A stretch of DNA of 64,000 nucleotides from an endosymbiont of Escarpia spicata (GTDB taxonomy: Bacteria; Pseudomonadota; Gammaproteobacteria; Chromatiales; Chromatiaceae), in the NCBI GenBank assembly GCA_003349915.1, contig QFXE01000005.1, forward strand, positions 582,363 to 646,362, read 5' to 3'. The notes under the pieces were generated by a model, which was given only the letters and a program-made list of their open reading frames with translations, did no database searches and was not told where the DNA came from. Shown here in pieces: positions 1 to 64,000 of the stretch. Made by a program: the position numbers and the translations under genes. Within the stretch, counting starts at the first letter, position 1. Every line of letters begins with the position of its first letter.

Positions 1-675
1 CAGGTACCGAACCATCTGTCTGACATCCCACTTGAATCTGTCGTCCCAGACTCCAACCAGCGCTCGGCACTGGGTGACCGGGCAATCGTCGTACGCAAGC
101 TCAAGCCTCTGCCGATCGAAGCTATCGTCAGGGGTTATCTGATTGGCTCCGGCTGGAAAGATTATCAACGCAGCGGAGGGGTTTGCGGTATTCGGCTGCC
201 GCAAGGACTGCAGCAGGCCGACAAACTGCCTGAGGCAATCTACACTCCATCGACCAAGGCCGAAGTGGGTGAACACGATCAAAATATCAGTTTTGAGAAG
301 ACCGTAGACCTGATCGGTCAAGATCTTGCCGGGCAAGTACGTGACCTGAGTCTTGGCATCTACACAGAAGCAGCCGACTTTGCCCGCGAAAAGGGCATTA
401 TCATTGCCGACACTAAATTTGAGTTTGGCCTTGATGATCACGGCACCGTACACTTGATCGATGAAGTACTGACCCCTGATTCATCCCGTTTTTGGCCCGC
501 AAGTGAATACCGCCCCGGCATCAGCCCCCCCAGCTTCGACAAGCAGTTCGTGCGTGACTACCTGGAAACCCTTGATTGGGACAAAACCCCGCCGGGTCCT
601 GAATTACCTGAAGAGATCATTCGAAAAACCGCAGAGAAATACCGGGAGGCGGAGAAGCGTTTGACTGGCGCCTGA
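1..675 (+). CDS. purC: PurC, phosphoribosylaminoimidazole-succinocarboxamide synthase (5' end outside window)
   Basis: SAICAR synthase joins CAIR and aspartate using ATP in de novo purine synthesis in the cytosol. Reading frame 1 is open from the first base and gives family-typical sequence, including [19 protein letters not shown] and the [11 protein letters not shown] stretch, followed by the [18 protein letters not shown] segment and the C-terminal DTKFEFGLD motif. The ATG at 265 is internal, not the start, because coding similarity continues upstream to base 1. About 224 codons are visible, so roughly the first quarter of a typical ~295-residue protein lies outside the window. It ends 14 bases before the glutaredoxin gene on the same strand. 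Confidence 0.95.
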
Positions 676-689
676 CCGGCTGGGAATAG

Positions 690-968
690 ATGTTGAATCC
701 TATGGTGAATAACAATTCAAACACCGCCAAGGTGGTAATCTACACGACCCAGCGCTGTCCCCACTGCAAGCGCGCCAAAGAGTGGCTGAAGGCCAACAAG
801 GTGCTGTTTTTGGAGTTTGATGTCGGCAAGGCTGGAAAAATGCAGAAACGCTTTTTCAACATGGGGGGACGAAGCGTACCGATGATCGTGGTCGGTGACC
901 TGCAGTTGCCTGGTTTTGCCCCAAAGCAACTCAAGCAGGCGCTTGAGCATGCAGGGATACTTGCCTGA
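690..968 (+). CDS. Glutaredoxin-family protein
   Basis: A 92-residue single-domain thiol-disulfide protein. The thioredoxin-fold start is seen as VVIYTTQRCPHCKRAKEWL, with a CPHC active site near residue 23, and the cis-proline segment as RSVPMIVVGD. The length fits small glutaredoxins. The likely role is reduction of disulfides or glutathionylated proteins in the cytosol; the substrate cannot be told from sequence. It follows purC by 14 bases and may be co-transcribed with it. The start at 690 has a GGGA sequence just upstream. A second in-frame ATG at 702 is possible. A strong hairpin terminator follows 43 bases after the stop. Confidence 0.85.
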   Translation: MLNPMVNNNSNTAKVVIYTTQRCPHCKRAKEWLKANKVLFLEFDVGKAGKMQKRFFNMGGRSVPMIVVGDLQLPGFAPKQLKQALEHAGILA

Positions 969-1010
969 ACGCTACGCTACTCGTATCGAAACCCAATATT
1001 TCAGACACAA

Positions 1011-1035
1011 AAAAGGGGCGCCAAACGCCCCTTTT
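1011..1035. terminator. Bidirectional rho-independent terminator between grx and fba
   Basis: A perfect 10-bp stem, AAAAGGGGCG at 1011-1020 and CGCCCCTTTT at 1026-1035, with a 5-base loop. Flanking A and T runs make it usable from both sides, serving the plus-strand glutaredoxin gene and the minus-strand fba gene that converge here. Confidence 0.85.
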
Positions 1036-1055
1036 CCTACCTTGAATCCAGCCGA

Positions 1056-2120
1056 TCAGCTGACTTTTGGATCCAATTCGCCACTCGCATAGCGACCAAA
1101 CATGGTCTCCAGTGAGGTCGCGGTCATCTTGGAAGCCATACCGGCAGAACCGAATGCCTCGTAGCGATTCTTGCAGATATCGGACATACCTTTAGTCGCT
1201 TCCTTGAGAAACTTACGTGGGTCGAAGTTGCTCTTGTTCTCTTCCAGATGGCGACGGATAGAGCCCGTGGATGCCATACGCAGGTCGGTATCGATATTAA
1301 CCTTGCGCACGCCGGATTTGATACCTTCAACGATCTCGTCAACCGGCACACCATAGGTCTGACCCATGTCGCCGCCGTAGCTGTTGATGATTTTCAGCCA
1401 GTCCTGGGGTACGGAAGATGAGCCATGCATAACCAGATGGACGCCGGGAATGCGCTCGTGAATCTCTTTCACGCGGTCGATACGCAGGATCTTGCCCGTA
1501 GGCTCCTGGGTGAACTTGTAGGCGCCATGGGAAGTGCCGATAGCGATAGCCAGTGCATCAACACCGGTCTTGCTAACGAAGTCAGCAGCCTCATCAGGAT
1601 CGGTCAGCAGCTGATCCATGTCCAGCTTGCCTTCTGCACCGTGGCCGTCTTCTTCGCCCATCATGCCGGTTTCCAATGAACCCAGGCAGCCCAGCTCGCC
1701 CTCAACAGAGACGCCGCCGGCGTGAGCCATATCGACCACATTCTTGGTGACATCCACGTTGTACTCATAGGTGGACGGGGTCTTGCCGTCGGACATCAGA
1801 GAGCCGTCCATCATGACCGAGCTGAAGCCGGACTGGATGGAACGCAGGCAGATGTCCGGAGATGCACCGTGATCCTGATGCATGCAGACCGGGATGTGGG
1901 GATACATCTCGATTGCAGCCTCGATCAAGTGGCGCAGGAAGGGCTCTCCTGCATAGGAGCGGGCGCCGGCGGAACCCTGCAGGATGACAGGGCTGTCAAC
2001 CGCATCTGCCGCCTGCATAATGGCGTGCACCTGTTCCATGTTGTTGACGTTGAACGCTGGCAAGCCGTAGCTGTGCTCAGCGGCATGATCCAGAAGTTGG
2101 CGCAGGGAAATCAGGGCCAT
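1056..2120 (-). CDS. fba: Fructose-bisphosphate aldolase, class II (Calvin-cycle subtype)
   Basis: A 354-residue class II (metal-dependent) aldolase that interconverts fructose-1,6-bisphosphate with DHAP and GAP, and probably also makes sedoheptulose-1,7-bisphosphate in the Calvin cycle. The N-terminus [20 protein letters not shown], the metal-binding HQDHG motif (in [10 protein letters not shown] near residue 82) and the YGVPVDEI segment match the longer Calvin-type subfamily. The ATG at 2120 has a strong AAGGAGG six bases upstream. It is the last gene of the tkt-gap-pgk-pyk-fba run and ends in a clear terminator. Confidence 0.95.
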
Positions 2121-2167
2121 GATAGCCTCCTTGAGTTGGTTTCTATAACTGGGTTAAACGCACTGCG

Positions 2168-2183
2168 AGAACCCGCGGGTTCT
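2168..2183. promoter_or_regulatory. Perfect 16-bp palindrome just after pyk
   Basis: AGAACCCGCGGGTTCT is a perfect 16-bp palindrome three bases downstream of the pyk stop codon, in the pyk-fba gap. It has no T run, so a full terminator is unlikely. An mRNA processing, stability or pausing hairpin is the simplest reading. Confidence 0.5.
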
Positions 2184-2186
2184 TGC

Positions 2187-3635
2187 CTAATTCTCTTTGG
2201 GCAGCACATGCTCACCCACTCGCATCACTTTCATGATATTCGTTTGGCCTTCAACACCGGAGCGATCCCCCTTGGTGATGATTACCAGGTCGTTCTCACG
2301 AACCTCACCCCGGCGCAGCAGTTCGTCGATGACTTCTTCATTGACCTCGCCGATGTTGGTGCTGGCGACATCGAAGCTGACAGGATAGACGCCACGGTAG
2401 AGCGTGACTTTTCTGCGGGTCTCCACATTTCGGGTCAAGGCATAAATCGGGATACCTGAACTGATTCTCGACATCCACTTGGATGTGGAACCCGACTCAG
2501 TCAACGCGGCAATTGCCGTCACGCCGAGGTGGTTTGCAGTGTACATGGTCGCCATTGCAATGGCTTCATCCACGCGTCCGAAAACAGAGTCGATACGGTG
2601 CTGGGAGCGCCGCACGATTGCCTGTTTTTCAGCTTCGACACAGACACGATCCATTGCAGCTATGACCTTGTGTGGATATTTACCCACAGATGTCTCGGCC
2701 GAAAGCATCACCGCATCCGTACCATCCAGCACGGAATTGGCCACATCAAAGACCTCGGCACGAGTCGGTATCGGGCTATCGATCATCGACTGCATCATTT
2801 GGGTCGCTGTGATCACCACGCAGTTCATCTTGCGTGCTATTTTAATCAGGTTCTTCTGCACCGCGGGGAGTTCCGCATCACCAATTTCCACCCCCAGATC
2901 ACCGCGTGCGACCATGATGGCATCAGACACCTCAATGATCTCTTCGATACAGTCCAGTGCTTCAGCCCGTTCAATCTTGGCAATGATGCCACCCTTGCCG
3001 CCCGCCTCTTCCAGAAGCTTGCGCGCCTCGCTGACATCCTCCGCGCTACGCACGAACGAAACAGCAAGATAGTCAGCATCGATCTCTGCGGCGAACTTGA
3101 TATCAGCGCGATCTTTTTCCGTCAACGCGGGAGCCGACAGACCACCGCCCTGTTTATTGATGCCTTTGTTATTGGAGAGTTTGCCGCCAACAACAACCTT
3201 GCAGTGAATCTCCTGGCCATCAACCTCGGAGATCCAGAAAACAAGCGCTCCATCGTCCAGCAGCAGGGTATCGCCACGGGAGACATCATTGACAAGACCA
3301 GGATAGGTCAGGCCGACACGGATTCCATCACCATCCGTAAGCGGACAGCTCGCATCGAGTATAAATTCGTCTTCCTCGTCCAGCACGATGTAATCGTTTT
3401 TAAACCGGCCGATACGAATCTTGGGGCCCTGCAGATCGCAGAGTACGCCGACCTGCCTGCCGCTCGCACGGGAACGATCCCGAATCCGCTCAGCCCGGTC
3501 CAACTGAGAATCGTGCGAATCGTGCGAAAGGTTGAGCCGAACGACATCCACCCCCGCACGAATGATCTTATCCATCATTTTAGGGTCGTCGGTTGCCGGA
3601 CCCAGGGTTGCAACAATCTTTGTTCGTCTTGGCAT
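2187..3635 (-). CDS. pyk: Pyruvate kinase
   Basis: A 482-residue pyruvate kinase that converts phosphoenolpyruvate and ADP to pyruvate and ATP. Visible hallmarks are the N-terminal RRTKIVATLGPA, GVDVVRLNLSHDSH (substrate-site Arg/Asn), the IIAKIERAEAL segment with the catalytic Lys and metal-binding Glu, MVARGDLGVEIG, and VITATQMMQSMI with PTRAEVFDVANSVLDGTDAVMLS. It lies 80 bases after pgk and 66 bases before fba on the same strand, so it is part of the carbon cluster. The GGKLSNNKGINKQGGGLSAP segment is normal for the family. Confidence 0.96.
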   Translation of the reverse strand: MPRRTKIVATLGPATDDPKMMDKIIRAGVDVVRLNLSHDSHDSQLDRAERIRDRSRASGRQVGVLCDLQGPKIRIGRFKNDYIVLDEEDEFILDASCPLTDGDGIRVGLTYPGLVNDVSRGDTLLLDDGALVFWISEVDGQEIHCKVVVGGKLSNNKGINKQGGGLSAPALTEKDRADIKFAAEIDADYLAVSFVRSAEDVSEARKLLEEAGGKGGIIAKIERAEALDCIEEIIEVSDAIMVARGDLGVEIGDAELPAVQKNLIKIARKMNCVVITATQMMQSMIDSPIPTRAEVFDVANSVLDGTDAVMLSAETSVGKYPHKVIAAMDRVCVEAEKQAIVRRSQHRIDSVFGRVDEAIAMATMYTANHLGVTAIAALTESGSTSKWMSRISSGIPIYALTRNVETRRKVTLYRGVYPVSFDVASTNIGEVNEEVIDELLRRGEVRENDLVIITKGDRSGVEGQTNIMKVMRVGEHVLPKEN

Positions 3636-3671
3636 AACGCTCTTTAGCTAAGTTTCAGCGACAGGACCACG

Positions 3672-3689
3672 ATCGGGCAACTGCCCGAT
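3672..3689. promoter_or_regulatory. Hairpin in pgk-pyk gap
   Basis: ATCGGGCA and TGCCCGAT form a perfect 8-bp stem with a 2-base loop, extendable outward through CCAC/GGTG with a bulge. There is no following T run. It occupies the gap between pgk (stop 3716) and pyk (start 3635), like the palindromes in the other gaps of this cluster. Confidence 0.45.
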
Positions 3690-3715
3690 GGTGCTTGATT
3701 ACCGCTTCAACTTTG

Positions 3716-4897
3716 TTAGTCAGCTGCCCTTGCTTCAAGCATGGCAACCGCAGGCAGGGTCTTGCCTTCAAGGTACTCAAGAAAAGCACCACCCGCAGTG
3801 GAGATGTAGGTGACCTTGTCATAGATATCATATTTCTGGATAGCGGCAATCGTGTCGCCACCACCAGCCAGACTGAAACAATCGGAATCGGCAATGGCCA
3901 TGGAAACCGTCTTGGTGCCCGCGCCGAACTGGTCGAACTCAAACACGCCCACCGGGCCGTTCCAGACAACAGTACCAGCCTTGGCAATAATATCAGCCAA
4001 CTCCTTGGCGGAGTCAGGGCCAATATCGAAGATCATGTCGTCATCTTCCACATCACCGGCTGCCTTCAGAGTGGCCTCAGCTGTTTCGCTGAATTCTTTA
4101 CCGCAAACCACATCTGTGGCGATCGGAATGCTGGCACCGCGCTCCTTCATCTTTTCCACCAGCGCCTTGGCTGTGTCTACCAGATCGTCCTCGCAGAGAG
4201 ATTTGCCGACGTTGTTGCCCATAGCCTTGAGGAACGTGTTGGCAATACCTCCACCGACCACCAACTGATCGACCTTCTCGGAGAGCGCCTCCAGTACAGT
4301 CAACTTGGTAGAGACTTTTGAGCCACCGACGATGGCTACCATGGGGCGAGCCGGATTGGCCAGGGCCTTGGCCAGGTTGTCCAGTTCACTGGCCAGCAAC
4401 AGACCCGCACAAGCAGTGGGCGCAAATTTGCCGGCACCGTGAGTTGAAGCCTGTGCACGATGCGCGGTACCGAAGGCATCCATTACGAACACGTCGCACA
4501 GAGCAGCGTATTTCTTTGCCAGATCTTCGTTGTCCTTTTTCTCACCCGCATTGAAACGTACGTTCTCGAACAATACGACTTCACCATCGGCAACCTCGGG
4601 AGCGCTGTCCAGGTAATCCTGGATCAGGCGGACGGTGGTTCCGAGCTTGCTGGACATGTCCTCAGCAATGGGCTGCATGGAATTCTCAGCATCCACCTCG
4701 CCCTCTGTGGGACGGCCACGATGGGACATGACCTGTACCTTGGCGCCTGCCTTGACACAGTGTTCGATAGTCGGCATGGAAGCGGTAATACGAGCGTCGG
4801 AGGTAACCTTGCCGTCTTTGACAGGTACGTTCAGGTCGGCGCGGATAAGGACGCGCTTACCGGCGAGATCGAGATCGGTGAGCTTGATGAAAGACAT
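3716..4897 (-). CDS. pgk: Phosphoglycerate kinase
   Basis: A 393-residue kinase that interconverts 1,3-bisphosphoglycerate/ADP and 3-phosphoglycerate/ATP; in the Calvin cycle it runs in the ATP-consuming direction. Motifs include [16 protein letters not shown] near the N-terminus, [10 protein letters not shown], the hinge [15 protein letters not shown] and the C-terminal [17 protein letters not shown]. The reading frame is open upstream to 4936, but the ATG at 4897 is chosen: it begins [16 protein letters not shown], as in the family, and has GGAG about nine bases upstream. Confidence 0.95.
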
Positions 4898-4939
4898 AAC
4901 GGCACTCCGTAGGTTTGATTCAGAGAGATTTGGCAAAAC

Positions 4940-5041
4940 CGGGGCCTTGCCGAATACCTCTGGGAAAAGAGGAAAGGGCCAAGAGCCGAGGGCCGGGGGA
5001 AAACAACTCCCCCTCGGCCCTAGGCCCTGATTCCTCGGCCC
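4940..5041. repeat. Gap-pgk intergenic repeats with imperfect stem
   Basis: This short gap contains several copies of a GGGCC(G/A)AG-type word in both orientations, including GGGCCAAGAGCCGAGGGCCG and CCCTCGGCCCTAGGCCC, which can fold into an imperfect GC-rich stem around 4980-5040. I see no T-run terminator. It is in the same position as the other hairpins in this cluster. Confidence 0.4.
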
Positions 5042-6110
<1,069 letters not shown>

Positions 6111-6120
6111 AATTGCAGAA

Positions 6121-8109
6121 TCAGGCAGATACTTCGTCGATAGCAGCGACAACGTTTGCCACGGTGAAGCCAAACTCTTCAAACAACTGGCCTGCAGGTG
6201 CAGATTCACCGAAACGATCAACACCGATCACCTTGCCGTTCAAACCGACGTATTTGTACCAACTATCGGTGACGGCAGCCTCAACAGCCACGCGTGCGGT
6301 GCAGGCTGCAGGAAGCACGGACTCTTTGTAAGCAGCATCCTGGGCGTCGAAGGCGTTGGTGCAGGGCATGGAGACCACGCGCACCTTCTTGCTCGACTCG
6401 GCTGCAGCCTTGACCGCCAGATCCACTTCGGAACCGGTGGCCACAACGATCACATCAGGCGTACCGTCACAGTCGACCAGCACGTAACCGCCCTTGGCGA
6501 TGGCGGCAATCTGCGTTTCGCTGCGGTTCTGATGCTGCAAACCTTGACGGGAGAATATCAGGCAGGAAGGACCGTCTTTCTTCTCTACCGCGCTCTTCCA
6601 GGCCACTGCAGTCTCGACTGCATCACAGGGGCGCCATACGCTCATGTTGGGAATCATACGCAGGGTCGGGATCTGCTCGACCGGCTGATGGGTCGGCCCA
6701 TCCTCACCCAGACCGATAGAATCATGGGTATAGACGAAGATCGACTGAATCTTCATCAGCGCCGCCATGCGCAGAGCGTTACGGGCGTATTCGGAGAACA
6801 TCAGGAAGGTCGCGCCGTAGGGCACGAAACCGCCGTGCAGGGTGACACCATTCATGATGGCGGACATGGCGAATTCACGTACACCGTAAGAGATGTAGTT
6901 GCCGTCGGCATGTCCTTCAGTAATCGCCTTGCAACCAGACCAGGAGGTCAGATTGGAGGGGGTCAGGTCAGCGGAGCCACCGAGGAACTCAGGCAGCAGC
7001 GGGCCGTAACCATTTAGGGCGTTCTGAGAAGCCTTGCGGGTTGCAGGAGACTCGGCCTTGGCATTGACTTCGGCAACGAACTTGCTGGACGCCTCTTCCC
7101 AGTTGGCGGGCAGATCGCCAGCCATGCGGCGTTTAAGCTCGGCAGCCAGTTCAGGGTGCGCAGATTCATAGGCAGCAAACTTGTCATTCCATGCGGACTC
7201 GGCAGCAGCACCGGCATCCTTCGCGTCCCAACCGGCATAAATGTCTTCTGGAATCTCGAACGGGCCGTGGCTCCAGCCCAACTGCTCGCGGGTCAGCTTG
7301 ATCTCATCATCACCCAGCGGCGCGCCGTGGCAATCATGGGTTCCGGCCAGGTTCGGGCTACCGAAACCGATGGTGGTCTTGCAACAGATCAGCGTCGGCT
7401 TGTCAGAAACTGCCTTGGCCGCTTCGATTGCCGCATTCAGCGCGTCTGCGTCGTGACCGTCGACACCGGGAATAACGTGCCAGCCGTAAGAGTCGAAACG
7501 CTTGGGGGTATCATCGGTGAACCAGCCCTCGACGTGACCGTCGATGGTGATGCCGTTGTCGTCCCAGAAGGCGACCAACTTGCCCAGACCCAGGGTACCG
7601 GCCAGAGAGCAGGCTTCGTGGGAGATACCCTCCATCATGCAGCCGTCACCCATGAAGACATAGGTATTGTGGTCGACGATATCGTGGCCGTCTCGGTTGA
7701 ACTGGGCTGCCAGAGTCTTCTCGGCCAAGGCCATGCCCACGCCGTTGGTGATGCCCTGACCCAGGGGGCCGGTGGTGGTCTCGACGCCGGGAGCGTAACC
7801 GTACTCGGGGTGACCCGGAGTCCTGGCGTGCAGCTGACGGAAGCTCTTCAGATCATCCATGCTGAGGTCGTAACCGGTCAGATGCAGCAGGGAGTAGATC
7901 AGCATGGAGCCGTGGCCGTTGGAGAGGATGAAACGGTCACGATCCGCCCAGTCCGGGTTAGCCGGATTGTGCTTCATGTGGCTGTTCCACAGGGCTTCAG
8001 CGATGTCGGCCATACCCATGGGCGCGCCAGGGTGACCTGAATTGGCTTTCTGCACTGCATCCATGCTCAGGGCACGGATAGCGTTGGCAAGTTCTCTGCG
8101 TGAGGACAT
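6121..8109 (-). CDS. tkt: Transketolase
   Basis: A 662-residue thiamine-diphosphate enzyme that moves two-carbon units between sugar phosphates in the Calvin cycle and the pentose phosphate pathway. Seen are the N-terminal [39 protein letters not shown], the ThDP-binding [10 protein letters not shown]...N segment, [22 protein letters not shown] and the C-terminal [19 protein letters not shown]. The length is normal. It is the first gene of the cluster tkt-gap-pgk-pyk-fba. That order, with a Calvin-type aldolase, supports carbon fixation. Confidence 0.96.
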
Positions 8110-8408
8110 TGACCCCTCTCCTATTTGAAGTTACGAAATCTCGTCTGTTTCCACTTGGCGACCAGCAAAGGCTACAAGCCTGATAGTCAGCCACCCGGCC
8201 GGGAACACTGTCACCAGCCACTGTTGTTCACATCGGTGTATGCCGGAAACTTCAAAATGAGAGGTTCTTGGCACCCCACCGCAGGGCAAAAGGTGAGCTA
8301 TTCTCCCCTAAGCTAAAGCCGTCGGCAATTTAGCTGCCTTTATAGGGGCAATAAGCTGACTTGATGGGAAAATTTGAATATCCTGATATTGTAACCATGC
8401 CGGCCAGC
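8110..8408. other. Intergenic region upstream of tkt
   Basis: About 300 bases between tkt and the downstream end of the thioredoxin-like gene. It should hold the promoter for the carbon cluster. I see no convincing ORF and no -35/-10 pair that I would assert. A LysR-type (CbbR) site is possible but not demonstrated. Confidence 0.3.
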
Positions 8409-8966
8409 TCAGGATTCGAGCCATTTTATTGAACAACCCATGCTCGGAATCTGATCTGCGGGACCAGCGCCGGTTTCGGACACCAGCTTCATCGCCTCAA
8501 AAAGGTCGCGCCGCACACCCTCCGGCGCGGCATCTTTCCGACTCTCATCAAGACGCCCCCGATACTGCAGCTGCAGATCCGCGTTGTAACCGAAGAAATC
8601 CGGCGTGCAGACCGCACCGTAGGACTTGGCAATCTCCTGGCTCTCATCCCAGAGGTAGGGGAAGGGAAAATCGAACGCCTCGGCAACCCGCTGCATGTTT
8701 TCGAACGAGTCCTCCTCGTACTCCGCCGGATCGTTGGACATAATGGCCACGCAATTGATGCCCAGGACTTTCAGCTCTCGCGCATCCCGCACAATGCGAT
8801 CCCTGATCGACTTTACATAGGGACAGTGATTACAGATAAACATCACCAGCAGACCCTTCTCCCCATTGCAGGCGTCAAGTGTCCAAGTTTTACCGTCGAC
8901 CCCCTGCAGATTAAAGTTTGGCGCAGACCTGCCGAAATCACATACCGGCGTTTGTAGTGAAACCAC
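8409..8966 (-). CDS. Thioredoxin-family protein (peroxiredoxin/AhpC-TSA-like redoxin)
   Basis: A thioredoxin-fold protein of about 185 residues. After the APNFNLQGVDGKTWTLD lead it has LLVMFICNHCPYVKSIRDRIV, a CNHC active-site-like motif typical of the small redoxin group annotated as thioredoxin family protein, then VAIMSNDPAEYEEDSFENM and CTPDFFGYNADLQLQYRGRLD. It has no signal peptide, so it is probably cytosolic. The frame is open from a TTG at 8981, but the GTG at 8966 is preferred because GAGGG lies about eight bases upstream and the product begins MVSLQTPVCDFG as in relatives. The substrate is unknown. Confidence 0.8.
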   Translation of the reverse strand: MVSLQTPVCDFGRSAPNFNLQGVDGKTWTLDACNGEKGLLVMFICNHCPYVKSIRDRIVRDARELKVLGINCVAIMSNDPAEYEEDSFENMQRVAEAFDFPFPYLWDESQEIAKSYGAVCTPDFFGYNADLQLQYRGRLDESRKDAAPEGVRRDLFEAMKLVSETGAGPADQIPSMGCSIKWLES

Positions 8967-9055
8967 TATTGAAACCCTCAATGCTTTGAATTGAAATCCG
9001 GGTCGGCATTATGCAAAAACCCCAGCTGGGTGTAAAATCGCCGATCACTTTTTGA

Positions 9056-9087
9056 CGGCATCTATTTTCATAGAGAAAATCATGCCG
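9056..9087 (+). promoter_or_regulatory. Long inverted repeat in metK 5' leader
   Basis: CGGCAT-CT-ATTTTC-(5-base loop)-GAAAAT-C-ATGCCG forms two stacked 6-bp stems with a small asymmetric internal loop, 60 bases upstream of metK. There is no T run. It could be an operator for a methionine/SAH regulator or an RNA hairpin. It does not match a SAM riboswitch that I recognise. Confidence 0.4.
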
Positions 9088-9146
9088 GTATAAACGCATC
9101 TTCAACACCCTTAATCTATAAGGGATTACGGAAGGAACTCATTATA

Positions 9147-10319
9147 ATGGCGAGCGAATACATATTCACATCGGAATCGGTATCCGAGGGACATCCGGAC
9201 AAGATGTCGGATCAGGTATCGGACGCAATCCTTGATGCCATTCTGGCCGAGGACAAACATGCCCGCGTGGCCTGCGAGACCCTGTTCAAGACCGGCATGG
9301 TTATGATCGCCGGCGAAATCACCACTCATGCCAAACCTGATTACGAAGCAGTAATGCGCCAGACTATCCGCGAGATCGGCTACACCAGTTCTGAAATGGG
9401 ATTCGATGCCGATACCTGTGCCGTGATGACCGCCATCGGCATTCAGTCTCCCGACATCAACCAGGGTGTCGACCGCAGCAATCCCGAAGAGCAGGGCGCC
9501 GGCGACCAGGGCCTGATGTTCGGCTACGCCACCAACGAAACCGACGTATTGATGCCCGCCCCCATCACCTACGCCCACCGTCTGGTACAACGGCAGGCGG
9601 AAGTCAGAAAGCAGGGTGAACTCGCTTGGTTGCGCCCCGATGCCAAGAGCCAGGTCAGCCTCCACTATAAGGATGGCAAACCAATCAGCATTGATGCAGT
9701 TGTGCTCTCCACCCAGCACGCGGATACCCTGAGCGAACAGGCGTTGCGCGACGCGGTGATGGACACCATCATCAAACCAGTACTCGACCCGACCGGACTG
9801 ATCACCCCGGACACCAAAATTCACATCAACCCCACCGGCAAATTTGTGATTGGCGGCCCTATGGGAGACGCCGGATTGACCGGTCGCAAGATCATCGTCG
9901 ACACCTACGGCGGTTCCGCCCGTCACGGTGGCGGAGCCTTTTCCGGCAAGGATCCCTCAAAGGTGGATCGCTCTGCCGCCTATGCCGGTCGTTATGTCGC
10001 CAAAAATATCGTTGCCGCCGGACTGGCAGATCGTTGCGAGATCCAGGTCTCCTACGCCATCGGCGTGGCTGAACCCACCTCGATCATGATCGACACCTTC
10101 GGCACCGGAAAGATCACTGACGAACGCATCACCGAACTGGTGCGCACACATTTCGACCTGCGGCCCTACGGCATCCTCAATATGCTCGACCTGCTGAATA
10201 GCGAGCAGATCAAATACCGCAAGACTGCAGCCTACGGTCATTTCGGCCGTGAAGACGAAGGCTTCACTTGGGAAAAGACCGATAAGGCAGATGCACTCAA
10301 GGCCGACGCAGGACTGTAA
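9147..10319 (+). CDS. metK: S-adenosylmethionine synthetase
   Basis: A 390-residue enzyme that makes SAM from methionine and ATP. It shows the N-terminal [20 protein letters not shown], the [13 protein letters not shown] loop ([18 protein letters not shown]), the [19 protein letters not shown] signature and the GRK-containing IVDTYGG segment. GAAGGA lies ten bases before the ATG. It is followed by an SAH riboswitch and ahcY, then metF, so the locus covers SAM production, SAH clearance and methyl-folate supply. Confidence 0.97.
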
Positions 10320-10344
10320 AACCAAGCATTTTTATTCCCCCCAC

Positions 10345-10420
10345 TCCCCGAGGGGCGCTGCAGCGGAAACACTTCCGTCAGGCTCGGGAAGAGGGCAACT
10401 CAAAAAACGGCGCTCATTTG
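10345..10420 (+). promoter_or_regulatory. SAH (S-adenosylhomocysteine) riboswitch upstream of ahcY
   Basis: The leader carries the conserved SAH-riboswitch words in order: CCCCGAGGGGCGCTGCAGC, then CAGGCTCGGG, then AACGGCGCTCA. CCGAG at 10348-10352 pairs with CTCGG at 10383-10387 to form P1, and GGGCGC pairs with GCGCTC at 10410-10415 to form the P4 pseudoknot. The ahcY Shine-Dalgarno GGAG follows at 10427-10430. In the known family SAH binding turns expression on, which fits ahcY. The call rests on motif and pairing by eye. Confidence 0.88.
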
Positions 10421-10438
10421 TCTCTCGGAGATTGATAA

Positions 10439-11848
10439 ATGAACGCCGAATTTACTGACTACAAGGTAGCCGACATCTCTCTTGCCGACTTTGGTCGCAA
10501 GGAGATCGCTATCGCTGAAACTGAGATGCCTGGCCTGATGGCCCTGCGCGAAAAGTATGGCGAGGAGAAGCCCCTTACCGGCGCACGCATCACCGGCTCC
10601 CTGCACATGACCATCCAGACTGCCGTGCTGATCGAAACCCTGGTCACCCTAGGCGCTCAGGTTCGCTGGTGCTCCTGCAACATCTTCTCCACCCAGGACC
10701 ATGCCGCCGCCGCCATCGCCGCAGACGGCATCCCGGTTTACGCCTGGAAAGGCGAAACCCTGGAGGAGTACTGGTGGTGCACCGAGCAGGTAATCAACTG
10801 GCCCGGCGACCAGCAGCCCAACATGATCCTGGACGATGGCGGCGACGCCACCCTGCTGGTTCACAAAGGCGTTGAATACAGCGACGCGGGTGCCGTCCCG
10901 GAGCCAAAAGATGACGACCCGGAGGAGTGGCAGATCATCCTCGGTGTACTCAAACGCAGTTTGGCGGAAGACAACAAGCGCTATCACAGGATGGCCGAAT
11001 CCATCAAAGGCGTTACCGAAGAGACCACCACGGGTGTGCATCGCCTCTACGAGATGTTCAATGAGGGCAAACTGCTGTTTCCCGCCATGAACGTCAACGA
11101 TTCAGTTACCAAGTCCAAGTTCGACAACCTCTATGGCTGCCGCGAATCCCTGGTGGACGGCATCAAACGCGCCACCGACGTGATGATAGCGGGCAAGGTC
11201 GCTCTGGTCTGCGGATACGGAGACGTCGGCAAGGGTTCTGCCCAGTCCCTGCGTGGTTTGGGTGCCAATGTCTGGATCACCGAGATCGATCCGATCTGCG
11301 CCCTACAGGCGGCGATGGAGGGCTACCGTGTCGTTACCATCGAAGACGCCCTGCCGGTTGCTGACATCTATGTCACCACCACCGGCAACAAGGACATCAT
11401 CACTTACGAGCACATGGCCGGCATGAAAGATCAGGCCATCGTCTGCAACATCGGTCACTTCGACAACGAGATCCAGGTGGAGAAGCTCAAGCAACATGAG
11501 TGGGTGAATGTGAAACCTCAGGTCGACCAGATCATCTTCCCCGATGGCCACCGCATCACCCTGCTGGCCGAGGGTCGCCTGGTTAACCTGGGCTGCGCCA
11601 CTGGCCACCCGAGTTTCGTTATGTCCAACTCCTTTACCAACCAGGTACTGGCGCAGATCGAGTTTTTCACCAAGCCTGAGGACTACCCGGTGGGTGTCTA
11701 CATTCTGCCGAAGAGACTGGACGAAGAGGTTGCCCGACTACATCTTGAAAAGATCGGAGTCAGGCTGACCACCCTGTCACAGGAGCAGGCCGACTATATT
11801 GGCGTACCGGTTGATGGACCCTACAAAGCTGATCACTATCGCTACTAA
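10439..11848 (+). CDS. ahcY: Adenosylhomocysteinase
   Basis: A 469-residue NAD-dependent SAH hydrolase that splits SAH to adenosine and homocysteine, removing the product inhibitor of methyltransferases. Motifs are [31 protein letters not shown], the NAD-binding [17 protein letters not shown] and the C-terminal YKADHYRY, which is characteristic of the family. The start has GGAG eight bases upstream and lies just after the SAH riboswitch, so induction by its own substrate is expected. Confidence 0.97.
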
Positions 11849-11870
11849 TTCTGCTTTGTCAGGTTATCCT

Positions 11871-11947
11871 ATGTAAGTGCGCCTCGCGTACAATTGTGGA
11901 TGCAAACGGAAAAACAACACCGCCTGATGCGCACAGCGCACCCTACA
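11871..11947. repeat. REP-like palindromic repeat, copy 1
   Basis: A ~77-base unit starting ATGTAAGTGCGCCTCGCG and ending GCGCACAGCGCACCCTACA. Its ends are complementary (GTAGGGTGCGC-type), although the left arm is slightly degenerate. It is followed directly by a second, better preserved copy. The family recurs as a short piece near 31228. Confidence 0.7.
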
Positions 11948-11959
11948 GAGGTTTTTGCT

Positions 11960-12037
11960 ATGTAGGGTGCGCCTCGCGCACCATTGCGGATGTGAACGGA
12001 AAAACAATGCCGTTTGCTGTGCACTGCGCACCCTACA
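11960..12037. repeat. REP-like palindromic repeat, copy 2
   Basis: A second tandem unit, ATGTAGGGTGCGCCTCGCG to TGCGCACCCTACA, about 80 percent like copy 1 by eye, with a central GCGGATGTGAACGGAAAAAC shared with it. The GTAGGGTGCGC and GCGCACCCTAC arms are inverted. No ORF is present. It separates ahcY from metF. Confidence 0.7.
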
Positions 12038-12076
12038 AAGTATTTCAGTAATTCGTATTAAGCCAAGGACATTCCA

Positions 12077-12916
12077 ATGACAACGAATCGATCCTTCAGT
12101 TTTGAGCTCTTCCCCCCCAAAACGGAGAAGGGATTCGAAAATCTGAAGACTGCCGTCAACCAGCTCAATGCACTGAATCCCGAGTTCTTTTCGGTCACCT
12201 ACGGTGCCGGCGGCTCGACCCAGGATCGCACCTTTGCCAGTGTCGACTGGCTGCGAGAACAGCAGATCGAAACCGCGCCCCATCTCTCCTGTATCGGCTC
12301 CAGCCGTGAAGAGATTTTGCAGATACTCGATCGCTACCATGAGCAGAAGATTCGGCGGCTTGTGGCGCTCCGGGGAGACCTGCCCTCAGGAGCCGGACTC
12401 GGCAGCCTGGGTGAACTCAACTATGCCAATGAACTGGTTGAAATGATCAAAGAGAGGTATGGCGACCATTTCTACATTGAGGTGGCTGCCTATCCTGAGT
12501 TTCACCCACAGGCGAACAGCGCAAAGGCCGATTTGAAAAACTTCAAGCGCAAAGTAGAAGCCGGTGCCGACGGAGCAATAACCCAATACTTCTATAACCC
12601 GGACGCCTATTTCTGCTTCGTGGAAGAGTGCAGCGACATGGGTATAGACATCCCAATCGTGCCTGGCATCATGCCGATCACCAACTACGTGCAGTTGGCA
12701 AGATTTTCAGATGCCTGCGGCGCGGAGATCCCCCGCTGGGTACGCAGACGCCTGGAAAGTTTTGGAGACGACCTGGAGGGCATCCGGGCATTCGGCGCTG
12801 AGGTGGTAACTGAACTTTGCAGGCGACTGCTGGATGGCGGCGCACCGGGTCTTCATTTCTACACCATGAACCAGGCGACACCTACGCTGAAAATCTGGAA
12901 TAATCTTGGGCTGTGA
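12077..12916 (+). CDS. metF: 5,10-methylenetetrahydrofolate reductase
   Basis: A 279-residue flavoprotein that reduces methylene-THF to methyl-THF for methionine synthesis. It starts RSFSFELFPPKTEKGFENL, as typical MetF does, and has FSVTYGAGGSTQDRT, LVALRGDLPSG, VAAYPEFHPQA with the catalytic-region His, and ITQYFYNPDAYF. It follows ahcY across the two REP-like units and completes the methyl-cycle cluster. Confidence 0.95.
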   Translation: MTTNRSFSFELFPPKTEKGFENLKTAVNQLNALNPEFFSVTYGAGGSTQDRTFASVDWLREQQIETAPHLSCIGSSREEILQILDRYHEQKIRRLVALRGDLPSGAGLGSLGELNYANELVEMIKERYGDHFYIEVAAYPEFHPQANSAKADLKNFKRKVEAGADGAITQYFYNPDAYFCFVEECSDMGIDIPIVPGIMPITNYVQLARFSDACGAEIPRWVRRRLESFGDDLEGIRAFGAEVVTELCRRLLDGGAPGLHFYTMNQATPTLKIWNNLGL

Positions 12917-13307
12917 CAGGATCTAATTACACGGGTGCGCGGAATCCGTAGCACCGTCGTTATGGATAAATTTGGGTAGCCGCGCGGCACCTGAAAGCAG
13001 GCATCCAACCTGTTGGCATGCGCTCAGAGCAGAGTAAGACCTCGTCACTGAATCGCCCTTTTGGCCCGATTTTTTGGGAAATACCGACAGGTTACAAAGG
13101 GGCTTATGCCCGGCAAATAATTCTTTGACTTCTCTTGGAGATTGCCGGGTTTAATACTGTTTGGCTACAACTGCGTTGTTGTGTAGCTGGTAACCCGGTT
13201 GAATATGAAAGATACGCTTATTCGTAGATGCCGTCGAAACAACGCAGGTTCATCAACAATCTCTCGCCGCGTTCTCCCCCACAACCACTGTAGCAATCAA
13301 CCCACAG
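12917..13307. other. Intergenic region with mutually exclusive stems
   Basis: About 390 bases between the 3' ends of metF and the convergent small Lys-rich gene. There is no convincing ORF. CCCGGCAA (13109-13116) can pair with TTGCCGGG (13142-13149), while CCGGGTT (13145-13151) can instead pair with AACCCGG (13192-13198), enclosing an inner GCTACAAC...GTTGTTGTGTAGC stem. The two pairings exclude each other. Confidence 0.35.
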
Positions 13308-13556
13308 CTATGATTTCTGTAATTTTTTAAGCGCCTTCAAGCCCTTTTTTCGTTGCAGGTAGATGATATCCAGCGCCTTCTGAATGCGTTTATGCTCTTT
13401 CTCGTTCTTCTCTTTACCCAGTTTATCCTTAAGCGCACGCTGCTGCTTCTTGAGCTTCTGCAAAACCTCTTTCATGCAGTCCTTCCGCTTACACTGCTTT
13501 AATTTATCAGCGTCAACGTACTCTTGAACCCTTTTAAGTAATTTTGGTATTTTCAT
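13308..13556 (-). CDS. Small Lys-rich coiled-coil-like protein, unknown function
   Basis: An 82-residue, very basic protein with about a third Lys/Arg and long helical heptad-like runs. It starts MKIPKLLKRVQEYVDADKLK and contains CKRKDC, then a KKQQRALKDKLGKEKNEKEH stretch. It lies 13 bases downstream of the Na/Pi-cotransporter reading frame on the same strand, so it is probably co-transcribed with it. I do not recognise a named family. The upstream sequence has no strong Shine-Dalgarno, which lowers certainty. Its context suggests a link with phosphate transport or PhoU-type regulation; that is inference only. Confidence 0.55.
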   Translation of the reverse strand: MKIPKLLKRVQEYVDADKLKQCKRKDCMKEVLQKLKKQQRALKDKLGKEKNEKEHKRIQKALDIIYLQRKKGLKALKKLQKS

Positions 13557-13569
13557 ACTATTCGTTTGA

Positions 13570-15377
13570 CTATAGCAGGTTACTATCCCGCTCTAGTACT
13601 TCAGCGATGTCTTCGTCATCCAGGGCGATTAAACGTTCTGCGTCTTTCATCGACTGCATACCCGTGGCAAAAAGGACCTCCCCCATCTGCACCAAATTCT
13701 TGGTCACATCATAGGCATAGGCTGCATCATTCATCAAGGAGGTGGCCATATGCGGAGTAATGCTCTCATCGCGAATAAGGGATTCAAGCGTACCGTTCAC
13801 CGTCGTATCGTTCTCTTCCATCTCCACCTTCATGATGTCGAGTGAGAGGACACTGGTCGGGTCGTCCCCCTCCTGTTGCACCACACCCAAGCGGCGCAAC
13901 ACCGAACCCAGGTAGCTACGGATCCTGTTGTATTCAGCACGGATATGATCGTTGTCCGAGACGATGTACTGGGACAGGTTCTTATGCATGTGCTTGGTAT
14001 CTTTAATCGCCTCGACAATATCACGTCCGGCGGCACGCAGGGCAAAAAGTTCGTCCGCCTGCTCCGGTTCCATGGTTGACTGTGCGCGGCTGGTGAAATT
14101 GACTATTTCGCTGTAGAGACCTTTGACGTTCTTCTCGTATTCGGCATCTATATCGATAGGCATGACTTTGGTGGATTCGGCAGCCACCTCATCCAGGTCT
14201 TTGTCCGAAACTATGTCGTGCCGGTGCAGACTGAGTCCATGGGCAATAATTGCGAAGGCGTTATCGTAGAGATGCAGCGTCTCTTTCCGCACCGCTTCGA
14301 TGGCAGTGTCAGGCAACTCGATGACGGAATCGTTCAAATACTTAGGCTCCGCCACAGATACCACCTTCTCCGGCATCCGCTGCATCAGGAAATTCACCAG
14401 TGTATTGATGAACGGAAGCATTGCCAGAATCCCGATAATATTGAAAATAGAGTGGAACACCGCAAGTTTCAAGGTGTAGTCATCGGCCGCGATACCAACG
14501 ACACTACTGACCCAATCCACCCCGTCCGCGATCTGATAGAGGAAGATGATGGCAATGATCGCAGTCACCATATTGAAAACAAGATGGGCGCCTGCCAGAC
14601 GCTTGCCCTGCACGTTCGAACTCATGGAGCCGAGGATCGCCGTTATGGTCGTACCGATATTGGCGCCAATCGCCAGCGCAAGGGCATTCTCATAAGTGAT
14701 CTGCTGTGCCGCCAACGCTGTGATAATGATAACCAGGGTAGCGTGGCTTGACTGCATCACCACCGTGGCAAAGACGCCGATAAGGGTGAACAGGAGGATA
14801 CCGGGGTAACCCGCCACCACAAATGCCGTCAGATCAATGGTGTCACGGAAGGCCTCGAAGCCCTCCTTTGATGGATGCCGAGGAAGAGGAAGCCGAGCCC
14901 GGCCAGGATATAACCGAACCCTTTCAGATTCCTGGATTTCTGAAACACCAAAATAATGCCGAAAACCAGCATCGGCATGGCGTAGGCGGAGATTTTTACC
15001 TTCAAACCCAACCCGGCAATCAGCCAGGCACCCGTGGTCGTGCCCAGATTGGCGCCAAAAATGATACCAATACCAGCCGCCAGACCGATCAGTCCTGCGC
15101 CCAGGAAGGAGATGGTGATGACCGATACCAGCGAACTGGATTGCATGATCGTAGTGCTGACGACACCAAAACTGATTGCCTTCCAGGTGCCGTCAGTGGT
15201 TTTGCGAAGCAGGCGTTCCAGCAGACCGCCTGTGAACGCCTTGAAACCCTCTTCAAGGAAAAGCATGCCAAACAGGAAGATAGAGACACCGGCGGCTATC
15301 TCTTTGAAATTGGGGCTGATCCAGAATCCATAAGCAAGCATGAACAGAATGGTAGGTAGGACGATTTTCCCGATCAT
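13570..15377 (-). pseudogene. Na/Pi cotransporter with C-terminal PhoU domain, frameshifted
   Basis: Two adjacent frames make one gene. The 5' frame (15377-14829) encodes the N-terminal Na/Pi repeat with TTIMQSSSLVSVITISFLGAG and GANLGTTTGAW. The 3' frame (14820-13570) begins inside the second repeat, VVMQSSHATLVIIITALAA and GANIGTTITAILGSM, and continues into a PhoU-like helical tail of about 250 residues. The break is near 14872: the 5' frame reads LGFLFLGIH then nonsense, whereas the other frame gives KEGFEAFRDTIDLTAF directly. Relatives have GIHxMKEGFE here, so about four bases (HM region) seem lost. The coding sequence is otherwise intact, so a sequencing error or a recent mutation are both possible. 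Confidence 0.8.
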
Positions 15378-15683
15378 TCTGGCAATTTCCCCAAAAAAAA
15401 TGAAAAAAGGACACCGTGCGCCTCCTCAGTGGAGGCGCACCGAATGCATTTCGTATCAGACTTCTTTGCTATGTGGACGAGCAGCGCACGTCAGAAAATA
15501 GTTGCACTATTTCCGCTCAATTTGAGTGCGTTAGCTGGCGCTTGCAGGGGCTATATCCAAAAAGAACTTATTAGCCCATAGAAACTAAGTATAATTGTTT
15601 TGGGCTTTGTCATCAAACTGTAATAATACTGTAACAATGGCCTGATTTTGATCCTCTCTGACCGAAAGACGCCTTTGACGGTC
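15378..15683. other. Intergenic region
   Basis: About 300 bases with the terminator described separately and no convincing ORF. The 15540-15640 part is AT-rich and should include the promoter of the Na/Pi gene, but I do not assert a specific -35/-10 pair. Confidence 0.3.
15416..15440 (-). terminator. Hairpin terminator upstream of the Na/Pi gene
   Basis: GTGCGCCTCC (15416-15425) and GGAGGCGCAC (15431-15440) form a perfect 10-bp stem with a 5-base loop. On the minus strand it is followed by GGTGTCCTTTTTTC, a good rho-independent pattern. It probably ends transcripts from the phosphatase gene (stop 15684), about 240 bases upstream, and may attenuate read-through into the Na/Pi gene that starts at 15377. 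Confidence 0.65.
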
Positions 15684-17138
15684 TCAATTTTCGATCGCGT
15701 TGATCAGCGGAATCAAATGCTCGACGGGGTAGTGAAACGGATACAGCCGGCCACCCACCTGTGCCATAACACCGACCCATTGGTCATTACTGGCATAGAT
15801 CACATAGTGATTATCGATGTCACCCACATTTTCCCAGAGGGTGTCATCACTGGTCATCGGCGTATGACCGACGATGACCGGGGTATCTGGAGCCAGATCG
15901 AAATATTTGCGGAATTTCTTCACTTCCCTTCTAAAATACCCGGAGGGAGAGTTGGGGCGCCGAATGCGATTTTGGGTCACTTCCCGGATCAATTTCGGAT
16001 GTTGGCGAATGTTGACCAATTCCTGACGCGAGGTGGAACGGGTAGGCGGCCCGGCATGGCAGGCGATGAAATTCTTTGAATAGGCGATATAGGGAAGCTG
16101 CTCATAGAAACGTGCCATCTCGTTCCTGTACGCCTTGCCCCTGATCTTTACCAACGCCTTTTCCCACAGCATCCCCTGCGGCACACCCTGCTTTCCGATC
16201 TCCTCAGAAAAACTGTCGTGATTGCCCCGCAAATAGAACACCTGCCGTGGAAAACGCAGCTTCAATTTGAAGATCAGATCCATAATCAGTATTGAGCTCT
16301 CCATCCGCTCAAGTTTCCCGGTGTCTTCGCAATGCACGGCATCACCCAGAATCACCAAAGCGGCATTGCCTTTCTTCAGCTCCTTGAGGAAACCACTCTG
16401 ACTCAAAATCACCAGCAGATTATCCGCCTTGGTATGCAGATCTCCGAGAAGAATCGGTGTCGTTCCAGGGGGGAGCTCCACCACACCCCCGGGTTGCCCA
16501 CTGTCATCCTCTACCCGGTATGCCTCCTTCTCCATCACCTTGTTGACACGCCGTATCATCGACAGTGCATCATCAGCAGGCAGCATTTTGACAGGGCCGC
16601 CGAAAATGGAACGGAGCCGTTTCAGCTTGGCCAGTCTCCATTTGTTGATGCGGTGGAGCTGTTTATCCTTCAACAGGGGTGAAATACAGGCGTGATGCTT
16701 CGCATCTAAATTCTTGAATACCAAACTGCCGTTATCATTGACGATGCTGAGATGGCGCTCCGCAATATTCTGCGGAAGGTTGAGCAGGTCCTTTTGCGCT
16801 GCATTGCCTTTTCCCAGGATAATTTTCTTACCCTCATTGATTGGGAGAAAACCGGACACTCCCTTGTAATAACTCTTGGGGTCAAACATGATATAGCGTC
16901 CCGTTTGAAACCCCTTCTGCGAGTGATTCATCGGCCGTTCCGGATAGATATGCAGGGTCTTTCCGTCGGGGCCGACATTAAGCTGTATCGGATAATTCTC
17001 CATCTGCAGGCGAACCTTCTTGTCTTCCAGGAGGTAGGCCTTCTTGAGATCCAGTTCTTTGCATTGCGCCAACCCGGAAAAACTCTCCTTGAGCCGTTTC
17101 ATCAATCCCTTTTGCTGCTTGGAACTTTGTGTAGCCAT
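15684..17138 (-). CDS. Calcineurin-like metallophosphoesterase (Ser/Thr phosphatase type)
   Basis: About 484 residues. The N-terminal ~215 residues are basic and not recognised. The C-terminal part carries the metallophosphoesterase motifs in order: LLGDLHTKADN (GDxH-like), LVILGDAVH (GDxxx), FYLRGNHDSFSEE (GNHD), FIACHAGPPTRS and VIVGHTPMTSDD (GHTP). It is probably a cytosolic protein or small-molecule phosphatase. The ATG at 17138 is three bases after the stop of the upstream P-loop ATPase gene, and an in-frame TTG at 17141 is less likely. This tight coupling suggests a functional pair. Confidence 0.8.
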   Translation of the reverse strand: MATQSSKQQKGLMKRLKESFSGLAQCKELDLKKAYLLEDKKVRLQMENYPIQLNVGPDGKTLHIYPERPMNHSQKGFQTGRYIMFDPKSYYKGVSGFLPINEGKKIILGKGNAAQKDLLNLPQNIAERHLSIVNDNGSLVFKNLDAKHHACISPLLKDKQLHRINKWRLAKLKRLRSIFGGPVKMLPADDALSMIRRVNKVMEKEAYRVEDDSGQPGGVVELPPGTTPILLGDLHTKADNLLVILSQSGFLKELKKGNAALVILGDAVHCEDTGKLERMESSILIMDLIFKLKLRFPRQVFYLRGNHDSFSEEIGKQGVPQGMLWEKALVKIRGKAYRNEMARFYEQLPYIAYSKNFIACHAGPPTRSTSRQELVNIRQHPKLIREVTQNRIRRPNSPSGYFRREVKKFRKYFDLAPDTPVIVGHTPMTSDDTLWENVGDIDNHYVIYASNDQWVGVMAQVGGRLYPFHYPVEHLIPLINAIEN

Positions 17139-17141
17139 CAA

Positions 17142-17759
17142 TTATTGCTCAGGGTCAATGATTTGCAGGGGAACGTCGTCGGTATCTTCTCTCAGATAGA
17201 CATTGAGACCACTCTGGTGCAGATAGAGGGCCACTTGCCGGTATACCTGAATCTGAGATTCTATGGTCTTCAGTTCGAGATCCACATCCACATGATGCGT
17301 ACCCCGCTTGCTCCTCTCCAGCCGGCGCTCCAACAAGAGGGGGGCAGGAGGCAACAGGAACTCAAACACATAACGCCAACGCCAGTTGACGGAGAAAAAA
17401 TAGCGTTTTTCCGGCGGTATTCTTATCCGCTCAAGATCGATCACCGGCCTGGCATCAGCTTCCAACCACTCTTTGTCGAAGAGGGCCAGTGCCTGCTCAA
17501 AGCCAACGAAGGGAAAACCAAGATGAATCTCGCGCGGGCGCAGGGAGAGACTTTGCGCCGTCCACCACTTGTTCTGCGTCAGATCGATATAACCCTCTTC
17601 CGACCAGCCACCGAGCTTACGGATCAGGCTGCTCTTTCCTGCACCGGGCGGCCCGGTGATCAACAACTGCCTAAAAGTGATATGCCCGGGGAAGGTGACG
17701 TCCTTTATGATCTGTACATCGTCGAGTGGAGCAGTTTCAAACGGCATCGTTATCGTCAT
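17142..17759 (-). CDS. P-loop ATPase/kinase-like protein paired with the phosphatase
   Basis: A 205-residue protein with a clear Walker A motif, LLITGPPGAGKSSLIRKLGG, around residue 32-50, followed by EEGYIDLTQNKWW. It has no AAA+ extension and the fold looks like a small nucleoside/nucleotide-kinase-type P-loop domain. Its stop is next to the start of the metallophosphoesterase gene, so translation is probably coupled. A kinase/phosphatase pair acting on the same substrate is an inference; neither substrate is known. I do not recognise a specific named family. Confidence 0.7.
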   Translation of the reverse strand: MTITMPFETAPLDDVQIIKDVTFPGHITFRQLLITGPPGAGKSSLIRKLGGWSEEGYIDLTQNKWWTAQSLSLRPREIHLGFPFVGFEQALALFDKEWLEADARPVIDLERIRIPPEKRYFFSVNWRWRYVFEFLLPPAPLLLERRLERSKRGTHHVDVDLELKTIESQIQVYRQVALYLHQSGLNVYLREDTDDVPLQIIDPEQ

Positions 17760-17813
17760 ACTGTGGCAGTGGCCGGATACCGGCTGAATTTACCCGCCGA
17801 ATAATAGCAAAAA

Positions 17814-17839
17814 GCAGGGCTCCGTAGAGGGAGCCCTGC
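17814..17839 (-). terminator. Rho-independent terminator of pit
   Basis: GCAGGGCTCC and GGAGCCCTGC form a 10-bp stem with a 6-base loop. On the minus strand it is followed by TTTTTGC, 14 bases after the pit stop codon. Confidence 0.85.
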
Positions 17840-17853
17840 CATCGGCGTATTAT

Positions 17854-19119
17854 TTAGCTGAAGATGCCTTTGAACAGGAAGAAGAAGGCCGCTGCCAAGA
17901 TGCCACCTGCGGGCAGGGTTATAAACCAGGAGAGCACAATATTACCGACCACGCGAAGGTCAATCGCTCCAACACCCCGCGCCAGGCCCACACCCATCAC
18001 CGCACCAACGGCAATCTGGGTGGTGGATACCGGCAGACCGGTTTTGGAGGCAAGTACCACAGTGGTCGCCGCCGCCAATGTGGCGCAGTAGCCACGGGTC
18101 GGCGTCAGCTCCGTTATCTTGGTACCGATGGTCTGCATTACCTTGTAACCCATGGTAGCCAGACCAAGCACGATTCCGATGCCGCCAAGCACCAGGATCC
18201 AGAGAGGAAGACCCGCCTTCTGATTGATGTCACCAGTGTTCTGGACGACGGAGACTACTGCCGCCATGGGACCGATGCCGTTGGCCACATCATTGGAGCC
18301 ATGAGCGAAGGCCATGGCACATGCGGTGAAAATCATCATGGGGGTGAAGGCCTTCTCCACGCTGGCATAGTGGTAATCTTTGTCTGCGTTTTCATCGACC
18401 TGGATGCGGTTGATCAGTACCTTGCCGATAATGGCAACAACAATGCCGAAAATCGTAGCCGCCACAAAGCTCTCCGCTACAGAAAACTCCAGATTGAGGT
18501 GCTTAAGCCCTTTGAACATGGTGACCAGGGAGACGATCCAGCCCACCAGGAAGATATAGACAGGCCCCCAGGTCTTCGCCTTGTCAAAGGGGTTATCTGT
18601 GTTGAGGATCAGTTTTCGGATACTGAGCATCAGCAATAACGCGATAACCCCGCCGATCAGAGGCGATACGAGCCAGCTGGCGACGATGCTGCCGATCTTA
18701 CCCCAGTTAACCGCATCCACACCGATGCCTGCCACGGCAAAACCGACAATGGCGCCAACAATGGAGTGCGTGGTGGAGACGGGCCAACCTCTGGTTGAGG
18801 CGATCATCAGCCAGATGCCTGCGGCAAGCAGCGCTGCCAACATGCCGTACACCAACAGTTCGGGCGAGCCACTGATACTGCTGGGATCAATGATGCCTTT
18901 GCGGATGGTTTTGGTCACGGTACCACCCGCGATGAAGGCCCCCGCAAACTCGAAGATAGCGGCAATGATAATGGCCTGTTTGACCGTGATGGCCCCGGAG
19001 CCAACCGGCATACCCATGGCATTGGCGACATCATTGGCACCAATACCCCAACTCATATAAAGACCGAAAACGACGGCCATACCGATAAACAAAAAACCCC
19101 ATTCGGAGATAATTTCCAT
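17854..19119 (-). CDS. pit: Inorganic phosphate transporter, PiT family
   Basis: A 421-residue inner-membrane phosphate/cation symporter with about ten membrane helices. The duplicated PiT signature is visible as SWGIGANDVANAMG near the N-terminus and FAHGSNDVANGIGPMAA in the second half, each followed by a PVSTTHSIVG- or PVSTTQIAVG-type loop. The frame is open from 19167, but the ATG at 19119 (MEIISEWGFLFIG) is chosen because GAGGGG lies eight bases upstream and the family begins there. It is directly downstream of a DUF47 gene, the usual Pit accessory arrangement, and ends in a clear terminator. Confidence 0.93.
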   Translation of the reverse strand: MEIISEWGFLFIGMAVVFGLYMSWGIGANDVANAMGMPVGSGAITVKQAIIIAAIFEFAGAFIAGGTVTKTIRKGIIDPSSISGSPELLVYGMLAALLAAGIWLMIASTRGWPVSTTHSIVGAIVGFAVAGIGVDAVNWGKIGSIVASWLVSPLIGGVIALLLMLSIRKLILNTDNPFDKAKTWGPVYIFLVGWIVSLVTMFKGLKHLNLEFSVAESFVAATIFGIVVAIIGKVLINRIQVDENADKDYHYASVEKAFTPMMIFTACAMAFAHGSNDVANGIGPMAAVVSVVQNTGDINQKAGLPLWILVLGGIGIVLGLATMGYKVMQTIGTKITELTPTRGYCATLAAATTVVLASKTGLPVSTTQIAVGAVMGVGLARGVGAIDLRVVGNIVLSWFITLPAGGILAAAFFFLFKGIFS

Positions 19120-19234
19120 TGCTGGACCCCTCAGTATACCCGTGGTAGGAGGCAACAAATCCCCCACACGCCGGGCGTATAGAACAAAAAATCGACAGAA
19201 ACCTTACAACCTTAAGCTGAAGGCGATGATGCAA

Positions 19235-19915
19235 TCAGCGAGCAATCAATAGAAGCATACGGTCACCAACCTTCTCACCGTAATCCGCCAGGTCGCCAAT
19301 CCACTGCAACATCTGGTACCAGAACATGACAGAGACGGGTTTAAGATCATCTTCCATCGCGAACAGGCTTTGAGCGAGCGCAATCCCCATGTCGTCGGTT
19401 TCATCTTCCAGCTTGCTGAGCGCTTCGACCATCTCCTGCACCCTGGTGGCATCGCGCCCCCGGAAGCCGCTTTCGATCAGCTCATCCAGCTCTTCGATGA
19501 TGGTCGCAGCATGATTGCAGGTATCGATACAGCGTTGCACAAAGGCGACCAATGGCTCAGCCATACCCTCCGGCACCGACATATCACGCTCAGTCATCAA
19601 GCCGGCGATATCCTGTGCTACATTGGCAATAGTGTCCTGCAGGTCCAGTAACTCAAGCAGATCACGGCGATCGACCGGCATGAACAGGCTTTTTGGCAAG
19701 TGAGCCCTCAAATCGTGCTTGAGGGTGTCCGCCTCGCCCTCTTTAGCAAAAATCTTCTCTTTCTGCTCGACAAGTGCCGTATTGTCTCCCGCCACCAGGG
19801 CATCAAACAGGGCAGGAACCTCAAGAACGCACTCGTTAACGATGCGCATATGGGCCTGCAGTGGCTTGAATGGGCTGCTTCCCAGCAAGGAAGCAATTGG
19901 GTTGGTAGTCCGCAT
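19235..19915 (-). CDS. DUF47/PhoU-like Pit accessory protein (TIGR00153-type)
   Basis: A 226-residue all-helical PhoU-like protein. It starts NPIASLLGSSPFKPLQAHM and has the family-typical LPKSLFMPVDRRDLLELLDLQD segment and a C-terminal WIGDLADYGEKVGDRM helix. Proteins of this group are encoded next to PiT transporters and are thought to modulate phosphate uptake; the mechanism is not shown by the sequence. It is the first gene of a two-gene operon with pit, 115 bases apart. Confidence 0.88.
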   Translation of the reverse strand: MRTTNPIASLLGSSPFKPLQAHMRIVNECVLEVPALFDALVAGDNTALVEQKEKIFAKEGEADTLKHDLRAHLPKSLFMPVDRRDLLELLDLQDTIANVAQDIAGLMTERDMSVPEGMAEPLVAFVQRCIDTCNHAATIIEELDELIESGFRGRDATRVQEMVEALSKLEDETDDMGIALAQSLFAMEDDLKPVSVMFWYQMLQWIGDLADYGEKVGDRMLLLIAR

Positions 19916-20851
19916 GTATGTCTCCGTATTACTTTGAATTTAACATCGATAAATCAGTAGCGTGAACTCAAGCTTTTGCGTGCTGGGAGAAGACTGTCAC
20001 CGCCATGCAGTTGACCCTTCCCTTTGCCGCAAGCAAAAGGCGACGCAAAGAAGCCCAGTCAGTGGATCTTCTTCATCCCTTAAAGTCAGACAAAAATTTC
20101 GTATCTCAAAAGGCTCCCCCCTTTTTTCGTTGGACGTCACTGCCGCCGCGAAATGCGACAAGCAGTTTTAATACTTGCCATGACTCAGCCATAGCGCCTC
20201 CACCCTCTCCATCTCATATACGCTGGAGACAACAACCAAGGGGTTGGAACAAGGCCAACCTGCGGATTCCGTCGCTTGTAATCGACAGCCCTAAGGATCA
20301 TCTTCATTGTATTGAGACGCGCCTGATGACTGGCATCCAAACGAATGATCGCCCAGAGAGCATGGTTGGTGCGGACAGGCCGTCACTCCCTGTTGCCGTG
20401 TTAAGTTGTTCTGTCATATTTGCCCCTCTGAAGCCAAAACAACCCGCCTCACGAGCATTTTTCTCACGCTTTTTGAAATAGTTATTTTTCATGCACATAT
20501 TACCCCTGTTAGTGCATTTCCGCATCAGGCAATGTAATAAAACCGTAATATAACCGACATATTATTGAGCTGGGTCAATTAGCCAAGGGGAGTATCAAAC
20601 TTGTAATGAGATCCGGTCATTACTCTGTCGATGGCATCTTAATGCCGGCATGCTGGATTGTAAGCAGAAAGGATTTTTTTCAGGAATGATACATCCTAGT
20701 TGACAGTAGGGTTGAGGGGTGGCGAGAATGGTCCTCTACTTAAAAAGCGCGATGATAAAGAACAATGAAATGGAACCAAAGCCAAGCAATGGATCTTGCG
20801 GCTAAATCCATCTCCCATCGCAAAAGCAACTTCCTATCTCTCTGATATAAA
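19916..20851. other. 936-bp region without a convincing gene; possible gene remnant
   Basis: Divergent spacer between the DUF47 gene and the acyltransferase gene. The long open frames on the plus strand (for example 20005-20481) have no family features. On the minus strand an ATG at 20417 has a good GAGGGG Shine-Dalgarno but stops after 37 codons. A different frame then reads plausibly (IIRLDASHQARLNTMKMILR, then RAVDYKRRNPQVGLVPTPW) to about 20190, which looks like a small frameshifted remnant of an unknown gene. Bases 20520-20850 are AT-richer and should hold promoters. Confidence 0.3.
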
Positions 20852-22000
20852 GTGAATTTCGTGACTGCCAAACATTTATCTCTGGAAACAAAAATAATCA
20901 CCCGCTGGCCCGACTTCGACCCACTCGCTGAGGAGTGGAACGGTCTGTTGCAGCGGTCTCGCTCCAACACGATCTTCCTTACCTGGGAGTGGCTGCAGAC
21001 CTGGCGCGAGGTCACGCAAGAGGCCGCCAAGCCGTTTGTCGTCACCGTGCGCGATGAAGATGGACGACTGGTTGGAGCGGTACCGTTTTATGTCTCGGAA
21101 CTGCGCCTGCTAAAAGTGCTCCCGTTCCGCACCCTGCGTATGATGGCGGATCATGCAACCGGCTCCGAGTACGCTGACTGGATCGTCGACCCGGATGTGG
21201 AGAAGGCGGCCCTGTCTGCCATTGCGGATGCCCTGCTGGCTGCAAAGTCGGATTGGGATACCATCTGGATGCCCCGCATGGCGGGCTGGACCGGGGCCAT
21301 GGAGAGAATCAAGGCAGCTTGCGAAGAGAAGGGTCTGTTACACCACTCGCGTTCCACCGTCTTCAGCTACTTCGATCTCCCTGACTCGATGAAGCTCTAT
21401 GAAGAGAGTTTCTCCTCCAAACGTCGACAGCAGATGCGCCGCAAGCGCCGCAAATTACTCAATACCGAAGGTGTCGAGGTGGTACTCTGTGAAAAACCAG
21501 AGGATCTCCCCCGATTCATCGAGACCCTGTTCGAACTGCACTATCGACGCTGGCAGCTCGATGGCCAGGAAGGCGCCTTTCGTCGCAAGCCCTACGAGGC
21601 TGAATTCTATCGTCAATTTTCCCGCATCGCCCTGAAGAACGACTGGCTGTGGCTGATCGCACTCACTGAGCACGGGGAGATCAAATCGATCCAGATCGGC
21701 TACGTCTACGATGGTGTCTTTCTGCAGCTGCAGGAGGGTTTTGATCCCGACTATGTGCAAGGCTCAGGCAATGTGCTGCGTACTGAAGTGATTGAGCGGC
21801 GCATTGATGCAGGCATCTCCGGTTATGACTTTCTGGGTGGCGGAAGCGAGCATAAACGGCGATGGGGAGCGGCTGAGCGGGATGGCTACGATCTATTCAT
21901 CGCCCACCCGTCAAAGCTGAAGAACAAGCTGCTTTTCTCCAAAGAGATCTGGCCCTCAGGCCGCTACATCGACGAGATTGGTTTGCTGGGCGGCAGCTGA
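20852..22000 (+). CDS. FemAB/BioF2-like GNAT acyltransferase (CelD type)
   Basis: A 382-residue cytosolic protein starting at GTG. The N-terminal half (RSNTIFLTWEWLQTWREV, then LVGAVPFYVSEL) and the C-terminal acetyltransferase half (RRQQMRRKRRKL, FIETLFELHYRRWQ, then ISGYDFLGGGSEHKRRWG) match the BioF2/Acetyltransf_6 group found in exopolysaccharide and envelope-modification loci. It would transfer an acyl or aminoacyl group; the acceptor is unknown. It is five bases upstream of a metallophosphoesterase gene and faces the HK-ATP-grasp gene, which may share its pathway. A second GTG at 20861 is possible. Confidence 0.75.
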   Translation: MNFVTAKHLSLETKIITRWPDFDPLAEEWNGLLQRSRSNTIFLTWEWLQTWREVTQEAAKPFVVTVRDEDGRLVGAVPFYVSELRLLKVLPFRTLRMMADHATGSEYADWIVDPDVEKAALSAIADALLAAKSDWDTIWMPRMAGWTGAMERIKAACEEKGLLHHSRSTVFSYFDLPDSMKLYEESFSSKRRQQMRRKRRKLLNTEGVEVVLCEKPEDLPRFIETLFELHYRRWQLDGQEGAFRRKPYEAEFYRQFSRIALKNDWLWLIALTEHGEIKSIQIGYVYDGVFLQLQEGFDPDYVQGSGNVLRTEVIERRIDAGISGYDFLGGGSEHKRRWGAAERDGYDLFIAHPSKLKNKLLFSKEIWPSGRYIDEIGLLGGS

Positions 22001-22005
22001 AATCA

Positions 22006-22842
22006 ATGGGGACTATCGCCCTCTTTTCTGATGTTCATGGCAACATCGATGCCTTACAGCGCGTATTGGACGACATTGAGTCCGTAGGAGCGGAACGGAT
22101 CATCTGCCTCGGCGACCTTGCCTCCTACAATGCAGATCAGCACACCTGCATGGAGCTGCTACGAAGCCGGGATATCGAGTGGATCGCAGGCAATCACGAC
22201 CTGATCGCCGCAGGCCTGCTGGCCCCACTGGCATGCAGTCCCTACACACTCTACTCCTCAACCCAGGCAAGAAAACGGCTCAAGCCTGAATGGCGGAAGT
22301 ACATCCGCACGCTTCCCTTGATGATCGTAGAGGAGAAATTCTGTGCCTTTCACGGCTCTCCGGACAAGGTTGATGAGTACTTGTCCCGGGAAGAGCGATT
22401 ACGCAAGGCCGTTAGAATCATCAGCGAAAGAGGGCTACCCCCGCTGGCATTCTTCGGGCACACCCATCTCACCAAGGCGACCCGGATTCAGGAAGACGGC
22501 AGGTTGATTCCCTTGGGAGACGGCGAGATAGAACTCCAGGATGATGGAGTGCTCCTGGTCAATGTAGGGACAGTTGGCGAGCCCAGGGGCAAGGTAAAAT
22601 GGGCCAGTTATGTGCTTTATGATCCCGATGCAGGAAAGGTAACATTCCGCAGAGTGGAGTTTGATCATGAAACATCCTGGCAACGCTCCATAGAGCACAA
22701 GTGGCGCCGGAAGCACTCAAATGGGTTTAGCGGATTATACGACAGGTTTCGGCGTAAGGCAGGACGCCTGCGTCACCGGCTCTTCCCCCGCACGGCGGAT
22801 GATTCCAGCCTCGATGCACTGAAACAGCGCATGGACGCCTGA
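22006..22842 (+). CDS. Metallophosphoesterase (YfcE/calcineurin-like)
   Basis: A 278-residue phosphoesterase with all core motifs: ALFSDVHGNIDAL (residues 5-17), ICLGDLASYN, WIAGNHDL, FCAFHGSP and AFFGHTH. The last ~60 residues are basic and not part of the core fold. Start ATG at 22006. It is almost certainly co-transcribed with the acyltransferase gene five bases upstream. The substrate is unknown; a phosphorylated or nucleotide-linked metabolite of an envelope pathway is a guess from context. Confidence 0.8.
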   Translation: MGTIALFSDVHGNIDALQRVLDDIESVGAERIICLGDLASYNADQHTCMELLRSRDIEWIAGNHDLIAAGLLAPLACSPYTLYSSTQARKRLKPEWRKYIRTLPLMIVEEKFCAFHGSPDKVDEYLSREERLRKAVRIISERGLPPLAFFGHTHLTKATRIQEDGRLIPLGDGEIELQDDGVLLVNVGTVGEPRGKVKWASYVLYDPDAGKVTFRRVEFDHETSWQRSIEHKWRRKHSNGFSGLYDRFRRKAGRLRHRLFPRTADDSSLDALKQRMDA

Positions 22843-22854
22843 TCCAGTGTGGTT

Positions 22855-23083
22855 AAGGAGCCTCTGAATAAGTCTGGGCCGTTCAGATTGTGAGATGAAA
22901 TGCGCTGATTTGAGGCGGAAATCGCACGTAATAGCAGGCTATTGCGAAGATTTCCAACGAAAAACCTGTCTGGAACAGGTTTTCGCGTTAGCCCCGAAGG
23001 GGTGTGGCCCATGGAGGGGCTACACAAGAAGCAGTGCATTTCAGCCGCAAGCTGTAGGTCCATGACTTGTTCAGAGGCTCCTT
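22855..23083. mobile_element. 229-bp MITE-like element with ~20-bp terminal inverted repeats
   Basis: The left end AAGGAGCCTCTGAATAAGTC (22855-22874) is repeated inverted at the right end, GACTTGTTCAGAGGCTCCTT (23064-23083), with one mismatch; looser similarity (GGxCC) continues inward. There is no transposase ORF. The TIR resembles the ends of some IS5-type elements, which is recall, not a search. No clear target duplication is visible (left flank GGTT, right flank GACA). It sits between two convergent genes. Confidence 0.7.
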
Positions 23084-23097
23084 GACAGGCGGAAGGA

Positions 23098-25524
23098 CTA
23101 CTTCAGCTTCCCGATGCTGTGTTTCATGTAGTCGAAGGTCTTCACCAAAAACGGCATGGGATCGCGCCACTCGAACATAGCGTAGACCTTCGGCCGCATC
23201 AAAGAGCTTAGCCATTGCCAGGTGGTGAGCTGGCCGGACGGGCGGTAGTCTTTGACGAATGAACGAAAATCGCGGCCCAGATGTAACCAACGCAAGTCGT
23301 CTTTATAGTCACCCGGCACCTCCAGGGGCAGATCGCACAGATCCCGATAGACAAGTTCCGCCAGATTAATGCCTGCCCGCGCGCCCAAATGATTCCATAA
23401 GGTGAAGCGCAGGTTAATCTCTAAAACGAAATAGCGGCCACTGTCGACATCCTTCTTGAAGTCGATCTTCATGACACCGCGAATGCCAAGCTTCTCAGCC
23501 ACTTCCAGTCCGAGTCGCGTGACTTCGTCATCGCGAATCAGGCCGACGTAGCTACTTTCCCCACCCATGGAGGGATAAGTCCTGATCTTTTTTCCAACAT
23601 ATGAAGCCACCGGCTTGCCGTCACGACCGACGAAGGTATGGAAGGAATAAATCTCCTCCTCGCCGCCACGAATAAACTCCTGCACAACGAATTTATCGGT
23701 GAACTTGCGGATACCGGACAAGGCATGTTCGCACTCCTCACGATTCTGCGCCAGCAGCACCTTCTGCGGCATGTCTCCTGCGTCTTTTACCGCCTCCGAT
23801 TCAAACCAACCCAAGTGGGAGTCAGGTTTGAAGACGCAAGGGTAACCGATGCGCTCTTCGATCTGAGCACAATCGAGGGAAGGGGACTCCACCAAGCCGT
23901 TGGGTACAGGCAGCTCATACTCCAAAGCAAGCTTGGCAAATGCCATCTTGTCCGAACACTCTTCCAGTATCCGCTGTTCAGGCATGGTGAAACGGAAATA
24001 TTCAGACAGAACACTCCGGTGCCTGGTAACAAAAAAGAGGACCGGCTTCTCGGGATAACTTTTTGCCAGTTCGATCAGGCGCTCAAGAAACAGCGCCTCG
24101 TTCTCCATCAGATCTTCCATGGTCAGACCGACCCCACGATAATATCGGGAGTAGGCGCTGGGATCCTTGGGCGCACGGGGAATCAGAACGAAGGGAATAC
24201 CCGTTCCTTCTAATTGCCGTAGCAGTAGACAGCGGCGGCCGGACAATATGGGGGGTTTAACCCCAATTTTGTCACCGTCCTTCGGCAGCAGGGGGAGTTT
24301 TACCCAAAAACAGGTTCCCTCACCCAATCGACTTCTAACCCCGATATCACCCCCCATCAGGCGCGCCAGATCACGAGCCACCGTGGTTCCGAGGCCTGTT
24401 CCACCGAAGCGACGACTGGTCGACACATCCGCCTGCCAGAACATCTCGAATATATTCTCCAGCTTCTCAGCCGGAATGCCGATCCCGGTGTCCTCCACCT
24501 CAAGCCGAACATGCGGCACCGTTACCATCTCGTCACCCGGCACCAACAAGACACGCAGAATCACCTCTCCCTCATCGGTGAACTTGATCGCATTACCCAC
24601 CAGATTGAAGAGAATCTGAGAGAGCCGCAGTTCATCTCCCAACAACTCTCTGGGTAGCCGCGCATCCACCTGACAGATCAACTCAACCTGCTTCTCCTGC
24701 GCCTCTGTTGCCAGGGTTGAAGTGACACCACGCAGCAGCTCCCGGACTTCAAAGGCACTGCTTTCCAGCTCCAGCTTGTTGGCATCGATCTTGGAAAAAT
24801 CGAGAATATCTCCAATCAATGCCCGCAACAGATGAGCAGAGGCCTTGATTGAGTGCAGATACTCCTGCTGCTCTGAATCCAGACGGGTGGACTGCATCAA
24901 CCGCGACATACCTATCACCCCAATCAACGGGGTACGCAGTTCATGGGTCATGGTGGCGAGAAAATCCCCCCGTGCCTTGTTTGCCTGTTCCGCCTCCTGC
25001 CGCGCCTCATGCAGCTTGCGCAGCAGGGAGTATTGGTACATCGGCAGCACCACCAGCAGCAGCAGGAAGAAAAAGGCCTCGAAGGTGTGCTGCTGCCACT
25101 CATCCAGAGCGATCAACACAACATTGTAGGCGAAGACGCTAAGGATGGAGGCTACCTTCAACAGCCGCTTGCCATAGCGGGTACCGTAGGAGACGAATAT
25201 CCAGATGTAGAGCAGATAGAAGGGGCTGATCGCCTCGTTGGTGAGAAATATTGCCAGACTGACGGCAACGATATCGGAAACAACTGTGACGTAGCGACGC
25301 GCCGGCATCTCCGGCACATAGTAGATACTGACCAGCAGGCCCAGAAAGACCAGAATGAAGAAACCGAAAAAGAGATAGTACTGGCCGACATCGACCGCAT
25401 AGTAGTCGGTCCAGGCGCCAAGCCCGATATAACCGACACTGAAGCCCCAGATCGCCAGCCTCACCCAGGCCGACTGGTACTCCGAATTGCGCAGCAACTC
25501 CCTGGAAAAAAGGCGAGACAACAT
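23098..25524 (-). CDS. Membrane histidine kinase fused to a complete ATP-grasp ligase
   Basis: An 808-residue fusion. Residues ~20-168 form about five or six membrane helices. HisKA follows, with phosphoacceptor His194 in TMTHELRTPLIG, then HATPase with LVGNAIKFTDEG (Asn311), DTGIGI (345-350) and GGTGLG (374-379). Residues ~425-800 form an ATP-grasp enzyme: a pre-ATP-grasp part ending ALEYELPVPNG, YPCVFKPD with Lys566, VVQEFIRGGEEEI with Glu616, MKIDF with Asp688 and LEINLRF with Glu702/Asn704. No receiver domain is present. The ATP-grasp part resembles carboxylate-amine ligases. I read one intact frame, so the fusion is not an assembly artefact across a frameshift. The substrate is unknown. 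Confidence 0.88.
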   Translation of the reverse strand: MLSRLFSRELLRNSEYQSAWVRLAIWGFSVGYIGLGAWTDYYAVDVGQYYLFFGFFILVFLGLLVSIYYVPEMPARRYVTVVSDIVAVSLAIFLTNEAISPFYLLYIWIFVSYGTRYGKRLLKVASILSVFAYNVVLIALDEWQQHTFEAFFFLLLLVVLPMYQYSLLRKLHEARQEAEQANKARGDFLATMTHELRTPLIGVIGMSRLMQSTRLDSEQQEYLHSIKASAHLLRALIGDILDFSKIDANKLELESSAFEVRELLRGVTSTLATEAQEKQVELICQVDARLPRELLGDELRLSQILFNLVGNAIKFTDEGEVILRVLLVPGDEMVTVPHVRLEVEDTGIGIPAEKLENIFEMFWQADVSTSRRFGGTGLGTTVARDLARLMGGDIGVRSRLGEGTCFWVKLPLLPKDGDKIGVKPPILSGRRCLLLRQLEGTGIPFVLIPRAPKDPSAYSRYYRGVGLTMEDLMENEALFLERLIELAKSYPEKPVLFFVTRHRSVLSEYFRFTMPEQRILEECSDKMAFAKLALEYELPVPNGLVESPSLDCAQIEERIGYPCVFKPDSHLGWFESEAVKDAGDMPQKVLLAQNREECEHALSGIRKFTDKFVVQEFIRGGEEEIYSFHTFVGRDGKPVASYVGKKIRTYPSMGGESSYVGLIRDDEVTRLGLEVAEKLGIRGVMKIDFKKDVDSGRYFVLEINLRFTLWNHLGARAGINLAELVYRDLCDLPLEVPGDYKDDLRWLHLGRDFRSFVKDYRPSGQLTTWQWLSSLMRPKVYAMFEWRDPMPFLVKTFDYMKHSIGKLK

Positions 25525-25689
25525 CTGTTTTATTCCCTATTCATTCTCAATAAAGAGATGTTTTTCTTTCAGATTGATCAAGAAAAACCTCCATCTGCCG
25601 AAAGCTAACATAGATTGCTGCTGCTGTCCGTCCAATGCGGGAACAGACAGCATCCAGCCCGGGAACACGCAAGGAGCATTAAATTCAGT

Positions 25690-26082
25690 ATGTATATCAA
25701 GAAACCCTTTCAACACGATGAGGACGGACAAAACACAGAGGATGACCGCCGCCAGATCAAACGTCGCCATCTCATCTACTATCTGCGTGTCTGGGATACC
25801 GATTACGAACAGCTGCTTGGGCATGTTGTCGATATCTCGAGCGAGGGATTGATGCTGCTCAGTGACCAGCAGATCCCCAAAGACAAAGAGTTTTCGATGG
25901 AAATCCGTCTGCCGGATCTCGAAGGTAACCCGCAAAAGATTGATTTCCGGGCAGCCTGCCGCTGGAGTAGCAACGACATCAATCGGTCATTCTACGATTC
26001 TGGTTTTAGTTTCCTGAACAGCGCCCCTGAGGCGATCGATACCGTGCGGCAGTTGATCAAGGAGTATGGTTTCAGGGACTGA
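25690..26082 (+). CDS. PilZ-domain protein (c-di-GMP binding)
   Basis: About 130 residues. The PilZ pattern is visible: RRQIKRRHLIYYLRV provides the RxxxR part, and DISSEGLMLLSDQ the D/NxSxxG part, followed by MEIRLPD and FRAACRWSS. Start ATG at 25690 (MYIKKPF); AAGGAG lies 14 bases upstream, somewhat distant. The upstream frame continues to 25615 without family sequence. It is likely a small single-domain c-di-GMP effector. It is divergent from the HK-ATP-grasp gene. Confidence 0.85.
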   Translation: MYIKKPFQHDEDGQNTEDDRRQIKRRHLIYYLRVWDTDYEQLLGHVVDISSEGLMLLSDQQIPKDKEFSMEIRLPDLEGNPQKIDFRAACRWSSNDINRSFYDSGFSFLNSAPEAIDTVRQLIKEYGFRD

Positions 26083-26095
26083 GTCCCAGGACTTT

Positions 26096-27040
26096 TCAGT
26101 TTTCCGGCCACAATCCACGGATAGCCGCAATACCTTGGGCGCCACGCCGCCTTGCCTCAGCCATCGCTTCCAACCGCATCCCCCCCAGCGCATAGACTGG
26201 AAGATTGGCTTGATCAACCCACGCCTCAAACCGTTCCCACCCCAATGGCTCCACATCAGGATGGCTGGCCGTCGGCAGCACAGGAGACAGTAGCGCGTAG
26301 TCCAGCCCCAAGTCGACAGCGCGGGCAAGTTCCTCCGGATCATGACAGGAAGCCCCCACCAGGTCTGCGTTGGCAGGACGTCGTTGCAGTGACATCAATG
26401 TATGTCGATTGAGATGCAGACCATCCGCCAGCCCGGCCCAGTCCAGGACGCTGTCCGGACGATTCAGAATGAGGCGGGCACTCACATTTCCAGTAGTTTT
26501 CCTGGCTGCATCAACCAGCGCCCGGTAATCCTGATCTGATAGTTCATGGGCGCGCAACTGGACGATACGCACGCCCTGTTGCAAAACATGCTCAAGGCGC
26601 TGCAGAAACTGTTCCGGCCGTGATGAGTCTGTGCCGGTGATGAGATAACGGGAAGGCAGCTGAAGCGCCGTAATGACAGGTCGATCCGCCGCAGGAAAAA
26701 CCTCCGGACGCATCTCCTGGGGTCTGCACCAACGAAGCGGCTGGCCCTCGACGCCCCGGGGCGTTCCCGCAAAGGCACTCACACGGTGGACATCAAGGAG
26801 CACGGAACGAGTTTCATAGTGATGGGTGATGCGAATCAGTGGTTCAGACCGCAACGGCCGGACGTCGAGCTCCTCCAGCAGTTCCCGTTCCAGTGCCTGC
26901 AGCGGCGACTCGCCCGCTTCCAGTTTGCCGCCGGGAAACTCCCAGAGTCCACCCTGATGCACATGTTCCGGACGCCGGGCGATCAATATCCGTCCCTGGT
27001 CATCTTCGATAGCTGCGGCGGCGACGTGGATCAGCATCAA
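26096..27040 (-). CDS. mutT: Nudix hydrolase fused to thiamine-phosphate-synthase-like domain (MutT type)
   Basis: A 314-residue two-domain protein. Residues 1-130 carry the Nudix box as GGKLEAGESPLQALERELLEEL in the GX5EX7REUXEE pattern, after ARRPEHVHQGGLWEFP, typical of MutT (8-oxo-dGTP pyrophosphatase). Residues ~135-314 are a TIM-barrel thiamine-phosphate-synthase-like domain (VQLRAHELSDQDYRALV, VGASCHDPEEL, YALGGM). This fusion is known in gammaproteobacteria next to argJ and secA. The role of the second domain is unclear; the first probably cleans the nucleotide pool. Confidence 0.9.
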   Translation of the reverse strand: MMLIHVAAAAIEDDQGRILIARRPEHVHQGGLWEFPGGKLEAGESPLQALERELLEELDVRPLRSEPLIRITHHYETRSVLLDVHRVSAFAGTPRGVEGQPLRWCRPQEMRPEVFPAADRPVITALQLPSRYLITGTDSSRPEQFLQRLEHVLQQGVRIVQLRAHELSDQDYRALVDAARKTTGNVSARLILNRPDSVLDWAGLADGLHLNRHTLMSLQRRPANADLVGASCHDPEELARAVDLGLDYALLSPVLPTASHPDVEPLGWERFEAWVDQANLPVYALGGMRLEAMAEARRRGAQGIAAIRGLWPEN

Positions 27041-27044
27041 TCCA

Positions 27045-28247
27045 TCAGGTTCGGTATTCAGCGTTGATCTTGACGTAGTCGTAGGAGAGATCGCAAGTCA
27101 GAATCCGAGCTGCGGCTTGACCACGGCCCAGTTTCACGCCGATGGTGAATTCGGCACGATCCATCACCTGCTGTCCCGCCGCTTCGGTATAGTCTGCGGC
27201 ACGTCCTCCGTTCCGAACGATACATACGTCATCGAGCCAGATCTCCACCTGATCAATGGCCAAATCTTCCAGACCAGCCCGCCCCACTGCGGCGAGAATA
27301 CGCCCCCAGTTGGGGTCGGAGGCAAAAAGCGCAGTCTTGACCAGAGGGGAGTGAGCGATGGTATAGGCAACCGATCTCGCCTCATGCTCACTGGTTGCGG
27401 ATTCCACCAGCACTTCGACCAGCTTGGTTGCGCCCTCGCCGTCCCGCACTATCTCCCGCGCAAGAGACATGCAGACATCGGTGACCGTCTGACTCAGTTT
27501 CCGGTATGCCTCAGAGTCGGCATCAGACACTAATTCAACCCCGGCCTTGCCACTGGCCAGCAGCATGCAGGCATCATTGGTGGAGGTATCCCCGTCCACG
27601 GTAATGCTATTGAAGGAGGGCTGGACAGCATCACGCAGGCACTGCTGCAACAGCGAAACATCCACTGCGAGATCCGTTGCCAAATAGGCCAACATGGTGG
27701 CCATATCGGGCCGAATCATGCCGGAGCCCTTGGCAATACCGGTCACGGTGATGCTCTCCCCCGCCAGGTCAAACTGCCGGGATACCACTTTGGGACGGGT
27801 ATCGGTGGTCATAATCGCCACCGCAGCCGCCTCCCACGATGCCTCATCCAACGACTCAATCGCTTTCGGTAGCGCCTGTTCGATGCAATCGACCGGCAGA
27901 TTCTCACCAATCACACCGGTGGAGAATGGCAGAACCTGGGCAGCCTTACAGCCGGTAACCTCAGCCAATGCCGCACAGGAACGTTGCGCATCCAACAAAC
28001 CCTGGTCGCCGGTGCCGGCATTGGCATTTCCTGAATTGATCAGCAGATAACGAGGGGCTTCTGCCCCCATATGCTGTTTGGCCACATGCACCGGGGCTGC
28101 GCAAAATGCGTTACGGGTAAAGAGGCCGGCGCAACTCCCCCCCTCAGGTAAAGCTATGACAAGCAGGTCATTCCTGCCGGGATACTTGATGCCCGCTGCC
28201 GCCACCCCCAGGCGAATGCCGGGGACAGAGTAGACGTCATCCCCCAT
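27045..28247 (-). CDS. argJ: ArgJ, glutamate N-acetyltransferase / amino-acid N-acetyltransferase
   Basis: A 400-residue enzyme of arginine synthesis that recycles acetyl groups from N-acetylornithine to glutamate. It self-cleaves into two chains at the conserved Thr in GMIRPDMATMLAYLATD, which is present. The N-terminus VPGIRLGVAAAGIKYPGR, GNANAGTGDQG and TVDGDTSTNDACMLLA are also typical. The ATG at 28247 is chosen over the open frame from 28271; it follows the secA stop codon with two bases between, so the two genes are translationally linked. It overlaps no other gene. Confidence 0.95.
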   Translation of the reverse strand: MGDDVYSVPGIRLGVAAAGIKYPGRNDLLVIALPEGGSCAGLFTRNAFCAAPVHVAKQHMGAEAPRYLLINSGNANAGTGDQGLLDAQRSCAALAEVTGCKAAQVLPFSTGVIGENLPVDCIEQALPKAIESLDEASWEAAAVAIMTTDTRPKVVSRQFDLAGESITVTGIAKGSGMIRPDMATMLAYLATDLAVDVSLLQQCLRDAVQPSFNSITVDGDTSTNDACMLLASGKAGVELVSDADSEAYRKLSQTVTDVCMSLAREIVRDGEGATKLVEVLVESATSEHEARSVAYTIAHSPLVKTALFASDPNWGRILAAVGRAGLEDLAIDQVEIWLDDVCIVRNGGRAADYTEAAGQQVMDRAEFTIGVKLGRGQAAARILTCDLSYDYVKINAEYRT

Positions 28248-28249
28248 GA

Positions 28250-31066
28250 TCAGGCGATGCGCCCATGACACTGCTTGTATTTCTTACCGGAACCACATGG
28301 ACAGGGTTCATTGCGCCCGATCTTGCGTCCCTCACGCACAAACGGCTGATGCTCTTCCTCTGCAGCAGCTGCCTGTTGCGGTGCCGCCTGCTCCTCTTCG
28401 GTCAGGCCATGAAACTCTTCATGCTTGAACTCAAAATCGCTGCCCTGCTGAGAGTGGTCCTGCAACGCCATCTCTTCCGGCATCTGTACCTGAACCTTGG
28501 AGAGGACGCCCACGACTTCGGTTTTGATGCCGTCCAGCATGTTGGAAAACATCTCGAAGGCTTCGCGTTTGTACTCCTGCTTGGGATTTTTCTGCGCATA
28601 ACCACGCAGGTGAATACCCTGGCGCAGATAGTCCATTGCCGCCAGATGCTCTTTCCAGATACCGTCGAGAGTCTGCAGCATCACGCCCTTCTCGAACTGA
28701 CGCATCCCCTCGACACCAACGAAACCCTCTTTCTTCTGATACTCAGCTGTGAGCGTCTCCTCAATACGTGCGAGGAGAGTCTCTTCGTGCAGATCATGGT
28801 CATCGTCCAGCCACTGCTGGATCGGCCACTCTCCACTAAACTCATCAGCCAATGCCTGACTCAGCCCCGGCACATCCCACTGCTCTTCAAGACTCTCTCG
28901 GGGGATATGCTGGTGCATGACATCATCCACCACGTCGGCGCGCAGACTGGTAATGGTCTCGGAGATATCCTCCGTCTCCATCAGTTCGTTACGCTGCTGA
29001 TAGACCACCTTGCGCTGGTCACTGGCCACATCATCGTATTCGAGCAGCTGTTTGCGGATATCGAAGTTGCGTCCCTCAACCTTGCGCTGCGCATTTTCGA
29101 TCGCCTTGGTTACCCAGGGATGCTCGATTGCCTCGCCCTTCTCCATGCCCAGCCGTTTCATGATGCCACCCACCTTATCGGAGGCGAAAATACGCATCAG
29201 GCTGTCGTCCAGCGAAAGATAGAAGCGGCTGGAGCCAGGATCACCCTGGCGGCCGGAACGGCCCCGCAACTGGTTATCGATACGACGGGACTCATGACGC
29301 TCTGTACCCACCACGTGCAGACCCCCAGACTCAAGGATCTGTTTGTGTACCAACCCCCACGCCTCAGACATCTCATCGACTTTTGCCTTGTCCGGGTCTT
29401 CCCCCAACACGGCCAACTGAGTCTCAAGATTGCCGCCCAACACGATATCTGTACCTCGGCCCGCCATGTTGGTGGCGATGGTCACTGCTCCCGGCACGCC
29501 GGCCTGAGCCACAATCTCGGCCTCCTGCTCGTGGTGCTTGGCGTTCAGTACCTTATGATTGACACTGGCCTGCTGAAGTAGATTGGAGACCAGTTCCGAG
29601 GTCTCGATAGAGGCGGTACCCACCAGCACCGGCTGGCCCCGCTTCACGCAATCCTGCACATCTTCGAGGATCGCCTGATATTTCTCGTCCGGTGTAAGAA
29701 AAATCAGGTCACCCTTGTCATCGCGAATCATGGGCATGTTGGTGGGGATGACCACTACTTCCAATCCATAGATCTGCTGAAACTCGAAGGCCTCGGTATC
29801 GGCAGTACCCGTCATACCCGACAGTTTCTCGTAGAGACGGAAATAGTTCTGGAAGGTGATTGAGGCAAGCGTCTGATTCTCATGCTGAATCTCCACGCCT
29901 TCTTTGGCCTCGACTGCCTGGTGCAGCCCATCAGACCAGCGGCGGCCATGCATGGTACGACCGGTAAATTCGTCAACAATAACGATCTGCCCATCCTTGA
30001 CGATATACTCCACATCCTTCTGGAACAAGGCATGGGCGCGCAGCGCTGCATTCACATGGTGCATCAACATGATATTGGCTGAATCGTAGAGGCTTGCGCC
30101 CTCTGCCAGCAGCCCGGCCTCAGTCAGCATATCTTCCACATGCTGATGCCCCTCTTCGCTGAGATAGGTCTGGCGCGCCTTCTCATCCACCGAAAAGTCG
30201 CCTGGACCAAAATCCGGCTGCCCCTCGTCGTTGGTGATAGGATCCTGCCGTGTCAGCTGCGGAATGATCTTATCGACCGCCTGGTAAAGATCGGAACTGT
30301 CGTCAGTGGGACCGGAGATAATCAGCGGTGTTCGCGCCTCATCAATGAGGATGGAATCCACCTCGTCCACGATGGCATAGAAAGGCGGACGCTGTACCCT
30401 TTGCTCTCCGCTGAACGCCATATTGTCGCGCAGATAGTCGAAGCCGAATTCATTGTTGGTGCCGTAGGTCACATCGGCGGCATAAGCCGCTTTACGCTCA
30501 ACGGGACGCAAGTGCAGGAAACCACCCGTGGAACCAGAGTGTTCGGGATCATATAGGTAGGACGCGCTATCAGGCCCCCCTCCTCCGGAGGAGTTGATGA
30601 CACCCGTACTCAGCCCCAGAAAGTGGTAGATTCTGGCCATCCAGGCTGCATCACGACGGGCCAGATAGTCGTTCACCGTCACCACATGTACGCCCTTGGC
30701 GGGCAAGGCATTGAGATAGACTGCCAGGGTGGCGACCAAGGTCTTGCCTTCACCGGTCCGCATCTCGGCGATCTTGCCCTGGTTGAGCACCATGCCGCCG
30801 ATCAGCTGCACATCGAAGTGGCGCATCTGCATCACCCGGCGCCCCGCCTCACGCACAACGGCAAAGGCCTCACTCAGGAGTGTGTCGAGAGACTCTTCCT
30901 TCTCCAGGCGTTCGCGAAACTCCTGAGTTTTGGCACTCAGCGCTTCGTCCGAAAGCGCCTCCATATCCGCTTCCAGCGCACTAATCTTGGTGACATTCTT
31001 GCTCATCCGCTTGACCATGCGATCATTACGGCTGCCGAAAACCTTCTTGAATATGTTGGTGACCAT
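28250..31066 (-). CDS. secA: Protein translocase subunit SecA
   Basis: A 938-residue ATPase motor of the Sec pathway at the inner membrane. Seen are the Walker A region [12 protein letters not shown], Walker [54 protein letters not shown] and the C-terminal zinc-binding tail [17 protein letters not shown]. The start at 31066 ([16 protein letters not shown]) is the normal SecA N-terminus; the upstream 13 codons of the open frame are not. Neighbours argJ, mutT and an M23 peptidase match the standard gammaproteobacterial order. Confidence 0.97.
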
Positions 31067-31227
31067 GTAGTTATTGGCGTCCGTGAAAAATGCGAAATCG
31101 GGCAATCATACCCCATGCCATCGGTTTCATGAAGCAAGAGGGGAGGAGATGGGGGTGGGGCACGGCTTTAGTGCCGAATCAGACCCCACAACACCGGATA
31201 TGTGGGTCAATCTGCGGAATTCAAGCT

Positions 31228-31253
31228 ACCTGGTGCGCACAGCGCACCCTACC
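31228..31253. repeat. Short REP-like palindrome
   Basis: GGTGCGCACAGCGCACC is an inverted repeat with flanking ACC/TACC and resembles the arms of the two larger units at 11871 and 11960. It lies between secA and the M23 peptidase gene. Confidence 0.5.
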
Positions 31254-31281
31254 TTATGATTACGGTTGGAGAGCGCAGGAA

Positions 31282-32220
31282 TCAGGCCCGGGCTTCTGTG
31301 CGTTTGGTGCGGATATACTTGGTGGGATTGACGGTTTTACCATTTCGCAGCACCTCAAAATGAACGTGAGGGCCTGTGGAACGGCCGGTTGAGCCCATGC
31401 TGCCGATGGTCTGGCCCTGTTGAACCCGGTCACCGATTTTGACGTTGATCTTCGAGTTGTGGCCATAGCGGGTGACATAACCTTTGCCGTGGTTGATCTC
31501 AATCAGATAACCATAACCGCTCTGCTCGCCCGCCTTGGTCACCACGCCTGCCGCTACCGCAACGACATCCGAGTCTTTCTTTCCGGCGAAGTCCATCCCC
31601 TTGTGCATGGTGCGCTTGCCGGTAAACGGGTCGTTGCGCATGCCATAGTATGAAGAGATCCACCCCTTGGCCACGGGACGACCGGCCGGGTGTACGGATT
31701 TCTCCAACTCCGAGTTCATAATCAGATCTTCCAGCAACATCAACTGCTGCTCCCTGTTCGCGATAAGCACTTCCAGACTGTCCATGTCCTTCAGGATCTC
31801 CGGCAGCACCGACTGGGATTTCGCCACTTCAGCCACTACCGGGCCACCCACCGCTGACGGCGCCTCGAAACTGAACTCACCCTTATCCAGGCTGCCGATA
31901 TCCACCAGACGCTGCCCAAGGGCATCCAGCCTCAGCAAATTGGCCTGCAACTGCCCCAGCCGCATAGCCAAGCCGTCGATGCGCTCTTGGGCATCGGTCC
32001 TGGTATCTTCCAGTGCACGACGCTCCTGAGTGAAGGTATCTCTCAGCGAACGCACCAGCTGGTGCTCAGGAAAAGTCACGTCCTGCACACCCATTCTGTA
32101 ACCGGTCCAAAGCATGCCTGCGCCAAAGACGCAAAGCAGTCCAAGCAGGGTGATTGCCGATAGACAACGTCCTGTGGTGCTACAGCTTTTTCCGATGCCA
32201 CGCAGGTAGATGATCTTCAT
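31282..32220 (-). CDS. M23 family metallopeptidase, membrane-anchored murein hydrolase-like
   Basis: A 312-residue protein with an N-terminal membrane helix (~residues 20-45), a charged helical middle part (LVRSLRDTFTQERRALEDT and on) and a C-terminal LytM/M23 domain: HKGMDFAGKKDS (zinc His and Asp), YGHNSKINVKIGDRV and GRSTGPHVHFEV with the HxH pair. It probably trims peptidoglycan cross-links in the periplasm or regulates another hydrolase. It stands in the usual place beside secA. Confidence 0.9.
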   Translation of the reverse strand: MKIIYLRGIGKSCSTTGRCLSAITLLGLLCVFGAGMLWTGYRMGVQDVTFPEHQLVRSLRDTFTQERRALEDTRTDAQERIDGLAMRLGQLQANLLRLDALGQRLVDIGSLDKGEFSFEAPSAVGGPVVAEVAKSQSVLPEILKDMDSLEVLIANREQQLMLLEDLIMNSELEKSVHPAGRPVAKGWISSYYGMRNDPFTGKRTMHKGMDFAGKKDSDVVAVAAGVVTKAGEQSGYGYLIEINHGKGYVTRYGHNSKINVKIGDRVQQGQTIGSMGSTGRSTGPHVHFEVLRNGKTVNPTKYIRTKRTEARA

Positions 32221-32347
32221 TTATCCAGTTCTATCCGGGATTTTCAGGGGGAACTACGACGTTTATCGACCACTTAAGCCGAAACCTTTAGGCCTTTCTC
32301 TGCCAATTGCGATGGCATACAGCCACGCATTCTCCTATGATTTGCCC

Positions 32348-32794
32348 ATGCAAATCAAGATGAAGTCACTGGGAGAGCTGTTTGACTCCCGGGAATCGAT
32401 CAAAACCCTGAACAAAAAACTGGCACAGCATGCGGCGCTATTGGACAGAATTCGCCAGCTGCTGCCCAAACCCCTGGGCGAGCATTGCATCGGAGCTGTA
32501 CCGCATGAAACCCGGCTGGTGCTGTTTGTTGACTCACCCGCCTGGGCCAGCCGCTTCCGTTACCTGGGGCGGGATCTGCAGGAGAAACTCAAGGCCGAGG
32601 GGGTGTCGCTGGAGAGTATCAGGATCAAGGTATTCCTGCCCCAATCGGCACCAACCGGACAACATCACCCAGCGGAACCACTGACCCTTTCCAAAGAGAG
32701 CGCCGAAATGATTCGCAGTACCGCCGAGTGCACCGAATCTGCCGAATTGCGGGAGGCGCTGCTGCGTCTTAGCAGACATGGGGGGAGTTTATAG
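32348..32794 (+). CDS. DUF721 protein (DciA-like)
   Basis: About 148 residues. MKSLGELFDSRE and the middle part CIGAVPHETRLVLFVDSPAWASRFRYLGRDLQ match the DUF721 group, whose characterised members (DciA) help load the DnaB helicase. Whether this one is a true DciA is not shown. Frames extend upstream to 32210, but that would overlap the divergent M23 gene; ATG at 32348 (MQIKMKSLGELF) is chosen and ATG at 32360 is also possible. Its position by secA/lpxC fits family context. Confidence 0.75.
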   Translation: MQIKMKSLGELFDSRESIKTLNKKLAQHAALLDRIRQLLPKPLGEHCIGAVPHETRLVLFVDSPAWASRFRYLGRDLQEKLKAEGVSLESIRIKVFLPQSAPTGQHHPAEPLTLSKESAEMIRSTAECTESAELREALLRLSRHGGSL

Positions 32795-32851
32795 CGGTTG
32801 CCTCCGCTGGAAGGCCTTGTTAAAGGCATATTCTTACTCTACGCTAGCCAT

Positions 32852-32872
32852 ATGCGCATAATTAATGCGCAT
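32852..32872. promoter_or_regulatory. Palindromic candidate operator for ccdAB
   Basis: ATGCGCAT-AATTA-ATGCGCAT: each half is itself a perfect 8-bp palindrome, so the site is both a direct and an inverted repeat. It lies 28-48 bases upstream of the ccdA start and overlaps CATAAT, a -10-like word. Binding by the CcdA/CcdB complex, which is the known mode of autoregulation for the family, is inferred. Confidence 0.5.
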
Positions 32873-32899
32873 GATGCCTGCATAATGAGATACGTAGCT

Positions 32900-33145
32900 A
32901 TGATACATGCTTATAATTATTTGGCGCCAAAAAAGCCTGCGAACCTTAGCGTTAACAGTGACTTGCTTGCCAAAGCCAAGCGCCTGAAACTCAACCTTTC
33001 CGCCACCCTGGAAAATGCCCTTGCTGATGAGGTGCGAAAGGCAGAACGAACTCAGTGGCTACAAAAAAACCAAAATGCCATTGAAGCTTCAAACCGCCTT
33101 GCAGAGGAAAAAGGGTTCTTTGCAGACTCGTACAAGACTATCTGA
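32900..33145 (+). CDS. ccdA: CcdA-family antitoxin
   Basis: About 81 residues. After NLSVNSDLLAKAKRLKLNLSA (RHH DNA-binding half) comes ENALADEVRKAERTQWLQKNQNA, and the tail RLAEEKGFFADSYKTI is the CcdA-type toxin-wrapping end. ATG at 32900 is chosen; ATG at 32885 is equally possible. No clear Shine-Dalgarno is visible. Its stop TGA overlaps the ccdB ATG (TGATG), typical of TA operons. The pair lies at the edge of the accessory island. Confidence 0.82.
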   Translation: MIHAYNYLAPKKPANLSVNSDLLAKAKRLKLNLSATLENALADEVRKAERTQWLQKNQNAIEASNRLAEEKGFFADSYKTI

Positions 33146-33462
33146 TGAGCCAATTTACGCTGTACGAGAACAAGAACGCCGATTCCAATGAGACCTATCC
33201 TTATTTCATCGATGTTCAAAATGACCTTCTCGATTCTCTAAATACTCGCCTCGTTATACCTCTTACACCTTCGAAATACCTGGGTGATGTAAATATTGGC
33301 AATCTGTGCCCGATAACTTCCATCAATGGCACGCAATTTGTGCTCCTGACCCACCAAATGACCAACGTTCCTGTTGCTGCACTTCAGGCACCAGTCGATT
33401 CCCTGGAACATCTCAGAGAAGAAATAGTGGCGGCGATCGATTTTCTGGTTACTGGCATTTAA
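33145..33462 (+). CDS. ccdB: CcdB-family gyrase-targeting toxin
   Basis: A 105-residue toxin of the CcdB family, which in known members traps DNA gyrase. Visible family features are FTLYENKNADSNETYPYFIDVQNDLLDSLNTRLVIPL, ITSINGTQFVLLTHQMTNVP, and a C-terminal EEIVAAIDFLVTGI in place of the usual DALDFLFxGI ending. The length and the overlap with ccdA are normal. Target and activity are inferred from family. Confidence 0.85.
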   Translation: MSQFTLYENKNADSNETYPYFIDVQNDLLDSLNTRLVIPLTPSKYLGDVNIGNLCPITSINGTQFVLLTHQMTNVPVAALQAPVDSLEHLREEIVAAIDFLVTGI

Positions 33463-33764
33463 CTGACTATGAACCAGCCACCTGTCTTCCTGAATTCCGC
33501 TGTGCTTCATCCAGGCCGTATTTATTCCATGCTTTCGGATGACACCCGGTTTGGTTTTTATTCGGCAACTGCCCAGTTCAACGTGTAGGCCCGATCAAGC
33601 GCGGCGGATCGGGCGTTTTCGCATTGGCAAGCTGCCGGTTCCACTGCGCTTGAACCGGCCTACATCAATTTGGGGGTTTTTCCTGGTATTCCTGCCCGCC
33701 CCGCCTGACCGATGCTTCGTCCCTCAGCGTCTGTCCGGCGTGGCTCCCCTTGCCGCACTCCGCG
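33463..33764. repeat. Intergenic region with imperfect inverted repeat and the DGR 3' flank
   Basis: It contains an imperfect inverted repeat of GTAGGCCCGATCAAGCGC (33585-33602) with GCGCTTGAACCGGCCTAC (33646-33663), followed by the ~78-bp conserved DGR flank (33704-33781, described below). I see no gene between ccdB and the first DGR target. Confidence 0.45.
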
Positions 33765-33781
33765 CTACCCGCTCTTTTGAC
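33704..33781 (-). repeat. DGR variable-repeat downstream flank, copy A
   Basis: About 78 bp directly downstream (coding sense) of VR1 are shared with 36408-36485 downstream of VR2, with only a few substitutions and one indel. Both hold a potential hairpin (in copy B GCGCGGC...GCCGCGC; in copy A a weaker GTGCGGC...GCCACGC with mismatch). Hairpins just after the variable repeat are known to help retrohoming in characterised DGRs; that role here is inferred. Confidence 0.65.
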
Positions 33782-34598
33782 CTCGGGCAAGACGCAAGCC
33801 AATGAAGTGGTAGCGGCTGCCGGGAACGAGGAAGTCGCGGTAGGCAGAACGCAGGGACCTGCCGCCGTTGATCCAGGAGCCGCCACGCAAAACACGGGAC
33901 TCGCCTCCTGGCGGCCCCACAGGATCTACCACCTCACCCTCTGGGTAGTCACCGTACCAGTCTGCGCACCACTCCCAAACATTGCCGTGCATCTGGTGCA
34001 GACCCCAAGTGTTTACCCCTTCCGCCAAGGCTTTGACCTCTATTGTCTCCTCCCTGTACTGGCCTTTCGGCCCGTCTCCATAGGGATAGCGGCCATTATA
34101 GTTGGCCTGATCCGTAGGTATCTGCTCCCCGGCGGCAAAGGGCGTCTCTGTACCGGCGCGACAGGCGTACTCCCATTCAGACTCTGTCGGCAGGCGGAGG
34201 TTCGGGTCCGGCTGTTGTTGGCTCAGCCTGTCGAGAAACCCCGCCACATCCTGCCAGCTCACCCGCTCCACTGGCCGATCCTCTCCTTTGAAATGGCTCG
34301 GATTGCCTCCCATCACCGCCTCCCACAGGCGTTGGGTACAGGCAGTATCCGCCAACCAGTAGCCTTGAGTAATCGTCACCTGATGTTGGGTTTCATCGTC
34401 ACTACGCTCTGCTTCCGTCTCCGGTGAACCCATCAGAAAGGTGCCGGGATAGACCCAGCGCAGGCGCTGGGTCACGCCGGATATCTCGAACTCGGCATAG
34501 TGGCCATAATCATCCTCACCCCATCCACTTGCCCATGCCGGGGGAAACGGCTGGGGAAACTGGCTCATGGGTGACGGGTTTTCAGACAGACTGGTCAT
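33765..34598 (-). CDS. DGR target protein 1 (FGE-sulfatase/C-type-lectin-like fold)
   Basis: A 277-residue protein with a formylglycine-generating-enzyme-like domain: YPGTFLMGSPETEAERSDDE, QVTITQGYWLADTACTQRLW, RVSWQDVAGFLDRL, RLPTESEWEYACRAG and the terminal VLRGGSW...GFRLAR-type end. Residues ~232-272 are the variable repeat VR1. Residues from ~35 onward closely match the C-terminal ~240 residues of target 2, so this looks like a shortened duplicate lacking the vWA-like part. Start ATG 34598; ATG at 34568 also possible. No strong Shine-Dalgarno for either. No signal peptide, so a cytosolic sensor is likely. Confidence 0.85.
   Translation of the reverse strand: MTSLSENPSPMSQFPQPFPPAWASGWGEDDYGHYAEFEISGVTQRLRWVYPGTFLMGSPETEAERSDDETQHQVTITQGYWLADTACTQRLWEAVMGGNPSHFKGEDRPVERVSWQDVAGFLDRLSQQQPDPNLRLPTESEWEYACRAGTETPFAAGEQIPTDQANYNGRYPYGDGPKGQYREETIEVKALAEGVNTWGLHQMHGNVWEWCADWYGDYPEGEVVDPVGPPGGESRVLRGGSWINGGRSLRSAYRDFLVPGSRYHFIGLRLARGQKSG
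33782..33905 (-). repeat. DGR variable repeat VR1
   Basis: Aligned without gaps to the TR at 34762-34885 (offset 980). It differs at 15 positions where the TR has A on the coding strand, for example AAC to CTC, AAC to TTC and GAT to GTT. The only other difference is one C-to-G near the 3' end (33795), in the likely initiation-of-homology part. All codons remain open. It forms the last ~41 residues of target 1. Confidence 0.93.
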
Positions 34599-34761
34599 GA
34601 CTGTGATGGCTTTGTGGATAGGCGATCATCCGATGGGCTTTCGAACTGCATCCGCTAACCCTACTCGCGCACCGGTGACCCTTTGGTTTTTGCCGCATGG
34701 CCAAAAGCCGGGCGGACAGGATGGCACTCTGGTCAAAATACGCCATCCGGCGCAGATCGAG

Positions 34762-34885
34762 CTCGGGCAAGACGGAAGCCAATGTTGTGGTTGCGGTTGC
34801 CGGGATCGTTGATGTTGCGGTAGGCAGAACGCAGGTTCCTGCCGTTGTTGATCCAGGAGCCGCCACGCAAAACACGGTTCTCGCC
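34762..34885 (-). repeat. DGR template repeat (TR)
   Basis: A 124-bp repeat 26 bases downstream of the reverse transcriptase stop. Read in the VR frame it gives RVLRGGSWINNGRNLRSAYR followed by NINDPGNRNHNIGFRLAR, so it is full of AAC (Asn) codons at the sites that vary in VR1 and VR2. This Asn-AAC pattern is the hallmark of DGR templates, because mutating A in AAC gives 15 amino acids without a stop codon. It lies between the RT gene and target 1 and is probably transcribed with the RT. Confidence 0.95.
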
Positions 34886-34911
34886 TTTACGAATCCCACC
34901 CACCCTTGTGT

Positions 34912-35919
34912 TTATACATCAACAGGTGCATCACGTAAAAGCACGCTTCGTCGCCAGGCATGACTTTCAGCCCCTTGAAGAATGGCATGAACAGATGCAT
35001 AGCGGTTTTGCAGCTCAAGGGCGCTGATCTCTCCCGCTTCCCAAGCGTCCTCCCAATATTGCCGTCTCTCACGATAGCGTCGCTTGCGTCGTGGACTCAG
35101 GCCGATGCCAGACGGCTTTATGCGATAGCCGCAATAGGTAACACCAAAATCACTTCGGTTAATCTGTATGTTGCCTTTGACAGTTAATCGACACTCCTTC
35201 TCGATATGTGTTCTCACGGACTCCAGCGTCTGTGCTGCATTCTGGCGGCTGTCGCACCACCAGATAATATCGTCCATATAGCGCAGCGACGCTCGCACTT
35301 GTGAGTGACCAAGCAACAGCCGGTCCAACCTGTCGAGATAGTAGTTGGCGAAATACTGCGAGGTGAGCGAGCCGATGGGCAAGCCCCGTTTACTACCTAC
35401 ATCGTGGCTTTCGATAATTCGTCGTAACAGATTCAGAAATTCATCACCTTTGAAACGACGCTGCAACAGTGAAAAGAGTCTGGCATGGCAGATCGAATTA
35501 AAATAGCTGTCGATGTCTATCTTTACATACCAGGGGTAACGGCGCATTGCCGCCAACACCGCCCCGGCCACCTTATGCACACCTCGCCCAGGCAGACAGG
35601 CATAGGTGGTCGGCGCCATGGCCTTTTCAAACAGAGGACCGGCAAGATTCATGATGGCGTGGTGGACCACACGATCCTCAAAGCAGGCTGCATGAATCAG
35701 TCGCCGTTTCGGATCATGGATGACAAACTGTTTGTATCGGCCATAGGGCGCCCTGCCGTCAAGGATGTCTGCACCAAGTTGTTCCAGGTTTGCATCCAGA
35801 TCACTGAAGAACGCGGCAACTTTCGGCCGCCCATGCTTACCCCGCCCGGCTTTCCAAGCGGCCAAAACCAGATTATTCAGCTCCCCGATCACCTCAATAT
35901 CGATGCGGGTTCTTCTCAT
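34912..35919 (-). CDS. DGR reverse transcriptase
   Basis: A 335-residue retroelement reverse transcriptase. It has YVKIDIDSYF (residues ~131-140, first catalytic Asp), GLPIGSLTSQYFANYYLD (~179-196, with the GxxxSQ word typical of DGR enzymes instead of the retroviral QGxxxSP), and the catalytic RYMDDIIWW (YMDD at ~214-217). Start ATG 35919 overlaps the HRDC gene stop as ATGA, so the two are translationally coupled; the open frame extends to 35952. It copies TR RNA with errors at adenines; the TR lies 26 bases after the stop. Confidence 0.95.
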   Translation of the reverse strand: MRRTRIDIEVIGELNNLVLAAWKAGRGKHGRPKVAAFFSDLDANLEQLGADILDGRAPYGRYKQFVIHDPKRRLIHAACFEDRVVHHAIMNLAGPLFEKAMAPTTYACLPGRGVHKVAGAVLAAMRRYPWYVKIDIDSYFNSICHARLFSLLQRRFKGDEFLNLLRRIIESHDVGSKRGLPIGSLTSQYFANYYLDRLDRLLLGHSQVRASLRYMDDIIWWCDSRQNAAQTLESVRTHIEKECRLTVKGNIQINRSDFGVTYCGYRIKPSGIGLSPRRKRRYRERRQYWEDAWEAGEISALELQNRYASVHAILQGAESHAWRRSVLLRDAPVDV

Positions 35920-36377
35920 TGTGACGGCTTCTGTTTTTCCACTGCCCCACACAGTGTTTCGATGAAGAACGCACCAAATTTGTCGATTTTTGCCTTTCCG
36001 ATACCCTCGATATTTCTCAAGGCAGCCAGGCTATCTACACGGTTTCGTACCATTTCCGCTAACTGTTCGTTGTTAAATACCGCATAGGCATGTATCCCCT
36101 CAGCTTCAGCCAACTGCTTTCTTTGGTTGCGTAATATGGCGTAGAGGGCAAAATCCTGCTCATTGAGCACCTCCCGATAGTCAACACTTGGCTTATTGCC
36201 GCGCTTTGCCTCTCCCTGCTGCACATAAGTGACGCAGATCGACCAGAAGCTGCTCTCACCCGCCGCCACGAACTGCTTCTCTACGGCAACAATCCGCATG
36301 CTACCGCAAAATCGGTTGAGTGCCTCCTGTCCCGGTTCCGGGAAGCGTGCATCTATCGTGAAAAATTGATATTTCAT
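35916..36377 (-). CDS. HRDC-domain DGR accessory protein
   Basis: A 153-residue protein. The N-terminal half (MKYQFFTIDARFPEPGQEALN and on) is not recognised; residues ~68-145 form an HRDC domain: VLNEQDFALYAILRNQRKQL, NNEQLAEMV and LRNIEGIGKAKIDKFG. HRDC proteins are one of the known alternatives to Avd as the DGR accessory factor and probably bind the TR RNA or RT complex. It overlaps the RT start by four bases and lies 91 bases downstream of target 2. Confidence 0.88.
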   Translation of the reverse strand: MKYQFFTIDARFPEPGQEALNRFCGSMRIVAVEKQFVAAGESSFWSICVTYVQQGEAKRGNKPSVDYREVLNEQDFALYAILRNQRKQLAEAEGIHAYAVFNNEQLAEMVRNRVDSLAALRNIEGIGKAKIDKFGAFFIETLCGAVEKQKPSQ

Positions 36378-36407
36378 TTCAATTCCTGAAGGCTACCTCC
36401 GCCACAC

Positions 36408-36485
36408 CTGACCGATGCTTCGTCCCTCAGCATCTGTCCGGCGCGGCTCCCCCTTGCCGCGCTCCGCGCTACCGGCCATTTTGAC
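36408..36485 (-). repeat. DGR variable-repeat downstream flank, copy B
   Basis: The counterpart of 33704-33781, directly after VR2. On the coding strand it carries GCGCGGC and GCCGCGC as a 7-bp stem around an 8-base loop, a better hairpin than in copy A. The target 2 stop codon is inside this flank. Confidence 0.65.
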
Positions 36486-38814
36486 CTCGGGCAAGACGGA
36501 AGCCAATGTTGAGGTAGCGGGAGCCGGGATCGTCGATGCCGCGGCAGGCAGAACGCAGGTTCCTGCCGCCGCTGACCCAGGAGCCGCCACGCAAAACACG
36601 GAACCCGCGGAGCACGCCTTTAGGCGGCCCCACCGGATCTTCGTCCTCACCCTCTGGGTAGTCACCGTACCAGTCTGCACACCACTCAATAACATTCCCG
36701 TGCATCTGGTGCAGGCCCCAAGTATTTATCCCTTCCGCCAGGGCTTTGACTTCTATTGTCTCCTCCCTGTATGGGCCTTTCGGACCATCATTGTAAGGGT
36801 AGTTACCATCGTAATTGGCCTGTTCCGTAGATATCTGCTCCCCGGAGGCAAAGGGCGTCTCTGTACCGGCACGACAGGCATACTCCCATTCAGCCTCTGT
36901 CGGCAGCCGGAGGCCCGGATCCGGCTGTTGCTGGTTCAGCCTATCGAGAAATCCCGCCACATCCTGCCAACTCACGCTCTCCACAGGCCGATCCTCTCCC
37001 TTGAAACGACTCGGGTTGTTTCCCATCACCACCTCCCATAATCCCTGGGTGCAGGCTGTATCCGCCAGCCAGTAGCCTTGAGTAATCGTCACTTGGTGTT
37101 GGAATTCGTCGTCATCACGCTCAAGCTCCGCTTCCGGTGAACCCATCATGAAGCTGCCGGGGTTGACCCAGCGCATGCGTTGGGTCACGCCGGATATCTC
37201 AAACTCAGCATAGAGACCGAAGTGATCGCATCCCATGACCGAGGCCCATTCAGGGCGTAGCCTGGATGTCAGGAATAGCTGTTCAGTATCGCTGCGCAGC
37301 AGAATGTTCCCTGGATAGGGCGGCAGGGTCAGTGCTTGCGGCAGATTGGCGGGATCAATACTGCCCGTGACGGGGGTGGCCAATCCAGGGGCCTCGATCT
37401 GCCATTGGAGATAGTCTCCAGCGGTGAAGCTGGCAATGGGGCTGCCTCTTGAGTATGCCGCCGGTATATTCACGTCAGACAACACCCCGATCACCAGTTG
37501 ATCCGCCTGTTGCCGCAATTGCACCTGACGGGGCGCATGACCCTGCATCAGCCAATGGGCGGATAACAGGTCCACACCTGCAGGTGGGTCCAGGGTTTCC
37601 CCCCGCTGTTCCGCAACCCGCCTGACTGCCACCCAGGCAGCGGTCAGCAGCGGGTCACCGCGCTCCCACATGGCGTTGTGATGGCGTTCCACCGAACGGC
37701 CCACCCAATTGCCCATGGCTGTATCGTGAGGATTATTCAGCAGCGTCCTGATCTCCCGCTCCATGTGGTGTTCGTAAACCGGGCTGACCTTGACCCCCAG
37801 CTCGGCGCAGTAGCGCATCTCGGTAGCGAGAACGACCGGGGGCAGTCCGGCGTGATGGGCCGCCAGCAGTTGCGACAACATCGCTTTGCAGGCTGGATCC
37901 AGTTCCCGGTATTTTTCACGATGCTCCTCCACTGCATGATCCTTAAAGGCAAAACCGGCGAGGGCCGAATCGACGCCTTCGTGTTGCCATATCTCAGCCT
38001 CGTTTCCCACATCGGCCTGATCCGTAGATAACAGATAACGGGCAGCCCGTAACAGCGCAGGTTCTACCCGGATGGCCGGGGCCAGCAGATCAAGCAAGTT
38101 TGCCACACCATCGATATCCGGGCCGAGACGCCTCCCCATGATCCGGCTGTTCCCGGGCAGTTTGCCCGGCAGGGGTACGCCGCGATCCCAAACCACCTGG
38201 GTAAAGAGCCGGGAGAGATGCTTGTCCCAGAGACGGGAAGGGGTGGGCGTCAGCACCCACGGGGTGATTCCCCTGGCCCTGAGCCCTCGGCCAAAACGCC
38301 GCCAACCGTTTTTGCTCAACGCCAGTTGGTCGTACTGGCCAAGATCGCTGAGAATCAGCAGCGGCGTCCCTGACGGAGGCAGATGACAACCTTGCGGCGG
38401 CTCATCCAGCTCATCCACCTGAAGTCCCTGCCTGCCACGCAGCCGTACCAGGGCGCGTTTCAGATCTCCAAAATCATCCCAGAATGGAGCCAGCCGGTGG
38501 CTGACATCAATGATCAGACGGCATTCACCGGACCAGGTATGTCGCTGAAGGTAGGGGATCCGGTGCAGTGTCCGGCCTCGCACCAGTTCCCCAACCAGCG
38601 CCGGCAGGTCGGGTTCGTTGGTGGCTTGCCTGTCACCAAGAACCAAACGCAGGAAAGGCCAAAGACGCCGCCAGGGTGCAAGCGGCGATTTTTCCGGGGG
38701 GACATAAGCAAAATCCGGAGCAGACTCCTCCGGGGAAAGGGGCACAGCGTTGGTGAACCAGGCTGGCACCTCGCGGTTTGAGTTGTCTCTGTCCCGTTGC
38801 CGGTGACGCTGCAT
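36469..38814 (-). CDS. DGR target protein 2: vWA-like region plus FGE domain (N-terminal extension to 39088 likely)
   Basis: 781 residues from the ATG at 38814. Residues ~90-270 look like a degenerate vWA/CoxE-type domain (CRLIIDVSHRLAPFWDDFG with a DxSxR in place of MIDAS DxSxS, then TPLLILSDLGQY and GITPWVLTPTPSRLWD). A linker of about 270 residues follows, and the FGE-like domain fills ~540-781, with VR2 at ~736-776. Coding-like sequence without stops continues upstream of 38814 in the same frame to the MoxR stop at 39103 (for example GRAELIDALADYGDAG, LEHFARFLGYEKVPG), so the true protein is probably longer; a 7-bp tandem repeat at 39044-39064 separates it from a plausible ATG at 39088. 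Confidence 0.85.
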   Translation of the reverse strand: MQRHRQRDRDNSNREVPAWFTNAVPLSPEESAPDFAYVPPEKSPLAPWRRLWPFLRLVLGDRQATNEPDLPALVGELVRGRTLHRIPYLQRHTWSGECRLIIDVSHRLAPFWDDFGDLKRALVRLRGRQGLQVDELDEPPQGCHLPPSGTPLLILSDLGQYDQLALSKNGWRRFGRGLRARGITPWVLTPTPSRLWDKHLSRLFTQVVWDRGVPLPGKLPGNSRIMGRRLGPDIDGVANLLDLLAPAIRVEPALLRAARYLLSTDQADVGNEAEIWQHEGVDSALAGFAFKDHAVEEHREKYRELDPACKAMLSQLLAAHHAGLPPVVLATEMRYCAELGVKVSPVYEHHMEREIRTLLNNPHDTAMGNWVGRSVERHHNAMWERGDPLLTAAWVAVRRVAEQRGETLDPPAGVDLLSAHWLMQGHAPRQVQLRQQADQLVIGVLSDVNIPAAYSRGSPIASFTAGDYLQWQIEAPGLATPVTGSIDPANLPQALTLPPYPGNILLRSDTEQLFLTSRLRPEWASVMGCDHFGLYAEFEISGVTQRMRWVNPGSFMMGSPEAELERDDDEFQHQVTITQGYWLADTACTQGLWEVVMGNNPSRFKGEDRPVESVSWQDVAGFLDRLNQQQPDPGLRLPTEAEWEYACRAGTETPFASGEQISTEQANYDGNYPYNDGPKGPYREETIEVKALAEGINTWGLHQMHGNVIEWCADWYGDYPEGEDEDPVGPPKGVLRGFRVLRGGSWVSGGRNLRSACRGIDDPGSRYLNIGFRLARGQNGR
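36486..36608 (-). repeat. DGR variable repeat VR2
   Basis: Aligned without gaps to the TR (offset 1724). It differs at 15 positions, all where the TR has A on the coding strand, for example AAC to GGC, AAC to TCC, CAC to CTC and TAC to TGC; the match ends at the 5' boundary. The 3' end keeps the TR sequence TTCCGT, unlike VR1. It encodes the C-terminal part of target 2. Confidence 0.93.
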
Positions 38815-39043
38815 GTACCAGAAGCAGGCCTTGGGTGTTTGTCTGGATGTGCCTTTCCCTGTAACGGCTTGGGCGGCACCTTCACCTGTGGCCTCGATAA
38901 TGGTGACTGGCTTCTCTTCACCATCGTCTTTGGCCGCTCCAGGAACCTTTTCATAGCCCAGGAACCGGGCAAAATGCTCCAGTCCTGCATCGCCGTAATC
39001 TGCCAGGGCATCGATCAGCTCTGCCCGGCCAGGCTGGGTGCGC

Positions 39044-39064
39044 CGGAAGGCGGAAGGCGGAAGG
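39044..39064 (-). repeat. 7-bp tandem repeat (CGGAAGG)x3 in the 5' end of target 2
   Basis: Three perfect copies on the plus strand (CCTTCCG on the coding strand). An ATG at 39088 lies 14 bases after the MoxR stop, with GGGG nine bases upstream. With three repeats it reads out of frame and stops; deleting exactly one 7-mer puts that ATG in frame with the open reading frame leading to 38814 and beyond, beginning MGKASYSAPSAFRRTQPG. A slippage switch or an assembly error of one unit are both possible. Confidence 0.6.
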
Positions 39065-39102
39065 TGCGCTATAGGATGCCTTGCCCATTCAGGATCACCC
39101 CG

Positions 39103-40074
39103 TCAATCAGCATCCGATTCCAGGTAGGGGGATTTTTTCAGCGCATAGTCCTTGATCTTGTGCAGCACCTCCATTTGGTCACGCTCACTATCGGCCATGC
39201 CGCTCACTGCCCTCAACATGTCGAGGTATTCAGCCTGTCCCGGCGGGGTGATGCCGAAATCCTGCGCTGCAAGACGATCTTCCTGAAGCAGCTCCGCTGC
39301 CTCTTTCAGCACATTCTCTTTGCAGTCATCCCCGAAATGGAGCCGCCCCCTTTCAATCAGGTATTCGACCAAACCGGACTCATCTTTCGGTAGTTCGAGT
39401 CTCAGCACCATGCAGCGACGCAAGAAAGCCGCGGGGAGTTCCCGCTCTTCATTGGTGGTGACTACCACCAGCGGCGGGTTCTCCTGTTGCTGCTTGATGG
39501 TCTTGTGAATGTAGGGCACGGTGAATGCGCCGTTGCCAAGGCTCTCCAGCAGGCCGTTTGGAAGGTCAGCGTCCGCCTTGTCAATCTCGTCGATCAACAG
39601 CACACTGCCCTCACCCGGCTGCCACTTCGAAGGTCTTTCCGGTATGGTGCCACCCTGTTTGCAATGGCTGTTTTGATAGAGGGCGCTCTTCCAATTATAG
39701 ACCCACCAGAGCGGCCCAGGACGCAGGAATTTTGACTCTTTGAGCTGGGTGTCTGCATCCTCCCGGCCGATACCCGCTGCCAGCGCCTGCGCCACACCCA
39801 GTCGACCTACCGCATCGAAGTGCCAGTGCAGATCATGGGCCTCGTAGCGTGAGTGGACCACTTCAGGAACAAACAGCCGTCCCAGTTCATGGGCCACCGC
39901 ACGCGCCAACTGGCTCTTGCCGGCCCCCGGTTCCCCACGGATCAATAGTGGCCTACGGGATGCCAGGGCCGCTTCAACTGCATAGACCTCTTCACCGAAG
40001 ACGTGTCGGGTCCCGGGCCAGGAACCGAACTGATCGAGGGTGATGCGCTTACCAGGGGTGATGAGGGTTTTCAT
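39103..40074 (-). CDS. MoxR-type AAA+ ATPase
   Basis: A 323-residue ATPase: Walker A LLIRGEPGAGKSQLARAVA (GEPGAGKS at 47-54), Walker B VLLIDEIDKADADLPNGLLE, sensor-type VVTTNEERELPAAFLRRCM. This is the MoxR/RavA style, often paired with a vWA (CoxE-like) protein; the adjacent target 2 has such a region. The ATG overlaps the TIR gene stop (ATGA), and its stop is 14 bases before the probable target 2 start. The three genes are likely one operon. Confidence 0.9.
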   Translation of the reverse strand: MKTLITPGKRITLDQFGSWPGTRHVFGEEVYAVEAALASRRPLLIRGEPGAGKSQLARAVAHELGRLFVPEVVHSRYEAHDLHWHFDAVGRLGVAQALAAGIGREDADTQLKESKFLRPGPLWWVYNWKSALYQNSHCKQGGTIPERPSKWQPGEGSVLLIDEIDKADADLPNGLLESLGNGAFTVPYIHKTIKQQQENPPLVVVTTNEERELPAAFLRRCMVLRLELPKDESGLVEYLIERGRLHFGDDCKENVLKEAAELLQEDRLAAQDFGITPPGQAEYLDMLRAVSGMADSERDQMEVLHKIKDYALKKSPYLESDAD

Positions 40075-41495
40075 AGATATTTCCTGAGAGATTTCAGAAA
40101 TGTTTCAACCAGATTTTCCACTTGATATTCGGGCAACAACAGGATCTTTCCCTGTCCACCCTCGATGCCGTAGTAAACGAACTTCAGCTCTTCGAGCTCA
40201 ACCTGCAGTTGTTCTACGACATCTTTTGTCAGACAGGTGGTGCCATCCTGCTGATGAATCGCAATATAGATACTGCGCCTGGTCGCCATGCGCCTTTCAA
40301 TACGTAGTTGCCCGTTGAGCTTGTCCCTGTCTCCCTTTTCGAACACCTTCGGCACTTCATCCGTGGGCCAGAACATCTGCCAGAGTGATTTCTTTACTTC
40401 ATATGCAGCACATTGCGAGGAATACCCCGACTCCAGGATCACTCCATTACCACTGATAGAGTGATCCTCCTTTTTTCTGAAATCCAGGGAGGGTGTCTTG
40501 ATATTGAGTCGGGCAACCAGTATCTCCACGCCGGTCCTGGTTCTGAGAGGAAGACTGATCTCAATCGATTTACCGCTGATGAACGCATCGATGTTGTCAC
40601 TGATCCATTGATCATTGACCTGGGTCAGCAATATCCAGCCCAGCAGACTGACCAGCAATTCAGCCACGCCCTTCAGTTCAGACGAGTTGACATCACGGAT
40701 TTCCGACATCTGCTCCAGATAGGCGAGCCCCACATTATTCAGCGAGAAGACAGCCTCTTCCGCGTGTTCTGCAGTGGCTGCACCGCAGAGATAATCCACT
40801 GCCGCATGCAGTCCCTCTCTTGGTGAAATTTCGTCCTCCAGCCTACGCCCCAGTTCAGGCTTCGCCAACAGCAACTTCTCGAAGTTATCTCTGACATCCC
40901 TTCGAAAGCGCAATACGGCCCGCTTATGCTGGAGCAGCTCAGCACGCTTCAGAAGGGTGGTGATAAGCGCGTCAAAATCGCTATTGATGTGGGTTGCTGG
41001 ATCTAAAGCATACCAATCGGAAAACTTAGAGATACATTCATCAATACACTTTGCCGAATCACTGATCTCTTTTGCATGCGCTTGCGCCCTGGCCGCGTTT
41101 TTCGGTATCTCGGAAGCTGCATCATGCGACTTTGAGTTCCAGTAGTTGATAAGCGCTTTTTGTATTTCAACATCTCTGAGATTGATATCCTGCAGTTGAA
41201 CCGGCAGAACTCGCAGTTCGAAATCGCCATACTCTTTGATCGATTTCAGTTCATTGACACAATCATCGCTGTGCCAATAGCGTTCACTGGAGACAACCAC
41301 GACAAAATCACCCTTGCGGAGTTCATCCATGAAGCGCTTGATTGACTCCCCATACGCGGTCTCACTCGTGTCCCGCCTGAGTACACCGACCCCACGTTTT
41401 TTAAAAGCCGCTTCCAATTTGGCCGCAATAGGAACTTTTTCCTCTGCCGCATGCGAGTAGGAGATGAAAACACTGGATACTTTTTTCCTGGCCAT
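40071..41495 (-). CDS. TIR-domain effector protein
   Basis: A 474-residue protein. The N-terminal ~140 residues are a TIR/SEFIR-like domain: SSVFISYSHAAEEKVP, AYGESIKRFMDELRKGDFVV, and VVSSERYWHSDDCVNELKSI, which has the Sx(W/Y)xxSxxCxxEL pattern where TIR NAD-hydrolases carry the catalytic Glu. The rest is helical and unknown; no transmembrane segment is apparent. It is the first gene of TIR-MoxR-target 2. The expected role is a toxic or signalling effector (NAD cleavage) released when the MoxR/vWA-FGE complex senses a trigger; that is inference. Confidence 0.85.
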   Translation of the reverse strand: MARKKVSSVFISYSHAAEEKVPIAAKLEAAFKKRGVGVLRRDTSETAYGESIKRFMDELRKGDFVVVVSSERYWHSDDCVNELKSIKEYGDFELRVLPVQLQDINLRDVEIQKALINYWNSKSHDAASEIPKNAARAQAHAKEISDSAKCIDECISKFSDWYALDPATHINSDFDALITTLLKRAELLQHKRAVLRFRRDVRDNFEKLLLAKPELGRRLEDEISPREGLHAAVDYLCGAATAEHAEEAVFSLNNVGLAYLEQMSEIRDVNSSELKGVAELLVSLLGWILLTQVNDQWISDNIDAFISGKSIEISLPLRTRTGVEILVARLNIKTPSLDFRKKEDHSISGNGVILESGYSSQCAAYEVKKSLWQMFWPTDEVPKVFEKGDRDKLNGQLRIERRMATRRSIYIAIHQQDGTTCLTKDVVEQLQVELEELKFVYYGIEGGQGKILLLPEYQVENLVETFLKSLRKYL

Positions 41496-41592
41496 GTTTT
41501 TCTTCCATTGTCTAGACCCTTCCAGAAGATTTTTATTCTATGCCAAAAGACTCCATATCTGAATCCCACTGCCATGGGAAAAAGTTCGCCGC

Positions 41593-41629
41593 AAAAAAAA
41601 GGCCGCATCCAGACGGACGCGGCCTTTTT
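41593..41629 (-). terminator. Rho-independent terminator of lpxC
   Basis: GGCCGC (41601-41606) and GCGGCC (41619-41624), flanked by AAAAAAAA on one side and TTTTT on the other, form a strong hairpin with a U tract in either direction. It ends the mraZ-to-lpxC transcript 22 bases after the lpxC stop and insulates the island's TIR gene that starts at 41495. Confidence 0.85.
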
Positions 41630-41650
41630 CGGCGTAAGCAGGAGATTGAA

Positions 41651-42562
41651 TCAGGTCACCTGAACCGGCTTCATATAGGAGATAGGCGCCTTTTCGGTCT
41701 CGTCGAAGGTAACCTCTTCCCAGGCATCCGTGTCCTGCATCAGCTCCCGCAACAGGCGGTTGTTGAGGGCATGCCCTGACTTGTGGCCGCTGAAGGCGCC
41801 GATCAGGCTGTGGCCGAGCAGGTAGAGATCGCCGATGGCGTCGAGGATTTTGTGTTTGACGAACTCGTCTTCGTAACGCAGGCCATCTTCGTTCAGCACC
41901 CGGTAGTCATCCACGACCACCGCGTTATCCATGCTGCCACCGAGGGCAAGTTCCCGCTGACGCAGCATCTCGATATCACGCAGGAAGCCGAAAGTCCGGG
42001 CGCGGCTCACCTCTCTGACGAATGAGGTGGAGGAGAAGTCGACGCTGGCATACTGAGCCCACTGCACAAACGCCGGATGATCGAAATCGATGGCAAAGCT
42101 TACCTTGAATCCATCAAAAGGCTCAAAACAGGCGCGCTTGTCTCCATCCTCCACCACGACCTTGCGCTTGATTTTGATAAAGCGTTTGGCCGCGTTCTGT
42201 TCCTCCACTCCGGCAGACTGGAGGAGGAACACGAAAGGTCCGGCACTGCCGTCCATGATCGGCACTTCGGGAGCACTGACATCGACATAGGCATTATCGA
42301 TACCGAGTCCGGCCAGGGCCGAAAGCAGATGTTCCACCGTCGAGATCCTGACACCGTGCTGCATCAGGGTCGTAGAGAGACGAGTGTCACCAACATTTTC
42401 CGGACAGGCACGGATCTCGACTGCCGGATCCAGGTCAACCCGGCGAAACACGATACCTGTATCCGGCACAGCAGGCCTTAGGGTCAGATAGACCTTTTGA
42501 CCTGTATGCAATCCGACGCCAGTGGCGCGAATCACATTTTTCAGTGTGCGTTGCCGAATCAT
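41651..42562 (-). CDS. lpxC: UDP-3-O-acyl-N-acetylglucosamine deacetylase
   Basis: A 303-residue zinc amidase doing the committed step of lipid A synthesis. It begins [24 protein letters not shown], has the metal-binding [17 protein letters not shown], and the second metal-binding region [18 protein letters not shown], then [10 protein letters not shown] with the catalytic His. It is the last gene of the division cluster, 187 bases after ftsZ, with its own possible promoter in that gap and a strong terminator. Confidence 0.96.
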
Positions 42563-42749
42563 TGCCGTTTTTGCTCCCTTGAGAAATTGACCTTTATGAG
42601 CGCCGGAATGTTATCACATGTCAAATTATCCGACAAAAAGGCCGTCGCATTCTTTGAACATGAAGGTTCGGAGCCAAATTTGATTCCGATCCCGGCACGC
42701 TGCACCACCCTGAAACTCCAACAGTCTGAACACGATTATTCCACAAAGT

Positions 42750-43925
42750 TCAATCGGCCTGACGACGCAGGAATGCCGGGATATCGAGGTAGTCGAGACT
42801 GGTCTTTGCCGGCGCTTCGGCGGCAGATTTGGCCGCCATGCCCTTGCGAACCACCGTCGGACGATCCAGATCTCTATAGTCATTCGGGCCTGGAGTGACG
42901 ATATCCGCAGCCACCAGTTCCAGCCCCGCATCGGCCTTTCGAGCCGGTTTCGGTAATTCGGCTACTGACAGATCACCCAATCCGGTAGCAACCACGGTCA
43001 CCCGCATCTCCTCCTGCATATCGCCGTCGATAACCGTTCCCACTACCACGGTGGCGTCTTCGTCAGCGAACTCCCGCACGGTATTGCCCACCTCATCGAA
43101 CTCACCGATGGAGAGGTTCAGACCTGCAGTGATATTGACCAGAATACCTTTTGCGCCTGACAGGTTAATGTCTTCCAGCAGCGGACTGCGAATCGCCTTC
43201 TCCGCCGCCTCACGCGCCCGGTTCTCACCCGATGCCTCGCCTGAACCCATCATTGCCGCGCCCATCTCCGACATCACTGTCTTCACGTCGGCGAAGTCCA
43301 CATTGATCAGGCCGGGACGGGTAATCAGTTCAGCAATGCCCTGGACGGCATTCAACAGCACGTCGTTGGCTGCCTTGAAGGCGTTCAGCAGACTCATCTC
43401 CTTGCCCAGCACCGCCAACAACTTCTCATTGGGAATGGTGATCAGGGAGTCGACGCTCTTCGACAGTTCGGCCATGCCCGCTTCGGCAATCTTCATGCGC
43501 TTGCCGCCTTCGAAACCGAAGGGTTTGGTGACTACTGCCACCGTCAGAATGCCCAACTCCTTGGCCACCTGGGCAACCACCGGCGCTGCACCGGTACCTG
43601 TGCCGCCACCCATGCCGGCAGTAATAAAGACCATGTCGGCCCCGTCCAGCACCTCGTGGATCCGGTCGTGATCCTCATGGGCAGCCTGTCTGCCTACCTC
43701 AGGATCTGCGCCTGCACCAAGACCTTTGGTGATGTCGGAACCCAGTTGCAGCAGTGAACGCACCTCACTGTTGCGCAGTGCCTGCGCATCGGTATTGGCA
43801 CAGATGAAATCAACGCCCTCGATCTCGCCTGTCAACATGTGGTTTACCGCGTTGCCGCCGCCCCCGCCTACGCCAACCACTTTGATCACAGCGTTTTGAC
43901 TGTGTGTATCCATTAATTCAAACAT
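42750..43925 (-). CDS. ftsZ: Cell division GTPase FtsZ
   Basis: A 391-residue tubulin-like GTPase forming the Z ring. It shows [17 protein letters not shown], the GTP signature [16 protein letters not shown], the T7 synergy loop [11 protein letters not shown], and the C-terminal FtsA/ZipA-binding peptide [15 protein letters not shown]. Start ATG 43925. It follows ftsA by 57 bases. Confidence 0.97.
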
Positions 43926-43982
43926 TGCCTATCTCCTCTTTTGTCCGCCCGTCTGTCTGCCAACAGCCTGCACTACATAAAG

Positions 43983-45218
43983 TTAAAAATTACCTTGAAA
44001 CCAATTCTTCATCCGTTCCCAGATCGCTTTCATTCCCCCGTCATGGGAGAGATCCGCCACACCGCGACTCCGGTTCGTGTTACCGAACAACAGCAACCCG
44101 ACGCCGGTGGAGTAGATCGGGTTGCGCACCACGTCGGCCAGCCCGGTGACGTATTGCGGCACCCCGAGTCTGACCGGCATGTGAAACACCTCTTCCGCCA
44201 ACTCGATCACCCCTTCCATCTTGGAACTTCCGCCGGTCAGCACCACGCCGCCTGCAATCACATCCTCAAAACCGCTACGTCGCAGTTCCGCCTGAATCAG
44301 TGTCATCAACTCCTCGTAACGGGGTTCAACCACCTCCGCCAGGGTCTGACGCGAAAGCCTGCGCGGTGGCCGGTCACCGATACTGGGCACCTCGATGGTC
44401 TCGTCGTTGGTAGCCAATTGGGTCAGGGCGCAGGCATATTTGATCTTGATCTCTTCCGCATGCTGGGTCGGTGTGCGCAAGGCCACCGCAATATCATTGG
44501 TCACCTGATCCCCGGCAATGGGGATCACTGCAGTGTGGCGAATCGCCCCACCGGTGAAGACCGCAATATCGGTGGTGCCGCCGCCGATATCCACCAGACA
44601 GACTCCCAGCTCCTTTTCGTCCTCGCTCAGAACCGAGTAACTCGACGCTAGCTGTTCCAGGATCAGGTCATCGACCTCCAGACCGCAGCGGCGCACACAT
44701 TTGATGATGTTCTGCGCCGCGCTGACGGCGCCGGTGACCATGTGAACCCGTGATTCGAGGCGCACACCCGACATACCGATGGGATCGCGGATCCCCTCCT
44801 GCTCATCGATGATGAACTCCTGGGGCAGGATATGCAGGATCTTCTGATCCGCCGGGATCGCCACCGCCCTGGCCGCATCGATCACCCGTTCCACATCACT
44901 CTGGGTCACCTCTTTGTCACGGATCGCCACGATGCCGTGAGAGTTGAGGCTGCTGATGTGGCTGCCGGCGATGCCTGCAAAGACCGAGTGGATCTCGCAG
45001 CCCGCCATCAACTCAGCCTCTTCCACCGCCCGCTGAATCGACTGGACCGTGGACTCGATATTCACCACGACCCCCTTCTTCAACCCGCGTGAGGGGTGGG
45101 AGCCGATGCCGATGATCTCTATCTCATCGCCAACCTTGACCTCTCCCACGATGGCCACCACCTTGGAGGTGCCTATATCCAGGCCAATAATCAGATTCTT
45201 TTCACTTTTCTTGGTCAT
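43983..45218 (-). CDS. ftsA: Cell division protein FtsA
   Basis: A 411-residue actin-like protein that tethers FtsZ to the membrane. NLIIGLDIGTSKVVAIVGEV (phosphate-1 loop), GVCLVDIGGGTTDIAVFTGG (phosphate-2), VVLTGGSSKMEGVIELAEEVF (adenosine loop) and the C-terminal amphipathic helix WERMKNWFQGNF are visible. Its ATG directly follows the ftsQ TGA. Confidence 0.96.
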   Translation of the reverse strand: MTKKSEKNLIIGLDIGTSKVVAIVGEVKVGDEIEIIGIGSHPSRGLKKGVVVNIESTVQSIQRAVEEAELMAGCEIHSVFAGIAGSHISSLNSHGIVAIRDKEVTQSDVERVIDAARAVAIPADQKILHILPQEFIIDEQEGIRDPIGMSGVRLESRVHMVTGAVSAAQNIIKCVRRCGLEVDDLILEQLASSYSVLSEDEKELGVCLVDIGGGTTDIAVFTGGAIRHTAVIPIAGDQVTNDIAVALRTPTQHAEEIKIKYACALTQLATNDETIEVPSIGDRPPRRLSRQTLAEVVEPRYEELMTLIQAELRRSGFEDVIAGGVVLTGGSSKMEGVIELAEEVFHMPVRLGVPQYVTGLADVVRNPIYSTGVGLLLFGNTNRSRGVADLSHDGGMKAIWERMKNWFQGNF

Positions 45219-46031
45219 TCAGAGTCCTGCAATCCGGTTTTTCCCGCTCTGCCGAGCCGGATTGTCTGTTGATAATTCCTGCTTCGGCAACGCCTTCCAG
45301 CGTGCCGTAAATCCATTGGTATAACGCAGATCCACCGCTTCCAACTGTCCCTCATTACCATCTCCCAAGCCGGGATAGAGGCGTACAAAACGTGCCAACC
45401 GTGAGGCGATGTCAGATCGTCCCAGGTTCAAAGTCAGGCCCCGCCGGGTCTTCAGCCGCCATGCCTGTCGGGCATCGACCAAAACATGTTTCAGATCCAG
45501 CTCCACGGTCTTCAGCAGTACCTCGAAGCGCAGAAAATCGCGACTGATGGCGGCAGCGCTGCTCTCCGGCCCTTCCAAAGTCACCAGTTCAAGCTGTTTT
45601 GGCAGCCGCTGGGGACGAAAGATCTCCCCCTGCCGATTGACCAATGCCCTCTTACCCCAGCGTGCCAGCGCCACCTGCTCCACCACATCAACCCGCAAAG
45701 TATCGGGCCAGACCCGCCGCACACTTGCACTTGCCACCCAGGGCAATCCTTCCACTTCGGTGCGGATCAACTCGAGGTCGACACTGAAGAAGCTGCCTCG
45801 AATGGCTTTGACCACTGTCTGTTTCAGCAGCTTCGGATCGAGATGTGATATCTCTCCATCGATCCCAATCACACGCAGCGGCATCACTTTTGGATCCTGC
45901 AGCTGGGCAACCCCCCAGGCTGCGCCAACTCCACCCAGTACGGACAGCAGGAGTGCAAACCCCCACACTTGCAGTAGAACCAACCCCTTTTTCCACCGGC
46001 TGAGCGGTGCTTGTTTCTGCTGCCGCTTCAC
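45219..46031 (-). CDS. ftsQ: Cell division protein FtsQ
   Basis: A 270-residue bitopic protein: basic N-terminus, one membrane helix at about residues 18-40 (VLLQVWGFALLLSVLGGVGA), then a periplasmic POTRA domain (MPLRVIGIDGEISHLDPKLL) and the beta domain containing LPWVASASVRRVWPDTLRVDV, a clear FtsQ signature. It links FtsL/FtsB to the divisome. Start overlaps the murB stop by four bases. ddl, usually between murB and ftsQ, is absent. Confidence 0.93.
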   Translation of the reverse strand: MKRQQKQAPLSRWKKGLVLLQVWGFALLLSVLGGVGAAWGVAQLQDPKVMPLRVIGIDGEISHLDPKLLKQTVVKAIRGSFFSVDLELIRTEVEGLPWVASASVRRVWPDTLRVDVVEQVALARWGKRALVNRQGEIFRPQRLPKQLELVTLEGPESSAAAISRDFLRFEVLLKTVELDLKHVLVDARQAWRLKTRRGLTLNLGRSDIASRLARFVRLYPGLGDGNEGQLEAVDLRYTNGFTARWKALPKQELSTDNPARQSGKNRIAGL

Positions 46032-46927
46032 CGCGCCTCTCCAACCCGGTGGACTTCCGGTATCAACAGCACACCGCTGTGCTGTTCAACCTCGGATTGC
46101 ACCTTCGTTATCAACGCCTCGATATCCGCCGCCGTGGCATCGCCTGTGTTGATAATGAAATTAGCGTGCTTTTCAGAGACCTGTGCACCGCCAATCCGTG
46201 TCCCCTTGAGGCCTGCTGACTCGATCAGTTTTGCCGCATGGTTGCCCGTCGGATTTCTGAATACGGAGCCACAACTCGGCAGGCTCGTGGGCTGAGTCGC
46301 TGCACGCCGGTCCAACAGCGTCCGAATCACCTGTTGAGACGCGCTCACATCCCCCGACTGCAGCTGCAGTTCGGCGGAGAGAAACCACTCCCCTGCGGTA
46401 CCCTTTACGCTGCGATAGCCAATATCGAAGTCATCCGGACTGCGTTTCCGCACCTCCCCGTAACGGTCCAGGGTCTCCACCTGTTTCACCTGATCCCAAA
46501 TCTCACCGCCAAAGGCACCGGCATTCATCGCCAGGGCACCGCCGAGTGTGCCAGGGATACCCGCCAGAAACTCTGCCCCGCAAAGACCCGCCCGCGCAGC
46601 AGTGCGCGCCACCTTGGCGCAGGAGACGCCCGCCTCTGCGTAGAGCCGTGACCCGTCCTGCCATTCCAGCCTGTTGAGCCGACCCTGAGTGGCAATCACC
46701 GTGCCGGGAAAACCACCGTCACGTACCAGCAGGTTGCTGCCCAGACCCAGCCAGAGCAGCGGTTCATCCGCCTCCAACTGCTGTAGAAACCGCACCAGAT
46801 CCGCGCTGTCCGCAGGACGGTAGAAACGACGCGCCGGACCGCCTACCCGCCAAGTCGTATGACCGGACAGGGGCTCGTTGAACAGCAGCTCACCCCGCAA
46901 CGATTTTTCGTCCAGCGCAGGCATCAT
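46028..46927 (-). CDS. murB: UDP-N-acetylenolpyruvoylglucosamine reductase (MurB)
   Basis: A 299-residue flavoenzyme making UDP-N-acetylmuramic acid. HTTWRVGGPARRFYRP (FAD-binding), LLWLGLGSNLLVRDGGFPG, AEFLAGIPGTLGGALAMNAGAFGGE and the catalytic SCGSVFRNPTGNHAAKLIE are present. The frame is open from 46948 but ATG 46927 is chosen: GGAGGGGAG lies eight bases upstream. A 187-bp gap separates it from murC, unusually large for this cluster. Confidence 0.95.
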   Translation of the reverse strand: MMPALDEKSLRGELLFNEPLSGHTTWRVGGPARRFYRPADSADLVRFLQQLEADEPLLWLGLGSNLLVRDGGFPGTVIATQGRLNRLEWQDGSRLYAEAGVSCAKVARTAARAGLCGAEFLAGIPGTLGGALAMNAGAFGGEIWDQVKQVETLDRYGEVRKRSPDDFDIGYRSVKGTAGEWFLSAELQLQSGDVSASQQVIRTLLDRRAATQPTSLPSCGSVFRNPTGNHAAKLIESAGLKGTRIGGAQVSEKHANFIINTGDATAADIEALITKVQSEVEQHSGVLLIPEVHRVGEAR

Positions 46928-47114
46928 TTCCGGGTCTCCCCTCCACATCTTTGGTCATCTGGTCGATGAGCCGAAAGCAGATTTCGACTCCGCCCGGTCT
47001 GCTGCAGCCCATCTTTCTCACTGTCTTGCGACGAGCCTAAACACAGCTGGAGGTGCGCGGAATTCAATGCCTCCCCACAACCCTGATGGAGACGACTCAT
47101 ATCGAACAATTTAT

Positions 47115-48554
47115 TCATCCGACCGCCCCCTCACACAGTCTTTTTGGCAAATCCGCAGCGATGACTCCAATGCTGCCCGCGCCGAGGGTGAGGACTATGT
47201 CTCCCTCCTGCAGCAGTCCGGCCAGGACCTCCGGCAACTCCTCCAGCGGCTCGACAAATACCGGATCAACCTGCCCACGTGCACGCACGGCGCGGCTCAA
47301 CGCACGCCCGTCCGCACCTTGAATAGGCGCTTCCCCTGCGGCATAGACCTCGGTAAGCAGCAGCACGTCGGTCTGCGAGAGCACCTGCACGAAATCCTCG
47401 AACTGCTCCTGGGTGCGGGTGTAGCGATGGGGCTGAAAGGACAACACCAGACGCCGTTCCGGCCAACCGGCCCTCACTGCCGCCAAAGTGGCGGCTATCT
47501 CGCTGGGGTGGTGTGCATAATCATCGACGAACATTACCCGCCGGTTGCCCACCAGACAGTCGCCGCTGGTCTGAAAGCGTCGGCCGATCCCCTGAAAATT
47601 CTGTAACGCCCGCTGGATACTGGCCTCTTCGACACCCAGCTCCAGCGCTACGGTAATCGCAGCAAGGGCGTTCAACACATTGTGGCGCCCCGGCATATTG
47701 AGGGTGACCCGCAGGTCCTGATTCCAGCCCTCGCACTCCAATCCGAAACGGGTGATCGCTCCCTCTTGGGTGACGCCCACCGCCCGCACATCTGCATCTT
47801 CGGAGAATCCGTAGGTACGCACCCGCCGGGTGATCTCAGGCAACAGACCCCGGACTTCGGCGTCATCGATACAGAGCACCGCCAGGCCATAGAAAGGCAA
47901 GTGGTGCAGAAATTCCAGAAAGGCCCCACGAAGACGGTCGAAATCGCCACCGTAGGTGCTCATATGATCGGCATCGATATTGGTCACCACCGCAAGCATG
48001 GGCTGCAGATAGAGGAATGATGCATCACTCTCATCCGCCTCCGCCACCAGGTAGTCTCCCTCTCCCAGCTGTGCATTGGCGCCGGCGCTGTTGAGGCGTC
48101 CACCGATCACGAAAGTGGGGTCCAACCCCGCCTCGCCCAGCGCACTGGCCACCAGGCTGGTGGTGGTGGTCTTGCCGTGGGTGCCTGCCACCGCGATGCC
48201 GTAGTGGAAACGCATGATCTCCGCCAGCATCTCCGCACGCGGGACCACCGGGATACGCCACTCTCTGGCAGCCTGCACTTCCGGATTGTCTGCTTTCACG
48301 GCGCTGGAGATCACTACGGCATCACAATCCTTGACCTGCTTTGCAGCATGACCGATGAATATCTGCGCGCCCAATCCAGCCAACCGCCGGGTCACCGCGC
48401 TTTCACGCTGATCGGATCCGGAAACCGCATAATCCAGATTCACCATCACCTCGGCAATACCACTCATACCGGCACCGCCGATACCCACAAAATGGATGCG
48501 GCGCATGCGGCCCATGCTGTCGGGGGCGTGGCGGCGGCGATTCTTGTCACTCAT
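47115..48554 (-). CDS. murC: UDP-N-acetylmuramate--L-alanine ligase (MurC)
   Basis: A 479-residue Mur ligase adding L-Ala to UDP-MurNAc. [20 protein letters not shown], the P-loop [33 protein letters not shown] and [20 protein letters not shown] are all typical. Its ATG overlaps the murG stop. Confidence 0.96.
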
Positions 48555-49630
48555 TTTTCAATCATCTCCAGACAGGCCAGGCCAACCACTTCAGCGGCAT
48601 CGGGGTGTGCCAGACAGCGCGCGGCGATAGCCATCTTCAATAACGTTTCCCGATCACCCAGCAGGGCTTTCATCCTAGCCGCAAGGGACGCCGCATCCAG
48701 GGATGCCTGGGGGGCCAGCAGGGCGGCACCCGCATCCACCAGATAGGCTGCATTGCGGGTCTGATGATCGTCGACCGCATGGGGAAAGGGGACCAGAATC
48801 GCACCCAACCCGGTTGCCGCCAGCTCCGAAACGGTAAGCGCACCCGCCCGGCAGATCACCAGGTCGGCCCAGCCATAGGCACCCGCCATGTCGTGCTCAA
48901 AGGCGCTGATATCAGCGTCTACTCCATGTTTTTCATAAGCAGAGACCGCCGTGTCATAGGTCCGCTCGCCCGCCTGATGGCGCACCTCGGGCCGTTGTCC
49001 AACCGGCAGACGGGCCAGTGCGTCCGGCACCGTCTCATTCAATGCCTGGGCACCCAAGGAACCACCCAGCACCAGCAGATGTAACGGCCCGGCCCGGCCC
49101 TCGAAACGCGTTGCAGGTTCCGGCAGTGCAGCGATCTCCGGACGCACTGGGTTGCCCGACTCAACCGCTCTCCTGGTCGCGTCAAAACTACCGGGGAACG
49201 CTTCGAATACCCGCGTCGCAAAACGGGAGAGAAGACGGTTGGTAAAACCCGGGATTGCATTCTGTTCCTGAATCACCAGTGGAATACCCAGCAAGCGTGC
49301 CATCAGGCCACCGGGGCCGGAGACAAATCCCCCCATGCCCAGCACCAGGCTCGGGCGGTTTCTGCGCAGTATCCGCAACGCCTGCCAGAGTGCCTTCAAA
49401 ATCACAAAAGGCGCTGCCAACCGACGCAGCAGACCGGTACCACGAACGCCACGGACCTCGATCCACTCCATCGGAATGCCCCGCTGCGGGATCAGTTTCG
49501 CCTCCATTCCCCGCCGCGTACCCAACCAGAAGACATCAATACCCTCAGCCATCAACCAGTCAGCCACCGCCAGTGCCGGAAAGACATGTCCACCTGTGCC
49601 ACCTGCCATCACCATCACACGCGGCTCCAT
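48551..49630 (-). CDS. murG: Undecaprenyl-PP-MurNAc-pentapeptide GlcNAc transferase (MurG)
   Basis: A 359-residue GT-B glycosyltransferase making lipid II at the inner face of the membrane. [48 protein letters not shown], and [19 protein letters not shown] are visible. It overlaps ftsW by 16 bases. Confidence 0.96.
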
Positions 49631-50814
49631 GATCGACCTCCCGACTTTACGCCTTCACTCTGAATCCGCAGTTCATGGTCGATTCGCAGCAGCACGGCGA
49701 TCACCAGACAGGTGACAATAATACTGTTGCCGCCGTAGCTGATAAACGGCAGGGTCAAACCCTTGGTGGGCAGCAAACCCACGTTCACCCCGATATTGAT
49801 GAACGACTGAAGACCGATCCAAATACCGAAACCGTAGGCGACATAAGCGGAAAAACGTCTCTCCCGGGCCATCGCCCGGGTACCGATCTGAAAGGCGCGC
49901 CAGGTAATGAAGGCAAACAGGAAAATCACTGCCAAGGTGCCGATCAGACCGAACTCCTCCCCGATCACCGCCATGATGAAATCGGTATGCGCCTCGGGCA
50001 GATAGAACTGTTTCTGTATGCCGTTGCCAAGTCCAACGCCCGTCACCTCACCACGTCCAAACGCAATCAGCGCCTGCACCAACTGATAGTCGGTCTTATA
50101 CTGATCATCCCAGGGGTTGATGAATGCGGTGATCCGCCGCCAACGGTAGTCTGAAAAGTAGATCAGTGCGCCACCAGCCAGGGCAGAGGATGTCAGCAGA
50201 ATAGTGAACTGCCATAACACGACTCCTCCCAGAAAGAGCATGCCCAAGACCGTGGCGAAGAGCACCACCGTGGTGCCGAAATCGGGTTCCAGCATGATCA
50301 GCAGACTGGTCAGGAGCACCAGTATCATCGGCTTGGCAAAACCCCACAGCGAACTGGTAACCTCATTCTGCCGACGCACCAGATAACCGGCGATATAGAT
50401 CACCATGAACAGCTTCACGAACTCAGAGCTTTGCAGATTGAAGACCCCAAGAGGAATCCAGCGCCGCGCATGATTTGCCTCTTTACCGATATTCGGTATC
50501 AACACCAAAACCAGCATCACCAAACCGACGAACACCAGTACCGGCCCGGCCTTCTCCCAGGATGAGACAGGTACGCGAAACAGCACCATGGCACCGGCAA
50601 GACCGATACAGAGCGCAATGATGTGGCGGATCACAAAGAAGAAGGGCGATCCGGCGATACGCTCACCGGCGTACATGGAAGAGGAGGCAACCATCACCAG
50701 CCCGAACATGAGCAGGATCAGTGCAGCCCCCATCAGCCAGTAGTCAATGACTGGTGGCGGGAGAACGCCCTCTTTACCGCCCATGCTCGCCTGAGATCTT
50801 GCCATCGTATTCAT
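49615..50814 (-). CDS. ftsW: Lipid II glycosyltransferase FtsW (SEDS)
   Basis: A 399-residue SEDS-family membrane protein with about ten helices. IGKEANHARRWIPLGVFNLQ with the conserved ArgTrp, LMLEPDFGTTVVLFATVLG, PEAHTDFIMAVIGEEFGLIG and GLTLPFISYGGNSIIV are diagnostic. It polymerises septal peptidoglycan with FtsI. Its start overlaps the murD stop. Confidence 0.96.
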   Translation of the reverse strand: MNTMARSQASMGGKEGVLPPPVIDYWLMGAALILLMFGLVMVASSSMYAGERIAGSPFFFVIRHIIALCIGLAGAMVLFRVPVSSWEKAGPVLVFVGLVMLVLVLIPNIGKEANHARRWIPLGVFNLQSSEFVKLFMVIYIAGYLVRRQNEVTSSLWGFAKPMILVLLTSLLIMLEPDFGTTVVLFATVLGMLFLGGVVLWQFTILLTSSALAGGALIYFSDYRWRRITAFINPWDDQYKTDYQLVQALIAFGRGEVTGVGLGNGIQKQFYLPEAHTDFIMAVIGEEFGLIGTLAVIFLFAFITWRAFQIGTRAMARERRFSAYVAYGFGIWIGLQSFINIGVNVGLLPTKGLTLPFISYGGNSIIVTCLVIAVLLRIDHELRIQSEGVKSGGRSWSRV

Positions 50815-52166
50815 GACATCAGCCCCTCAACCGCTTGAATGAAGGCTTCACCACGGGCTTCAAAATTGCGGAACATATCGAAACTGGCGCACGCCGGTGA
50901 GAGCAGCACCCTGTCTCCAGGTTTTGTCAATTCCGCTGCCCGGCTCACTGCCGCTTCAAGGCTCTCAGCACACTCCACAACAATTTTGCCGGAAAGCACC
51001 TGTTCGATAACCTGGGCATCCCGTCCGATCAGAATCACGGCCCGGGCGGTGCGTTCAACTACCGGCGCCAACTCGGAGAAATCCGCCCCTTTGCAGTCGC
51101 CTCCGGCGATCAGTACGCTGCGGCTCTCTCCGCTCTGGGGCTGGAGACCCTCCAGTGCGGCGATAGTCGCACCGACATTGGTACCTTTGGAATCGTTGTA
51201 CCAGCGTACCCCCCCTTTTTCCGCGACAAACTGGGTACGGTGAGGCAGGCCGGAAAATCCCCGCAGGGCAGCCAACATCGGCTGCAAAGGCAGATTAGCC
51301 GCCGCACCCAGCGCCAAGGCAGCCAGCGCATTTGCCTGGTTGTGCAAACCTGGGATCTTCAGTTCGCTCACAGGCAACAGACGAGTGGTTCCACGGCACA
51401 ACCAACGGGCCTCTGCGTTTTCGCAAATGCCGAAATCGTCTTTCTGTGGCACCTCAAGGGTAAATCCCGACTCAGCGCCGGCAGCACCGCTCATGGAAAC
51501 GACCCGCGAATCATCCCGATTGACCAGGCCAACCCTGGCGTCCTGGTAAACCACCGCCTTGGTCTTCGCATACTCAGCGAGTGAGGCGTAGCGATCCATA
51601 TGGTCTGCGGAGATATTCAGCACCACTGCCACATCGGCCTTCAGGGACTGAGTCGTCTCCAACTGAAAACTCGACAGTTCAAGAATATAGAGATCCACTG
51701 TTTCATCCAGCAGATCCAACGCCGGCTCTCCAATATTGCCGCCAACGGCAACTTTCAACCCGGCGGCACGGGCCATCTCACCCAGCAGCGTGGTGACCGT
51801 GCTCTTACCGTTCGAGCCGGTAATGGCAACGATAGGGGCTTGTGCCACTCTGCAGAAAAGTTCGATGTCACCGACGATTTCAACGCCCCGCCGCTGGGCT
51901 TCCTGGATCAGGGGTTCCTGCAACGACAGGCCGGGACTGACCACCAGCTGCTCCGCTGCCAGGAATACCTCAGGCTGAAAACTACCGAGAAACAGCGCCA
52001 CATCCGGCATCTCATCGGTCAGATCCTGCAACCCGGGCGGATGTTCACGGCTATCGGTCACTGCAACAGGCACACCCTGCCGCATGAGATAACGGGCGCA
52101 GGAGAGCCCGGTCTTGCCCAGACCGACAATCAGGATTTTTCCTGCTTGCTGCGCCATGACCTGCAT
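50811..52166 (-). CDS. murD: UDP-N-acetylmuramoylalanine--D-glutamate ligase (MurD)
   Basis: About 451 residues. ILIVGLGKTGLSCARYLMRQ, the P-loop AITGSNGKSTVTTLLGEMA, NISADHMDRYASLAEYA and WYNDSKGTNVGATIAALEGL identify MurD. The ATG at 52166 follows GAGGGACGG by a few bases; ATG 52157 and the open frame from 52178 are alternatives. It lies a few bases downstream of mraY. Confidence 0.95.
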   Translation of the reverse strand: MQVMAQQAGKILIVGLGKTGLSCARYLMRQGVPVAVTDSREHPPGLQDLTDEMPDVALFLGSFQPEVFLAAEQLVVSPGLSLQEPLIQEAQRRGVEIVGDIELFCRVAQAPIVAITGSNGKSTVTTLLGEMARAAGLKVAVGGNIGEPALDLLDETVDLYILELSSFQLETTQSLKADVAVVLNISADHMDRYASLAEYAKTKAVVYQDARVGLVNRDDSRVVSMSGAAGAESGFTLEVPQKDDFGICENAEARWLCRGTTRLLPVSELKIPGLHNQANALAALALGAAANLPLQPMLAALRGFSGLPHRTQFVAEKGGVRWYNDSKGTNVGATIAALEGLQPQSGESRSVLIAGGDCKGADFSELAPVVERTARAVILIGRDAQVIEQVLSGKIVVECAESLEAAVSRAAELTKPGDRVLLSPACASFDMFRNFEARGEAFIQAVEGLMS

Positions 52167-52174
52167 TCCGTCCC

Positions 52175-53257
52175 TCATCTGATCTTCAGACTCGCCAATC
52201 CGACCAACACCAGGATGACGGTGATGATCCAGAAACGCACAATGACCCGGGGTTCGGGCCAGCCCTTCAATTCAAAATGGTGGTGCAAGGGCGCCATCAT
52301 GAAGATACGCCGCCCGGTAAGTTTGAACGAGGCGACCTGCAGCACCACGGAGATCGTCTCCATGACGAAGACTCCACCCATGATGAACAGCACCAGCTCC
52401 TGGCGTACCGCAACCGCAACCACTCCCAGCGCAGCGCCGAGGGCCAGTGCGCCCACATCCCCCATAAAGACTTGTGCCGGATAGGTGTTGAACCAGAGAA
52501 ATCCCAGTCCGGCACCAACCAGGGCGCCGCAGAAAATGATCAGTTCACCCAACCCTGGGATATAGGGGATTTTCAGATAGGCAGCGAAGTCAACGTGCCC
52601 GGTAAGGTAGGCAAACAGACCCAGCGCCCCGCCCACCATCACCGTCGGCAGTATTGCCAAACCATCCAGACCGTCGGTGAGATTCACGGCATTTGATGAA
52701 CCCACAATGACCAAATAGGTCAGCAGGATGTACCAGGGGCCGATATCCAACGCCACATTCTTTAGATAGGGGATCAGCAGTTGCGTCTCCACCGGACTCT
52801 GCGCGCTAAAGTAGAGAACGCTGGCGGCCCCGAGGCCCACCACCGACTGCCAGAAATATTTCCAGCGAGAGGCAAGTCCGCGTGGGTCCTGGAGTACCAG
52901 TTTCTTGTAGTCATCCACCAGGCCGATGACGCCAAACAGCAACGTCACCGACAGCACGATCCAGACATAGCGATTGCCCAAGTCGGACCAAAGCAGGGTA
53001 GCGACGGCTATCCCTACCAGAATCAGCGCTCCACCCATGGTGGGCGTACCGGCCTTGGAGAAGTGAGTCTCCGGACCATCGTCCCGCACGGTCTGTCCGA
53101 TCTGATGGAAACTGAGCCGGCGGATCATCACCGGACCGACCAACAGCGAGATCAGCAGCGCGGTGAGCACTCCGAGAATGGTGCGCAGGGTCAGATACTG
53201 AAAGACATTGAATGCCGTGTCATATTGCGAAAGCCAATCGGTCAGATAGAGCAGCAT
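52175..53257 (-). CDS. mraY: Phospho-MurNAc-pentapeptide translocase (MraY)
   Basis: A 360-residue membrane enzyme making lipid I, with about ten helices. [21 protein letters not shown], the catalytic [12 protein letters not shown] region, [18 protein letters not shown], and [20 protein letters not shown] are typical. It follows murE by two bases, with no murF between them. Confidence 0.97.
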
Positions 53258-53259
53258 CG

Positions 53260-54801
53260 TCAGTTACCCCCATCCTGCCAATCGTCCAGCGCCTGGATAA
53301 CCTGTTCCCGGTCACTGAACGGCAGCTTCCGATCCCCTATCTGCTGATAGGTCTCATGGCCCTTGCCAGCCACCAGCACCAGATCCTCCGCCCCGGCACC
53401 AAGTACCGCCAGACGGATCGCCTCTGCCCGATTAGCCTCGACCCTGGCCTGCTCGGGATGCTCCATCCCAGCCAGTATCTGATCGATGATGGCGCGACTC
53501 TCCTCACCACGAGGATTATCGTCAGTAACAATAATGCTATCCGCATACTGCTCGGCAATACGCCCCATCTGCGGCCGCTTGCCTCTATCACGATCCCCAC
53601 CACAGCCAAAAACGATAGTCATGCGGCTGGCGCAGTGACTGCGTACCGCAAGCAGAACATTTTCCAGGGCATCCGGCGTATGGGCGAAATCCACCACCAC
53701 ACAGGGGCGATCATCATTGCCGAAGCGCTCCAGGCGGCCCTCTACTGTTGTAGCCTTTGAGAGTTTTGCCAAAGCCTGCTCCAGCGTCCAGCCTTTGTAG
53801 AGCAGTACCGAGAGAGCGGCGAGCAGATTACTGGCATTGAACCTGCCCATCAGGGAGGTATGCAACACACCCCTGCCCCACTGACTGGAGAAGTGGATAT
53901 CCATGCCGTCGGCGGCGGGCAGGATGACCTCCGCCCTGATCCAGCCACTGATACCATCCGGTGGACAGGCCTCCGGACTCACCGAATAGACCACCGCATC
54001 CACATCAGCCGCCAGAGAATCGAGCAGTTCGGGACCAAAGGGGTCATCGAGATTGATCACCGCGCAGCACAGGTCAGGCATGTGGAACAGCCGCTGCTTG
54101 GCGGCAAAGTAGTTCGACATGGTGCCGTGGAAATCGAAGTGGTCCCGGCTGATGTTGGTAAATACGGCGATATCAAAATGGATCGCAGCTGTCCGGTCCT
54201 GAGCCAGCGCATGGGAGGAGACCTCCATCACCAACGCTTTTGCCCCTTCGGTTTTCAGCTGCGCCAGCAGTGACTGCAGCGTCACCGCATCGGGGGTGGT
54301 AAAGCCGGTATCGATCAACGCGCCGGCAAAACCCGCCCCCAAGGTGCCTATGATGCCGGTGGGTGTATCCGGCTCCAGTGCCTGCGCCAGCAGATGGCTG
54401 ACACTGGTCTTGCCGTTGGTACCGGTAATCCCGATCACCGTCATGGAACGACTGGGATAACCATAAAAACGTGCCGCCAACAGGCTTGCCTGACGCGCCA
54501 GATTCTCAACCCGCAAAAGTGGAATATCCACCTCTGCCGCCAGTCTCTCCGCTTTGCGCTCGTTCACCACGCCGTCCGGTTCCCAGACGATGGCGGCTGC
54601 ACCCTGCCCTATCGCCTGATCGGCAAAATCGAGACCATGGACACTGCCCCCCAAACAGGCAAGAAAGAGTCCGCCTTCCTCGATAAAGCGACTGTCCAGG
54701 CTGATATTTGTGACCACCCTGTCCTCTTTCGGAGTCACGCTCACAAACCCGCCAAGCAGCTCGGAGAGTAGTATGCCCTGTGCGTTCACATGTGCGGTCA
54801 T
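53260..54801 (-). CDS. murE: UDP-MurNAc-L-Ala-D-Glu--meso-DAP ligase (MurE)
   Basis: A 513-residue Mur ligase. P-loop [57 protein letters not shown], and the DNPR motif in [18 protein letters not shown], which indicates meso-diaminopimelate specificity. The open frame starts at 54852, overlapping ftsI; ATG 54801 ([16 protein letters not shown]) is chosen because GAGGGA lies about nine bases upstream. The normal downstream neighbour murF is missing. Confidence 0.95.
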
Positions 54802-54835
54802 CAGTGCCGTCCCTCTGAATCCGCCAGCAAAGGCG

Positions 54836-56533
54836 TCACCACCAAGGTGCATCGGGTGGGATATTGAGCAGCCGCAAAGCGCCGCTCATCACCTTGGCGA
54901 ATACCGGTGCGGCCACCTTGCCGCCATAGTAATCCTTACCCCTTGGTTCATTAATCATCACCGCCATCACCAGGCGTGGATCACTCGCAGGCGCCATGCC
55001 GACAAACAGGGAGAGATATTTGTCTTCCGCATACCCTCCGGCAACCGACTTCTTGGCAGTGCCGGTCTTGCCCGCCACGCGGTAGCCGGGGATAGCCGCC
55101 AAGGGTGCGGTACCGCCCTTGGCCACCACCGCTTCCAACATGTGAACCACTGATCGCGCGGTGGAGCGGCGTACAACCCGTTCACCCTTGGGCAACTCAC
55201 TCACCTTCAACAGGGAAACAGGTAATTTCACCCCGTCATTGGCCAGCACGGCGTAGGCACCGGTAAGTTGCAGTGGAGTGACTGAAAGTCCGTAACCAAA
55301 GGAGAGGGTGGCCTGCTCAAACTGGCTCCAATCCGAAAAATGGGGCAGGCGACCTGATGATTCACCGGGAAACATGCTTTCGGCCGAACTGCCGAATCCG
55401 ACCTGGGAATAGAGCTTCCACATGACCTCCGGCTTCAGTGCAAGGGCGATCTTGCTGGCGCCCACATTGCTCGATTTGCTCAACACTGTTGCCACGTCGA
55501 TGCGGCCGTAGTCGTGCGAGTCCTTGACCAGATGACGTCCAACGCGCAGCAGTCCGGGTGTCACATCGATCGGCGTGTCCGGCTTGAAACGTCCCTGCTC
55601 CAATGCAGCGGCCACCACAAACGGCTTTACCGTGGACCCCGGCTCAAACACATCGGTCACTGCACGATTGCGGAAGCTGCCCCGGCGATTACTGCGGCGG
55701 CCGTTCGGGTTATAGGCGGGACGATTGACCATTGCCAGCACTTCACCACTCTTGGCATCCAGAATTACCGCTGAGCCGGAAACCGCTCTGTGGGTCTTCA
55801 CAGCCTTCTTGAGTTCCCGATAAGCGAGAAATTGCAGGCGCCGGTCGAGACTCAATACCAGATCGTTACCCGAGCGGGGAGACTGGATATTCTCCACCTC
55901 TTTGATCACCCGGCGGCGACCATCCATGATGACCCGCTTGGCGCCATTCACTCCGGAAAGCCACTCGTTGTAGGCCAGTTCCATCCCCTCCAGTCCCTGA
56001 TCGTCAATGCCCGTCAGGCCGACCATATGGGCCATCACCTCGCCACTGGGATAGAAGCGCCGGTGCTCCGACTCCAGGCCAATCCCTTCCAGATCCAACG
56101 CCTTCACCTGCTGTGCCACATCCGGATTGACGCGCCGTTTGAGATAGACAAACCCCCGGTCACTGGCCAGCAGACGCCGCACCCTGTCAGGATTCAAATC
56201 CAGGATAGAAGCAATCGCACCAATCGTTTTACTGTCGGCCTTGAGTTTGCGTGGGTTAGCGGAAATGCTTTTCACCGGGGTACTGATCGCCAGCGGTTCG
56301 CCATTCCGGTCGGTTATCATGCCGCGGCTCGCCCGCACCTTCATCGGTTTCAGATAACGCTTCTCCCCCTGCTGCTGCAGGAAGGCGGTCTCGAATACCT
56401 GCCGATCAACCGAACGCCAGATCAGTGAACCGAAGGCAAAAGCCAGCACAGCAAGCAGAAAAAGGCGACGAGCTTTGTAGCTCGGCACATTGATCCTCTC
56501 AGCAGGTCCCCGCTTTTTCTTCGATCCCGACAT
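54836..56533 (-). CDS. ftsI: Peptidoglycan transpeptidase FtsI (PBP3)
   Basis: A 565-residue class B PBP: membrane helix at ~25-45, and catalytic motifs FEPGSTVKPFVVAAALE (SxxK), SKSSNVGASKIAL (SxN), and RVAGKTGTAKKSVAGG (KTG). It crosslinks septal peptidoglycan with FtsW. It lies two bases after ftsL. Confidence 0.96.
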   Translation of the reverse strand: MSGSKKKRGPAERINVPSYKARRLFLLAVLAFAFGSLIWRSVDRQVFETAFLQQQGEKRYLKPMKVRASRGMITDRNGEPLAISTPVKSISANPRKLKADSKTIGAIASILDLNPDRVRRLLASDRGFVYLKRRVNPDVAQQVKALDLEGIGLESEHRRFYPSGEVMAHMVGLTGIDDQGLEGMELAYNEWLSGVNGAKRVIMDGRRRVIKEVENIQSPRSGNDLVLSLDRRLQFLAYRELKKAVKTHRAVSGSAVILDAKSGEVLAMVNRPAYNPNGRRSNRRGSFRNRAVTDVFEPGSTVKPFVVAAALEQGRFKPDTPIDVTPGLLRVGRHLVKDSHDYGRIDVATVLSKSSNVGASKIALALKPEVMWKLYSQVGFGSSAESMFPGESSGRLPHFSDWSQFEQATLSFGYGLSVTPLQLTGAYAVLANDGVKLPVSLLKVSELPKGERVVRRSTARSVVHMLEAVVAKGGTAPLAAIPGYRVAGKTGTAKKSVAGGYAEDKYLSLFVGMAPASDPRLVMAVMINEPRGKDYYGGKVAAPVFAKVMSGALRLLNIPPDAPWW

Positions 56534-56535
56534 CT

Positions 56536-56808
56536 TCAGCGCCTTATCACCACAACATCACCCCATCGCGGCCGGTGCATCTTCAACTCCCGGTCCGCGG
56601 CCTTTTCAACTTTTGCATGGGTCGCCAGCGTGCTCTCCTCCAACTGCAGACGTCCCCACTCGACATCGATCTGCCGCCTCTCGGCATGCAGCACCTGCAG
56701 CTCCACAAACGCCTTGCGGCTCAAATACTTGGCATAAACGACACTGACGCCGGAAAGCACTACCGCCAACATCAATCCAGCCAGTGGGAGGAATTTGAAG
56801 TAGCTCAT
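56536..56808 (-). CDS. ftsL: Cell division protein FtsL
   Basis: A 90-residue bitopic protein with a membrane helix (residues ~8-27, [20 protein letters not shown]), a coiled-coil-like stretch ([20 protein letters not shown]) and a short periplasmic tail. The position between rsmH and ftsI is diagnostic for a poorly conserved protein. Start overlaps the rsmH stop by four bases. Confidence 0.92.
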
Positions 56809-57743
56809 GAGAGCCGCTCCGCCACCCGCAGCACCGCACTGCGGGACCGGGGGTTTTCCTCTAACTCTGCCTTGCCGGCCCGGATGGCCTTGCCCAGCAG
56901 CCGTAACTTTGGATTCAGCTGGGCCTGGGTCACAGGCACGCCAGGCGGAAAACGATCACCCTTCGCCTGATCGCGCATGAAACGCTTTATCATTCTGTCC
57001 TCAAGCGAGTGAAAACTGATCACTGCCAACCGCCCGCCCGGTGCCAGCACGTCCAGTACCTGATCCAAAAAACGCTCCAGATCCTCAAGCTCCCGGTTGA
57101 TAAAGATCCGGATGCCCTGAAAACATCGGGTCGCCGGATGTTTACCCTTCTCCCAAGCAGGATTGGCCGCACTGACGATCTCGGACAACTGGCGTGTGGT
57201 CCTGATCGGCTGCTCCTGACGGGCTGCCACAATCGCACGGGCGATGCGCCGCGCATGGCGCTCTTCGCCAAAGGTTTTAAGCACATCTGCAATCTCCTTC
57301 GCCTCCGCACCCATCAGCCACTCGGCGGCGCTAAACCCCGCCTCAGGATCCATGCGCATATCGAGTGGTCCTTCCTGCAGAAAACTGAAACCCCGCTCCG
57401 CCTGATCCAGCTGCGGAGAGGAGACACCAAGGTCGAGTAAAATTCCATCGACCTTACCGGTCACTCCCTGCTGTTCTGCAATCTCCGCCAACATAGCGAA
57501 GCTATCTCTCTCGATAACAAACCGGCCATCTCCACCAAATACTGCCTGAGCATGGGTTATGGCCTCCGGATCCTTGTCGATACCGACCAAACGGCCTGCC
57601 TCACCCAAGCCATCCAGAATCTGGCGGCTATGGCCGCCACGCCCGAACGTTCCATCGATGTAGACACCATCAGGACGAATGGCCAGTGCTGCCACCGACT
57701 CGTCCAGAAGTACCGGTCGGTGCGCTCTCGATGCTTCATTCAT
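56805..57743 (-). CDS. rsmH: 16S rRNA (cytosine1402-N4)-methyltransferase RsmH
   Basis: A 312-residue SAM-dependent methyltransferase. [53 protein letters not shown], and [16 protein letters not shown] are the family motifs. Overlaps mraZ end by one base. Confidence 0.96.
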
Positions 57744-58198
57744 CAGAGTGAGATCGATTCCAGCTGAGCTGTCAGTTCCAGCCCTTCCTCATCGATCTTG
57801 TCGAGCCAGTCATCACGTTGCCGACTCCAAGCCGCCTCATCCCAAAGTTCAAATTTTTTCCCCTGCCCCACCAACGCCACCTTTTTTTCCAGACCGGCAA
57901 ACTCCCTGAGTTCCGGCGGCAGAAGAATACGTCCCTGGCCATCCATATCGATTTCGTGAGCGTGTCCGATGTAGAGTCGCTGCAGGTTCCGAGCGGATCC
58001 ACCGAAGGCAGAGAGATCATTAAGCTTCTCTTCAAACACCAGCCAAACCGGTTTAGGATAGATCAGCAGGCAACGATCTTTATCAACTGTAATCACTAAT
58101 TGCGAGGCACAGATCTCCACGAGGCTGTCGCGATACCTGGTCGGTATCGCCATACGGCCTTTAGCATCCAGATTGAGCTTGGAGACACCACGGAACAA
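57743..58198 (-). CDS. mraZ: Transcriptional regulator MraZ
   Basis: A 151-residue AbrB-like swapped-hairpin protein: [20 protein letters not shown] and the second [20 protein letters not shown] repeat are diagnostic. First gene of the division cluster; in known systems it represses its own promoter. Candidate binding boxes lie 26-51 bases upstream of its start. Confidence 0.96.
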
Positions 58199-58224
58199 AA
58201 AACTCTCCCCCCTTGGGTGTAATT

Positions 58225-58249
58225 TCCCTTTTTACCCACTTTATCCCAC
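58225..58249 (-). promoter_or_regulatory. Candidate MraZ-box repeats
   Basis: On the coding strand GTGGGATAAAGTGGGTAAAA contains TGGGA and TGGGT spaced five bases apart, with a weaker AGGGA/GGGAA five bases further. This matches the known TGGGN-N5-TGGGN pattern of MraZ operators, placed between the promoter and mraZ. Confidence 0.7.
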
Positions 58250-58258
58250 TTTTCATCC

Positions 58259-58288
58259 ATCTTAGGAGTCGATACCCAGACCTGTCAA
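58259..58288 (-). promoter_or_regulatory. Sigma-70-like promoter of the mraZ cluster
   Basis: Coding-strand TTGACA (58283-58288) and TAAGAT (58259-58264) with an 18-base spacer. It lies just upstream of the MraZ boxes, 60 bases before the mraZ start. Confidence 0.7.
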
Positions 58289-58454
58289 GGTCAATTAGGG
58301 AAAAAGTCTTTTGTGTTCAGGAGGTTACAAGAGGAAGTTACACCGCAATAAGCGGTAGATTTCCACTGAAAATACAGCAGATTAAAGCTCAAACCTAAAG
58401 TGGAATATCAAGAAAACCGGAGGAAATCCGGAGCAACGGGAAGAGAGGGGAAAA

Positions 58455-58808
58455 GGTGGGAGCCGGCCTGTAAGCCGGGTTCTGTCGAGAACAGTCATTC
58501 ATCTGGGATGCGCGTCGCCGCACACCTCAAGCAACCTACCCGGGAACAGTGCGGGCCGCACCAATGTTCCCCTATTTGGTCTTGCTCCGGGTGGGGTTTA
58601 CCTTGCCACTATCGTTACCGACAGCGCGGTGCGCTCTTACCGCACCATTTCACCCTTACCGGCCTCCGAAGAGGCTTAGGCGGTATATTTTCTGCGGCAC
58701 TTTCCGTAGGCTTTCGCCTCCCAGGCGTTACCTGGCACCCTGCCCTATGGAGCCCGGACTTTCCTCCGCTCTACCGAGGTAAAACAGCGACTGTCCGGCC
58801 GACTCCCA
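58455..58808 (-). ncRNA. rnpB: RNase P RNA (type A)
   Basis: The minus strand reads GAGTCGGCCGGACAGTCGC at the 5' end, then GAGGAAAGTCCGGGCTCC, AGGGCAGGGTGCCAGGTAACG, GGGTGAAATGGTGCGGTAAG and CGGTAACGATAGTGGCAAGG, and closes with GAACCCGGCTTACAGGCCGG. These are the conserved cores of bacterial RNase P RNA. It processes tRNA 5' ends. The ends are set by the P1 stem and are approximate. Plus-strand frames across it are not genes. Confidence 0.96.
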
Positions 58809-58887
58809 CATGCAAGCTAATACGCTTCCCAACGAATTGCAAATGTATTCCAACGAGAGAAACCTTAATCCTGCCGAAAGAATAACT

Positions 58888-60348
58888 ATGATATACAAAC
58901 CCATGCAGGAAAAAAATTCCCCAATGACGAAAATACGGACTTCCGCCGCTGAGATTATCTCGATTCCATTGGCTATTTTTTTTGCATTTGCACTAAATGG
59001 CCGACTCTCCAAACTGATCCTCTTGGGATACAATCTCTACGACACCAAACGGGTTCTGGAAATAGCCTTACTCCTGGGAATATGCCTGATATTGCTGTTT
59101 TCCCACAAGCAGCGCCAATTTTGGCTTACCCTCTTCTCCCAGTTAACCCGTCAAACAAAACTGCTGATCACCGGCATTATCATTTTCGGCGCAATCTCTT
59201 CCATCGTTGCACCCATCCCCCAAGACGCTTTCCTCTCCCTTAGCCATGTTGCCCTTCTTTTCTTCTTTACGCTGTTTATTGCAGTTCAAAGGCAGCATTT
59301 CGGCGATTCATACGACAAGATACTGGTTCTCATCATTGTGCTCGCCGTGATCATCTATGAAGGCGAATTTATCAAAGCAATGATCAGTTATGCTGTTCAG
59401 GAAAGGATTTTCTATTTCCATCCAATTTTTGAAAACAGTCGCTTTCTTTGCCAATTCCAAACCTGGACGCTTCCTCTAATAACCCTGCCAATACTCCTTG
59501 CGCGGGAAAGCACTCCGACCAGGCGCAAACTGATCTTTTTATCCACACTACTGATCGCCGGGACCTGGTGGGCTATCGCCATTGCCAATGGGTCCAAAGG
59601 GAGTCTGCTGGGTCAGCTCATTGGATGGATGGGGATCGCAATTATTTTTCGCGGCAGAAGCAAAGAATGGCTTCTCGTACAATTTTACGCCCTGCTGGCC
59701 GGCATCTTTATCTTCATCGCGTTCTTTGCACCGGAACTCCGTTACGACAATTTTTCCGCCTTTTCCCAGAGTCTCGTCAGCCGAATGGCGTTGTGGGAGC
59801 AGGCAGTCCAACTCATCAAGGACAACCCGCTTCTGGGCGCAGGCCCCTTGCACTACGCCTATTTCCGTAACCCCTATGCAGCACACCCGCATAACAGCAT
59901 GCTGCAAATCGCCTCTGAATGGGGCATTCCAGTACTGCTGATGGTCTCTCTTCTGGCTATCACCAACTTCACCAGCTGGGTAAAACGAATCACGGAAAAC
60001 CCGGTCCATCTTTCGCTGACCGCATCGCTGCTTGCCGCTGCATTTCACTCACTAATCAGTGGTGTACTCACCATGCCAATGAGCCAGATAATGATGTGTC
60101 TGGTTATCGGTTGGATGTACGGCATACGGCAACCTTTACAGATCGCACCAGACAGATCAGCCAGTAGCACCGCGAAGTGGGCTTTATTGTTTGTTATGCT
60201 GCTTTCCATCGCAGGTGTGGCGCAAGGCATATTCCCCGAGGTTTCATTTCTGTCAGAAATGGAGGAGGCGTGGCTAAACAGCCATGAGCGTATAGAGGGA
60301 CGTGCGGCCTGGAACCCTCGGTTTTGGTTCCAGGGCTGGTTACGCTAG
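58888..60348 (+). CDS. O-antigen ligase-like (Wzy_C) multi-spanning membrane protein
   Basis: About 486 residues with ten or more membrane helices. The Wzy_C/WaaL-type loop is seen as LLGAGPLHYAYFRNPYAAHPHNSMLQIASEWGIP (positions given by the LGAGP and HPHNSMLQ words), where relatives have the catalytic His. It would transfer or polymerise surface glycan in the inner membrane. The open frame begins 58810, inside or next to rnpB; starts at 58888, 58906 and 58924 are all possible and none has a strong Shine-Dalgarno. Stands alone, so its pathway partners are elsewhere. Confidence 0.7.
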   Translation: MIYKPMQEKNSPMTKIRTSAAEIISIPLAIFFAFALNGRLSKLILLGYNLYDTKRVLEIALLLGICLILLFSHKQRQFWLTLFSQLTRQTKLLITGIIIFGAISSIVAPIPQDAFLSLSHVALLFFFTLFIAVQRQHFGDSYDKILVLIIVLAVIIYEGEFIKAMISYAVQERIFYFHPIFENSRFLCQFQTWTLPLITLPILLARESTPTRRKLIFLSTLLIAGTWWAIAIANGSKGSLLGQLIGWMGIAIIFRGRSKEWLLVQFYALLAGIFIFIAFFAPELRYDNFSAFSQSLVSRMALWEQAVQLIKDNPLLGAGPLHYAYFRNPYAAHPHNSMLQIASEWGIPVLLMVSLLAITNFTSWVKRITENPVHLSLTASLLAAAFHSLISGVLTMPMSQIMMCLVIGWMYGIRQPLQIAPDRSASSTAKWALLFVMLLSIAGVAQGIFPEVSFLSEMEEAWLNSHERIEGRAAWNPRFWFQGWLR

Positions 60349-60382
60349 CCCTTAATTTGTCTGCAACAACCACTATCGACTC

Positions 60383-62512
60383 ATGCAAACCGCTCCAGAC
60401 ATCTTTTCCTACCGGCCCTATTGGGCTAAACGCTTCGGCATCTCACCGGTTCTGCCCATGTCCCGGGAGGAGATGGACGACCTGGGTTGGGACAGTTGCG
60501 ACATTATCATCGTCACCGGCGATGCTTATGTGGACCATCCCAGTTTCGGCATGGCGCTGGTGGGCAGACTGCTGGAGGCCCAGGGTTTTCGTGTCGGCAT
60601 CATCTCCCAACCGGATTGGCGCGACAGCGAAGACTTCCTGAGATTGGGGCGGCCCAACCTTTTTTTCGGCATCACTGCCGGAAATATGGATTCGATGGTC
60701 AACCGCTACACTTCAGACCGGCGCATCCGCCGCGACGACGCCTACACACCGGATGGCGAGGGCGGCAAACGCCCGGACCGTTCCGTGATCGTCTACGCCC
60801 AACGTGCCCGTGAGGCGCTCAAGGGCGTGCCGATCATCATCGGCGGTATCGAAGCCAGTCTGCGCCGCATCGCCCACTACGACTATTGGTCGGATAAGGT
60901 GCGCCGTTCCATTCTGCCCGACTCCAAGGCCGACCTGCTCATCTACGGCAACGCGGAACGGGCACTGGTGGAGGTAGCTCATCGGCTGGCAGCAGGGGAG
61001 AAGATCAGCGAGATCACAGATATTCGCGGTACCGGATTCATGTCACAACAGATTCCGGCTGACCGGACGGTCATCGACTCAACTGAACTCGACACACCCG
61101 GTCCCAAAGCCTTCCATCCCGACCCTTACCAGGCTGCACCTGACTGCCCACAGCCTCAGGTAGTCATACCCCATAATCGTCCCCGCAAGCTTGATCGAGA
61201 GAAGACCCTGGTGCGGCTCCCCTCCTACGATCAGGTTGTCGAGGATGAAGTAATCTATGCCCACGCCTCCCGTGTATTCCACCTGGAGACCAACCCCGGT
61301 AACGCCCGCGCACTGGTGCAACGGCACGGCAAGCGGGATGTCTGGCTCAATCCGCCACCGATTCCGCTAACCACCGCAGAACTCGACCGGATCTACGAAC
61401 TGTCCTACACCCGCAAACCCCACCCGGCCTATGGGGTGGCGAAGAACCCCGCCTGGGAGATGATCCGTTTCTCCATCAACATCATGCGCGGCTGTTTCGG
61501 CGACTGCACCTTCTGCTCAATCACCGAGCACGAGGGACGCATCATCCAGAGCCGCTCGGAGGACTCCATCATCCGCGAGGTGGAGACGATTCGCGACCAG
61601 GTTCCCGGTTTTACCGGCAACATCTCCGACCTGGGCGGTCCCACTGCCAACATGTACCGGCTCAGTTGCAGAGACGAAAAGATCGAAGCTGCCTGCCGAC
61701 GCCTCTCCTGTGTCTACCCGGACATCTGTCCAAACATGGGCACGGACCACCAGCCACTGCTCAAACTCTACCGGCGCGCCCGCAAACTGCCCGGCATCAA
61801 ACGGGTATTCATCGCATCCGGCCTACGTTACGACTTGGCGATACGTTCGCCGGAATACATCAGGGAACTGGTCACTCACCATGTCGGCGGGTATCTGAAG
61901 ATCGCCCCGGAACACACTGAATCCGGCCCGCTGGAACACATGATGAAACCAGGGATCGGCAGCTACGACAAATTCAAAAAGCTGTTCGACAAATACTCTG
62001 CTGAGGCGGGCAAGGAGCAATACCTGATCCCCTATTTCATCGCCGCGCACCCAGGCACATCCGACAAGGATATGCTCAACCTCGCACTCTGGCTGAAACA
62101 AAACGGATTTCGGCCGGATCAGGTGCAGGCCTTCCTGCCGACCCCCCTGGCCATTGCCTCTGCCATGTATCATACCGGCCGAAATCCACTGAAGAAGGTT
62201 CGCAGGAACTCTCCCCACGTCCCTGTCGCCACAGGCCTGAAACAACGCCGTCTGCACAAAGCCTTTCTACGCTACCACGATCCTAAAAACTGGCCACTAT
62301 TGCGGGAAACGCTGAAAAGCATGGGAAGGGCTGACCTGATCGGCAACGGCAAACGGCACTTGGTGCCGAGCTGGCAGCCGAAAGGTGGGGAGAGAGACGA
62401 AAACAGCAAAGGCAGGAGTGGCAAACGTCCTAACGTCGGATCGGCCCTACCACAAAAAACAGGCCGGTCTAAGCACGGAAATAAAACGAAAAAAACTCGT
62501 CGAAGACGCTAG
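60383..62512 (+). CDS. YgiQ-family radical SAM protein
   Basis: A 709-residue radical SAM protein with the CxxxCxxC cluster in [17 protein letters not shown] (around residue 370). The N-terminal part, [47 protein letters not shown] and [19 protein letters not shown], and the C-terminal [16 protein letters not shown] are characteristic of YgiQ. The tail is Lys/Arg-rich. The function is not known. Start ATG at 60383; 35 bases after the O-antigen-ligase-like gene. Confidence 0.93.
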
Positions 62513-62655
62513 CTGGATCAGACTGAAAAAACATTTTGGCAGTCAGATTTGTCATTAATACTTTTCATTGGTCGCGTGAGTGTCGATTTCTCTATATACC
62601 GATAATATTCAAGTATATAATATGTACTTTCTCAATTAACTTTTGGTTATTTGAC

Positions 62656-62868
62656 ATGGAAAAATGTTACGAGTTTTTGTGTTGCGAAGAGTCGGATTGC
62701 GTTAGACGCACAATTGATGACCAACAATGCTGGGAAATTGAGGGTACTTCATGTTATGACCATAGTGATATTTTTGTACAATATCGCGCTTTAGTTGCGG
62801 GCAAGATAGATGCTTGTAGCAAATGCGATTATTACAAGATCTATAATAATGAAGCTAAAGAAGCATAG
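62656..62868 (+). CDS. Small Cys-rich protein (two-CW-like), unknown function
   Basis: A 70-residue protein starting MEKCYEFLCCEESDCVRR, with QQCWEIEGTSC and a C-terminal CSKCDYYKIY. The C-x-CW...GTSC...CxxCxYY pattern looks like the two-CW type small Cys domain, which may bind a metal or cluster. It has lower GC than its neighbours, possibly transferred. The frame is open from 62536 but lacks similarity and a start signal there. Confidence 0.5.
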   Translation: MEKCYEFLCCEESDCVRRTIDDQQCWEIEGTSCYDHSDIFVQYRALVAGKIDACSKCDYYKIYNNEAKEA

Positions 62869-62930
62869 AGTGGCCGCAAGAGTCAAACCACCTCACCTAG
62901 TTTGAAACAAAAAAACAAAAAGGAAAAACA

Positions 62931-62987
62931 AAAAGGGGTCGGTGACAAAAGCTAATCGAAGTAATTCTCACTTGTCACCGACCCCTT
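62931..62987 (-). terminator. REP-like hairpin, copy A; terminator of the cold-shock gene
   Basis: AAAGGGGTCGGTGACAA and TTGTCACCGACCCCTTT form a near-perfect 17-bp stem around a ~23-base loop. On the minus strand it is followed by TTTTTGTTTTTCC and lies 35 bases after the cold-shock stop, so it can act as a terminator. A second copy with the same loop is at 63584. Confidence 0.7.
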
Positions 62988-63021
62988 TCGTCCATCACTC
63001 AGGCCTGTTTAATTGGAAGGG

Positions 63022-63228
63022 TTAGAGAGGTATAACCTTGTTAGCACACGGTCCTTTCTGGCCTTGACCAACTTCAAATTCCACCTTCTGACCATCATTG
63101 AGACTTGAATACCCACCACCACTTTGAATTTCAGAATGATGAACAAATAGATCCTTGCCACCATCATCTGGAGTAATGAATCCGAAACCTTTGTCTGCAT
63201 TGAACCACTTTACTGTACCTGTACTCAT
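63022..63228 (-). CDS. Cold-shock protein (CspA family)
   Basis: A 68-residue nucleic-acid-binding OB-fold protein with RNP1 [11 protein letters not shown] and RNP2 LFVHHSEI, starting [14 protein letters not shown]. It is likely an RNA chaperone. It is 48 bases downstream of the small Lys-rich gene and is probably co-transcribed with it. Confidence 0.95.
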
Positions 63229-63276
63229 ACCATTTTTTCCTATGTGTATTTGATATTCGTTGACTTCAATATTTTG

Positions 63277-63444
63277 CTATGTATTGCTGGTTGTTGCTGC
63301 TTTATCAGTTCTTCCTGGTGTAGGCTGAGCGTCCTGCGACTGTGTATCACCCGCTCCTAATTTTTGCAAGCGCTTCTCTTCCTTCTTTTTCTTTTTGGCG
63401 ATTTCTTTCTGGCGCTTTTCAAAAGCGTAATTGGGCTTAGCCAC
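63277..63444 (-). CDS. Small Lys-rich protein upstream of cold-shock gene
   Basis: A 55-residue reading frame from a GTG with GAGGAG eight bases upstream. It begins MAKPNYAFEKRQKEIAKKKK and has a polar, disordered-looking tail (GAGDTQSQDAQPTPGRTDKA). The MAKPNYAFEKRQKEIAKK head resembles a small conserved protein found near csp genes in proteobacteria, from memory. The function is unknown; an RNA- or ribosome-binding role is a guess from charge. Confidence 0.7.
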   Translation of the reverse strand: MAKPNYAFEKRQKEIAKKKKKEEKRLQKLGAGDTQSQDAQPTPGRTDKAATTSNT

Positions 63445-63583
63445 TCGTATTCTCCTCTACATAATTCTAGGATTGAAGGCGTTAGAATAAGGTATTTCTC
63501 AACAGATTGCGCTCTTCATATAATAATAAGTAATAATAAGGGACAGACCACGGTTTATTATGGACGACTGCTAGAAAAAGGAC

Positions 63584-63642
63584 AAAAAGGGGTCGGTGAC
63601 AAAAGCTAATCGAAGTAATTCTCACTTGTCACCGACCCCTTT
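63584..63642. repeat. REP-like hairpin, copy B
   Basis: Identical to copy A at 62931 over the stem and loop (AAAAAGGGGTCGGTGACAAA through CACCGACCCCTTT). It is next to another palindrome at 63647. Confidence 0.75.
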
Positions 63643-63646
63643 AATT

Positions 63647-63701
63647 CTGGGGACAGTATACTTAATTCAGTCTTGCTGCTAATTGGGTATACTGTCCCCA
63701 G
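63647..63701. repeat. Perfect 15-bp inverted repeat
   Basis: CTGGGGACAGTATAC (63647-63661) and GTATACTGTCCCCAG (63687-63701) with a 25-base loop. The word is typical of REP/IS200-type palindromes in proteobacteria (recall, not a search). No transposase gene is in the window. Confidence 0.7.
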
Positions 63702-63725
63702 AAATCCGCTAACCCTTTGTGATCC

Positions 63726-63947
63726 TTAACCTTCAAAAGGCTTCTGAATCTCGGAGGCGTCGAGCATTTCCTGCACCCTTGCGTCCTCGCCCAACTGCTC
63801 CGAAATGTTGCGTAGACGTTCGTAGGCTACCTGGATATCCATGGAGGTCATACGCACCCCGTCAATCTGCAGACGCAATATGCGACGTGCGAACCTGAGC
63901 TCCCCCTGCAGCCAATCCTGGCTGAATGGCCATTCCTGGTCGGTCAT
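63726..63947 (-). CDS. Small hypothetical protein
   Basis: A 73-residue acidic, helix-rich protein, MTDQEWPFSQDWLQGELRFA, with ERLRNISEQLGEDARVQEML further on. No named domain is recognised, but codon use and composition look real and a start with AGGAGA-like sequence upstream is present. Function unknown. Confidence 0.55.
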   Translation of the reverse strand: MTDQEWPFSQDWLQGELRFARRILRLQIDGVRMTSMDIQVAYERLRNISEQLGEDARVQEMLDASEIQKPFEG

Positions 63948-64000
63948 GCTTATCTCCTAGTCAGAATGATTAGGGGTCTGACCCGAATGGCACTTACTTT

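Follow-up and report, generated by a model that had tools for sequence, protein, structure and literature searches.

A complete HRDC-type diversity-generating retroelement with a conserved, probable structured RNA element behind its template repeat and a neighbouring TIR-domain gene in an endosymbiont of Escarpia spicata

Only a few natural machines diversify proteins in a targeted way, and diversity-generating retroelements (DGRs) belong to them; knowledge of how they work derives mostly from a single phage system whose accessory protein is Avd. The BPP-1 DGR is arranged in the order target, accessory gene (Bbp7, which we take to be Avd), template repeat (TR), spacer, and reverse transcriptase (RT). 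It possesses a structured RNA 3' of the TR (PMC12875486, PMC8867640), and the roles of its elements, including that of the spacer RNA together with RT-Avd, have been described (PMC12875486, PMC3240598). HRDC proteins are also known as DGR accessories (PMC10053308). The DGR conflict loci published as "clade 5A", such as DGR 8 of Thiohalocapsa PB-PSB1, possess a MoxR-like ATPase directly before a long target, whose N-terminal extension is uncharacterised and which ends in a lectin domain at the C-terminus, as well as a short second target made up of the lectin part alone; TIR or trypsin-like effectors lie nearby, and several divergent DGRs, some of them degenerate, occur per genome (PMC10907252). 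Accessory proteins are mentioned in the main text of that paper, in which the word HRDC is absent.

The window, that is, the whole 64,000-nt stretch of DNA analysed here, contains a complete DGR composed of an HRDC gene, an RT, one TR, and two variable repeats (VR1 and VR2) that match it. This agrees with an earlier note on the same DNA, and every element was found where that note had placed it. The features are as follows.

32779..41650, no strand: lineage-specific island, dciA to lpxC, holding the whole cassette, the ATPase and the TIR gene
33765..34598, minus strand: target 1, short "lectin-only" FGE/C-type-lectin protein, 277 aa (PF03781, E 1.8e-41)
33782-33906, minus strand: VR1, 125 nt
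34620..34755, minus strand: structured RNA element 3' of the TR (covariance model R1, 107.8 bits)
34762-34886, minus strand: TR, ending AGC where the VRs carry AGG
34912..35919, minus strand: DGR RT, 335 aa counted from ATG (RVT_1, E 3.3e-16)
35916..36377, minus strand: HRDC accessory protein, 153 aa (PF00570, E 1e-16)
36469..38814, minus strand: target 2, long N-terminal extension and FGE/C-type-lectin domain
36486-36608, minus strand: VR2, 123 nt
39103..40074, minus strand: AAA ATPase (MoxR-like), 323 aa (AAA_5, E 2.4e-10)
40071..41495, minus strand: TIR-domain protein, 474 aa, candidate effector (TIR_2, E 3.7e-11)

The RT, for which GxxxSQ and YMDD motifs had been claimed, reads GLPIGSLTSQ and RYMDD, which we take to be marks of DGR RTs, and it aligns with BPP-1 brt at 34.3% identity over 80% of the query (E 9e-31). 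The accessory gene indeed encodes an HRDC domain, and its stop overlaps the RT start. The TR had been described as lying 26 bases after the RT, and 25 bases separate it from the RT stop as delimited here. Both VRs are located at the 3' ends of lectin-fold target genes.

Re-alignment of the repeats reproduced the 15 A-site differences claimed for each VR and the single C-to-G change in VR1, with almost no non-A changes. In an alignment lenient on A mismatches, VR1 differs from the TR by 15 A substitutions (28 A available) and one C>G, and VR2 by 15 A substitutions (27 A available) and none elsewhere. Because this first scan was lenient, it was rerun with symmetric scoring, which gave 15 A and 2 C changes for VR1 and 15 A and 1 C for VR2, the additional C>G being a shared base at the repeat boundary. 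The hypergeometric P values for A restriction are 2.4e-11 for VR2 and 3.1e-10 for VR1, and 27 of the 28 VR substitutions counted in one of the alignments fall on codon positions 1 or 2. As an internal control, the 277-nt constant region of both target genes holds 39 differences with no adenine restriction: 4 lie at A with target 1 as reference (A makes up 65 of 277 bases) and 13 with target 2 as reference, and 22 are at third codon positions. When the five VRs of the genome are pooled, 94 of 102 substitutions are at A, which accounts for 149 of the 653 template positions compared. VR variation relative to the nearest relative, another species, is likewise present and located at template-A codons, 23 of 34 of which differ (9/17 and 14/17), vs 4 of 47 other VR codons (1/24 and 3/23); this pattern appears to agree with mutagenic homing. 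Since the changes are almost only at adenines, it is very likely that the RT made errors at adenine when it copied the template RNA.

The difference at the last base of VR2 had been set aside. It is more than noise: the boundary base differs in all 18 loci where it is readable, being C in the TR and G or T in the VRs. In this survey, L028 yielded no TR/VR pair (72-75 nt in other scans), L063 yielded none, and the VR found for L066 carries 13 non-A changes. The HRDC match of L028 is partial and overlaps the RT match of that locus. The fixed end difference (AGC in the TR, AGG or AGT in the VRs) may send the cDNA into the VRs and not back into the TR.

A relic that mutated its targets once and no longer works here is unlikely. 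Such decay has a precedent in the same genus, where the DGR of genome G001 (locus L062) has decayed: its RT is truncated, and each VR carries 9-11 non-A changes. In the window, the 5' end of target 2 is out of frame, and the genome of the window also carries an RT-less TR/VR cassette. However, the window has an intact RT, HRDC gene, TR and RNA element, and the non-A changes inside the repeat number 0 in one VR and 1 in the other (1 and 2 when the boundary base is counted), vs the 9-11 of the decayed relative.

Directly 3' of the TR lies the structured element, which, together with the fixed TR/VR boundary base, is new here. It consists of stem P1 (34739-34754), followed by P2, a long P3 with arms within about 34681-34661 and 34637-34624, and an inner P4. 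The TR end was readable in 22 loci (L077 yielded no TR), and the RNA alignment omits L029, L031, L067, and L071 as belonging to another lineage, decayed, unlike, or cut off. Covariance model R1 (131 positions, three stems) was thus trained on 18 loci, namely the window, the sister DGR of the same genome, and 16 further loci. Across these loci, double compensatory changes are seen at 16 of 20 pairs, and 92.8% of 359 cells are paired (33-45% in slid controls), and none of 500 shuffles reaches any of five pairing measures. P2 is the weakest stem, with 81.9% of cells paired and 4 of 18 sequences beating shuffles at 0.05. Folded alone, the window element is unexceptional (z -1.19): 23 of 200 shuffles reach its stability, and both P1 and P3 are missing from its lowest-energy fold. 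In the 64-kb window, itself a training locus, R1 has a single match at E 1, at the 107.8 bits listed above. In L062, which is the same locus as L031 and served as the held-out test, R1 matches directly 3' of the TR (47.2 bits, E 1.6e-8), the best off-target match in that search reaching 19.1 bits. Within one RT branch (support 100/99), R1 is positive for 19 of 20 rows, 18 of these 19 being training loci, and outside the branch for 0 of 5 rows at E 0.2 or better; L067, inside the branch, gives a partial match of 21.3 bits. In L029, outside the branch, the best match (11.4 bits, E 0.23) again lies immediately 3' of the TR, and the element may therefore extend beyond the RT branch.

The element could also be a DNA signal, such as a homing cruciform, or a terminator that does not act as an RT-binding RNA. 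BPP-1 does require a hairpin/cruciform, but there it follows the VR rather than the TR (PMC3240598). This reading is unlikely, because R1 matches behind the TR and not behind the window VRs and spans 131 positions and three stems, and because the alignment contains 44 G-U cells vs 3 A-C cells, a mark of a strand-specific RNA that identifies the TR-sense strand as the folding strand. The element is probably an RNA platform for the RT and HRDC protein. The transcript of the TR and the element behind it would fold, and P3/P4, and probably P1/P2, could bind the RT-HRDC complex and position it so that cDNA starts from the 3' end of the TR, a part that the BPP-1 spacer RNA plays with RT-Avd. On balance, we lean toward a broader reading in which the HRDC-type DGRs of this clade carry an uncatalogued structured RNA, fused 3' to the TR, that recruits RT-HRDC and determines where error-prone cDNA synthesis begins. 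It would represent a second DGR RNA architecture, in which the RNA lies behind the RT gene instead of ahead of it and a one-base TR/VR mark (AGC vs AGG or AGT) makes homing directional, the cDNA entering the VRs rather than the TR because their ends differ at this fixed base. The idea of a structured RNA with the TR is already known; among the literature matches listed, most of them outside the subscription literature, titles and abstract openings describe no conserved RNA for HRDC-type DGRs, and the HRDC-clade element was not found. A literature search for DGR with Sedimenticola likewise returned nothing.

The cassette, ATPase, and TIR gene form an 8.9-kb island that is absent from the same-genus genome G005, where the flanks, 94% and 97% identical, are 112 bp apart. 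Another complete DGR is present in the same genome as the window; in this second DGR, the TIR slot is taken by a trypsin-like protein. The genome also contains a TR/VR pair lacking an RT. The earlier note was silent on the TIR protein, the AAA ATPase, the island, the second DGR, the RT-less cassette, and the 3' element. The AAA ATPases of the window and of the second DGR share 42% identity over 300 columns; bpMoxR matches are below the cut-off for both (E 0.025 in the window and 4.4e-4 in the second DGR), and AAA_5 is over its cut-off. In the TIR protein, S76, C79, E82, and L83 are invariant in four aligned proteins, and E82 is presumably the catalytic residue. In fold comparisons, the lectin domain of target 2 is matched best by TvpA, which is known as a variable protein of a DGR. 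The frame of the N-terminal 80-95 residues of target 2 is open and has no ATG, GTG, or TTG start in the assembly; the ATG matching that of relatives is at 39088, in a different frame and on the far side of a 7-bp tandem repeat present in three copies (39044-39064). Without a usable N-terminal start, target 2 may be shortened, phase-variable, or decaying.

Taken together, these data make it quite probable that this is a DGR whose RT copied the template RNA with adenine errors, and that the copies replaced the variable ends of two lectin-fold proteins, predicted sensors of a TIR-type conflict system. What the sequence itself displays is one TR, two VRs, and A-restricted changes that fall on codon positions 1 and 2; comparison between species gives the same pattern. 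Ligand binding by the long target may be relayed to the AAA ATPase, which could unleash the TIR protein, probably an NAD-consuming killer. Domain searches of the locus found no vWA or VMAP domain, so this signalling chain rests on analogy, and the effector protein has no relevant Pfam match beyond TIR. A defence function of the locus is inferred. Alternatively, the diversified proteins may serve a purpose other than defence, for example kin or surface recognition, with the TIR and ATPase genes as passengers. This is possible, though clearly the less probable reading; it is in keeping with the lack of any match to target 2 among the PADLOC models, but the TIR protein matches PADLOC models weakly (best E 6.2e-7), and the full order of gene, ATPase, long target, HRDC, RT, TR, and short target is complete in five of seven loci (L022, L023, L024, L027, and L028; L026 is rearranged and L025 too short to tell). 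Moreover, the first gene, where nameable (L022, L023, L027, L028), is TIR, trypsin-like, or SIR2-like: TIR occupies the slot in the window, L022, and L028, a trypsin-like protein in L007 (27.2 bits, cut-off 27.6) and L023 (21.4 bits, cut-off 20.6), and SIR2_2 in L027. All three are types known from conflict systems (PMC10907252).

The swap of TIR, trypsin, and SIR2 behind one layout of diversified, predicted sensors fits the published proposal of adaptable cell-death triggers. An RNA structure likely kept in related cassettes would give a handle on how copying starts: 18 loci define an RNA model for HRDC-type DGRs, with which the priming step becomes directly testable. The model could aid TR finding in genomes, and in combination with the TR/VR count it separates live from decaying cassettes.

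In its layout, the window locus matches the clade 5A DGR conflict loci, the assignment being made by gene layout: the MoxR-like ATPase directly before the long target, the extension and lectin domain of that target, the short lectin-only target, the effectors nearby, and the several DGRs per genome are shared (PMC10907252), and what is added here to that account is the RNA element 3' of the TR and the fixed base at the TR/VR boundary. VMAP ternary conflict systems combine an AAA (MoxR-like) ATPase, a DGR-diversified FGE-domain protein, and a peptidase or TIR effector (PMC7159879); the window resembles them in these parts, its ATPase being putatively of the MoxR type, and domain searches detected no vWA or VMAP domain in it. 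In the Treponema denticola DGR, an HRDC accessory gene also overlaps the RT gene, but it lies between the TR and RT, and the targets are predicted lipoproteins (PMC4891356); TvpA (2y3c) is the closest solved variable protein. With the BPP-1 DGR, the window shares a homologous RT, A-restricted TR/VR changes, and a structured RNA 3' of the TR. A search of the BPP-1 piece with R1 gives no match at E 5. Unlike BPP-1, the window has HRDC in the accessory place, the RT before the TR, and the element between the TR and target 1.

A complete diversity-generating retroelement (DGR) is present in the window, in which the reverse transcriptase (RT), the template repeat (TR) and two target genes ending in the variable repeats VR1 and VR2 follow one another on the minus strand, with overlaps between the TIR and ATPase genes and between the HRDC and RT genes. 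Its features are listed below in order of transcription, from first to last.

41495–40071, minus: TIR protein
40074–39103, minus: AAA ATPase
38814–36469, minus: target 2 (long), VR2 at its 3′ end
36377–35916, minus: HRDC gene
35919–34912, minus: RT
34886–34762, minus: TR
34755–34620, minus: structured element
34598–33765, minus: target 1 (short), VR1 at its 3′ end

On the plus strand, a ccdAB toxin–antitoxin pair (32798–33462) occupies the left end of the island. At 39044–39088, a 7-bp unit occurs in three tandem copies directly behind an ATG corresponding to where relatives of target 2 begin; this ATG and the remainder of target 2 lie in different frames, and the relatives have intact copies. 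Phase variation, decay or an assembly error could account for this start region.

Both targets carry the mark of DGR action. VR1 differs from the TR by 15 changes at A and one C>G over 125 nt, and VR2 by 15 changes at A over 123 nt; symmetric scoring left this outcome unchanged, the repeat gaining one further C>G at the shared boundary. The constant part common to both target genes (277 nt) has 39 differing sites, of which 4 are at A when target 1 serves as reference and 13 when target 2 does, and 22 fall on third codon positions. Each target was also compared with the nearest relative's protein (P0040 for target 1, P0001 for target 2), with VR codons classed by an A at TR codon position 1 or 2. 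Template-A codons differed at 9/17 (target 1) and 14/17 (target 2), other VR codons at 1/24 and 3/23, and the remaining protein at 44/236 and, for the FGE domain only of target 2, 43/192; therefore, the VRs are hypervariable at template adenines and elsewhere more conserved than their surroundings.

The DGR forms an island. In the same-genus genome G005, its flanks (window 26000–32778 and 41651 onwards; 94% and 97% identical) are 112 bp apart, and G001 has a different 4.1-kb insert at the same site; in G002–G004 the stretches fetched aligned on the lpxC side alone and are uninformative on the site. The dciA–lpxC site is possibly an insertion hotspot. In G001 it carries a 1160-aa ORF instead (L058:2757–6239), and near lpxC of G002 there is a large repeat protein, together with an ORF resembling a transposase (L059:122–5577). 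An RT match at E 1e-40 was obtained in 3/6 same-genus genomes (own included). The RT-bearing locus of G001 (L062:3128–9381) is a decayed DGR with an RT reading frame truncated to 203 aa and 9–11 non-A changes per VR, in which the RNA element is still recognisable.

The gene order also recurs. A scan of genome contigs gave seven loci (L022–L028; Methylococcales, Thiotrichaceae, Accumulibacter, Myxococcota and others), each of which has a TR and, next to the RT, an HRDC match that in L028 is partial. Six contain the ATPase, L025 being a short contig, and five repeat the complete order of the window; L026 is rearranged. The gene preceding the ATPase encodes TIR in L022 and L028, a trypsin-like protein in L023 and SIR2_2 in L027; in L024, all that tblastn showed was a weak resemblance to the trypsin-like protein, and in L026 the gene has no Pfam match. 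Searches with the RT gave matches in 5/369 genomes of the class at E 1e-60, a count that includes the own genome, and in 2/20, 6/40 and 1/3 genomes of three orders at E 1e-50. The targets may sense an invader and act through the ATPase and the TIR protein.

Beyond the TR and two VRs of the window, the TR query found two clear places in the same genome (contigs C8 and C2) and a weak 40-base match on C9. The locus on C8 (L007:2254–10031) is a second complete DGR, comprising a trypsin-like protein in the TIR slot, AAA ATPase, long FGE target, HRDC, RT, TR and short FGE target; its VRs show 18 and 23 A changes, with 2 and 3 others. Because its RT is 44% identical to that of the window and falls in a supported 10-row group (97/97) excluding the window RT, the two DGRs are probably separate acquisitions, not a recent copy. 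On C2, near 110 kb, a TR/VR pair (L008:5686–8162) has 23 A changes and no others over 129 nt; the pair lies on a NACHT-FGE gene interrupted by a TAG and followed by an IS200-like transposase, and no RT was found nearby. Next to this cassette are two adjoining, highly similar 625-aa proteins (L008:9192–13120) and a TIR protein (L008:13279–14262). Three RVT_1 genes were recovered in total by a search of the genome; the third, of 524 aa (L065:4133–5707, C17), was missed by the DGR RT query, and an ORF near it is presumably a transposase.

The approximately 130 bases 3′ of the TR appeared conserved, and covariation is evident when 18 loci are aligned by sequence alone. RNAalifold gave a long stem (P3) enclosing a hairpin (P4), with double changes in 12/16 pairs (13 by a second counting rule); after addition of hairpin P2, 333/359 cells were paired (92.8%), with double changes in 16/20 pairs. 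None of 500 shuffles reached any of five measures, although related sequences may surpass such shuffles without structure; slid controls, in which the partner was moved 1–3 columns (33–45% paired), and a hold-out guard against such kinship. G-U cells number 44 and A-C cells 3, which points to an RNA transcribed in TR orientation. In per-sequence tests, hairpin P1, between the TR end and the GACCAGA box, gave a combined P of 2e-8 (8/18 sequences at 0.05), and P2 gave 1e-4 (4/18). As counter-evidence, the window element folded alone is ordinary (z -1.19), and its lowest-energy fold lacks P1 and P3.

The covariance model R1 matched the window once, at the expected place. Its sole hold-out, the decayed L062, scored 47.2 bits (E 1.6e-8), the best off-target matches in that search reaching 19.1 and 18.5 bits. 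With filters off, L067 gave a partial match of 21.3 bits, and nothing above 12 bits was found in BPP-1, a Prosthecochloris DGR, L029, L030, L032, L063 or L008; an 11.4-bit match directly 3′ of the L029 TR may be a remote version of the element. In a tree of 25 RTs, one branch (support 100/99) is R1-positive in 19/20 rows, 18 of which had trained R1, and the rows outside in 0/5. The element probably binds RT–HRDC and positions priming.

At readable repeat ends, the TR has AGC in 18/18 loci (window, L007, L022–L028, L062, L068–L070, L072–L076; L066 and L067 are unreadable), and the VRs have AGG (12 loci) or AGT (6 loci); this boundary is not shared by the RT-less L008 cassette. The boundary base may direct homing. 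Homing direction in the Bordetella phage BPP-1 DGR is under the control of the corresponding elements, IMH and IMH*. PMC3240598 deals with IMH and the hairpin behind it in BPP-1. In titles and abstract openings, we found no earlier description of an RNA element for this DGR clade; the locus itself is of an already published kind.
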